DNA of 30,965 nt, taken from a virus. A program made the position numbers and the translations under genes. The stretch spans positions 1 to 30,965 of IMG/VR virus record IMGVR_UViG_3300043774_000446; one strand, given 5' to 3'. The notes beneath the pieces were generated by a model that saw nothing but the letters and a program-made list of their open reading frames with translations, searched no databases and was not told where the DNA came from. Shown piece after piece: positions 1 through 30,965 of this stretch (positions are counted from its first letter, which is position 1; the number at the start of each line of letters is the position of its first letter).

Positions 1-284
1 AAGGTTGGGAAGTAAAAGGTGTCGCCATAGTTTTCTACCCGGAGGTCGGGGTTGGTTGTGTAAATGTCCACAATGCCGTCGTCCCCGCCGTACCGATAGC
101 AGAGTTCCTGTACCGTGACTGTGTTGGTGAGCTTTTCCCGCCAGCTCCGGCCATAGGAACGTACATGGCATTCATAGAGGAAGCCGTCTTCATGTGCATG
201 AATGAGGTTGGCTACAATTGCCTGTACCTCTTGCAGTTCCTCGATGCTTAGGTTTTTCAAAAAGTTTTGGATTCGATTGCTCAT
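1..284 (-). CDS. Partial unknown protein, N-terminal part only
   Basis: The reading frame opens with ATG at 284 and stays open to the left edge, so the C-terminus lies outside the window; about 94 residues are visible. The protein begins MSNRIQNFLKNLS and continues with a helical stretch (EELQEVQAIVANLIHAH) followed by a mixed, aromatic-rich part. I recognise no domain. Its start overlaps the stop of the methylglyoxal synthase gene as ATGA, which supports this start and suggests translational coupling. It is the most distal visible gene of the unit that starts at 2075. Confidence 0.75.
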   Translation of the reverse strand, partial: MSNRIQNFLKNLSIEELQEVQAIVANLIHAHEDGFLYECHVRSYGRSWREKLTNTVTVQELCYRYGGDDGIVDIYTTNPDLRVENYGDTFYFPT

Positions 285-652
285 GCCTTTTCAATTGATT
301 GTATAAGTTTGCTGGCCGTACTGTAATTGGTGGCCAGAGGAATGTCGTAAACGTTGCAGAGGCGGAGTAGCATATGAATGTCTACCTCGTGTGGGTGCGA
401 GTGCAGCGGGTCAATAAAGAAGAGTACCATGTCCAGTTTTCCTTCTACTAGGAGTGATGCTATTTGTGCGTCTCCTCCTAGCGGTCCGCTATTCAGTCGT
501 TCCACTATCAACCCGGCATGGAGGATGTGCTGACCGGTAGTGCCGGTAGCTACGAGTTCCACGTCATCGCGATGAAAGAAGTCCAGTCGCTTCATGACAA
601 AGGCAACCATGTCAGCCTTTTTGTTGTCGTGTGCTATAATTGCTATTTTCAT
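281..652 (-). CDS. mgsA: Methylglyoxal synthase
   Basis: MgsA converts dihydroxyacetone phosphate to methylglyoxal and free phosphate in the cytoplasm. The 123-residue protein shows the family from end to end: AHDNKK near the N-terminus (His8), VATGTTG at 35-40, SGPLGGD at 55-61, FFIDPL with Asp81, HPHEVD with His88 and Asp91, then LLRLCNVYDIPLATN. His8, Asp61, Asp81, His88 and Asp91 line up with the E. coli catalytic and substrate residues His19, Asp71, Asp91, His98 and Asp101 with a constant offset of 10-11, so the active site looks intact. I chose ATG at 652, just after the upstream stop at 654; a longer frame from 676 would only add a Thr-rich tail. It sits among small unknown genes in the unit starting at 2075. 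Length is somewhat shorter than the bacterial enzyme. Confidence 0.92.
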   Translation of the reverse strand: MKIAIIAHDNKKADMVAFVMKRLDFFHRDDVELVATGTTGQHILHAGLIVERLNSGPLGGDAQIASLLVEGKLDMVLFFIDPLHSHPHEVDIHMLLRLCNVYDIPLATNYSTASKLIQSIEKA

Positions 653-653
653 C

Positions 654-971
654 CTAGTAGTCGTAGTCGTCGTCAAATTCAGAGAAGGTTACTTTTGTCT
701 CTACATTACGCCAATTGCGCGGATCCTCTCGATGAGGCTGTGGTTCTACCGGGTATGCCTTGTTTGCAGCGGTAATAGCCGCATCGTAGGTCATACCTTC
801 GTTCCATACGTAGTAGCCGGTAGTTCCATGAGCAGCCCAGCCGCTGAAAGATTCCACGAGCATACTGTGGTAGGCATCAGCAATTCCCTGCCAGTATTTG
901 TCAGACGAGCTTCTCTGCTTTTCCTGGGCTTCTGCCAGTTTTTGAATGAGGTATTCAGCGTTGGTGATCAT
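654..971 (-). CDS. Unknown protein with acidic tail
   Basis: A 105-residue protein with a helical N-terminal half (ITNAEYLIQKLAEAQEKQ) and a very acidic end, FDDDYDY. The middle contains GWAAHGTTGYYVWNEGMTYDAAI, which looks like a small compact domain. I do not recognise a family. Its ATG overlaps the stop of the gene before it (ATGA at 968-971), and its TAG lies one base before the mgsA start, so it is likely co-transcribed and perhaps translationally coupled with mgsA. Confidence 0.8.
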   Translation of the reverse strand: MITNAEYLIQKLAEAQEKQRSSSDKYWQGIADAYHSMLVESFSGWAAHGTTGYYVWNEGMTYDAAITAANKAYPVEPQPHREDPRNWRNVETKVTFSEFDDDYDY

Positions 972-1156
972 AGTTCTTCGGGGTTGTTAATTAGTTCGGT
1001 AATGTCATTGTAGGCCAGGTTGCATTCGTGTGTTTCGCTTCCGCCTTCCTCGATCTCGCTAACCGCAAGTGAGTAGAAGTCCCAGATTTCTGATGCATGC
1101 TGCGGATGTTCTTTAACCAACCGAAGCGATTCTTTGCGTAGTTCAGATAGTGTCAT
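968..1156 (-). CDS. Small acidic unknown protein
   Basis: A 62-residue, mostly helical and acidic protein (MTLSELRKESLRLVKEHPQH, ending in NNPEEL). No domain is recognised. It lies four bases after the preceding gene and overlaps the next gene as ATGA, consistent with membership of the same transcription unit. The phage-typical small size and position are the main support. Confidence 0.7.
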   Translation of the reverse strand: MTLSELRKESLRLVKEHPQHASEIWDFYSLAVSEIEEGGSETHECNLAYNDITELINNPEEL

Positions 1157-1160
1157 ATGC

Positions 1161-1412
1161 TTAGCTTAAGAGTTTTCCAGAGTGAAGGTTGTTCAGCAGG
1201 CATTCCAGGAATCGTGCATCCTCGGCGGGTACTTCCACCGTGAGGATCATATCAGTGCCAGTAACGTCGGGTGACCAACGTGTGTTGAGTGAGTTTCCAA
1301 TTTCCCATTTGATGTCCTCCTCCACGCCACGAGACCATTGTAGGCCGCGTCCGTTTTCGTCGTTAAGGATAGCCTTGGGCAGGCTTCGGAAGGTGTATGT
1401 TTGTGTTATCAT
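1161..1412 (-). CDS. Unknown 83-residue protein
   Basis: The protein begins MITQTYTFRSLPKAIL. I chose ATG at 1412, one base after the upstream stop at 1414, over a longer frame from 1568 that would run through most of the upstream gene. The sequence mixes strands and loops (DMILTVEVPAEDARFLECLL) and could be a small alpha/beta domain. I do not recognise a family. It belongs to the unit starting at 2075. Confidence 0.72.
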   Translation of the reverse strand: MITQTYTFRSLPKAILNDENGRGLQWSRGVEEDIKWEIGNSLNTRWSPDVTGTDMILTVEVPAEDARFLECLLNNLHSGKLLS

Positions 1413-1413
1413 C

Positions 1414-1755
1414 TTAGTGGAATAGAGATAATAAGTTTTGATAGTCGGCCGGTGTAGATGCTCGGAATGATTGAGGATCAATCTGTAGTTTAGGATCATC
1501 TCCCCAGCGTTCCATTGCTTGAGCATATGCCTGATTAGAGGTAACCGCCCATTCGCTATTCCAACCACCTGATTTGAAGTTGTATAGATACTCGCGCTTC
1601 TCAGTGATGAGTTTATCCAATCGAGTCATTTCCTCAGCGTACTCCAGTTTGATGTCCTGGATAGTAGGGTTGGTATCCATTGTGGATAGTGCATCAATGC
1701 GTACAAATAATTGATTGCGGCGGTCGATGATTTTTTGAAGTTCTGCGTTTGTCAT
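1414..1755 (-). CDS. Unknown protein, helical N-terminal half
   Basis: A 113-residue protein. Residues 1-55 are rich in charged heptad-like sequence (MTNAELQKIIDRRNQLFVRIDAL and EYAEEMTRLDKLITEK) and probably form a helical hairpin or coiled coil. The C-terminal part carries several aromatic residues and the segment AYAQAMERWGDDPKLQIDP. No family is recognised. It follows the DnaA domain IV gene after 23 bases and precedes the next gene with almost no gap. Confidence 0.78.
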   Translation of the reverse strand: MTNAELQKIIDRRNQLFVRIDALSTMDTNPTIQDIKLEYAEEMTRLDKLITEKREYLYNFKSGGWNSEWAVTSNQAYAQAMERWGDDPKLQIDPQSFRASTPADYQNLLSLFH

Positions 1756-1778
1756 GTTCTGGTTAATTATGTGAATGA

Positions 1779-2075
1779 TTAAAGTTGAGCAGTGATAGCC
1801 ATTACCTTGGCTTTGTATGCCGCGTTACGACGTGTGTCAGAATCTACCGCGTTGCAGGCGTGTAATACCGTAGCATGGTTGTCGCGGTTGTGAGCGGCAG
1901 CAATATCTTTGGATTTACCGAAACCATTCCAGTAGCAGATAGCCATAGATGCTTGACGTGCTTGAGCGATTGTACCAGTACGGCGAGGACCAGTAAGGTC
2001 AGCTACAGTGATTCCCCATTGCTCGGCAGTAAGAGCGATAACTTTGTTGACTGCGGTTTGTTTGAAGTGTACCAT
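1779..2075 (-). CDS. Free-standing DnaA domain IV-like DNA-binding protein
   Basis: This 98-residue protein matches the C-terminal DNA-binding domain of the replication initiator DnaA, without the AAA+ ATPase part. Residues 18-50 give EQWGITVADLTGPRRTGTIAQARQ, like the DnaA stretch ending in R-ARQ-AM, and residues 53-75 (GKSKDIAAAHNRDNHATVLHAC) match the signature helix-turn-helix in which DnaA has G-RDHTTVLHAC. In DnaA this domain binds DnaA boxes. Here it could bind phage or host DnaA boxes to regulate replication or transcription, or compete with host DnaA; which of these is inference. It is the first gene after a full intergenic cassette, and its ATG lies just downstream of the TATACTATA block. 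I did not find clustered DnaA boxes nearby. Confidence 0.85.
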   Translation of the reverse strand: MVHFKQTAVNKVIALTAEQWGITVADLTGPRRTGTIAQARQASMAICYWNGFGKSKDIAAAHNRDNHATVLHACNAVDSDTRRNAAYKAKVMAITAQL

Positions 2076-2087
2076 ATTATTTAATTG

Positions 2088-2150
2088 TATAGTATAAAAT
2101 TAACCAATAAATCCGAAAGAAAAAAATTTTGTGTGTTAACAAATTGTTAA
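2088..2150 (-). promoter_or_regulatory. Intergenic cassette 1 (promoter plus 3' block)
   Basis: On the minus strand the proximal block TTGGTTAATTTTATACTATA (2107-2088) ends about 12 bases before the ATG at 2075. The distal block differs from most copies: it contains the inverted repeat TTAACAA-A-TTGTTAA at 2136-2150. The middle carries CTTTCGG as in the copy at 14768-14831, but without its pairing partner, so the hairpin is lost here. Promoter function is inferred from repetition and position. Confidence 0.65.
2136..2150. repeat. Inverted repeat, operator-like
   Basis: A 15-base inverted repeat, TTAACAA-A-TTGTTAA, with 7-base arms. Nearly the same repeat recurs at 2640-2656. Other cassettes carry GTTATTAACAA instead at this place. 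The repeat could be a regulator-binding site; the neighbouring winged-helix gene (2660-3025) is one candidate, which is inference. Confidence 0.5.
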
Positions 2151-2153
2151 ATT

Positions 2154-2375
2154 TTACTCAATTTCAAATCCTTTTCTGGAGCGACCATATGAAGTGCGGA
2201 CGTAGTTCTCGCGCAAATCGTGCAAATGCCTGAGGCAGCGATTGAAAGTCCAGAACTTTTCGCGTTGTTTGTTGGTAGCAGTGTTATAGAAAGAGGTTTC
2301 CTTTTCGCCCCATTCCTCAACTAGGCATTTTACGATTTCAGCTTTGGTGCTAAAGGTTTGTTGTAACTTTGACAT
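2154..2375 (-). CDS. Small basic unknown protein
   Basis: A 73-residue protein, MSKLQQTFSTKAEIVKCLV and onward, with an aromatic and basic middle (KEKETSFYNTATNKQREKFW is not exact; the visible motif is NKQREKFWTFNRCLRHL) and a basic C-terminal part (RTSYGRSRKGFEIE). It could bind nucleic acid, but no family is recognised. It is the last gene of a two-gene unit, one base after the preceding gene, and ends just before intergenic cassette 1. Confidence 0.72.
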   Translation of the reverse strand: MSKLQQTFSTKAEIVKCLVEEWGEKETSFYNTATNKQREKFWTFNRCLRHLHDLRENYVRTSYGRSRKGFEIE

Positions 2376-2376
2376 A

Positions 2377-2574
2377 TTATTTGTTTTGTGAATTTTCGTA
2401 TGCGGCAGCCCACTGGTTAATCTTTGCTTTTACCATGAAGTCGATGTCTTCAACCATTGGTCGTGTGTAGCTGATGATATCATCAGAAGGATCCATGTAA
2501 CCTTCTTGCACCATGTATGCTTTTGCCTTTTCCATTGTTTCCTCAGAGAGACCGTAATTGTTTGCTTTTGCCAT
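2377..2574 (-). CDS. Small unknown protein
   Basis: A 65-residue protein beginning MAKANNYGLSEETMEKAKAYM, acidic in the middle (DPSDDIISYTRP) and helical at the end (VKAKINQWAAAYENSQNK). No family is recognised. It is the first gene after intergenic cassette 2, with its ATG about 18 bases from the end of the TATACTATA block, which supports the start. Confidence 0.75.
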   Translation of the reverse strand: MAKANNYGLSEETMEKAKAYMVQEGYMDPSDDIISYTRPMVEDIDFMVKAKINQWAAAYENSQNK

Positions 2575-2592
2575 ATCCGTATTATTTAATTG

Positions 2593-2656
2593 TATAGTAT
2601 AAAATTAACCAAAAGTTTCCACATAGAAAAATTTTTTGTGTTAACAAATTGTTAAC
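2593..2656 (-). promoter_or_regulatory. Intergenic cassette 2
   Basis: On the minus strand the proximal block TTGGTTAATTTTATACTATA occupies 2612-2593, shortly before the ATG at 2574. The middle is AT-rich with TGTG and CACA arms that could pair weakly. The distal end is the perfect inverted repeat at 2640-2656, adjoining the stop of the winged-helix gene. Function as promoter and possible terminator is inferred from recurrence. Confidence 0.65.
2640..2656. repeat. Perfect 17-base inverted repeat, operator-like
   Basis: GTTAACAA-A-TTGTTAAC is a perfect inverted repeat with 8-base arms around one central base. It lies just past the stop codon of the winged-helix gene and in the upstream part of the cassette serving the gene at 2574. 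Its near twin is at 2136-2150. An operator for a dimeric regulator is the simplest reading, unproven. Confidence 0.55.
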
Positions 2657-2659
2657 TTT

Positions 2660-3025
2660 TTACGCGGAGTAGAGTTCAGCATAAGTCTTGCCTTCCGGGT
2701 TATTGTACCAAGGTTCATCGTTACGCCATTCCGGGTGCAGATAGAATTTGCTTTCGTTGAGGTAGATGATAACATAACCGGCATCGTTAGCCTCGTCGAT
2801 GTTGAGATAGCCTTTCTGTACCAGGGAAGAGAGTACGCCTCGAATGGAACGAGTAGAAATACCGGTCCATTGTGCAAGGTCCTTGGCATCGATATCGGAG
2901 AATCCAGGTTCTGCGTAGAGTCCACCAATGAAGGCGGTCAGAACGGATTGTTCCATAGTGGTTAAGGAATGCTTTGATACCTCTTCAGCGATGAGGCTTT
3001 CTACGGTGAATGTGATGTTTTCCAT
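2660..3025 (-). CDS. Winged-helix transcription regulator
   Basis: A 121-residue protein with a winged helix-turn-helix read between about 20 and 90: a first helix (TTMEQSVLTAFIGGLY), then IDAKDLAQWTGISTRSIRGVLSSLVQKGYLNIDEA, which has the typical helix-turn-recognition-helix pattern (A-DLA-TGIS-RSIRGVL-L-KGYL), followed by a hydrophobic wing (YVIIYLNESKFYLHP). This suggests a DNA-binding regulator of the MarR or GntR style, but the exact family is not clear. The gene stands alone between two cassettes, so it has its own promoter and possibly terminator. Inverted repeats near its 3' end and in the next cassette are candidate targets, which is inference. Confidence 0.75.
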   Translation of the reverse strand: MENITFTVESLIAEEVSKHSLTTMEQSVLTAFIGGLYAEPGFSDIDAKDLAQWTGISTRSIRGVLSSLVQKGYLNIDEANDAGYVIIYLNESKFYLHPEWRNDEPWYNNPEGKTYAELYSA

Positions 3026-3039
3026 ATCAGTTAATTAAT

Positions 3040-3103
3040 TATAGTATAAAATTAACCAATAGTTTTCACATAAAAAAATCTAGAGGCATAAAGTTATTAA
3101 CAA
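3040..3103 (-). promoter_or_regulatory. Intergenic cassette 3
   Basis: The minus-strand block TTGGTTAATTTTATACTATA is at 3059-3040, 14 bases before the ATG of the winged-helix gene. The distal GTTAATAACTTT block is at 3103-3090. The middle holds ATTTTTTTATGTG but little pairing, so terminator ability is doubtful in this copy. Confidence 0.65.
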
Positions 3104-3125
3104 TTTTCATTCACTTATGAACAAT

Positions 3126-3350
3126 CTATCCCAGTTCCAGGCCATGCTCGGAGACGATTCGGCGTATCCGGTCTCGAAAGTCGCTATATGCATCGTGAAC
3201 CACCTCAGGCAGGTTCTCGTTGTACTTCACTTCCTTACGCAGTTCCTGGTCAATTTCCCAGACTACCGATTTCCACTTTCTACCGTTGATTGCGTCGTTG
3301 AGTTCTTCTGCCTCCTCGTGTATGTCGAATTCTAATGTTGCTTTTGCCAT
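3126..3350 (-). CDS. Small conserved-looking phage protein
   Basis: A 74-residue acidic protein beginning MAKATLEFDIHEEAEELNDA, then NGRKWKSVVWEIDQELRKEVKY. The pattern of an N-terminal strand, a helix, NG-KW, and a charged helix with LR--KY resembles a small protein seen in many tailed phages, as I remember them; its function is not known to me. I chose ATG at 3350, two bases after the upstream stop at 3352, over a longer frame from 3425 that overlaps the upstream gene. It ends the unit that begins with the RadA-HEXXH gene. Confidence 0.75.
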   Translation of the reverse strand: MAKATLEFDIHEEAEELNDAINGRKWKSVVWEIDQELRKEVKYNENLPEVVHDAYSDFRDRIRRIVSEHGLELG

Positions 3351-3351
3351 G

Positions 3352-3759
3352 TTATGCGAATACTTGTTGTTTCCAAAATACGGTTTGTAGCACTGCGTCT
3401 GCGTCCCCCGCGTCATCGTTCTCATTGATGAAGTTTAAGATTGCCTGTGGATCGGTGTCCTCTACAAAGCGATGTACATCTTCCATCTTGATAGTGGAGT
3501 CCATCTCGCCTTCACCTTCGTGGTCTACAAAAGTGAGTGCGCCGCCCATGCGTAGGATTTGCATGAGTACGTCCTCATAGCAAACCGATTCCTTGGCACT
3601 ACTGCTGGATTTGAGTAGTTGGGCACGTGCTTCGTCATACCGCTTCTCATCCGCGGTGAGTTCAATACCATAGCCGTTCATGTAGCCGGTGCCAACTGCA
3701 TTACAGAGAGCACGATAGAAGATGTCTTCTGATTCTGAGTGTGATAGTGTTATTTCCAT
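3352..3759 (-). CDS. Acidic unknown protein
   Basis: A 135-residue protein. The first part (MEITLSHSESEDIFYRALCNAVG) is followed by GYGIELTADEKRYDEARAQLL and an acidic centre (MGGALTFVDHEGEGEMDSTI), ending with VLQTVFWKQQVFA. The segment around residues 55-85 (ESVCYEDVLMQILRMGGALTFVD) has the look of a conserved phage protein that I recall without a function. It overlaps the end of the GIY-YIG-like gene by 10 bases, so the two are probably co-translated. Confidence 0.78.
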   Translation of the reverse strand: MEITLSHSESEDIFYRALCNAVGTGYMNGYGIELTADEKRYDEARAQLLKSSSSAKESVCYEDVLMQILRMGGALTFVDHEGEGEMDSTIKMEDVHRFVEDTDPQAILNFINENDDAGDADAVLQTVFWKQQVFA

Positions 3760-4229
3760 ATAGTTGTATTTTGTTCTTCAATCCAGTGCATTGCGTAGTT
3801 TCCGCATTCATGTTTAATGATTGTTTCAATAATAGTGGTCAGGGTTGATATGTCAATCCTAAACCATTCAGTGCTTGCCGTCTTTCTGTCTGCCGAATTC
3901 ATCCCGTATTTGAGGTTTCTCTTCCATCGGGTTTCAACGGCCCGAGATTTTTGCAGCCCCGTTCCACGATCGTCTGTGCTGAAGCGGAAATACGCAAGCG
4001 GTTTGATTTGACGAGGGTTTCCGTTATTGAGCTTTGAAATGCGTCGTTCAATTGAAGGCGGGTATGGGCTGTTCTGATACTTCTTCCAAGTCCGCACTTT
4101 GTCATCCGTAACAGCATGGCTAACAATGCCTATTTTGAAGTAGGGTGAGCTTTCTGCTTCATAGCCTTCCTCTACAAAAATGTAGAGGAAGGAGTCACCG
4201 TTGATTGTATTTTTATCGTGTTCCATCAT
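3750..4229 (-). CDS. GIY-YIG-like (T5orf172-type) nuclease-fold protein
   Basis: The frame is 159-160 residues from ATG at 4229, which overlaps the stop of the RadA-HEXXH gene as TAATG. Visible features suit the divergent GIY-YIG family that includes T5orf172 and MUG113: SFLYIFVEEG (in place of GIY), YFKIGIVSH (the second strand with KIG), a run RRISKLNNGNPRQIKPLAYF, Glu in AVETRWKRNLKYG, and the end motif TEWFRID. Such proteins cut or bind DNA; some are nicking enzymes. The YIF and KIG strands and the EWF end are clear, while the exact catalytic Arg and Glu are my best guess. Its place directly behind a repair-type ATPase suggests a DNA-processing role, which is inference. Confidence 0.7.
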   Translation of the reverse strand: MMEHDKNTINGDSFLYIFVEEGYEAESSPYFKIGIVSHAVTDDKVRTWKKYQNSPYPPSIERRISKLNNGNPRQIKPLAYFRFSTDDRGTGLQKSRAVETRWKRNLKYGMNSADRKTASTEWFRIDISTLTTIIETIIKHECGNYAMHWIEEQNTTIWK

Positions 4230-5434
4230 TATGCGTTTGTAGGTGTTGACCATAACCAAGATTCCTCCACCGCGATGCGTGAAATTTCTTTCCACATTTT
4301 CTTGGTATGGTGTTGGTAACCTTTGAAGAGGTGTACCCATTCATGAAGGATAACCCAGAGTGCAGCCTCCTCCTTGTTCTTTACGTGAGTGTGAATGAAC
4401 GGACGCTCAGAGCGGTAGCCTACCCATTCCCAAGATTTGTCAGTTACCCGGTCGAAGAACTTCTTACCAAAGTTGATTTGACCGGTTTTGAAGTAGCAGC
4501 ATGCGCGTTTGCCTTCCCAGGTCAGCTTTACCTTGTCGGCAGAACCAATGAATGTGTGAGTAGCAAAACGGTCGGCGTGTTTGCGGTTAAGGTATGAGAC
4601 GAGAGTTTCCGCGGTGTCCTTGAACTTTTCCCAGTTGAGGTTTTCACCTGAAGAGCTTCCCTTATACTCCATTACCATGTCACGGACCTCATCGGGAGTT
4701 TGGCTGTCCACCAGGTTCCACCATTCGGAACCGATAAAGACGCCATCAGCCGTGATACGGAAAGAATAGCTTTCCATGTTTCCACCAAAGCGGTTCTTAC
4801 TCATGGAAAAGAGACGCTCCCTGATTTCCTGGTCGAACCATACTGTCATGTGAGAGTCAACCTCGTGTTTAAGGAAGGAAGGACCTGAGTAGTTTCCACC
4901 TTTGTCATTGTGACCAATGAGCATGATAGGCGTGAAAGATTTCTTAGCCCATTTGGTAAAGCGTTCTACCAAAACGATTTGACCACGGGTTGGACCGTCG
5001 GACATTTTAGAAGCCATTTTTTGGAGAGAGTCGACGATTACCATTGATGGGTTTAGACTTTCTAACGCTTCAAATAACATATCAATTCCACCCGGTTGAG
5101 CGTGGAATTCGTGAGTGCTGACGAGCAAGCTGTCGAAGCCAGGTATTTTCTTGGCTTGCAGTTTCAATTGGAAGTCAGACATCTCGTAGGAAAGGAAAAC
5201 TACCGGACGCTTATCGCGTTCAGCTACTCGGGAACCAACCACCGCGCAGAGCGTGGTCTTACCAGATCCTGGGTTACCAGTTACGAGTACAACTTGTGAG
5301 GGAACCAATCCACCAATTTCCGAGAGGACGCTGTCCAACTCAGGAGAGTCGGTTTTGATGGTTTGAAAGAGTTTCTCTGGTACCTCGATGTCAGATACCT
5401 TTTTGAAAGTTTGCTTTGCGGCGGTTAATTCCAT
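4229..5434 (-). CDS. RadA/Sms-like RecA-family ATPase fused to an HEXXH metalloprotease-like domain
   Basis: The protein has 401 residues. The N-terminal two-thirds are a RecA-family ATPase: Walker A GNPGSGKTT (53-61), LSYEMSD after the second strand (81-87), Walker B MVIVDS (131-136), and SKNRFGG (212-218), which is the KNRFG motif characteristic of RadA/Sms. The RadA zinc finger is absent at the N-terminus, and no Lon-like domain follows. Instead, after a linker at about 255-265, a C-terminal domain (about 266-395) carries ALWVILHEWVHLFKGYQHH with HEWVH at 364-368 and a candidate third zinc ligand at His375. This resembles SprT or WLM-type zinc proteases. RadA acts in recombination and branch migration; SprT/SPRTN-type proteases digest DNA-bound proteins. 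A combined role in clearing proteins from DNA is inference. It is the first gene after cassette 4 and is followed by a GIY-YIG-like gene. Confidence 0.85.
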   Translation of the reverse strand: MELTAAKQTFKKVSDIEVPEKLFQTIKTDSPELDSVLSEIGGLVPSQVVLVTGNPGSGKTTLCAVVGSRVAERDKRPVVFLSYEMSDFQLKLQAKKIPGFDSLLVSTHEFHAQPGGIDMLFEALESLNPSMVIVDSLQKMASKMSDGPTRGQIVLVERFTKWAKKSFTPIMLIGHNDKGGNYSGPSFLKHEVDSHMTVWFDQEIRERLFSMSKNRFGGNMESYSFRITADGVFIGSEWWNLVDSQTPDEVRDMVMEYKGSSSGENLNWEKFKDTAETLVSYLNRKHADRFATHTFIGSADKVKLTWEGKRACCYFKTGQINFGKKFFDRVTDKSWEWVGYRSERPFIHTHVKNKEEAALWVILHEWVHLFKGYQHHTKKMWKEISRIAVEESWLWSTPTNA

Positions 5435-5451
5435 AGGTTATTATTTAATTT

Positions 5452-5514
5452 GATAGTATAAAATTAACCAAAAGATTTCACATAAAAAAATGTTTTTGCA
5501 AAAAGTTATTAACA
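5452..5514 (-). promoter_or_regulatory. Intergenic cassette 4
   Basis: The minus-strand proximal block is TTGGTTAATTTTATACTATC (5471-5452), 17 bases before the RadA-HEXXH start. The distal GTTAATAACTTT lies at 5514-5502. Between them ACAT and ATGT arms flank a run of T, giving a weak hairpin. A promoter, with doubtful termination. Confidence 0.65.
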
Positions 5515-5519
5515 TTTTT

Positions 5520-5735
5520 TCATGAGCAAACCGTGTAATTGTTTGTGGCTTCCAAGAAAAGCCGAGCTGCCTGTTTTTGTTTTGCCTCGTCCTCCGACCA
5601 CATTCCATCCATAAGGAGTTCACCTCGTTGGAAGTTTCTGTCAAGCAACCATTCAGTTCGGTCAATGTATTCCTCCACTGGGATGCCAAGCAGCTCAGCA
5701 GCTGCTTGGTCCATCATATCATATAGTCCTAACAT
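5520..5735 (-). CDS. Small acidic unknown protein
   Basis: A 71-residue protein, MLGLYDMMDQAAAELLGIPV and onward, helical and acidic. Its ATG overlaps the stop codon of the nicotinamide phosphoribosyltransferase gene (TAATG at 5735), so it is the second and last gene of that unit and likely translationally coupled to it. The segment AAAELLGIPVEEYIDR looks like a small helical domain. No family is recognised. Co-expression with the NAD gene makes a related role possible but unproven. Confidence 0.75.
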   Translation of the reverse strand: MLGLYDMMDQAAAELLGIPVEEYIDRTEWLLDRNFQRGELLMDGMWSEDEAKQKQAARLFLEATNNYTVCS

Positions 5736-7258
5736 TAGATAGCAGATTGTACTCGTTGACGAATGGTTGCTAAATCCACTGTGTTGTGGAATTCACCATT
5801 CATATAGATCATTTGCAAAGAACCGGCGGATTCACCAGCCCATGTCTGTCTGTCTACCAGTTTGTAACCGCCTTCGCCGGTTGTAACTTGCAGCAGACCA
5901 GTTGCAGATTTCTTGGTACCATCATCTGTGATAGGATCTTTGAAGATTTCTTTGCCTTCTACAGCAAAGGCCGGACTACCGGATTCAGCCTTATGTGTTA
6001 TTTCCACGTAGGTAGCTTTCATCGCAAATCCAAAAGTATCGCGAGTGTTGTATTGGTAAGTGAATGAACCGATACCAAGAACCACATTGGTAGATGCGAA
6101 TCCTTTAGATTCCAAACGGCGGCAGATTTCTTCAGCACGGTCAATTGTAATGCTGTCTCCGTAGATTGCTCCGATGTGCGGATCCAATACTTTGTAGCCC
6201 TGTTCATTTACGGTTCCACCGAATACATCCCAAAGCAATTCAATAACTCCTTTGTATTTTGGATGTGAAGTATCTAAATCTGCATTTTCAACAACATCTC
6301 TGTAATCACGAGATATAACTTTTTCTCCACAAAGAATATCTACCGGATCTCCACTATCAGGACGGATAACCAACTTGCCATCACGAGCCAAGATTTCTTC
6401 TTTCAAGGTAACCACGTGTTCGGTACAAACTTTCCATAGATCCCATGTGTCAGATACTACTGAGAGTATTCCTTTTGGATATGTGTTAAGCAATCTGCGG
6501 AAAGTATCAGTTTCATCCTCTTTACCGCCTGCGCACATTACCGAGTGCTCGGTTGCAGGAACCGAACCGGCCACAAATCCTTCAGCACCGTAAAACTTAC
6601 GAGCACCGTAGATTGCAGGTAATGAGTCAGTACCAGAGAATGATGTGAGGTGACCTAAGCCAGAAGAGATTACCGCCTCGGCAGAGTCCATACCACGCAT
6701 TGAGAAGTCATGTCCTTGCCAGTCGATGAACCATGCATTTGCAGGGTCGGTCTTTTTCATCCACTTGGTAAGAACCTTGCGGTATGCTTGAGCGATAGTA
6801 GCAGAAGTCATTGGCTTCCATAGCAAGTTGGAAAGGATTGTTTCCAAGTAGTTGGTTAACCAGTAGAAATCTGGGTGTGTGTTGTAGATTGTAAGAACCG
6901 GAACTTTGATTGGAACCATAGTTCCTTCAGGAAGAGCTTTAACAGCGATTGGCAAGTAGCCGAGATCGTGCAACTTTTCAAAGTGGGTAACATCATAGTC
7001 AGTTCCCAAGTACATTGAGAGTTCTTCCTTCATCTGTCCACAGACCAAGTCCTTGGGTTGCGAGAAGAAGTCGCGTTGGAACGCTTCGTGAATCTGTTGC
7101 ATAACCATCTGTTGGCCGAACGAAACGACCTGGTCGCAACCTTTCGGCGCGTACTTATTGGAACGAGGGGTGAAGTTTGAGTAAACTTTTGTGGTTCCCT
7201 TTGGGTACTGTTGGTGGTGGCCAGTCTTGTAGCCGTCTGTGAGAAAGAGTGGATTCAT
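5735..7258 (-). CDS. nadV: Nicotinamide phosphoribosyltransferase-like enzyme (NAMPT/NadV, or Namat)
   Basis: A 507-residue enzyme of the NAMPT family, full length for it. Motifs seen: LTDGYKTGHHQQYP at 6-19, NFTPRSNKYAP at 28-38, GHDFSMRGMDS with SSGLGHLTSFSGTDS at 198-212, SVPATEHSV with the catalytic-type His238, SVVSDTWDLWK at 266-276, and LVIRPDSGDP at 296-305, which binds the phosphoribosyl group. The classical reaction joins nicotinamide to PRPP to give NMN. In phage NARP1 systems a relative (Namat) joins nicotinamide to ADP-ribose pyrophosphate to give NAD+ directly. The nearest upstream unit starts with a PRPP-synthetase-like gene and no NMN adenylyltransferase is seen in the window, which keeps both readings open. 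It follows its own cassette 5. Confidence 0.93.
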   Translation of the reverse strand: MNPLFLTDGYKTGHHQQYPKGTTKVYSNFTPRSNKYAPKGCDQVVSFGQQMVMQQIHEAFQRDFFSQPKDLVCGQMKEELSMYLGTDYDVTHFEKLHDLGYLPIAVKALPEGTMVPIKVPVLTIYNTHPDFYWLTNYLETILSNLLWKPMTSATIAQAYRKVLTKWMKKTDPANAWFIDWQGHDFSMRGMDSAEAVISSGLGHLTSFSGTDSLPAIYGARKFYGAEGFVAGSVPATEHSVMCAGGKEDETDTFRRLLNTYPKGILSVVSDTWDLWKVCTEHVVTLKEEILARDGKLVIRPDSGDPVDILCGEKVISRDYRDVVENADLDTSHPKYKGVIELLWDVFGGTVNEQGYKVLDPHIGAIYGDSITIDRAEEICRRLESKGFASTNVVLGIGSFTYQYNTRDTFGFAMKATYVEITHKAESGSPAFAVEGKEIFKDPITDDGTKKSATGLLQVTTGEGGYKLVDRQTWAGESAGSLQMIYMNGEFHNTVDLATIRQRVQSAI

Positions 7259-7273
7259 TTTTTTTATTTTTTG

Positions 7274-7336
7274 TATAGTATAAAATTAACCAAAAAGATC
7301 CACATTAGAAAACTTTTTGGCATAAAGTTATTAACA
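7274..7336 (-). promoter_or_regulatory. Intergenic cassette 5
   Basis: The minus-strand proximal block TTGGTTAATTTTATACTATA (7293-7274) is followed by an A-rich leader of about 15 bases and the ATG of the nicotinamide phosphoribosyltransferase gene at 7258. The distal GTTAATAACTTT is at 7336-7324. A hairpin lies between the blocks and is listed separately. Confidence 0.68.
7290..7320 (-). terminator. Hairpin in cassette 5, probable terminator
   Basis: CCAAAAAG (7290-7297) pairs perfectly with CTTTTTGG (7313-7320) around a 15-base loop. On the minus strand it follows the stop of the deoxyribosyltransferase-like gene (7342) and leads into TTAATTTTAT. The stem is AT-rich and the loop long, so termination may be partial. 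Its 3' arm is part of the TTGG of the proximal promoter block. Confidence 0.45.
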
Positions 7337-7341
7337 TTTTT

Positions 7342-7839
7342 CTACCACTTGTAGACGCGGTCCTCTTTTACAACCTTTGTGCGGAGAGCACCGATGGCTT
7401 CTTCCATTGTGTTGAACAGCGGAATGTTGTGACGAGTGCAGACGATTTCCACATTGCCTTTCCGCCAAAAACCATCCGGGCAGCAGACGATCATCTTGTG
7501 ATCATCGCAATGCATGCCTAATTCCAGGAGAGAAATCGGGCTTTGTGTTCCTGGAGAGAAGTACATGAAGATGATGTCGCATTCTTCCAACTTGTTCATT
7601 TCCCAATTTACCTGATGGTTGAACTGCGGATTGGTTTGCTCCTGTTTCCAGGAAGAGTCCCACTCGTCTCGGCGAGGGTTGAAAAAGGTGACGCGTTCGT
7701 TCTCAAAACGCTTAGGTAGTTCGACCTGCCAGTCCTCAGCGGCACCCATCTCGATGGAGCCGGCCAGGAACACCGTCACTGTATTGAGCTCGGGTGCTTG
7801 GTCTTCGGTTGTTGGTTTGATGATTTTCATGTCATGCAA
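7342..7839 (-). CDS. Nucleoside 2-deoxyribosyltransferase-like protein
   Basis: A 165-residue protein, or 162 residues from the second ATG at 7830. It shows the family pattern: VTVFLAGSIEMG near residue 22, FFNPRRDEWDSSW, NHQVNWEMNKLEECDIIFMYFSPGTQSPISLLELGMH, in which the Glu of LLELG is the expected catalytic residue, then IVCCPDGFW. Enzymes of this fold exchange bases between nucleosides or cleave N-glycosidic bonds of nucleotides. In the present setting it could act on nucleotide salvage or on NAD-related nucleotides; the substrate cannot be read from the sequence. It overlaps the upstream gene by a few bases and ends the unit that starts with the PRPP-synthetase-like gene. Confidence 0.8.
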   Translation of the reverse strand: MHDMKIIKPTTEDQAPELNTVTVFLAGSIEMGAAEDWQVELPKRFENERVTFFNPRRDEWDSSWKQEQTNPQFNHQVNWEMNKLEECDIIFMYFSPGTQSPISLLELGMHCDDHKMIVCCPDGFWRKGNVEIVCTRHNIPLFNTMEEAIGALRTKVVKEDRVYKW

Positions 7840-8356
7840 GTTTGAAGTTTCTTAGGTAGTCACGGAGGAAGATGATAGTGTTAGCGTCTCTGCCAAATTG
7901 AGTTTTCCAGCTGATGTAGCTGGGAAGCTTTGAGAAGTCTTTTCCTGCCTGCTTATAGGCTTCCAGCTCTTCATAAGGAATCGTGTAGTCAGGAAACTCT
8001 TCCCTGTCAAACACTCGGTCATCGACGATGAAGACGAATGCAGTCAGCTGGTCGCCCAAGTCAGGCTCCCGAAAAGAGGCGCACAGTACGCCCGCGTCGG
8101 TAAGTTCTATTAAGGACTTGTTCAGAGTGCCAATGCGCTCTGGGTTGGAGTTTGTAGTGCCTCCATTGAGGATGATGAAAGTCTTGTCGCATTTGCGCCA
8201 TGCATCAAAGGCAGCTCGCTCAGCAGCTTTTACCTCTGTGCTAAGAGCCATCATCAAGTTGTTGTACTCTTGTACTGCGTGACCAAACTGGATTCCCTGT
8301 TGGATTGGGCTGAGGTTGTAGGGGACGAACCCATACATTCGATATGTTCTATTCAT
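7832..8356 (-). CDS. PTH2-like (peptidyl-tRNA hydrolase 2 fold) protein
   Basis: A 174-residue protein. The N-terminal part YGFVPYNLSPIQQGIQFGHAVQEY resembles the PTH2 beginning, in which a strand is followed by S-GQ-A-Q--HA. Later segments fit the same fold: CDKTFIILNGG (strand), LNKSLIELTDAGVLCASFREPDLGDQLTAFVFIVDD, which resembles the PTH2 stretch with L-LA---GL---IRDAG-T-I-PGT-TVLAIGP. PTH2 enzymes free tRNA from peptidyl-tRNA on stalled ribosomes. I remember phage proteins of this type but have no direct evidence of activity. The C-terminal 50 residues look like an added region. It overlaps the genes on both sides by a few bases. Confidence 0.55.
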   Translation of the reverse strand: MNRTYRMYGFVPYNLSPIQQGIQFGHAVQEYNNLMMALSTEVKAAERAAFDAWRKCDKTFIILNGGTTNSNPERIGTLNKSLIELTDAGVLCASFREPDLGDQLTAFVFIVDDRVFDREEFPDYTIPYEELEAYKQAGKDFSKLPSYISWKTQFGRDANTIIFLRDYLRNFKLA

Positions 8357-8630
8357 TTATGGCGGTTTTTAGTCTGCGGATTTCTTCAATTACACCATCA
8401 CCGAGTTCGATCTTTGACATGAGCGTCAAGTCCATGATCTGTGATTCGTAAAGTTGGATAAGTTGGTCTCTTGCATCAAGATCGGCGTTGACCTGATTCT
8501 CTGGATAGTTTCTTTCTAACCAATCGGTAGCTGCTTGGTGGTTGACTTCACCGCCTTCTCCGCCAATTTGCATTACGCCAAAACGGTCGATGGCTTCGTG
8601 TACAATGTTTCTAAAATGTTCGTATTTCAT
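8349..8630 (-). CDS. Unknown 93-residue protein
   Basis: Starts MKYEHFRNIVHEAIDRFGVM. I chose ATG at 8630 over a longer frame from 8738 because the extension would run into the upstream gene and is rich in unlikely residues. The middle (NHQAATDWLERNYPENQVNADLDARDQLIQLYESQIMDL) is helical and the end is a charged helix. No family is recognised. It overlaps the PTH2-like gene by 8 bases. Confidence 0.75.
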   Translation of the reverse strand: MKYEHFRNIVHEAIDRFGVMQIGGEGGEVNHQAATDWLERNYPENQVNADLDARDQLIQLYESQIMDLTLMSKIELGDGVIEEIRRLKTAINE

Positions 8631-8653
8631 GGTTTGTAGTTTGTGATTGTGAA

Positions 8654-8938
8654 TTAGAGGTCTCTCCAATCTGATGAATGCGTCGACACGTTCAAAGAAA
8701 AAGATAGCCAGCAACCTTCTCTTTGATCGCTGGACCATTTAACATCAGCCCACCCTGCTTTAATGTACCTCTCTTTTAGGATCTGGTAGTGCGAATATGA
8801 CATGCCATTTGGTACATCTACGTTAATCGATGATTTTGGAGCAACTTTTTTGTTCGCCAATATTCCGTCGATCTTGTCTTCAAAGAAATCCACTTCAGCC
8901 ATGAAGTTTTCATTTAATTGATTTGGTCCTATTGCCAT
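8654..8938 (-). CDS. Unknown 94-residue protein
   Basis: Starts MAIGPNQLNENFMAEVDFFED, two bases after the macro domain stop. It contains a helix (ILANKKV), then SYSHYQILKERYIKAGWADVKWSSDQREG, which looks like a helix followed by two strands, and ends in SLNVSTHSSDWRDL. The order helix-A-GW--V-W suggests a small alpha/beta fold that is common among phage proteins. No function is known to me. Confidence 0.75.
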   Translation of the reverse strand: MAIGPNQLNENFMAEVDFFEDKIDGILANKKVAPKSSINVDVPNGMSYSHYQILKERYIKAGWADVKWSSDQREGCWLSFSLNVSTHSSDWRDL

Positions 8939-8940
8939 GT

Positions 8941-9456
8941 TTATGGTTTGTAGTTTACGATTGTGACTTGACAGTCTTTGAGTTCAACATTGATGATATG
9001 TTCTATGCGATTCCAGTTCCCGCCCGCAAGACCAGCACCGATCTTAGGCATTCCGATGTGTTTACCACCAAACTCAATGTTTAACTTGCGCATACAAATT
9101 GTGAATGCCTCATAATCGAATGGGCGAAGATCACCATCCGTGTGGTTTCTTCCGTAATTGAATTGTGTATACGCGTTGACCACAGTTAGCTGGGGCTCAT
9201 TGCGATTATTCTTGAGATCTGATAGAGAAAAGATTGTCTTTTCTCCTAGAACAAAAGTTTGATAGTCAATGTTGCCTAGCTTATTTACATCAGAACCCCA
9301 GAGTTCCATTCCAAATCTGTCACAGCCAAAAGCCTCTGCCATCTGTGGAGCAATTCCTGCACCCATTTTGCTATGGCAATTACAGCCGTGTACTATCACA
9401 TCAAACTTTGCTTCCTTCGCAAGTTTGATTAAGTCTCCGTCGATGTAGTTGATCAT
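8941..9456 (-). CDS. Macro domain protein (ADP-ribose or ADP-ribose-phosphate processing)
   Basis: A 171-residue single macro domain. Visible: GDLI at 7-10, VIVHGCNCHSKMGAGIAPQM (20-39) that forms the ADP-ribose pocket, LTVVNAYTQFNYG at 90-102, and GMPKIGAGLAGGNW at 135-148 forming the diphosphate loop. The HGCN, MGAGIA and P-IGAGLAGGNW pattern is closest in my memory to the Poa1/TARG1-type group, which removes the phosphate from ADP-ribose-1''-phosphate or hydrolyses ADP-ribose from proteins. It lies in the same unit as the PRPP-synthetase-like enzyme and near the nicotinamide phosphoribosyltransferase, which points to ADP-ribose or NAD handling; RNA-repair by-products are another possible substrate. 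Its ATG overlaps the preceding stop as ATGA. Confidence 0.88.
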   Translation of the reverse strand: MINYIDGDLIKLAKEAKFDVIVHGCNCHSKMGAGIAPQMAEAFGCDRFGMELWGSDVNKLGNIDYQTFVLGEKTIFSLSDLKNNRNEPQLTVVNAYTQFNYGRNHTDGDLRPFDYEAFTICMRKLNIEFGGKHIGMPKIGAGLAGGNWNRIEHIINVELKDCQVTIVNYKP

Positions 9457-9641
9457 GGTCTTTCAATGCTGGTTATTGCTGTTCTATCGATTGGGTAGCA
9501 CGCCACCAATTCGCCATTTGCGTGGAACGCATAGTAGCCTTTTGAAGTACTATTGTTTGTGGTCGTGGTAAAACTATCTGCCTTTAATTCTTCTCTCCAG
9601 GAGGTATGACCGCCGATGATTAGTAGGTGGTATGTGTTCAT
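9453..9641 (-). CDS. Small unknown protein
   Basis: A 62-residue protein starting MNTYHLLIIGGHTSW, with GYYAFHANGELVACYPIDRT further on, so probably a small beta-rich domain. ATG at 9641 follows the stop of the PRPP-synthetase-like gene by one base; an earlier ATG at 9653 would overlap that gene. It lies between the PRPP-synthetase-like and macro domain genes and so may be functionally tied to them. No family is recognised. Confidence 0.72.
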   Translation of the reverse strand: MNTYHLLIIGGHTSWREELKADSFTTTTNNSTSKGYYAFHANGELVACYPIDRTAITSIERP

Positions 9642-9642
9642 T

Positions 9643-10497
9643 TTAGAATACATTGAATTGAGTTACTTGTGAATTGTCTACATCCTTTACAGAGTTTGTG
9701 CAAAAGATTTGAGGGAAATGGTTGTTGAGTTCTCCAAAGCCAGCGGAAAAGATTCCGTGAGTGACTACCAGGTAGACCTTAGCGGTAGGGCGGCTGTCGT
9801 GAATCGCTTTGGCAAGTTCCACGAAAGTCCGACCTCCGTCGCAGATGTCGTCGACGATGACATATTTCAAGTCGTTGTGTTGGTCCAGCGTGGGAATCTC
9901 TGTACGAAGTATCTTTCCAGTCTTAATGTCGCGCACCTTGTTAGCGGTGATGATCTTTTCAATCTTAAACTTCTGAGCCACATCGAAGATTTTCTTGTAG
10001 GCGCCTGCGTCGGGTGATACCAGGACGACGCGGTCTTGTGCACCGTCCTTGTTGTCGATGGATTCCAAAGCACCCTTGACGATCCTGTGATTGTCGATCT
10101 TTTCATAATTGTCGAGGCAGGCTTCCAACACGTCAGAGTGTGGATCCAGTACAATCACAGCATCGAACTTTTGAGCATTGATGATGGGGCAGATTACCTG
10201 CTTTAAGTAGTTGACATCGCCAGGTGTAAAGCGGCGGTCAGAACGAGCACCCACGAAGTACGGCGTGTACAGGAAGACTTGAGAAGCTCCGTTGTTTCGA
10301 AGTGCCTGGTTTGCACAGATGATAAGTTCCAAGTCACGGAAATCATTGAGACGGCTGTAGATCTTTACAGCGACGCTTTGCAAAAATCCAGGTTGATCCA
10401 GTGTAATGGATTGCTGACCATCGGGAAACCGATTGATTGTGAATGGAATCTCTGAATTTTCTGGGTAAGCCAGATTGAGCATTGATAAGTTTGCCAT
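9643..10497 (-). CDS. prs: Ribose-phosphate pyrophosphokinase-like enzyme (PRPP synthetase or ADP-ribose pyrophosphate synthetase)
   Basis: A 284-residue protein of the PRPP synthetase family, a little shorter than the typical enzyme of about 310. Seen: RFPDGQQSI at 23-31, LYTPYFVGARSDRRF at 76-90 in place of the IPYFGYARQDRK loop that contacts ATP, VLDPHSD at 117-122, VLVSPDAGAYKK at 158-169, and YVIVDDICDGGRTF at 212-225, which is the PRPP-binding loop. The classical reaction moves pyrophosphate from ATP to ribose-5-phosphate. Phage relatives (Adps) instead act on ADP-ribose. I chose ATG at 10497 because the promoter block lies at 10513-10532, inside a longer frame from 10542. First gene of its unit. 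Confidence 0.88.
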   Translation of the reverse strand: MANLSMLNLAYPENSEIPFTINRFPDGQQSITLDQPGFLQSVAVKIYSRLNDFRDLELIICANQALRNNGASQVFLYTPYFVGARSDRRFTPGDVNYLKQVICPIINAQKFDAVIVLDPHSDVLEACLDNYEKIDNHRIVKGALESIDNKDGAQDRVVLVSPDAGAYKKIFDVAQKFKIEKIITANKVRDIKTGKILRTEIPTLDQHNDLKYVIVDDICDGGRTFVELAKAIHDSRPTAKVYLVVTHGIFSAGFGELNNHFPQIFCTNSVKDVDNSQVTQFNVF

Positions 10498-10512
10498 GTT
10501 ATTGTTTTTTTG

Positions 10513-10576
10513 TATAGTATAAAAATAACCAAAGAGATTCAAACTAGGAAATGTTTTGCCTAAAAGTTATTAACAA
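10513..10576 (-). promoter_or_regulatory. Intergenic cassette 6
   Basis: The minus-strand proximal block is TTGGTTATTTTTATACTATA (10532-10513), with one change from the consensus. It precedes ATG 10497 after an A-rich leader. The distal GTTAATAACTTT is at 10576-10563. The middle keeps GGCAAAACATTT but has poor pairing. Its position decides the start of the PRPP-synthetase-like gene. Confidence 0.65.
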
Positions 10577-11070
10577 TCTTTGGACAATTGCTTCTCAATG
10601 TAGTCTGCAATAATGATAACCTCATCGTCACTAATCCACCAATGCTGTACATCTCCATTGACGGTTATTGAGAAGTCGCCATCGGTTGGATCCAGCACAA
10701 CCTCATTGAACTCGCGGATTGGATTGTGCTTAGCCCGGTTGCTTTCATCGATTCCCTCAAACACCTTGCGCATGGTTTCGCTCATTTTTGTAGAGCGGTC
10801 CATTTCCACGTAGTTGTAATACTTCGTCTTTTCCCCGGTCGGACCATGCGTAATGGTTACTTCAAGTCCGCTCCAGTCGGTGACGCCTTTCCAGTTCTTC
10901 AAGATGTAAGTCTTGGCAATGTTAGCAATATGTTCCATTGCAACCATATGTTTACGGTACTCTTCCATGTAGTCTTTTTCCACATAGAAGATCGATTGCT
11001 TGTAGCCTTCTTCGTACTCTTCCTCTGTCATAAAAACAGGAGAGAAGATTGTTCCGGGTATGTCTTTCAT
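10570..11070 (-). CDS. Unknown 166-residue protein
   Basis: Starts MKDIPGTIFSPVFMTEEEYEE. ATG at 11070 lies 7 bases after the upstream stop at 11078; a longer frame from 11118 overlaps that gene. The N-terminal half is helical and charged (YKQSIFYVEKDYMEEYRKHM, then AMEHIANIAKTYILKNW). The C-terminal half has strands (DFSITVNGDVQHWWISDDEVIIIADYI). No family is recognised. It is the last gene of the unit that starts at 13106. Confidence 0.78.
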   Translation of the reverse strand: MKDIPGTIFSPVFMTEEEYEEGYKQSIFYVEKDYMEEYRKHMVAMEHIANIAKTYILKNWKGVTDWSGLEVTITHGPTGEKTKYYNYVEMDRSTKMSETMRKVFEGIDESNRAKHNPIREFNEVVLDPTDGDFSITVNGDVQHWWISDDEVIIIADYIEKQLSKDC

Positions 11071-11077
11071 TATATTG

Positions 11078-11323
11078 TTATTTGTGCCATTGGTCGTACT
11101 CAATATCCCATGCAGCATCGTACTTTGCTTGGATGTCTGTTGGTAAGTGTGGATAGATCTCTTTTTGGAAGTACTTATTCATAGACCAACCAAACTTAAG
11201 TTCGGATAGATTTGTTTCCGGGTATTCACAGTCTTCTCCGCCTTGACAGATTGTTGGGCTACAACATCCAGTTACTCCACAGGATTCGCATTTTTTACAG
11301 TATGGAGAGTAGTCTTCGCTCAT
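11078..11323 (-). CDS. Cysteine-rich small protein, probable metal binder
   Basis: An 81-residue protein with seven cysteines in the first 32 residues (9, 12, 15, 20, 21, 26, 32; pattern CKKCESC, CC, C, C). Such spacing is typical of zinc-binding knuckles. The rest is a helical segment ending in AAWDIEYDQWHK. No family is recognised. It overlaps the preceding gene by 4 bases (ATGA). Confidence 0.78.
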   Translation of the reverse strand: MSEDYSPYCKKCESCGVTGCCSPTICQGGEDCEYPETNLSELKFGWSMNKYFQKEIYPHLPTDIQAKYDAAWDIEYDQWHK

Positions 11324-11619
11324 ATAAGTTCTCCTTTTTCTATTTCTTCTTTGCGGTTAAGCAATTCAAGCTTAAGCGTAATTTGCTTTCGCCACCAAGA
11401 TTTGGAAAGATCCAAGTTTTCTGTGTCTGCATAGATCCGGAAAACTTCCTTGGGTTGCTGACTTTCAATGGTGGGGCCAAAGAGTAACCACCGTTTTCTG
11501 CTGACCGTTTGCGTGCCTTCGTAAAAGACAGTGACCGGGTCAGATCCATAGTCCTCGCCGTAACGTACCCAGAGAGTTTCGTATTGCAGTGTTCTTCCTT
11601 GTACCTCAATTGTTTTCAT
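11320..11619 (-). CDS. Unknown 99-residue protein
   Basis: Starts MKTIEVQGRTLQYETLWVRYG at ATG 11619, one base after the upstream stop at 11621; a longer frame from 11679 lies inside the upstream gene. The first two-thirds are beta-rich (VTVFYEGTQTVSRKRWLLFG) and the end is a charged helix (ITLKLELLNRKEEIEKGELI). No family is recognised. It overlaps the start of the cysteine-rich gene. Confidence 0.76.
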   Translation of the reverse strand: MKTIEVQGRTLQYETLWVRYGEDYGSDPVTVFYEGTQTVSRKRWLLFGPTIESQQPKEVFRIYADTENLDLSKSWWRKQITLKLELLNRKEEIEKGELI

Positions 11620-11620
11620 G

Positions 11621-11908
11621 TTATTTGATTGCGTGTGAAGGATCGTAATCTTTGTTTTCCTCGATTGTGTAAGTACCACAGAGAACTACCGTTTCCAATT
11701 CGTCTCCGCCGCAGTCGCAATGCTTCTGGAAGGTGATGCAACCGTCCTGCGTTTTGGTGTATTCTGTTGTGTAGTAGTGCTGGCTGCCGCCACTCACTAT
11801 CTCGTATTTGTATTTCTTTTTCTGGTTATCAACCAAAAAAATGATTAGTGTTGCTACCAATGAAGATAGCAACACTACTGAAATGATTGTGAGAAGAGTG
11901 GTTCTCAT
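11621..11908 (-). CDS. Small membrane-anchored protein
   Basis: A 95-residue protein with one N-terminal membrane segment at about 4-26 (LLTIISVVLLSSLVATLIIFLV), followed by a basic patch NQKKKYKY and a soluble domain with Cys at HCDCGGDE and VLCGTY. Its ATG overlaps the stop of the SPFH gene (TAATG at 11908). The soluble part has the look of a small phage protein with KTQDGCITF-K-C. Membrane placement next to the SPFH protein suggests the two may act together, which is inference. Confidence 0.75.
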   Translation of the reverse strand: MRTTLLTIISVVLLSSLVATLIIFLVDNQKKKYKYEIVSGGSQHYYTTEYTKTQDGCITFQKHCDCGGDELETVVLCGTYTIEENKDYDPSHAIK

Positions 11909-12852
11909 TACTTAATGTTTAGAAGAGTTCCGCTGTTGCCAGCAACTGTAGTAGGCATTTTACCATCCCACCTTGACCACTTAACAAATTCGATGTATTG
12001 CGGAGTAAGTTCTCTCTGTTTAATTTTCATAGACATTGCTTCAGCATTGGCGCCAATAAGTAACTTGGCAGAATCGCCTCGTGCAATTGCCATTTTCTCT
12101 TGAGCCTCGGCCTCAGCAACTAGTTTTCGTTGCATTGCTGCTTGTGCTTCCTGAACTGCCTTGGTTTTAGATTCAATAGCAGCCTGTAGTGATTGCGGCG
12201 GAATGATGTTAGTACGTAATTGGCTTACCTCAAACCATTTTGCAAGGCGCTTATTACATTCTACAACAATGGCAGCCTCGAACTGTTCGCGTTGATTAAA
12301 GATTGCATCCACTTCCCACTTATTAGCTACGTCATTAACCGATGATACGATGGCATTCTTGAGCCAGCCCTGTTCAATGTCTTTGATTTCCAGGCGAAGG
12401 TTGACGAACATGTCCCCAATTGCATCAGGCTTAAGTGAGTAGTTAAAGCTTGGTTTGATTGTAGCAGAGAAACCACCCTTAGTGATTACCACCTGGTCAG
12501 AGTACTCGATGTGTTGTTGGTATGTGGGGAATTCTAACATTTGTTCGAACCATGAATTGTAGAGAACCCAACCAGTTTTGTATTGATAGTTGGAAACTCC
12601 TCGTTCATTCCCGGTCAAATTAACCTTGATGCCTTTGTGACCTGCGTCGACACGCTCAAGCTTATAGGGCTGGATGAGTGTCAGCAAAAGGCCGCCAACA
12701 AAAACGATGATTGGCTTGATTATCCATGTGGATGAGATTTTTGAGTCTCCCCATTTGTCTGGTTTGGCTGCAGATTTAGCAGCGTTGAAACCGCGCAGTG
12801 CCATCAAGACTGCAGTTACGATGGTTGCTAGTAATAGCGTGATTGTAATCAT
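11908..12852 (-). CDS. SPFH/Band 7 (prohibitin-like) membrane protein
   Basis: A 314-residue protein. An N-terminal hydrophobic segment (2-20) and a second at about 44-62 (WIIKPIIVFVGGLLLTLI) anchor it. The SPFH domain follows: VDAGHKGIKVNLTGNERGV, WVLYNSWFEQMLEFPTYQQHIEYSDQVVITKGGFSATI, then INDVANKW-type segments and IIPPQSLQAAIESKTKAVQEAQAAMQRKLVAEAEAQ, a long Ala/Glu-rich coiled coil typical of prohibitins and HflK/HflC, with the usual AR-D-A-LLIGANAEA. Such proteins form ring-like membrane scaffolds and control proteases such as FtsH. In a phage it may stabilise the membrane or guard phage proteins against FtsH; this is inference. It sits in a unit with three other membrane or metal-binding genes. 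Confidence 0.88.
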   Translation of the reverse strand: MITITLLLATIVTAVLMALRGFNAAKSAAKPDKWGDSKISSTWIIKPIIVFVGGLLLTLIQPYKLERVDAGHKGIKVNLTGNERGVSNYQYKTGWVLYNSWFEQMLEFPTYQQHIEYSDQVVITKGGFSATIKPSFNYSLKPDAIGDMFVNLRLEIKDIEQGWLKNAIVSSVNDVANKWEVDAIFNQREQFEAAIVVECNKRLAKWFEVSQLRTNIIPPQSLQAAIESKTKAVQEAQAAMQRKLVAEAEAQEKMAIARGDSAKLLIGANAEAMSMKIKQRELTPQYIEFVKWSRWDGKMPTTVAGNSGTLLNIK

Positions 12853-12875
12853 GTTTTGTTTGTTTTAGAGTGAAT

Positions 12876-13106
12876 TTATTTGTTGTTGATGTATTCCATT
12901 ATCCATAGGGCAATCATTCGAATGGTGATGATCCCTAGCGCAAGAGTCCCCAACATAAACGACGCTTGGACGTAAGAGTTGATGGGGCGACTGACGATTT
13001 CGCCAGTTAGATTTCCTAATAGCACTGTGATTGTAAGTGCTACGGCTATGTCTAGCAGCGATGGGAATTCCATGCGTAGACGGATGGTTTGGTATAGCTT
13101 TTTCAT
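12876..13106 (-). CDS. Small multi-pass membrane protein
   Basis: A 76-residue protein with two to three hydrophobic segments (LLDIAVALTITVLLGNLTGEI, about 17-37, and SFMLGTLALGIITIRMIALWIM, about 49-70) and a basic N-terminus (MKKLYQTIRLRM). No family is recognised. It is the first gene after the variant junction at 13107-13153 and directly precedes the SPFH gene, so a membrane role together with it is plausible. Confidence 0.72.
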   Translation of the reverse strand: MKKLYQTIRLRMEFPSLLDIAVALTITVLLGNLTGEIVSRPINSYVQASFMLGTLALGIITIRMIALWIMEYINNK

Positions 13107-13153
13107 ATATCTTTTATTCAGTAGTTACACATAGTTTTATAGAGTTATTAACA
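13107..13153 (-). promoter_or_regulatory. Variant junction lacking the TATACTATA block
   Basis: This intergenic stretch retains the distal GTTAATAAC (13151-13143) near the end of the upstream gene, but not the TTGGTTAATTTTATACTATA block. Instead it reads CTCTATAAAACTATGTG and then A-rich sequence up to the ATG at 13106. A similar CTCATAAAAC variant is found at 29020-29078. It may be a different promoter class; support is only the shared layout. Confidence 0.4.
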
Positions 13154-13762
13154 GGAAAGACTCTCTGGTAGGTAGAGCAGAGTTGGGTTCTTCTTTTGAA
13201 TGTCCGGAACAGCGCCGTACACTTCCATCTTCTTGTTGAACTCCAAGACATCGAACCTCTTGGTGATGAAGTGGTAACCGTTCTTGGTTGGAATGACCGC
13301 GATGATCTTTGGTCCGTCAGGCCTGATTCCATCGATGATGTGTGCTGCTCGGTGAACCTCGATCTCGTCTTTGGTATCAATGTCAACGATCCATCTTTTC
13401 TCGTTGGTTTTGAGTTGGCCAACCACAGAGTCGAACAATCCTTTTTGATTGGTCTGACCGTTGCGGATCCTTTCAGCAAGCGCCACCATCATATTCAGTG
13501 AAACCTCTTGGTGGTTCTGCTTTTGGACGTGTATGTAAGCGCGAGCCTTGAACATTTCGCAAAGTTGTTTGATTTCTTCATAGCGACGTTCCAAGTGGTC
13601 CAGGCTTTCGATGCAATAAGTTTTGATAGTGCGGACTGATTGATGGTTATCGCGTTCGCCTTCGGGCTGGTCCTTCTTGCGCTTAAAGACATAGAGCATG
13701 TAGAAATCTCCAGGTTCGGAGAAGTTCAGCAGAGTCTTGATTTGTTGTATGTTGTCTATCAT
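13148..13762 (-). CDS. Possible archaeo-eukaryotic-primase-like protein
   Basis: A 204-residue protein. Around residue 122, KRWIVDIDTKDE gives a D-x-D after a hydrophobic strand, and near 160, VIPTKNGYHFITKRFD gives a G-x-H strand. The order of D-x-D then a strand with G-H is like motifs I and II of archaeo-eukaryotic primases. A third acidic motif is not clear, and the end NPTLLYLPESLSC carries no obvious catalytic residue. I recall many Bacteroidota phage proteins of this size with the same RAYIH, WI-DID and TKNGYH-IT landmarks, without a proven function. The gene overlaps the upstream gene as ATGA and is the last in the unit starting at 14753. Confidence 0.55.
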   Translation of the reverse strand: MIDNIQQIKTLLNFSEPGDFYMLYVFKRKKDQPEGERDNHQSVRTIKTYCIESLDHLERRYEEIKQLCEMFKARAYIHVQKQNHQEVSLNMMVALAERIRNGQTNQKGLFDSVVGQLKTNEKRWIVDIDTKDEIEVHRAAHIIDGIRPDGPKIIAVIPTKNGYHFITKRFDVLEFNKKMEVYGAVPDIQKKNPTLLYLPESLSC

Positions 13763-14019
13763 AGTTCTTTTACTTTAGTGTATTCTTCAGGAAACCTATC
13801 ACCCTCCCAGAGGATAGGCTTGCTTAATGCTTCTTTGATGCGGTCCGCCGTCCAGCGTAAGCCTTCCAGACTATCTCCTCCTATCGTGATAGGATTAGCG
13901 GTGTAGCCGTCTGGCTTGCCGTCTTTATCGTAGTAGACTTCATAGACTTCAAAATACATCTCGGTAGTTCCGTCTACATATTTGTGTTCGCTTGCTAGCA
14001 CTCGGTGATTCCAGCTCAT
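13759..14019 (-). CDS. Unknown 86-residue protein
   Basis: Starts MSWNHRVLASEHKYVDGTTEMYFEVYEVYYDKDGKP, that is, strand, turn and strand with E-YF-V-EVYYD-DGKPDGYT, then a helix (SLEGLRWTADRIKEALSKP) and a basic end. The W-HRV-A pattern and the DGKPDGYT turn are common to small phage proteins of unknown role that I have seen. It overlaps its neighbours on both sides as ATGA. Confidence 0.78.
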   Translation of the reverse strand: MSWNHRVLASEHKYVDGTTEMYFEVYEVYYDKDGKPDGYTANPITIGGDSLEGLRWTADRIKEALSKPILWEGDRFPEEYTKVKEL

Positions 14020-14753
14020 AATTCAAAAGTTGGTTTAAGCCACAGTCCTCTATCAAACACCAAGTCCATGAAACCTGGTATGGATTTGCTGTCGACTAGG
14101 TTTAACAATCTTAAAGTTGCAACGGTATCGTGCTTCATCATCTTGAAGAGTTCCTCTCGGATTCTTTCCGCGCTTACCGTGGTCCTGAGTTTGTCCAGGA
14201 TTTCAGGTTGCATCATGGCTAACCAGATTTCATCGGAGATACTGAAGCCTTTGGTGATTTTGAAACGCAATGCTCTCATGATACGAAGCGGGTCGTCCAT
14301 CATAGTCTGCTTGGCAGGTAGTGGAGTGCGGAGCAATCTATTTGCCAAGTCCTTTTGTCCTTCGAACAAGTCGATGAGATCCCCATCTTCAGAAACTGCC
14401 AATGCGTTTAGGGTAAAGTCCCTGCGAACCAAGTCATCCTCCAGAGTTCCGAGAGCCAGGATTGGACGGCGGGTTCCTTCCATGTAGCCAATCTCCTTGC
14501 GTGCCATTACAAAGTCTGCTACCAGTCCTTCATTCGGATCGTTCTTGGGAAACTTTGCACGGATGGTAAAGCATTCCGGAGTAGAGAGGAAGATTTGAAA
14601 GCCACGGTCAGACATCCACTTGTACATGGAGGCAAATCCGTCTTCAACGCTTAGCCTCAAGTCGTCCACCACAAAGGTGAAGTCGATGTCTTTGGAGTCG
14701 ATGCCCAAGATTTCGTCCCTGACGCATCCTCCTACTTTGAAAAGTTGTGGCAT
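14016..14753 (-). CDS. cca: tRNA nucleotidyltransferase (CCA-adding type) without HD domain
   Basis: A 245-residue class II nucleotidyltransferase. Visible: LFKVGGCVRDEILG (motif A start, residues 4-17), KDIDFTFVV with the metal-binding DxD at 22-24, RRDFTLNALAVSEDGDLIDLFEGQKDL (motif B/C), and DDPLRIMRALRFKITKGF (motif D region). These match CCA-adding enzymes and poly(A) polymerases. The bacterial enzyme is about 400 residues and often ends in an HD phosphohydrolase; this one stops after the neck region. It may repair the CCA end of tRNAs damaged by host defence, in step with the RNA-repair genes at 19019-21013, which include a separate HD protein. It is the first gene after cassette 7. Confidence 0.9.
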   Translation of the reverse strand: MPQLFKVGGCVRDEILGIDSKDIDFTFVVDDLRLSVEDGFASMYKWMSDRGFQIFLSTPECFTIRAKFPKNDPNEGLVADFVMARKEIGYMEGTRRPILALGTLEDDLVRRDFTLNALAVSEDGDLIDLFEGQKDLANRLLRTPLPAKQTMMDDPLRIMRALRFKITKGFSISDEIWLAMMQPEILDKLRTTVSAERIREELFKMMKHDTVATLRLLNLVDSKSIPGFMDLVFDRGLWLKPTFEL

Positions 14754-14767
14754 ATTATTTTTAATTT

Positions 14768-14831
14768 GTTAGTATAAAATTAACCAAAAAGGCCGAAAGA
14801 AAAAAATCTTTCGGCCTAAAGTTATTAACAA
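14768..14831 (-). promoter_or_regulatory. Intergenic cassette 7
   Basis: The minus-strand proximal block reads TTGGTTAATTTTATACTAAC (14787-14768), 15 bases before the nucleotidyltransferase ATG. The distal GTTAATAACTTT is at 14831-14818. The centre holds the strongest hairpin of all copies, listed separately. Confidence 0.7.
14790..14817 (-). terminator. Strong hairpin in cassette 7
   Basis: AGGCCGAAAG (14790-14799) and CTTTCGGCCT (14808-14817) pair perfectly over 10 bases with an 8-base loop. On the minus strand the hairpin is followed by TTTTT, giving a standard rho-independent terminator for the bS21 unit, placed immediately before the promoter block of the next unit. Confidence 0.8.
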
Positions 14832-14854
14832 TTTTTAATAGGTTATGAACAAAC

Positions 14855-15052
14855 CTAGTCTTGGGATTCCAGAACCCGCAAGGATTCTCGGTAAGCAGCT
14901 CGCTTGAGAGTATCTCTCCTCTTTACGCATTTCTTCTTGAACTCGGCACGTTCGTGAAGTTCTTTCACGATTCCGACTTTAATGTACTTGCGCTTGTAGA
15001 GTTTCAGGGCTTTTTCTATGTTGCCCTCCCGTTTTACGTCGATGATTAGCAT
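14855..15052 (-). CDS. rpsU: Ribosomal protein bS21
   Basis: A 65-residue bS21 homologue: MLIIDVKREGNIEKALKLYK is the standard beginning (strand, then SIEKALR-FKRK), followed by a basic helix VGIVKELHERAEFKKKC and KRRDTLKRAAYRESL. Length and basic character fit the family. The MLII start and the AAY motif near the end resemble, from memory, the Flavobacteria form. bS21 sits at the 30S platform near the anti-Shine-Dalgarno region, and in Bacteroidota takes part in hiding that region. A phage copy could alter initiation on phage mRNAs. It is the last gene of the unit starting at 17154, followed by the strong hairpin of cassette 7. Confidence 0.93.
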   Translation of the reverse strand: MLIIDVKREGNIEKALKLYKRKYIKVGIVKELHERAEFKKKCVKRRDTLKRAAYRESLRVLESQD

Positions 15053-15064
15053 GTCTTATTTATC

Positions 15065-15442
15065 TTACCACCAGCTGTCGTAGAAAACACGGTCACCTTC
15101 AGCAATTACTTGTCGAGCTTTTTCAACAAATGCCAAGTCTTCGTTGGTTTCTTCATCATTACCTTGTGATTCTCCAAAGAAGAAACCTGATGTGTGAGGC
15201 AATCCTCCGTTGCGAATATCTTCCTCCAGACGATCCAGGTCTTCTGATGTAAGTTCCACTGGATTGCAGTTGAAGTCGCCGTCTCCACCCTTTTCGCGGT
15301 AGAGGCTTTCCATCCACCCATGAAGGTTTGGATGCTTGCGCCAGTACTGGATTTCGCTACAGTTGCTTTGAATTTCATCACTGAAATCTACCGGCTTGCT
15401 AAGTTGTACCGATGTGCGGTACGCATACATGTCTAGTCCCAT
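15065..15442 (-). CDS. Conserved phage protein of unknown function (MGLDMY type)
   Basis: A 125-residue acidic protein starting MGLDMYAYRT. It shows YWRKHPNLHGWMESLYREKGG, FNCNPVELTSEDLDRLEEDI, and LPHTSGFFFGES. I recall this arrangement (MGLDMY, WRKH--LHGWME-L, F-C--V-L--EDL--L, LP-TSGFFFG) from a number of phage and bacterial proteins without known function. The dense set of aromatic and His residues suggests a small folded enzyme or binding protein. It precedes bS21 by 12 bases. Confidence 0.82.
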   Translation of the reverse strand: MGLDMYAYRTSVQLSKPVDFSDEIQSNCSEIQYWRKHPNLHGWMESLYREKGGDGDFNCNPVELTSEDLDRLEEDIRNGGLPHTSGFFFGESQGNDEETNEDLAFVEKARQVIAEGDRVFYDSWW

Positions 15443-15444
15443 AT

Positions 15445-15702
15445 TTAATAAGTGTTTGTGATTTGTCTTGTTACAATGCGGCTGTCCTCTTCTGGACGAG
15501 ATTCAATTCCAAGTGATACTGACTTACCATAGCATTTTGCAACGATGATAGTGTCTCCGTATGTAGGATCGGTTTCAGTGTCAAATCGAACAAAACCAGC
15601 ACCCTCGCATTTTTCGTTGTAGCCAACCATGTCCTTGTGTTGGATTGCGGCCGAGAATACAATTGCACAGCCATTGACGATTACATACTTTACTTCGTTC
15701 AT
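15445..15702 (-). CDS. Unknown 85-residue protein
   Basis: Starts MNEVKYVIVNGCAIVFSAAI and continues HKDMVGYNEKCEGAGFVRFD, TYGDTIIVAKCYGKSVSLGI. The strand-rich pattern with K--CEGAGFV-FD suggests a small beta-barrel-like protein of the kind often seen in phages. Function unknown. It lies 11 bases from the gene before and two bases from the next. Confidence 0.78.
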   Translation of the reverse strand: MNEVKYVIVNGCAIVFSAAIQHKDMVGYNEKCEGAGFVRFDTETDPTYGDTIIVAKCYGKSVSLGIESRPEEDSRIVTRQITNTY

Positions 15703-15713
15703 GTTAATTGTTT

Positions 15714-15968
15714 TTAGATGTCTAAGAGTTCAGTGAATTGCTTTACGTTGACTTTTCCAAAGTAGTAGATGTCCATTGACAAGCCATGAATGATGTTACC
15801 AACCTCATCCTCGTCTTCGTAATCAACATCGGTGCAGCTTCCTACAAGAATGTAGCCAGCCTTGTTGAGCTTTACCAATTCAGGAGTGTCTAGGTAGTCT
15901 CCTCCTTCAAAAACGATCTCATAAATGCCGTTTCCAGTGTCGTTAAGTTTTTCGAGTATGTTATTCAT
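15714..15968 (-). CDS. Unknown acidic 84-residue protein
   Basis: Starts MNNILEKLNDTGNGIYEIVF, acidic throughout (SCTDVDYEDEDEVGNII). Contains short strands (GIYEIVFEGGDYL and AGYILVGSC). No family is recognised. Its ATG overlaps the stop of the PspC gene (TAATG at 15968). Confidence 0.76.
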   Translation of the reverse strand: MNNILEKLNDTGNGIYEIVFEGGDYLDTPELVKLNKAGYILVGSCTDVDYEDEDEVGNIIHGLSMDIYYFGKVNVKQFTELLDI

Positions 15969-16159
15969 TATGCTTGTTTTGGTTCTTTACTTGATGCAAT
16001 CCACAAGGTTACATAGATCCAGAATGAGACTGAACCTAGAAACCAGGTGAGGAAGAATGCCACCCGCCACAGGACAGGATCAATTCCAGTATAGTCGCCG
16101 AGTCCACCACAGACTCCGCCAATGACGTTGCTCGTTCTTGAGCGATAGAATCTTTTCAT
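15968..16159 (-). CDS. PspC-domain membrane protein
   Basis: A 63-residue protein that is nearly all PspC domain: MKRFYRSRTSNVIGGVCGGLGDYTGIDPVLWRVAFFL, where GVCGGL-DY-GIDP-L-RV-F is the family signature, followed by a membrane segment (VAFFLTWFLGSVSFWIYVTLWI). PspC proteins sense or respond to inner-membrane stress and can block phage-shock responses or toxin action. A phage copy could adjust envelope stress during infection, which is inference. Overlaps neighbours at both ends as TAATG. Confidence 0.9.
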   Translation of the reverse strand: MKRFYRSRTSNVIGGVCGGLGDYTGIDPVLWRVAFFLTWFLGSVSFWIYVTLWIASSKEPKQA

Positions 16160-16707
16160 TATAGTTCTTTTGCTATGTTTTCAATAATGCTCATTAGCTG
16201 AGCGTTTGGTTCTTTACCTTTTTCCATTGCCTCGATCTCAGCCTTGAACTTCTCAGAAACATTGGCAAGTTTACCGGTCTTCATTCCGTCGAAAAACTTG
16301 ATGATGCTTTCCGGAGCCTTGAATTCAATGTAGGCGTAAGTGCAGTCGAAGTCGTCGTCATAGTCGGTGATGTGCAACGGGTGGTTTTCCAATAGATCAA
16401 AAACATATTGGTAGTGCTCGCGGTTGCCACCGCCATTACGAGTGTAGAGTATGATCTTTGGTTCAGAGCCTTCAGTGTGTTCGTAGTAGATGTCACGGAA
16501 ACGACCGGTTGGATAGTAGCCAATTTCTTTGGCTTCCTTCATCAAGGCTTGGCCGCCTTCGCTGTATAGATCAAGTTCTCCCCAATCATCAGATAACTCA
16601 TTGAAACGTTCTTCCCAGTTTTCGGGTGCCTGGTTTTCAAGGTTAAGTGCAGCCATCAAAATTGGAGTAGCTGGATTTTGTCCGAAGAGCATATTGTATA
16701 GACTCAT
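16159..16707 (-). CDS. Conserved phage protein of unknown function
   Basis: A 182-residue acidic protein starting MSLYNMLFGQNPATPILMAAL. It contains RFRDIYYEHTEGSEPKIILYTRNGGGNREHY, NHPLHITDYDDDFDCTYAYIEF and a helical C-terminal part. The landmarks SLYN-LFG, Y-RNGGGNREHY and D-D-DFD-TY-Y-EF are shared, as I remember, with many phage proteins of unknown function. Possibly it binds metal through the Asp cluster. It is followed by the PspC gene with a TAATG overlap. Confidence 0.85.
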   Translation of the reverse strand: MSLYNMLFGQNPATPILMAALNLENQAPENWEERFNELSDDWGELDLYSEGGQALMKEAKEIGYYPTGRFRDIYYEHTEGSEPKIILYTRNGGGNREHYQYVFDLLENHPLHITDYDDDFDCTYAYIEFKAPESIIKFFDGMKTGKLANVSEKFKAEIEAMEKGKEPNAQLMSIIENIAKEL

Positions 16708-16718
16708 ATTTGATAAAT

Positions 16719-16874
16719 TTAGAATGTTATGTGGTCAATTGCCAATTCACCGGTTGGCTTGCCGTCTTTTGTGATTTCATAGTTAGGGTCCATGCCGCTA
16801 ATCATAACGTGTGAGATTAAGTCTCCTAAGCTCGGGAATTGTGCTGTGTAGTAAGAGCAGTTTAATGAATACAT
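16719..16874 (-). CDS. Small unknown protein, 51 residues
   Basis: An uninterrupted frame from ATG 16874 to TAA 16719 fills the gap between two clear genes. The product begins MYSLNCSYYTAQFPSLGDLI and ends in GELAIDHITF. ATG follows the upstream stop by one base (TAATATG-like spacing). Content is normal for this genome, with a plausible amphipathic stretch. Some similarity to other short phage proteins with SLGDLI-HV-ISGMDP-YEIT-DGK, as I recall. Function unknown. Confidence 0.72.
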   Translation of the reverse strand: MYSLNCSYYTAQFPSLGDLISHVMISGMDPNYEITKDGKPTGELAIDHITF

Positions 16875-16875
16875 A

Positions 16876-17154
16876 TTAGAGAGATTTAAGTGCTTTAATA
16901 CGATTGGCTAAGGTAGTGGCCTGGCTAGCTAATTCAGCGTTACGAGGGTTTTTGAATGCAGCAAAAAGCATGTCGATGTTTCCTGAAGCAGCGCCGCCGA
17001 TATTGGCATCGATCCATTTACAGAATTCGAGTAGTACTTGAGCATCGCGAGCATATAGTTTTTCTTCTACAAAATAGTAACCTTGAGTAAAAGAACCTAA
17101 GGTCCCAGCCCCGTGAAGAAGTAATGCTTTAGCGTAGTTCGGTAGTTTGTTCAT
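16876..17154 (-). CDS. Small unknown helical protein
   Basis: A 92-residue helical protein, MNKLPNYAKALLLHGAGTLG onward, with LLEFCKWIDANIGGAASGNI and a C-terminal part FAAFKNPRNAELASQATTLANRIKALKSL. No family is recognised. It is the first gene after cassette 8, and its ATG lies 16 bases past the promoter block. Confidence 0.76.
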   Translation of the reverse strand: MNKLPNYAKALLLHGAGTLGSFTQGYYFVEEKLYARDAQVLLEFCKWIDANIGGAASGNIDMLFAAFKNPRNAELASQATTLANRIKALKSL

Positions 17155-17169
17155 ATTTGATTAATTAAT

Positions 17170-17233
17170 TATAGTATAAAATTAACCAAAAGTTTTCAAA
17201 GTAGAAAACATTTTGGCAAAAAGTTATTAACAA
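17170..17233 (-). promoter_or_regulatory. Intergenic cassette 8
   Basis: The minus-strand proximal block TTGGTTAATTTTATACTATA is at 17189-17170; the distal GTTAATAACTTT at 17233-17220. A long hairpin lies between, listed separately. It serves the unit that ends with bS21. Confidence 0.7.
17186..17216 (-). terminator. Hairpin in cassette 8, probable terminator
   Basis: CCAAAAGTTTTC (17186-17197) pairs with GAAAAC-A-TTTTGG (17204-17216) over 12 base pairs with a single bulged base and a 6-base loop. On the minus strand it follows the gene ending at 17236 and leads into TTAATTTTAT. Although AT-rich, it is the longest stem among the cassettes. Confidence 0.6.
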
Positions 17234-17235
17234 TT

Positions 17236-17496
17236 TTACTCTTTTACAATTCCTAAGTTAGCCATCATTTTAGCGCCTACTCTACGGATTGCAGTTCTGG
17301 CGTCGTGTATTTCTTGCATCTCAGCGCGAGTCAGTTCAACGATGCCGATTTGACCATAGACCTTTGATTTTAGTTCTTCCGATATCTTTGCCATATCGAA
17401 TACTACTTCATTTGCAGATGAACTAATTGCTGATGGATTGGCCCACCCTGCAGAGTTGTGCAAGATGTAAATAGGATATGTCTTTGTGTTTGCCAT
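17236..17496 (-). CDS. Small unknown protein, single-gene unit
   Basis: An 86-residue protein, MANTKTYPIYILHNSAGWANPSAI onward, then a helical C-terminal part with RAEMQEIHDARTAIRRVGAK. It stands alone between two cassettes, so it has its own promoter and terminator; this isolation implies separate regulation or high dosage. No family is recognised. Confidence 0.76.
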   Translation of the reverse strand: MANTKTYPIYILHNSAGWANPSAISSSANEVVFDMAKISEELKSKVYGQIGIVELTRAEMQEIHDARTAIRRVGAKMMANLGIVKE

Positions 17497-17511
17497 ATTT
17501 GATTAATTAAT

Positions 17512-17575
17512 TATAGTATAAAAATAACCAATAGTTTCCACATAGAAAAATGTTTTGGCAAAAAGTTATTAACAA
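17512..17575 (-). promoter_or_regulatory. Intergenic cassette 9
   Basis: The minus-strand proximal block is TTGGTTATTTTTATACTATA (17531-17512), the same variant as cassette 6. The distal GTTAATAACTTT is at 17575-17562. CCAA/TTGG and ACAT/ATGT arms allow a weak hairpin between the blocks. It serves the single gene ending at 17236 and follows the glycosyltransferase unit. Confidence 0.65.
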
Positions 17576-17583
17576 TTTGAAAA

Positions 17584-18294
17584 CTATTTCCAGTACCCGT
17601 GATCCTGGCGCATGTATTCTTCGCCTTTCCAGGCAGACATAATCATCAGTTTGAACATGCCAAAGTACCCAGTCTTCTTGAAACGTCGGTCGTCTACCGT
17701 TATGAAATGAGTGGAAACTTTACAGTCTTCCGGAGCGTACTTTCCGGATAGAACCCAATCTTCTCCATGTATCAAGCTTTCATCCCACCCGCCGCGTTTG
17801 CGTATTGCCAATGTACGTGTACCAAAAAATGAGCCGACTGCAAATGGTCGACGCTTAGAAATGATGATGTTAACCTTGTTAAAAAGCCAATATGCAAACG
17901 AACTCATAAGTCCGGAATCGCTACGAAGTTTTGCTCGTACCAATCGATAAGTTCCCAAGTCGTACCAAACACTATAGAGTTGTAGCGGACTTGTGAGCCT
18001 AACATCTGCATCAATAAATAGAACACAGTCAGTGCGAACCTCTTCCAATCCAGCATTTCTGCCACGAGTTACTGAGCCTCCTTCTATTACTTCGATATTA
18101 AGACGATCTTGATATGAGTTGCAAATTTCTACGGTGCGGTCGGTTGATCCTCCGTCGGCAACTATGATGTGTACACCTTTTGAATGATGCTGCTTGGTAA
18201 GATCTTCAAGAAGTCCTCCTATGTAGTTTTCCTCGTTAAAGGCCGGAATTACTACGCTTATGTATTTTTTCAGCTCCACTTTTTCCATCATCAT
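17584..18294 (-). CDS. Family 2 glycosyltransferase
   Basis: From ATG 18294 the product has about 236 residues. It begins MMMEKVELKKYISVVIPAFN, which is the GT2 first strand, followed by EENYIGGLLEDLTKQ, HIIVADGGSTDRTVEIC (nucleotide-binding DGGSTD), GRNAGLEEVRTDCVLFIDADVRL (the DxD motif in DAD), and LIHGEDWVLSGKYAP (the ED-type catalytic region). These features fit a GT-A transferase using a sugar nucleotide. A longer frame from 18387 is less likely, as it lies within the phosphoesterase gene and the A-rich stretch before 18294 suits initiation. The gene overlaps the LpxH-like gene by about 59 bases. A role in modifying host surface glycans or phage DNA is possible; neither is shown. Confidence 0.85.
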   Translation of the reverse strand: MMMEKVELKKYISVVIPAFNEENYIGGLLEDLTKQHHSKGVHIIVADGGSTDRTVEICNSYQDRLNIEVIEGGSVTRGRNAGLEEVRTDCVLFIDADVRLTSPLQLYSVWYDLGTYRLVRAKLRSDSGLMSSFAYWLFNKVNIIISKRRPFAVGSFFGTRTLAIRKRGGWDESLIHGEDWVLSGKYAPEDCKVSTHFITVDDRRFKKTGYFGMFKLMIMSAWKGEEYMRQDHGYWK

Positions 18295-19015
18295 TTTTAT
18301 TGTGTACAGTGATACCATTGGCATCCCATACAAGGTAGCTGTGGTTAACAATCCAATCACCGCAATTGAGGTAACGGATGTTTCCAACTTTTAAGTCTGC
18401 CTCTTTGTGCATATGACCACATATTACAGTGTGGCATTCCTTTTCTTCTGCATACTGGGCCAACGCCTTTTCATACCCAGCAAGAGCTTGATATGTTGAA
18501 ACATAGCCGTCAAACAATTTCTTTCTAAAGTTTTTGCTTCTTTTAGATGCAGGTATTTTTAGACTTCGTTGAACTGCGCCAAACCAATCTCTGACGATTT
18601 TTATCATATCAGCAAAGAAAGTACCGGCCAGAGCTAGTGTTCTGCTTGCATGCATTACACTATCAAATCGGTCTCCGTGGATAATGAGGTGACCCTCAAC
18701 AACAATTTCATCCACAACAACGAGTTTGCCAAAATCCAGTTTCTTATATGAACGCAAAAACTCGTCATGGTTTCCAGTAACATAGACAACTTTAGTGCCT
18801 TCACTGATGAGCCCCAAAATTTTGTTAATCAGCTTAACGTGAGACGACGGCCAATAGTTTTTCTTGGCCAGTAGCCAACCGTCAATGAAGTCTCCTACAA
18901 TATAGAGAGTTTCCGGTAGGTACTCTCCCAGCACGGTGGCAAGCTCACCTGCTTTCGATTCTCTGCTTCCTAAATGGACATCACTAATGAATAGTGCTTT
19001 TACATGCTTTGCCAT
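18236..19015 (-). CDS. Calcineurin-like phosphoesterase, LpxH-like
   Basis: A 259-residue metallophosphoesterase: ISDVHLGS (10-17), YIVGDFIDGWLL (38-49), VTGNHDEF (79-86), IIHGDRFDS, CGHMHKEADLKVGNIRYLNCGDW. Asp, His and Asn residues for two metals are all present. The overall pattern (GDFIDGW, GH-HK----, YLNCGDW) is that of LpxH/YbbF-type UDP-2,3-diacylglucosamine diphosphatases, which act at the inner membrane in lipid A synthesis. It follows the RNA ligase gene and precedes a glycosyltransferase. A surface-lipid role is favoured, but bacterial RNA-repair Pnkp proteins also contain a calcineurin-like phosphatase, so RNA 3'-end healing is an alternative. Confidence 0.88.
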   Translation of the reverse strand: MAKHVKALFISDVHLGSRESKAGELATVLGEYLPETLYIVGDFIDGWLLAKKNYWPSSHVKLINKILGLISEGTKVVYVTGNHDEFLRSYKKLDFGKLVVVDEIVVEGHLIIHGDRFDSVMHASRTLALAGTFFADMIKIVRDWFGAVQRSLKIPASKRSKNFRKKLFDGYVSTYQALAGYEKALAQYAEEKECHTVICGHMHKEADLKVGNIRYLNCGDWIVNHSYLVWDANGITVHNKNDDGKSGAEKIHKRSNSGL

Positions 19016-19018
19016 GTA

Positions 19019-20080
19019 TTATTTATCCTCCACGGAGTCCGCCTTAAAAGGCTTACTCCATGCAGGGCGTAGCATTTTCCAAATAGCTTCAGAATAGTCC
19101 TTGCCATCTGCCATGCTAAATAACAATCCAGGGTGCTTAAATTTCTTAGCCGTTTCAGCAAATTCCTTGCGATCCTTTGAAGTTTGGAATACCGCTGAGT
19201 AGATCAACTTATACTCATTTTCTAAAGTAGCATATTGACTTTTCAAATCAGCCTCCAAAGAACGTACCCATCCGAAAAACTCATCAGGTACGCATTCAAG
19301 TATCTCATCAAGGCTTTCACCTGTTTTTAGTTTTTCCCAGATGTCAATTGAAGAAACTTGAGTTATGATGCGATGCAATCGAACGTATTCCTCAAACTTT
19401 ACCTTTACACGGAAGCCATTTGGGTACACCAATACATAGCCTTCACGATTGGGATCATTATGTGCCTTTAGATGAACCCAAGAATTTTTGAATTGGTATC
19501 TTTTTACTAATTCAAAGGAGTGTCCTAGATGATCCTCTATGTTTTCTCTTTGCACCTCACGTCCTGAAGCGGTTTCGATAACACCAAGTAACACCAATTT
19601 TTCATTGCTGCCATAGTCCACCACTATTCGGTTTTCCGGATAGATGATTTCAAACATGTGTGTATGGCCGTATGCCAAATCATGGTAAGGAAGCTTTTGT
19701 AGCATTTCCCAACCCTTTACCGCCTGGTCTGAAGTAAAGGATCCACGAGATGCAAATACTGGATGCAGCTTTTCTTCAGTTGCATACCAAAAGAAGATTC
19801 CCAACGATCCGTCCATTTTTTCATAGACTTCAAATGGTTCGTTTGGCAGAGCGTCTTTTGTTTCTTCTGCGTTGAAAAACTTTGCAAAAGGACGAGCGAC
19901 TATAACACCTTTGCTATTCAGAACCAATCCACGAGCAGCAAGAGTCTCAGGTGTCCAGTACCCTTCGTACTGGGTCTTCTGTGAATAGTTGTAGATTGTC
20001 AAATCCAGTGTTGGGTGGACTTGAGAAATTAACCAACCTTCTCTTACAAGCTCATCGAATGTTTCTTTATAGTTTGTCAT
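19019..20080 (-). CDS. rnlA: T4 Rnl1-type RNA ligase
   Basis: A 353-residue ATP-dependent RNA ligase. The nucleotidyl-lysine motif I is YEKMDGSLG (Lys88), preceded by ARGLVLNSKGVIVARPFAKFFNAEE, typical of the Rnl1 branch. Further motifs are FEIIYPENRIVVDYG (motif IIIa-IV region) and EGYVLVYPNGFRVKVKFEEYVRLH (motifs IV-V with the two lysines). T4 Rnl1 seals tRNA anticodon breaks made by host PrrC. Here the ligase follows the kinase gene with an ATGA overlap and the HD gene before it, so a tRNA repair operon is the natural reading. Length agrees with Rnl1 (about 370). Confidence 0.92.
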   Translation of the reverse strand: MTNYKETFDELVREGWLISQVHPTLDLTIYNYSQKTQYEGYWTPETLAARGLVLNSKGVIVARPFAKFFNAEETKDALPNEPFEVYEKMDGSLGIFFWYATEEKLHPVFASRGSFTSDQAVKGWEMLQKLPYHDLAYGHTHMFEIIYPENRIVVDYGSNEKLVLLGVIETASGREVQRENIEDHLGHSFELVKRYQFKNSWVHLKAHNDPNREGYVLVYPNGFRVKVKFEEYVRLHRIITQVSSIDIWEKLKTGESLDEILECVPDEFFGWVRSLEADLKSQYATLENEYKLIYSAVFQTSKDRKEFAETAKKFKHPGLLFSMADGKDYSEAIWKMLRPAWSKPFKADSVEDK

Positions 20081-20478
20081 AGCTTTACTTCAAATCTGTC
20101 TTTCATTATTTGTAATTTGTCTTCCGGGACTCCGTGTGTGTTTTTCCCACCGTGACGGTTTTCCACAATCAACGAAAAGACGGTGTAGCCCCAGTCCTCA
20201 GCCAATGCATAGTATGCATCCATTTCCCATTCCTGAGTAAATGTGTTAGATACCACGATCTTTTCATTTTCTCCGGTGGTGTGGTTCAATATCATTGCAT
20301 TACTAACCGAGCCCTGACACCATGCGTGTGCATCCCTTAATTTAGTAGGGTCAAACTTATACTCGCTGTTTTCGTCTAAGAAGTACATGTCAGCCTCGAA
20401 GTGAATACCTCCGATAGATTTTGCCAGGGTAGATTTGCCGGCACCCGGTAAGCCGCGTAGTAGGAATAGTGCTTTCAT
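20077..20478 (-). CDS. Polynucleotide 5'-kinase (N4BP2/AAA_33 type)
   Basis: A 133-residue P-loop kinase: LLRGLPGAGKST (7-17, Walker A), FEADMYFLD (Asp for 5'-OH activation), FDPTKLRDAHAWC, IVVSNTFTQEWEMDAYYALAE, and HGGKNTHGVPEDKLQIMKDRFE with basic lid residues. The pattern FEAD-YF, DAHAWC, NTFT--WE and N-HGVP is typical of single-domain kinases related to T4 Pnk. It would phosphorylate 5'-OH ends of cleaved RNA before ligation. No phosphatase domain is fused; separate HD, HAD or calcineurin-like enzymes in the window could supply that step. It overlaps the ligase gene as ATGA. Confidence 0.88.
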   Translation of the reverse strand: MKALFLLRGLPGAGKSTLAKSIGGIHFEADMYFLDENSEYKFDPTKLRDAHAWCQGSVSNAMILNHTTGENEKIVVSNTFTQEWEMDAYYALAEDWGYTVFSLIVENRHGGKNTHGVPEDKLQIMKDRFEVKL

Positions 20479-20479
20479 G

Positions 20480-21013
20480 TTATTTGTTGAATTTGAATGA
20501 TTTGTCTAAGTCGTCCATGTCGAATTCCACCAACATATTGTCAGCCGCTCCATGGTATTGAAGCTTTTTCCAGATACCTTGGTCAGTCCACTTTTGGATT
20601 TGCGCTTCGCGTTTGAACGGACGCATTTGCCCAAGCTGATGAAACCTCATGTGATAAAGACAGATTGCAGCAACCTTTGTTTCGTCCGCTCCGTTATCAC
20701 GAATCCATTGTTGGATTTCTGGTGATTGCATTATGAGGTCAGATGCTGCTGCATCATGCCCAGGCGATGTTGGATGCCCAGACTTTGGATGGATCTTTAC
20801 GCAATCCAATTTACAAATATCGTGGAGCATTCCAGCCATTGCCAAGTCCGGGTCGCCGGTTTGAAGCAATCGGTTTACCACAATTTCTATGTGGTGGTAT
20901 GTGCTAGGTTCGGGGTGGTAGTCAGGGCGTTCCCTAAGAGTTTTAAGTTGCTCGAGCTTTTCTTTTACAATTTGCGGAGCAGTATCTACCAGGTATTGAA
21001 ATGTAAGTGTCAT
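20480..21013 (-). CDS. HD-domain phosphohydrolase
   Basis: A 177-residue protein from ATG 21013, which follows the upstream stop at 21015 with one base between; a longer frame from 21064 overlaps that gene. Helices carry the HD pattern: YHHIEIVVNRLL (first His), MAGMLHDICKLDCVKI (HD pair), GHDAAASDLIM (His), AICLYHMRFHQLG, and DNMLVEFDMDD near the end. HD domains hydrolyse phosphomonoesters or cyclic phosphodiesters. The HD domain of CCA-adding enzymes has 2',3'-cyclic phosphodiesterase and phosphatase activity, so this protein, just upstream of kinase and ligase, could heal RNA 3' ends. That role is inference. Confidence 0.85.
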   Translation of the reverse strand: MTLTFQYLVDTAPQIVKEKLEQLKTLRERPDYHPEPSTYHHIEIVVNRLLQTGDPDLAMAGMLHDICKLDCVKIHPKSGHPTSPGHDAAASDLIMQSPEIQQWIRDNGADETKVAAICLYHMRFHQLGQMRPFKREAQIQKWTDQGIWKKLQYHGAADNMLVEFDMDDLDKSFKFNK

Positions 21014-21014
21014 A

Positions 21015-21260
21015 TTAGTTAAGTCTTTCAGGTGTGATTTTGATAAGTTGTCGGATAGGTTCACGATCCAGGTACTTTTGAATTTCTTTCATTGTCATTA
21101 GTTCCACGTCTTCCATGTATTCCATGTCGAAGATTTCGTAGAGGTCAGATCCTGGATGTGAAAATACTGAGATAAGACCGCCGTTATCGCGACGAAAGAT
21201 GTAGTTGATTCCAGTGTAAACCGGGTTTTCGTGAAGTTCAAAGTCTAGCGGAAATTCCAT
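21015..21260 (-). CDS. Small unknown protein, first gene of RNA-repair unit
   Basis: An 81-residue acidic protein, MEFPLDFELHENPVYTGINY onward, with strands (YIFRRDNGGLISVFSHPGSDLYEIF) and a C-terminal helix (MKEIQKYLDREPIRQLIKI). The pattern YIFR-DNGG-ISV-SHPGS-LYE is a compact small beta domain. No family is recognised. It is the first gene after cassette 10 and precedes the HD gene with no real gap, so may belong to the repair set. Confidence 0.76.
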   Translation of the reverse strand: MEFPLDFELHENPVYTGINYIFRRDNGGLISVFSHPGSDLYEIFDMEYMEDVELMTMKEIQKYLDREPIRQLIKITPERLN

Positions 21261-21275
21261 ATTAGTTAATTGTTT

Positions 21276-21339
21276 GATAGTATAAAATTAACCAAAAGAA
21301 ACCACAAAAAGAAATGTTTTGGCAAAAAGTTATTAACAA
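21276..21339 (-). promoter_or_regulatory. Intergenic cassette 10
   Basis: The minus-strand proximal block TTGGTTAATTTTATACTATC is at 21295-21276, 15 bases before the ATG at 21260. The distal GTTAATAACTTT is at 21339-21326. CCAAAA and TTTTGG arms flank the middle, giving a 6-base stem with a long loop. It drives the RNA-repair unit. Confidence 0.66.
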
Positions 21340-22172
21340 TTTATTCTGGCCAAGACATCCTTGATGCGGGTAAAGATTTCCACGCTGATTGGAATTGAGA
21401 GAACCGAGATGAGGAACTGGTTGATGTAGGCATACATGGAAACTGCCGAGCCTTGTGTTATGTTACCAACATTTCCGGTAAACACTATGACGGCAATAAT
21501 GAGGAAGGCTGACTTGACAGAGTTAAGGGCTGCCCAGTTTTTACCTTGCAATGTTGAGGATGCCACAATCACCTTTTTGCGTCTCTTGTAAAAGTTCTCT
21601 ATTAATGCCATGTCTTCCGTTTGCATAATGGAAGACTTTTGCTCGTAATGGGTATTCCCTACTCTTGTAGCCTTGGCAATCTTTTTATAGAGAAGTTTTA
21701 CTATCAATGAAACTGGTGCAATGCAAAAGAGAACCACAATTCCAGTCAGAGCATTTTCTGCAAATATGAAGTAGAGGCTTCCAATAATTGACATCACAGA
21801 CATAAGTAGGTAGTGAAGGTCATTTTCCAGGAAGTTAATGAGGTTGTATGCCATGTCAGTCCTAGCAATCTTGGTAGAGGTGTCAGAGTCCTGGTCCCTT
21901 TCCAAATAGTCAATCACAATTTCATTGTAAATGTCAGTGTAAACCTTTGTGTCATACACCATTCGGCGATACATAAAAAGGTTCTCAGCAATAAAGACGC
22001 CTAACAACAGAAAGAGGAAGTAGTATTCTCCATGAATAGTTTGGTCAATAGCTTTTCCAAGCAGATATGGTTCAACAAGAAAGAGGCACTGAGCAATAAA
22101 CACATAAGTGTATATCAAGGCGATTCGCCATTTGTGCTTTTTGATTATTGCCTTCAGGCTGTCACTTACCAT
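21333..22172 (-). CDS. ABC exporter transmembrane domain without ATPase
   Basis: A 279-residue membrane protein with about six hydrophobic segments: ALIYTYVFIAQCLFLVEPYLLG (about 18-39), FLFLLLGVFIAENLFMY, LLMSVMSIIGSLYFIFA, LTGIVVLFCIAPVSLIVKLLYK, SAFLIIAVIVFTGNVGNIT and MYAYINQFLISVLSIPISVEI. The order, with EPYLLGKAIDQTI after helix 1 and the cytoplasmic loop LINFLENDLHYLL, is that of type IV ABC exporters. The protein stops after the sixth helix, so no Walker A, signature or Walker B is present, and no ATPase gene is seen nearby. Known free-standing families of this fold exist (ABC_membrane_3). In a phage its role is unknown; it might act with a host ATPase. It is the last gene of the unit starting at 25226. 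Confidence 0.82.
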   Translation of the reverse strand: MVSDSLKAIIKKHKWRIALIYTYVFIAQCLFLVEPYLLGKAIDQTIHGEYYFLFLLLGVFIAENLFMYRRMVYDTKVYTDIYNEIVIDYLERDQDSDTSTKIARTDMAYNLINFLENDLHYLLMSVMSIIGSLYFIFAENALTGIVVLFCIAPVSLIVKLLYKKIAKATRVGNTHYEQKSSIMQTEDMALIENFYKRRKKVIVASSTLQGKNWAALNSVKSAFLIIAVIVFTGNVGNITQGSAVSMYAYINQFLISVLSIPISVEIFTRIKDVLARINC

Positions 22173-22270
22173 ATTTGCGTTTCAGCGTAAACTACTATTA
22201 CCGCAAGTGCAAGTGCTAGAATTGCAATCAGCCACCTTACGGCTATCTTTTTCATTTTGTTCTTGTTCAT
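22166..22270 (-). CDS. 34-residue single-pass membrane peptide
   Basis: A short frame from ATG 22270 to TAA 22166: basic N-terminus MNKNKMKKIAVRW followed by one membrane helix (LIAILALALAVIVVYA) and a short polar end. It overlaps the 3' part of the gene ending at 22182 and the start of the next gene (ATATGGTAA). The positive-inside pattern and overlap with neighbouring start are in its favour, but the short length makes it uncertain. Confidence 0.5.
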   Translation of the reverse strand: MNKNKMKKIAVRWLIAILALALAVIVVYAETQIW

Positions 22271-22445
22271 AATCTTTCCAACTTATCCAGAAGCCTATGG
22301 CTACCAGTATATTCATACCCAGCGATGCTAGGATTTCTTGTACATCTGCATAAACACTAGTCATTAAGTGTATGTGTCCTACCATCCAAAAAGGTACGGA
22401 TAGGTTGCTTGATATCCAGGTGAGGGCGTACTTTACAAACCTCAT
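22182..22445 (-). CDS. Small membrane protein
   Basis: An 87-residue protein with two hydrophobic segments, VKYALTWISSNLSVPFWMVGH (4-24) and EILASLGMNILVAIGFWIS (37-55), then a hydrophilic tail with Cys (CNSSTCTCGNSS). No family is recognised. The start overlaps the upstream stop as ATGA. The tail overlaps a 34-residue frame in another register, so the two may share sequence. Confidence 0.68.
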   Translation of the reverse strand: MRFVKYALTWISSNLSVPFWMVGHIHLMTSVYADVQEILASLGMNILVAIGFWISWKDYEQEQNEKDSRKVADCNSSTCTCGNSSLR

Positions 22446-22780
22446 TTTATGTATTCAAATATGACATTCAACGCTTGACGAGCATCTCTGTGTTGCTCGG
22501 TATAAACCCAGTGCTTTCCTTGGCTATCAATTAATGCAAAATCTCCGTCAAGCCATTCGCAAAACTTTTCCCTGTTCATGATTTCCACAATGCTGTCCCA
22601 TTGGTCATATATCACATATTCGTCATCTGATACTTTGCGCATTTTCAGGACATCACCTTCATAATTAATAAGCCCAAGGTCTTTTTTGTTTGTCATAATC
22701 TCTTTACTTATCTTTATCTTATCGCCACCTCTGAGCTTTTGATGTAATTCCCAGTTGATGATTGATTTGTTTTCTTCCAT
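22442..22780 (-). CDS. Unknown 112-residue protein
   Basis: Starts MEENKSIINWELHQKLRGGD. It has a strand-rich centre (GLINYEGDVLKMRKVSDDEYVIYDQWDSIVEI) and a C-terminal helix (DARQALNVIFEYIK). The charged-aromatic pattern W--L-FCEWLDGDFALIDSQGKHW is compact and enzyme-like but not assigned. It follows the thymidylate synthase gene by one base. Confidence 0.78.
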   Translation of the reverse strand: MEENKSIINWELHQKLRGGDKIKISKEIMTNKKDLGLINYEGDVLKMRKVSDDEYVIYDQWDSIVEIMNREKFCEWLDGDFALIDSQGKHWVYTEQHRDARQALNVIFEYIK

Positions 22781-22781
22781 G

Positions 22782-23909
22782 TTAGTTACTTAGCGGTGCT
22801 TTAATAGCTGGGTGGCTTTTGTAGTTTCCAAGCTGTATGTCTTCCTCTAACAGGCATTTGCAAAAGCTAATGTCCGAGAACCCATTGAAAACTGCCTGTG
22901 CGTCAATAGGTCCAACTCCGCATTCTCCACTTTCAGTAGGCCACCACTCAGTATTTATATTGAGATTTGGCAACTCATAAGGTTCACGGGTGAGCAACTC
23001 ATTGACTTGGTCAAAGTGATTTCTGTATATGTGAACATCGCCAAGGCTGCCAATTAACTGGTCGGGAACCATGCCAACTGCTTTTGCAATGATTTCTAAT
23101 AACAATCCGTAAGATGCAATGTTGAATGGCAAACCTAAGAATGTATCTACTGAACGTTGATTCCACATTAATGAAATAGCTCTGGTAGGATATCCCTTAT
23201 CATCCAAGTAGTTAAGAGTATCAATCATACCACGTCCATTTCCATCGTATGGGTTTTTTGAGAATAATGAATATCTTTCCTCAAACGTCAACTCTCTTGT
23301 ATAAACCTGGAATCCATAATGACAAGGTGGTAGAACCATTTGGTCTAATTCACCTACATTCCAAGCATTAACCATCAATCGCCTTGAGTCGGGATTTGTT
23401 TTAAGGTCGTTGATTAGGTTTGCGATTTGGTCTGTTGGATTAGATTCATATTCACCATACTTATTTGGATATGAACTCCATTTTCTCCATTGCTTACCAT
23501 ACACAGGTCCTAATTCACCAAACTGCTTAGCGTGCCAATCATCTAATTTTATAGACTTTGCAAACTCTTCCATCGTAAACTTTCTAGGAACTTCAAAAGG
23601 TGTGGTTTGACTCATATGCTCATACCACTTCTCGTAGTTCTTGTAAGCGTCGCCATTCCAAATATGGCAATCATTTTCTACAAGGAACTTGATGTTTGTA
23701 TCTCCTCTTAGAAACCAAACCAGCTCAGTCATAATTCCTTTCCAATACATTTTCTTTGTAGTCAGAAGAGGAAAGCCATCCTTCATATTATGCCGAATGG
23801 TGTAGCCAAAAATGCTACGTGTTCCAGTTCCAGTGCGGTCGGCTTTATCGGAGCCGAACTGCATCACATCAGAAAGCAGCTGTTTGTATTGCTTGTCTAG
23901 ATTGTTCAT
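22782..23909 (-). CDS. thyA: Thymidylate synthase
   Basis: A 375-residue ThyA, making dTMP from dUMP with methylene-tetrahydrofolate. Visible: DRTGTGTRSIFGYTIRHN at 24-41 (phosphate site), WKGIMTELVWFLRGDTNI (56-73), ELGPVYGKQWRKW (132-144), DSRRLMVNAWNV (174-185), LPPCHYGFQVY with the catalytic Cys196, QRSVDTFLGLPFNIASYGLLLEI, and GDVHIYRNHFDQV. It is over 100 residues longer than the E. coli enzyme (264), from inserts at about 90-125, around 205-235 and 320-345. Such phage ThyAs serve dTTP supply during replication. The 3' end of the next upstream gene overlaps it by about 40 bases. Confidence 0.95.
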   Translation of the reverse strand: MNNLDKQYKQLLSDVMQFGSDKADRTGTGTRSIFGYTIRHNMKDGFPLLTTKKMYWKGIMTELVWFLRGDTNIKFLVENDCHIWNGDAYKNYEKWYEHMSQTTPFEVPRKFTMEEFAKSIKLDDWHAKQFGELGPVYGKQWRKWSSYPNKYGEYESNPTDQIANLINDLKTNPDSRRLMVNAWNVGELDQMVLPPCHYGFQVYTRELTFEERYSLFSKNPYDGNGRGMIDTLNYLDDKGYPTRAISLMWNQRSVDTFLGLPFNIASYGLLLEIIAKAVGMVPDQLIGSLGDVHIYRNHFDQVNELLTREPYELPNLNINTEWWPTESGECGVGPIDAQAVFNGFSDISFCKCLLEEDIQLGNYKSHPAIKAPLSN

Positions 23910-24153
23910 TTTCTTTAATTTTGAATTCCAACTTTTTTGATGCCTTCATCATCTTACCAAGGTGATTCATTGCTTTCTTAAGCGTGCTAAACTCTCCAAT
24001 TGAGGTCCAACCATTGCTACCTGAAACTTGCCATTCCACGTGGTACCGCTCAATACTTTTCATATGTGGGTACCGTGTCAATTTCTTTTGATAAATGCTT
24101 TTGGTGAGTTGCATATTAACTCCTTTATATAGTTCTACTTCTAGTAGTGTCAT
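23869..24153 (-). CDS. Unknown protein with a possible second, Shine-Dalgarno-led start
   Basis: A 94-residue protein from ATG 24153, which overlaps the upstream stop as ATGA. A second ATG at 24114 is preceded by AAAGGAGTTAAT, the only good Shine-Dalgarno sequence I noticed, which would give 81 residues starting MQLTKSIYQKK. The product is basic, with YHVEWQVSGSNGWTSIGEFSTLKKAMNHLGKMMK, a strand pair then a helix. The frame runs 41 bases into thyA. No family is recognised. Confidence 0.74.
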   Translation of the reverse strand: MTLLEVELYKGVNMQLTKSIYQKKLTRYPHMKSIERYHVEWQVSGSNGWTSIGEFSTLKKAMNHLGKMMKASKKLEFKIKENEQSRQAIQTAAF

Positions 24154-24620
24154 AGGTATGATGTTGATAGTAGTTGTAATGTGTTAAGTAACTTTTCGTC
24201 TTCAATCTTTGCAAGCTTTTGCATGACTGTTTGATTGCGAGGTATGCATAAAGTTTCCCTACCAGAAGAAAGCATTCTACGGTGGCACTTAAAGTTTTCG
24301 GTATCGGTGAGTTCATAGATCCAACCTGCATTAGGATCGACATTTCGACTTGGTGGAACAGACACAAAATAGACCCGATGGCTACCACGTATTTTTGGTA
24401 GTTGGTTTGGGCTAACTGCAAACGAGTCCTCTACCAAAAATGGAACTTGTGTTTTTACTTCAATCTTATTTCCATCCATAAGCATATCCTTCTCGGAATC
24501 AAAAGGATCCAGAGATTCCTCCACCTCATGACCACGCTTACGAAGATAGTGAGCGACTATTCGTTCACCAGTCATACCAAGCATAACCTTCTTTACATCA
24601 ATGCTTTGTTTCTTTGCCAT
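24150..24620 (-). CDS. PD-(D/E)XK-nuclease-like protein
   Basis: A 156-residue protein. The N-terminal part GMTGERIVAHYLRKRGHEVEES looks like the first helix and strand of PD-(D/E)XK nucleases (G--GE--VA-YL---G--V), followed by Asp45 and KIEVKTQVPF with Glu54 and Lys56, matching D-(x)n-E-x-K. Later strands (HRVYFVSVPP and GWIYELTD) fit the core sheet. It may be a small nuclease or restriction-type enzyme, or a nuclease-like protein without activity. It overlaps the upstream gene by 23 bases and the downstream one as ATGA. Confidence 0.7.
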   Translation of the reverse strand: MAKKQSIDVKKVMLGMTGERIVAHYLRKRGHEVEESLDPFDSEKDMLMDGNKIEVKTQVPFLVEDSFAVSPNQLPKIRGSHRVYFVSVPPSRNVDPNAGWIYELTDTENFKCHRRMLSSGRETLCIPRNQTVMQKLAKIEDEKLLNTLQLLSTSYL

Positions 24621-24729
24621 ATTTCTTTCTTAGGTATTCATGCCATACCTCTTGTTTGCGTCCATTAATGAAGAACCAACCCAGGTTCAGCTCAAACCAT
24701 CTTTCACATGCTCGCAATAGCTTTTTCAT
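24598..24729 (-). CDS. 43-residue basic protein
   Basis: A short frame from ATG 24729 to TGA 24598. The product, MKKLLRACERWFELNLGWFF followed by INGRKQEVWHEYLRKKYGKETKH, is amphipathic and basic, with several Trp and Phe residues. Its ATG overlaps the upstream stop as TGATG and its end overlaps the next gene by 23 bases. The otherwise empty 108-base gap would not fit this dense region. I recall similar short phage peptides with LGWFF-NG, of unknown function. Confidence 0.68.
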   Translation of the reverse strand: MKKLLRACERWFELNLGWFFINGRKQEVWHEYLRKKYGKETKH

Positions 24730-25226
24730 CAACTAAACTCTGTAGATGATGATATGCGAAGCCCGTCCACGTAACGATCCTCATATTTGCTTGGATCCAT
24801 CCAGGAAATTCTATGTGATGGGTTGTCAACGTAGTAGGATTGCGTGTCCCACCCATCGGGTTGCCCCCACTCCATCGCCATTTTGATGAACTCCTCTACT
24901 TCTATCTCGGTTCCGTACTCATCAACTACACGGCCACTGCGGATAAACGCTTCCAACATAGCCTTGTCTTTATAGTATTTGTCTTCGTGAAAGTTCCAGC
25001 AAAACTTCCAGCCACCTGAGCGTTTTCCTAAGTGAACGTTTGCGTCTGCTATGAATTCATCCCACGGATTCAGATAAGACCATTGGTCTTTGGGATTTTC
25101 CATGTAAGCCATATTGCGTTCAAGATTTCCAGGAGTTATTTCCATTGTGCGAATTCTAGTCTGCAATAAGCCGCGACGCTTTTCCATTTCAGACTCGGTA
25201 GGTATACGATAGTAATTGGTTCCCAT
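24729..25226 (-). CDS. Conserved phage protein of unknown function (MGTNYY type)
   Basis: A 165-residue protein starting MGTNYYRIPTES, with VHLGKRSGGWKFCWNFH in the middle, then FIRSGRVVDEYGTEIEVEEF and a Trp-rich end. The MGTNYY start followed by HLGK-S-GW-F is a recurring pattern in phage proteins, as I remember, some with extra Cys pairs. Function is unknown; it may be a small nucleotide- or metal-binding protein. It is the first gene after the hairpin at 25264-25284. Confidence 0.84.
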   Translation of the reverse strand: MGTNYYRIPTESEMEKRRGLLQTRIRTMEITPGNLERNMAYMENPKDQWSYLNPWDEFIADANVHLGKRSGGWKFCWNFHEDKYYKDKAMLEAFIRSGRVVDEYGTEIEVEEFIKMAMEWGQPDGWDTQSYYVDNPSHRISWMDPSKYEDRYVDGLRISSSTEFS

Positions 25227-25293
25227 GCTATTCTTAATTGATTATAGTTCTTATATGCAAATGAGTGCAAAAGGTTTTTGCACTGTTAACAAC
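25227..25293 (-). promoter_or_regulatory. Variant junction without the TATACTATA block
   Basis: Between the HAD gene and the gene at 25226. It lacks both blocks of the usual cassette except a GTTAAC at 25285-25290. On the minus strand TTGCAC (part of the hairpin) is followed after 18 bases by TATAAT (25249-25244), which resembles a standard sigma70 promoter; this may be chance, as Bacteroidota use other promoters. Confidence 0.4.
25264..25284 (-). terminator. Perfect hairpin, probable terminator
   Basis: AGTGCAAAA (25264-25272) pairs with TTTTGCACT (25276-25284) over 9 bases with a 3-base loop. It lies 10 bases past the stop of the HAD gene on the minus strand, followed by CATTTGCAT rather than a long T-run. 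A terminator or RNA-stabilising hairpin. Confidence 0.55.
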
Positions 25294-25800
25294 TTACTGT
25301 TGTGCAAACCGAGATTCTGGGTAAAGAGCATTTTCCATTTTTTCAATGAAACCTTTTGCAGCAAATCCCGTGCGTTCATCAGTTTGTACGAACCGTGTTC
25401 CTAACTTAGATAAGTTCATGTCATCCACTGCGCACCACATTGCAACTCGGTTAATTTCAACCCAGTCTTCAATTTCCGCTACTCGATTGTACTCAAGCGA
25501 TGCGCTCATTTTACCGCCACGAACCGTAAAGCCAATTGGCGATTTTGCAACTCCATTAATTTTGAAGATCATATCAATCTCATCCATTGTAAAGTGCATT
25601 CGCCAGTCAGAAGAGAGAACAATCTCCAAGTCATTCATACGAATGAAACGGTTAAGCGCAATTACGCATTTTTCATCCCACATATAGGGAACACCAAGCC
25701 CTTTGGCATGGCGGTCTTTTGCATGCAACTTGTTGCGTTGCGTTGCATAATTTTTAGGGAGTGCAAGTACTCCGTCGATATCAAGGAATAGTATTTTCAT
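25294..25800 (-). CDS. HAD-superfamily phosphatase of RNA-repair type
   Basis: A 168-residue HAD protein: ILFLDIDGVLALP (motif I, Asp7 and Asp9), EIVLSSDWRMHFT (motif II, around residue 60), and CAVDDMNL (motif IV Asp pair). The SSDWR segment is characteristic of the HAD group tied to RNA-repair fusion proteins ('Swiss Army Knife'). It would remove 3' phosphates or similar groups. This fits the kinase and ligase in the unit ending at 19019, though this gene lies in another unit (27531-25294). The C-terminus (EKMENALYPESRFAQQ) is probably a helix. The ATG overlaps the next gene as ATGA. Confidence 0.82.
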   Translation of the reverse strand: MKILFLDIDGVLALPKNYATQRNKLHAKDRHAKGLGVPYMWDEKCVIALNRFIRMNDLEIVLSSDWRMHFTMDEIDMIFKINGVAKSPIGFTVRGGKMSASLEYNRVAEIEDWVEINRVAMWCAVDDMNLSKLGTRFVQTDERTGFAAKGFIEKMENALYPESRFAQQ

Positions 25801-26126
25801 TCTTCTCTAAGGTAATCTGTGTTGGGTATGAAGTTTTGCTTTTCAAGAGCATCTGCAGTTTTTGGGTGTTTTTCTTTCATGGCCTCATACATTCGGCCCC
25901 AGTAAGAGACTTCCATTTCGTATTTCTCATACCGGTCATTTTCAAGGTCCAGATATGTTTCACATTCCTCAAGCTTAAATTCAAGAGCCTCTTGAGTGCG
26001 AACCAATTGAGACTGTAGTTCAGCATTTTCTTTTTTGGTCTTTTGCAGAGTGGCGACCATGAAAAATGAAACCGCTGTAATTGTAGCTGCATAGACGTAC
26101 AAGAAGATGTTTGCGAAGTTTTTCAT
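25797..26126 (-). CDS. Membrane-anchored coiled-coil protein
   Basis: A 109-residue protein starting MKNFANIFLYVYAATITAVS at ATG 26126, just after the upstream stop at 26128. One N-terminal membrane segment (about 3-25) is followed by a long charged helix with heptad-like order (LQKTKKENAELQSQLVRTQEALEFKLEECETYLD) and a helical end. It could be an inner-membrane protein with the coiled coil in the periplasm or cytoplasm; an i-spanin-like role is conceivable but not shown. It overlaps the HAD gene as ATGA. Confidence 0.76.
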   Translation of the reverse strand: MKNFANIFLYVYAATITAVSFFMVATLQKTKKENAELQSQLVRTQEALEFKLEECETYLDLENDRYEKYEMEVSYWGRMYEAMKEKHPKTADALEKQNFIPNTDYLREE

Positions 26127-26127
26127 A

Positions 26128-26565
26128 TTATGAGTTTTGAGTTCCAAGTTTTTCCGCCATCACCTCGAATAGTCCACGCGACTTGATGATGATAGGAGTT
26201 TTATTGTCATAGGTCTCGATGGCTTTTAACAGTCCGCCTACCGTAATTTCGCGTTCAGCGTTCTCGTGTGACCAATCATCCAGATGACAAGCCTCTATCA
26301 TCCGCACCTTGACTGGCAAATCAATTCGAGCTCCTGCCTTCAGCATAAGAACTGCCAGGACTTGAAAGCCAATTTGCGATTCGCCCCAACGGTTCTCGTT
26401 TAGGAACGCTAATATCTCAGAGAGATTTGATTCCAGGTCTTTCTTTGTGAGCGTGGCCATGCCGCCGCCTTCAGGAAACTTTTCGACTTTGCAGATGTCG
26501 TAGAATTGATCTTCGAAATCTAGCGGGGTATCGCCACCCATGATGTCAGTTGACCACCATCCCAT
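26128..26565 (-). CDS. Conserved phage protein of unknown function (MGWWST type)
   Basis: A 145-residue protein starting MGWWSTDIMGGDTPLDFEDQ. The pattern MG-W---IMGGDTPLDFED reminds me of DUF4259-like proteins (MGAWG-G---ND-ALD). The rest is mixed: QIGFQVLAVLMLKAGARIDLP looks like an alpha/beta element, then DDWSHENAEREITVGGLLKAIE. No function is known. Confidence 0.8.
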   Translation of the reverse strand: MGWWSTDIMGGDTPLDFEDQFYDICKVEKFPEGGGMATLTKKDLESNLSEILAFLNENRWGESQIGFQVLAVLMLKAGARIDLPVKVRMIEACHLDDWSHENAEREITVGGLLKAIETYDNKTPIIIKSRGLFEVMAEKLGTQNS

Positions 26566-26577
26566 AGTTATATGTTT

Positions 26578-27531
26578 TTAATTGTTAGACTTTTCAATTT
26601 CAATAAGTTCTCTTAGTTGATAAATCATGGAAAGCATTTGAGTTTCCAACGCTTCCAACGATTCCAATGTAGTTGGCTTTTCTATAGGAAACGGAAAAGC
26701 CTGGCAAGGTTCGCATTGAATCTCCTTTACAGTTGAGCTTTCAGCGGTTTTCTTGGCAGCGGTAATAATTGATGCATGAACCGTCGGTTTTCCAGTTTGT
26801 GTGTTCATCTTAAGAGTTGGAGCTTCCTTAGTTCTATAGTAAGGTTTTGTCCAATTTACCACGTATGAGTATCGGTAACCATCAAACTTTTCGGTGATCC
26901 ATCCATCAGCTAACAGATGATCAATGACTGGAGAGTAGTTTCCGTTGATGGCAAACTTTGGTTTGTTTCCATCATTATGTACTCCTGGCCATTTAATGTT
27001 TTCTATGAAAGCCGCCAACTCATTCTTGGTTTTGAATGAGTTGATTTCCATGTCTTTTACACGGTAGATGAAAAACTCGTATGCTTCACGGTTAGTGCTG
27101 TAAAGCTTTGGTAAACCGGGTTCATCCTGTGTAGGAATTACGCCATTTGGATGATGAGCATCGTGATCCAACTGTGCAATGATATCGGAACGATCCAGCC
27201 CTTTGTAAGTAGTGATGTTGCATTTATTTGCGGTGTCCCACTTGTAGTAGCCCAGAACAATTGATAGGTGGCCAAAGTCGAACCAATCCGGAATATGACG
27301 GTCCACTCCCCAGACGCCATGAGAAATTTGACTAATGAATCCGGCTTTCCTTAAGTAGCCTTTGTATTGGTGGCAGTTATAGTGAGTATTACCATTGCTG
27401 CGTTTCCACCAGGTAGAATTTTCGTGTTTGCCGATGGCAGAAATGTATTCCTTAGAAGTGAATGTACTACCTACCGATACGCTGTTGATGAATTGGCAGG
27501 CCTTGTTGAAGAGAGATTTTGGTTGTCGCAT
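26578..27531 (-). CDS. Unknown 317-residue protein
   Basis: A 317-residue protein starting MRQPKSLFNKACQFINSVSV. The N-terminal 70 residues look like a winged helix (SVGSTFTSKEYISAIGKHEN, TWWKRSNGNTHYNCHQYKGYLRKAGFISQISHGVWGV, with LRKAGFI and the wing HGVW). A second such unit may lie at 180-240 (INGNYSPVIDHLLADGWITEKFDGYRYSYV). The C-terminus has a Cys pair (CEPCQ) and a coiled-coil helix (LEALETQMLSMIYQLRELIEIEK). DNA binding is possible. It is the first gene after cassette 11. Confidence 0.72.
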   Translation of the reverse strand: MRQPKSLFNKACQFINSVSVGSTFTSKEYISAIGKHENSTWWKRSNGNTHYNCHQYKGYLRKAGFISQISHGVWGVDRHIPDWFDFGHLSIVLGYYKWDTANKCNITTYKGLDRSDIIAQLDHDAHHPNGVIPTQDEPGLPKLYSTNREAYEFFIYRVKDMEINSFKTKNELAAFIENIKWPGVHNDGNKPKFAINGNYSPVIDHLLADGWITEKFDGYRYSYVVNWTKPYYRTKEAPTLKMNTQTGKPTVHASIITAAKKTAESSTVKEIQCEPCQAFPFPIEKPTTLESLEALETQMLSMIYQLRELIEIEKSNN

Positions 27532-27546
27532 ATTTAATTAAATTTG

Positions 27547-27610
27547 TATAGTATAAAATTAACCAATAAGTTCCACATAAAAAAATGTTTTGGCAAAAAG
27601 TTATTAACAA
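27547..27610 (-). promoter_or_regulatory. Intergenic cassette 11
   Basis: The minus-strand proximal block TTGGTTAATTTTATACTATA is at 27566-27547; the distal GTTAATAACTTT at 27610-27597. ACAT and ATGT arms around a run of T and outer CCAA and TTGG allow an imperfect hairpin. It drives the unit that ends with the HAD gene. Confidence 0.7.
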
Positions 27611-27849
27611 TTTTCCTCGCTAATAATTTCTGCATCTTCCACATTTTTGCAAAATACAAAATGTGTCTGAGTCTTCAGTACATGGTCAGCGCCCAAATGG
27701 CCTTTCCACGCGTTGAAATACTCAGACAGCATTGTACCATCCTTGCGATAAAAGTTATGCACGGGTATCTCACGAAGAATTTCGTAGAGTTTATCGCCGT
27801 AATGATAGAGTGTTTTAAGGTGCGTAAGATTGTTGGTTAATGAACTCAC
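27604..27849 (-). CDS. Unknown 81-residue protein
   Basis: Starts MSSLTNNLTHLKTLYHYGDK. The middle YEILREIPVHNFYRKDGTMLSEYFNAWKGHLGADHVLKT and the end FVFCKNVEDAEIISEENC suggest a small alpha/beta domain. The family is not recognised; the segment YRKDGTMLSEYFNAWKGHLGADHVL has landmarks I recall from phage proteins of unknown role. Its start overlaps the phosphoesterase stop as ATGA, and its TAA lies within the distal block of cassette 11. Confidence 0.76.
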   Translation of the reverse strand: MSSLTNNLTHLKTLYHYGDKLYEILREIPVHNFYRKDGTMLSEYFNAWKGHLGADHVLKTQTHFVFCKNVEDAEIISEENC

Positions 27850-28568
27850 AGGATTCTTCGATATTGGCCAACTTCAATGAATTCAAATTCATTGGTTTCA
27901 GGATCCCAATCAATGGTGATTGGCCTGTGCGCAATTTCATATCGTTCATTCAGAACAGCCGCGTTAAAAAAGTTAGTATGTTCGGTTTTTGAGTGTCCGT
28001 ATCCAGTATGAATATGACCGCATACATGGATTTTGGTCTTAATCTCAGCAAGTCTTTCAGTTAACAATTCGCACCCAAGGTTTTCATACGCACCCATGAT
28101 TGTGTCAACGTGCCCATGCGCTGGACCGTGCGTTACTACAATATGTGCATCGGGTGGAATGGCGTTCCATTTTTCTTTCAGTTCATCTCCACGTCTTGGA
28201 AGATTGAAAGCCCAATTGTAAAACTCGGGTTGCCATGGAGATCCATAAATGCGAACACTGGTAGCCCAGTCGTCTCCTACCACGTACATTTCATCCTGGA
28301 TATAATTAATGTCCGGATATTCTGCTACAATCTTTGCAATCTTTTCTGTGTTATCTTGGAAGCCCCAGTCATGATTACCTGCAATAAATACCTTATGTTC
28401 ATAGCCATCAATACTGGCAAACCACTTGCAAAATTCACGGATCTCATGTTCGTATCCCATTGAGGTTAGGTCACCCGCATGGATTAGAATGTCTCCGCCT
28501 GGAAGCCATTCTAATGGAAGTTGCTTGTGTTTATTATGAGTGTCTGATATGAATGTGATTCTTTTCAT
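27846..28568 (-). CDS. Calcineurin-like phosphoesterase, MPPED type
   Basis: A 240-residue metallophosphoesterase: FISDTHNKHKQL (6-17), GGDILIHAGDLTSMG (24-38), HKVFIAGNHDWGF (58-70), IYGSPWQPEF, HIVVTHGPAHGH, and IHVCGHIHTGYG. All six metal-binding elements are present. The order GDILIHAGDLT, IYGSPWQPEF and CGHIH is that of MPPED1/2-type enzymes, which cleave cyclic nucleotides or other phosphodiesters. A cyclic-nucleotide signal used by host defences is an attractive possible substrate, but that is inference. It overlaps the lipoprotein gene as ATGA. Confidence 0.88.
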   Translation of the reverse strand: MKRITFISDTHNKHKQLPLEWLPGGDILIHAGDLTSMGYEHEIREFCKWFASIDGYEHKVFIAGNHDWGFQDNTEKIAKIVAEYPDINYIQDEMYVVGDDWATSVRIYGSPWQPEFYNWAFNLPRRGDELKEKWNAIPPDAHIVVTHGPAHGHVDTIMGAYENLGCELLTERLAEIKTKIHVCGHIHTGYGHSKTEHTNFFNAAVLNERYEIAHRPITIDWDPETNEFEFIEVGQYRRIL

Positions 28569-28855
28569 TTGCTGTGTATTGGGTTGTTACAGTTTCCTTT
28601 ATGCGAACCCCATCTGGTGTTTCCATAACCAACAACAATATATTCGCATCCTTCAAGCATATAAACATTGTAGTTTTGGTCGTAGTATTTTGAACTGTTA
28701 TTCAATTCTAGTCGGTGAGGACTAGGTACTTCGGGTGATTGCTTAGGATCGGCGCATCCAGTTAAAAACATTGCCAGGGTCATAATGAACATGAACCATC
28801 CAGCCACCAAGATCATTTCAATGTTTCGTTTTACAAATTGTTTCATAACTATCAT
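28565..28855 (-). CDS. Putative lipoprotein
   Basis: A 96-residue protein with a signal-like start: basic residues, a hydrophobic run (MILVAGWFMFIMTLAMF) and a lipobox LTGC at about 31-34, after which ADPKQSPEV would be exported. The mature part is about 60 residues with two more Cys. A phage lipoprotein can block superinfection or serve lysis; no role is shown. ATG at 28855 overlaps the upstream stop as ATGA; a second ATG at 28846 is also possible. Confidence 0.72.
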   Translation of the reverse strand: MIVMKQFVKRNIEMILVAGWFMFIMTLAMFLTGCADPKQSPEVPSPHRLELNNSSKYYDQNYNVYMLEGCEYIVVGYGNTRWGSHKGNCNNPIHSK

Positions 28856-29019
28856 ATACTTTTAGATTTGCTTTTCTTCTTTAGGTGTACTAAATTGACT
28901 CCATGCTCTTTGAGTAGTTTGCCTTGGCTGTTCAAAGCCTTCTCAAGATTTTTTACGCGCTCCTCAAGAATTGCGTATTTTCTTACAAGTGCATTTATAG
29001 TTTCTAATTCCTTACTCAT
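28852..29019 (-). CDS. Short coiled-coil protein, 55 residues
   Basis: Frame from ATG 29019 to TGA 28852. The product starts MSKELETINALVRKYAILEE and continues RVKNLEKALNSQGKLLKEHG, a clear heptad pattern, with a basic C-terminal tail of five Lys residues near SKSKSI. A trimer or dimer coiled coil is expected. Its overlap with the lipoprotein start (ATGA) and A-rich leader support it. Function unknown. Confidence 0.74.
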   Translation of the reverse strand: MSKELETINALVRKYAILEERVKNLEKALNSQGKLLKEHGVNLVHLKKKSKSKSI

Positions 29020-29078
29020 TTTTATTCCTTTACGCTTTTATACACAAAGCGGCAAAAGGTTTTATGAGTTATTAACAA
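29020..29078 (-). promoter_or_regulatory. Variant junction with distal block
   Basis: The distal GTTAATAAC (29076-29068) falls inside the end of the 46-residue gene, followed on the minus strand by CTCATAAAACCTTTTGCCGC and a short inverted repeat CGCTTT-GTGTATA-AAAGCG (6-base arms). The TATACTATA block is absent. It resembles the junction at 13107-13153 and may be a second class of promoter or a terminator. Confidence 0.42.
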
Positions 29079-29202
29079 TGGAAAGATAGAAAGCCTGTGC
29101 CTCGGCCTCTGTATCAAAATAAGAAATCTGGTATGCTCCGTTCTCTTCATATTCAACCCACCACTGTGAGCCGTTAAAGTCCATATTGATAAAATGTATC
29201 AT
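29062..29202 (-). CDS. Small protein, 46 residues
   Basis: Frame from ATG 29202 to TAA 29062. The product starts MIHFINMDFNGSQWWVEYEE and ends in EAEAQAFYLSIVNNS, a strand pair plus helix. Its start overlaps the stop of the LamG gene (ATGA), which supports it. The pattern W--EYEENGAYQISYFDTEAEAQAF resembles other short phage proteins in layout. Function unknown. Confidence 0.74.
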   Translation of the reverse strand: MIHFINMDFNGSQWWVEYEENGAYQISYFDTEAEAQAFYLSIVNNS

Positions 29203-30218
29203 AAGCCGTATGTTGATTTCATTGCATTATAGACTTGAGCAATTTCTGCGTCAGAAAGCATTTTGTTATAGCAGAGCACAGATCCAATTCCGCCGGAATC
29301 ACAGGTACCTGCATAGCCAGTTCCAATACGGATAGCCCCTGATGGCGTAAGAGCCGTATTGCTTCGTGAAGTGTAGCTCGATTCCCAAGCTGCTCCATTT
29401 TTGCTTCGGAAACCAGTTCTCGCCGCCGTTGTTAAACCAGTTGACATTTTTAAGGCCATCATATTCCAAGCATTTGCAGTGGTTGCTGCCATGGATCCAA
29501 AATCATAGTCCGGCGTTCTTCTACTATAATAGGAAAAAGCTGAGCTAACCTCCCATGTAACGGCAAGTTCTTGTTGATATGATGCAGCAACAGTGCCGGC
29601 CTTTTCAAAGATAGTTTTTCGCGTACCCCCTTGTAAGCCATATACCCAGAGAATGACTGTGCAGTCTCCCCCAAGATTGACTAGGCTCGCGTTGGTGGAA
29701 CAAGACCAAAATCCGCTGTTATTGAAACTAAAACCAGGTGTGCGAGATCCACCAAGCTCTGTAAATGGCGTTTGCGTACCCGAAGAGGTAAACACTAAAC
29801 CATTAGCTGTGTCATACCAGGTAGCACCGCCTTTGGGGTAACTCATTATGTTTTCTGGTAACAGGCAGAGAGAAAGTTGGTCAGTCACAATAGAACCGAC
29901 CTCTTTGTTTTGGACTAATATTGTTGGCTGAGTAGCAACCCATGCTAAAGCTGCTGCAATTGACGCAAATGTTTGCCCGGATATTCCGTTAAGGAAAGAT
30001 ATCAACTGGTTATCATCTGCCATAAGATTGATTGATGGACCCTGGGCTGCCTTATCGCGATAAACGGTGTAACCACCGGTAGGCGGATCAATACCATTCC
30101 AAAAACCTGTTGATGAAGTAGGCCCTTTTGGTACATCACCCACACCAATGTACCAGTTTCCCTTTTTAAGAGAAAGCGGTTCCACCGATAAAGAGTTGTA
30201 TTTGATGTGATCTGGCAT
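29199..30218 (-). CDS. LamG-like phage structural protein
   Basis: A 339-residue protein. The N-terminal 130 residues include GNWYIGVGDVPKGPTSSTGFWNGIDPPTGGYTVYRDK, a tail-protein-like head, and a conserved-looking helix (QTFASIAAALAWVATQ). The C-terminal 190 residues look like a concanavalin A/LamG beta-sandwich: LVFTSSGTQTPFTELGGSRTPGF, CTVILWVYGL, RKTIFEKAG, WNMMALKMS, IRIGTGYAG, and the end CYNKMLSDAEIAQVYNAMKSTYGL, which is the typical close of such domains in phage virion proteins (LSD-EI-Q-YNA-K--YGL). It probably binds a surface glycan as a tail or capsid decoration. It is the only clearly virion-associated gene here. Confidence 0.84.
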   Translation of the reverse strand: MPDHIKYNSLSVEPLSLKKGNWYIGVGDVPKGPTSSTGFWNGIDPPTGGYTVYRDKAAQGPSINLMADDNQLISFLNGISGQTFASIAAALAWVATQPTILVQNKEVGSIVTDQLSLCLLPENIMSYPKGGATWYDTANGLVFTSSGTQTPFTELGGSRTPGFSFNNSGFWSCSTNASLVNLGGDCTVILWVYGLQGGTRKTIFEKAGTVAASYQQELAVTWEVSSAFSYYSRRTPDYDFGSMAATTANAWNMMALKMSTGLTTAARTGFRSKNGAAWESSYTSRSNTALTPSGAIRIGTGYAGTCDSGGIGSVLCYNKMLSDAEIAQVYNAMKSTYGL

Positions 30219-30233
30219 TTCTATATTTATCCT

Positions 30234-30458
30234 CTACATACGTAGAGCTTTCAGCTTAAGAGAAACCTCCCGCGCTGTGGATGCCTTGTCAAATAGGTGT
30301 TGGAGCTTGTCGGCGGTTTTGGCATCAATACCCGTAAAAGTCTTGGAAACCTCATCGGTGGAGTCTTTTACCTCTAACAGCATATCCAAGTTTCCGTCAG
30401 CATAGTGACGTTCTATTTTCCAGTTTTTTCGATTGACTGATGATTGTAGCTTTTTCAT
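30234..30458 (-). CDS. Small basic unknown protein
   Basis: A 74-residue protein, MKKLQSSVNRKNWKIERHYA onward, with GIDAKTADKLQHLFDKASTAREVSLKLKALRM at the end. Strand-rich start and helical end, basic. No family is recognised. It overlaps the upstream gene as ATGA and precedes the LamG gene by 15 bases. Confidence 0.74.
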   Translation of the reverse strand: MKKLQSSVNRKNWKIERHYADGNLDMLLEVKDSTDEVSKTFTGIDAKTADKLQHLFDKASTAREVSLKLKALRM

Positions 30459-30556
30459 TTTCTAGAGCGTTTGAAGTTATCATCAAGATATTTGTTTACG
30501 GCCATCACCGTCAAAACGATGAGCGCGTATATCATAAGAATTGCTATTGCTTTCAT
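30455..30556 (-). CDS. 33-residue single-pass membrane peptide
   Basis: Frame from ATG 30556 to TGA 30455. One membrane helix (AIAILMIYALIVLTVMAV, about 3-20) then a basic tail NKYLDDNFKRSRK. Its ATG overlaps the stop of the gene before (ATGA at 30553) and its stop overlaps the next start, so it fits tightly in the unit. Function unknown. Confidence 0.66.
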   Translation of the reverse strand: MKAIAILMIYALIVLTVMAVNKYLDDNFKRSRK

Positions 30557-30933
30557 CGGTTTCTCCAGTTTGCGATTGCTTTTACCATGATGCCTAATTG
30601 CTCCTCAGGATTTGCCATGATACGAATCTTTTGGTATGAAGTGTATTCCCTTCCGTTGAAGGTTGTGGTTTTGAAACCAAAGCTAGTTTTGTTCAGCTGA
30701 TACATTTGATGTCCTTTATCTCCAATAGTTTGTGAAGAGCTCCAATGGTGTGAAGTTGGAACCAACCTACGAACATAGCCGCTTTCATACATTGCGTACT
30801 TTACATTGGACTGTGGATCATTGAACATTAAGGTTCCACGGTTTACCTGTCTAGGAGTTGAGATGAATTCCAAACCTAGTTCTTCGGCTACAGCAGCTAC
30901 CGACTTTCTAAAAGATGCATTGAATTTGTACAT
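30553..30933 (-). CDS. Unknown 126-residue protein
   Basis: Starts MYKFNASFRKSVAAVAEELG. Basic, with strands (GTLMFNDPQSNVKYAMYESGYVRRLV) and two helices, ending in IMVKAIANWRNR. No family is recognised. It is the first gene after the truncated cassette at the right edge, with ATG 17 bases past the promoter block, so the start is well placed. Confidence 0.76.
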   Translation of the reverse strand: MYKFNASFRKSVAAVAEELGLEFISTPRQVNRGTLMFNDPQSNVKYAMYESGYVRRLVPTSHHWSSSQTIGDKGHQMYQLNKTSFGFKTTTFNGREYTSYQKIRIMANPEEQLGIMVKAIANWRNR

Positions 30934-30949
30934 ATACCTTGTTTTTTAA

Positions 30950-30965
30950 TTTAGTATAAAATTAA
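30950..30965 (-). promoter_or_regulatory. Intergenic cassette 12, cut by the window edge
   Basis: TTAATTTTATACTAAA on the minus strand (30965-30950) is the proximal block of the recurring cassette; the TTGG and distal parts would lie to the right of the window. It precedes the gene starting at 30933. Confidence 0.55.

Follow-up and report, generated by a model that had tools for sequence, protein, structure and literature searches.

RadA/Sms of bacteria is a DNA motor (PMC5512693) whose cores move along DNA by means of the lysine and the arginine of the KNRFG motif (PMC5512693, PMC11612176), a motif unique to this protein (Marie et al., PMC5512693). The Lon-like domain of pneumococcal RadA is devoid of the Ser-Lys dyad and acts as a hexamer scaffold and DNA channel, and RadA hexamers are held together mainly by this Lon-like ring (PMC5512693). 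SPRTN and Wss1, in turn, are proteases activated by DNA and degrade proteins located on it (PMC7782752). The virus record analyzed here (30,965 bases in full, hereafter the window) encodes a protein in which a RadA-like ATPase is fused to a domain best described as SprT-like (Table 1). Both domain families are known; their combination, as judged from the sequences, appears to be new, and full-text literature searches retrieved no earlier report of a RadA/SprT-like fusion, in line with the initial annotation, to which the arrangement was unfamiliar.

The N-terminal part of the fusion protein resembles bacterial RadA in its RecA-fold core, its Walker A and B motifs, its GHxxKxG...GPxxLxHxVD stretch and its KNRFG motif, but lacks the C4 zinc finger and the Lon-like domain of RadA and carries Met and Gln where RadA has E125 and R133. 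Its assignment is based on TIGR00416 (RadA), matched with an E-value of 9.4e-29 versus 5.6e-11 for DnaB as the next family, on the solved RadA structures 5lkm and 8rxc (E approximately 1e-18) and on a Pfam KaiC/ATPase match to the core (E 2.7e-13). Bacterial RadA proteins share approximately 30% identity with the fusion protein over residues 18-232, in an alignment that takes in Walker A, Walker B, the RadA-type stretch GHNDKGGNYSGPSFLKHEVD and KNRFG; the core also carries GHNDKGG. By analogy with pneumococcal RadA, Lys213 could play the role of a piston and Arg215 that of an arginine finger. Walker A, Walker B and KNRFG had been recognized in the initial annotation, as had the lack of zinc finger and Lon-like domain, and both observations hold: there is no Cys before residue 63, the reading frame is open for just one codon upstream of the ATG (two codons in the relative described below), and the RadA match ends at residue 232, with a TIGR00416 score of 100 bits against a cut-off of 403. 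Since Met85 and Gln93 stand in place of RadA E125 and R133 (residue numbers by alignment), the ATPase chemistry may be weakened, and since the Lon-like ring that mainly holds RadA hexamers together is absent, hexamer assembly by RadA's route cannot be assumed.

Table 1. Positions in the window of the fusion gene, its predicted domains and motifs, and the intergenic repeat copies
Feature	Positions	Strand	Basis
Whole gene, RadA-like ATPase/SprT-like zincin fusion, 401 aa plus stop (read from 5434 down to 4229)	4229..5434	-	ORF reading; intact in L001 and L002, 89% protein identity
RadA/Sms-type RecA-fold ATPase core, residues 17-232	4739..5386	-	RadA structures 5lkm, 8rxc; TIGR00416; Pfam KaiC/ATPase
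Walker A GNPGSGKTT, residues 53-61	5252..5278	-	Sequence and RadA alignment
Walker B MVIVD, residues 131-135	5030..5044	-	Sequence and RadA alignment
KNRFG RadA signature, residues 213-217	4784..4798	-	RadA alignment; motif described in PMC5512693
Linker, residues 233-262, where RadA runs on into the Lon-like domain	4649..4738	-	RadA match stops at residue 232
Predicted SprT-like zincin domain, residues 263-401 (139 residues)	4232..4648	-	Model, fold matches, profile-profile probability 96 and shuffle controls
Lineage-specific insertion, residues 328-351 (24 residues), between strands and HExxH helix	4382..4453	-	Missing from SprT-like relatives in alignment
HEWVH, residues 364-368: predicted zinc ligands H364 and H368, predicted catalytic E365	4331..4345	-	Motif and relatives' alignment
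H376, predicted third zinc ligand	4307..4309	-	Aligns with the His after HExxHxxxGxxx in PF10263 members
Intergenic repeat copy (approximately 100 nt) directly upstream of the fusion gene	5434..5536	.	Repeat families D1, D2
Intergenic repeat copies, part 1	2072-2155, 2577-2660, 3022-3124, 5434-5536, 7256-7358, 10495-10597		
Intergenic repeat copies, part 2	14752-14835, 17152-17254, 17494-17596, 21258-21360, 27529-27631		

The same fusion is present in two further IMG/VR records (L001 and L002), which encode an identical protein and were therefore counted as one homologue, so that the carriers are two related uncultured phages only. In the pairwise comparison of the window with L001, synonymous sites are near saturation (pS approximately 0.68), and the C-terminal domain has a dN/dS of approximately 0.04, while residues 339-388, including HExxH, accumulated approximately 20 synonymous changes versus one non-synonymous change (omega approximately 0.005), ratios that at such a high dS signify strong constraint and not exact values. 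Of all parts measured, the segment around the predicted ligands and the catalytic Glu is under the strongest constraint, and the two His and the Glu of HEWVH are kept in this one full-length homologue (89% identity). With synonymous sites near saturation and the C-terminal domain constrained, the fusion is neither an assembly error nor a decaying tail. The comparison also argues strongly for intense purifying selection on the active-site segment.

HEWVH is found at the residues where it had been placed initially. The longer pattern HExVHx7Hx4W occurs once in the window and in none of 100 shuffles, and is therefore not due to chance. The third zinc ligand, on the other hand, for which His375 had been given as a candidate, is probably His376: the aligned SprT-like relatives of this spacing all have His at the latter position (the pattern used to fetch them demands it), and the position of His375 varies. 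His376 matches the third-ligand position of SprT, and Glu383, Glu being the gluzincin criterion, lies in the model in the helix after the HExxH helix.

Direct searches with the C-terminal domain against Pfam, PHROGs, NCBIfam and PDB sequences gave nothing above threshold, the top sequence match being a weak one to proabylysin (E 0.037); Pfam had no Peptidase_M78 (IrrE/ImmA) match for it, and the curated cut-off of PF10263 was reached neither by the domain nor by the window record searched with the family model. Stand-alone phage relatives were fetched with the spaced pattern HExxHxxxGxxxHxxxxW, and three of the proteins obtained scored above the PF10263 cut-off of 25.6 bits (47.9, 46.7 and 37.7). 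The C-terminal domain aligns with PF10263-positive phage proteins free of gaps over HExxHxxxGxxxHxxxxW; the helix and strands ahead of this motif align with gaps. Because these relatives were picked by the motif, its residues are invariant in the set by construction, and homology was therefore tested outside the motif, by shuffle controls. The hhalign comparison of the domain (query profile of two sequences) with the SprT-like set had a probability of 96 and a score of 55.8, versus 43.6 ± 2.0 (maximum 51.9 among 100) when the columns before residue 355 were shuffled and the motif was kept; the part before the motif, by itself, scored 24.1 versus 11.2 ± 2.3 when shuffled, and none of 100 shuffles reached 24.1. 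A plain HMM of this SprT-like set did no better than motif-keeping shuffles, so it is from the profile-profile comparison and the fold that the SprT homology draws its support. Taken at the sequence level, the profile-profile result supports homology of the domain to SprT-like proteins beyond the motif. Members of that family (PF10263, phage SprT-like proteins, eukaryotic SPRTN) and the domain have in common a helix, short strands, the HExxH helix and the His after it, but the fusion protein bears an ATPase and the 24-residue insertion, has no Cys zinc-finger tail and falls below direct detection by Pfam. Phage proteins of the L004/L024 type, which are stand-alone and carry HEWxH, were considered as the closest relatives and rejected (motif-keeping shuffles scored equally and the hhalign probability was 34); one protein of this type reaches a SprT-like E-value of 1.2e-4. 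Stand-alone phage proteins with HE(W/F)(A/S)H, in which the motif HDA.WGVAY is invariant, form a family (L058-L086, position approximately 3001-3320) that occurs in several large phages, one member being weakly SprT-like by score.

An AlphaFold model of the C-terminal domain built from two sequences was poor (pLDDT 42) and was discarded, whereas a 13-sequence alignment gave a model with pLDDT 78.9 and pTM 0.80, not fully independent of the SprT idea as the alignment contained SprT-like proteins. It starts with a long helix, followed by three short strands and by helices; then come the HExxH helix and a helix after His376. The best ten Foldseek matches in the PDB (E 0.005-0.19) were minigluzincins (selecase, proabylysin and projannalysin; probability 0.54-1.0, TM up to 0.60 by target) and one YbeY-family protein (1oz9, a weak match, probability 0.41); IrrE (3dti) was a very weak match (probability 0.07), and human SPRTN was absent among the 50 PDB matches listed. 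Among the BFVD viral models, many of the annotated matches were SprT-like, SprT-family or WLM proteins (E 0.03 and weaker), including those of the T4-type Aeromonas phage 65.2, Vibrio phage nt-1 and Yersinia phage TG1. Fold matches were modest overall, with E-values of 0.005 or higher in PDB and BFVD. Minigluzincins are thus the closest solved folds to the model, but they are stand-alone proteins of approximately 100 aa and their third ligand is Glu, unlike the predicted His376 of the fusion protein. A zincin-like fold is well supported by the model, so that the structure prediction suggested initially as a check did not reveal a non-zincin setting for HEWVH, and the SprT- or WLM-like setting proposed at that time is consistent with the profile-profile result, the model and the fold matches: SprT-like is the description that best accounts for this zincin-like domain. 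That it belongs to SprT rather than to a neighboring zincin family is likely, short of a formal family assignment.

The same domain pair, which the initial annotation had proposed to look for in other phages, was found in the one second phage and, within the sensitivity of the searches, nowhere else in IMG/VR, 50,697 phage records, plasmids and the genome collection. For IMG/VR and the genome collection these were pattern scans, which detect only close relatives or exact motifs. Full-length and minimal-RadA queries yielded no relatives in cellular genomes, in a scan that reaches close matches only, and neither did the C-terminal domain in plasmids; the fusion is likely rare. Scanning for GHNDKGG as a route to relatives returned methyltransferases and noise. 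The RadA matches in the phage collection had approximately 30% identity, and the two that were read completely (L137 and L138) are conventional RadA proteins, zinc finger and Lon-like domain included, and probably reflect bacterial DNA within those records. The exception was the large phage LR756508, which encodes a minimal RadA-like protein (L136, 367 aa, acidic C-terminus) plus a separate SprT-like protein of 207 aa. The N-terminal motif DxExP(D/E)x6KT, first seen in L136, was used to find further minimal RadA-like ATPases, and together with a protein from a RadA family search of LR756504 there are at least five unfused phage representatives: besides L136, two with winged-helix-like C-termini (L146, 299 aa; L150, 328 aa) and two with no C-terminal module (L160, 254 aa; L192 of LR756504, 218 aa, in which KNRFG is kept). 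Like the fusion protein, they are devoid of zinc finger and Lon-like domain, and L136, L146, L150 and L160 also share with it the N-terminal motif and KNR(F/Y/R)G, the Walker A lysine and KNR.G being kept throughout the alignment of these four with the window protein; unlike the fusion protein, none carries a zincin domain. Given minimal RadA-like ATPases with such varied C-termini, the SprT-like part has the look of a module that was swapped in, and the parsimonious reading of these sequences would be that phages have a family of minimal RadA motors whose C-terminal modules can be exchanged, the SprT-like one among them. HExxH genes lie shortly upstream of two of the minimal RadA-like genes (10996-11646 at L150 and 6953-7426 at L146, both on the minus strand; HEYAH and HEFRH...EKDA), and a recurrent pairing of such ATPases with metallopeptidases is possible. 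This adjacency is suggestive but concerns two of three loci only, and the proteins are not SprT, so it was not retained.

The two-domain protein, the RadA signature, the predicted zincin-like fold, the SprT-type similarity and the purifying selection on the active site are directly supported. The reading that we prefer, with a probability of approximately 50%, is that the gene product is a DNA-targeted metalloprotease on a RadA-type motor, which clears proteins from phage DNA. The minimal ATPase, without zinc finger or Lon-like ring, would bind and move on single-stranded or branched phage DNA and deliver the protease to forks, joint molecules or recombination intermediates, where the C-terminal domain would cut proteins that block, or are stuck or crosslinked to, the phage DNA; the ATP-driven movement, the binding of zinc, the proteolytic activity and a substrate in the form of roadblocks or crosslinks are all suggested by analogy. 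More tentatively, and doubtful as yet, the protein may be a processive phage motor with its own metalloprotease, coupling RadA-type translocation or branch migration directly to the proteolysis of DNA-bound or crosslinked proteins; should that hold, such a motor-protease could, just as tentatively, be a single-polypeptide counterpart in bacterial viruses of the division of labor between helicase and SPRTN at eukaryotic forks. RadA normally bears a protease-dead Lon-like domain, and here a different protease-type domain, with catalytic residues, is found under strong selection. If active, the protein would join a recombination motor and the removal of protein crosslinks or roadblocks in one polypeptide, would provide a small bacterial-virus model for DNA-coupled proteolysis, known mainly from eukaryotic SPRTN and Wss1, and would suggest a role for many stand-alone phage SprT-like proteins lacking an assigned function.

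It is unlikely, in our estimate, that the zincin domain is instead purely structural, replacing the dead Lon-like domain for DNA binding or oligomerization in a branch-migration helicase without protease activity. The domain occupies exactly the place of the Lon-like domain, which in pneumococcal RadA has lost its dyad and remains a scaffold and DNA channel (PMC5512693), and the unfused relatives bear other small C-terminal modules, such as the winged-helix-like ones of L146 and L150; nevertheless, a scaffold role would not require HExxH to stay intact, and here none of the three predicted ligands is missing, nor is the catalytic Glu, and the segment around them is the most constrained of those measured. 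Distinctly unlikely is a sensor of DNA status, in which the RadA-like part would sense single-stranded DNA and the protease would cut one regulator or host protein, as in IrrE/DdrO and ImmA/ImmR. SprT-like, IrrE and minigluzincin domains share a fold, and an upstream repeat of its own, probably a promoter, would fit a regulated early gene, but the match to IrrE is very weak and no conserved repressor gene adjoins the fusion gene, whose downstream neighbors differ between the window and L001/L002. It is improbable that a host defense or nucleoid protein on phage DNA is the target rather than replication roadblocks: the NAD-salvage type set in the same window (NAMPT, PRPP-synthetase-like) suggests counter-defense functions, but there is no direct link between them and the fusion, and PADLOC gave weak P-loop matches only. 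That HExxH lies outside any zincin, in a domain of another fold, e.g., with YbeY-like RNase chemistry, or in no enzyme at all, is very improbable, for although 1oz9 was matched weakly, the two-sequence model was poor and the SprT similarity in the plain HMM is carried by the motif, the profile-profile control finds signal outside the motif, the 13-sequence model is confident with zincins as its best matches, YbeY-like and other such families gave no Pfam or NCBIfam match, and YbeY has Gly at the position of the catalytic Glu.

The phage with the fusion is of the broad T4 type, as assessed from the gene content of the relative G001 and from a terminase comparison, in which the closest terminases were those of very large uncultured phages, Sphingomonas phage PAU, Tenacibaculum phage PTm1 and Prevotella phage Lak-B5. 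Besides a terminase, G001 has genes judged by eye to encode a DnaB-like helicase fragment, gp46/47-type exonuclease subunits and a clamp-loader subunit, and in view of this helicase fragment and these replication genes the replicative helicase is probably a protein other than the RadA-like fusion. G001, an incomplete record, showed no RecA match above the cut-off. The intergenic repeat copies of the window (approximately 85-103 nt, 60-87% identical, core TATAGTATAAAATTAACCAA) lie mostly just upstream of genes, and the repeat probably serves the phage as a promoter element. A T5orf172/MUG113 domain gene (3750-4229, minus strand) follows the fusion gene directly on its downstream side and is not at that place in L001 and L002. 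Elsewhere on the minus strand, NAMPT-like, nucleoside 2-deoxyribosyltransferase-like, weak macro-domain and PRPP-synthetase-like genes are close together (5735-10542) and resemble an NAD-salvage set; a band-7/SPFH protein (11908-12852) and a poly(A)-polymerase/CCA-type nucleotidyltransferase head domain (14016-14753) are also encoded, and a T4 Rnl1-like RNA ligase gene (19019-20080) adjoins a small P-loop kinase-like gene (20077-20478), with which it possibly forms an RNA-repair pair.
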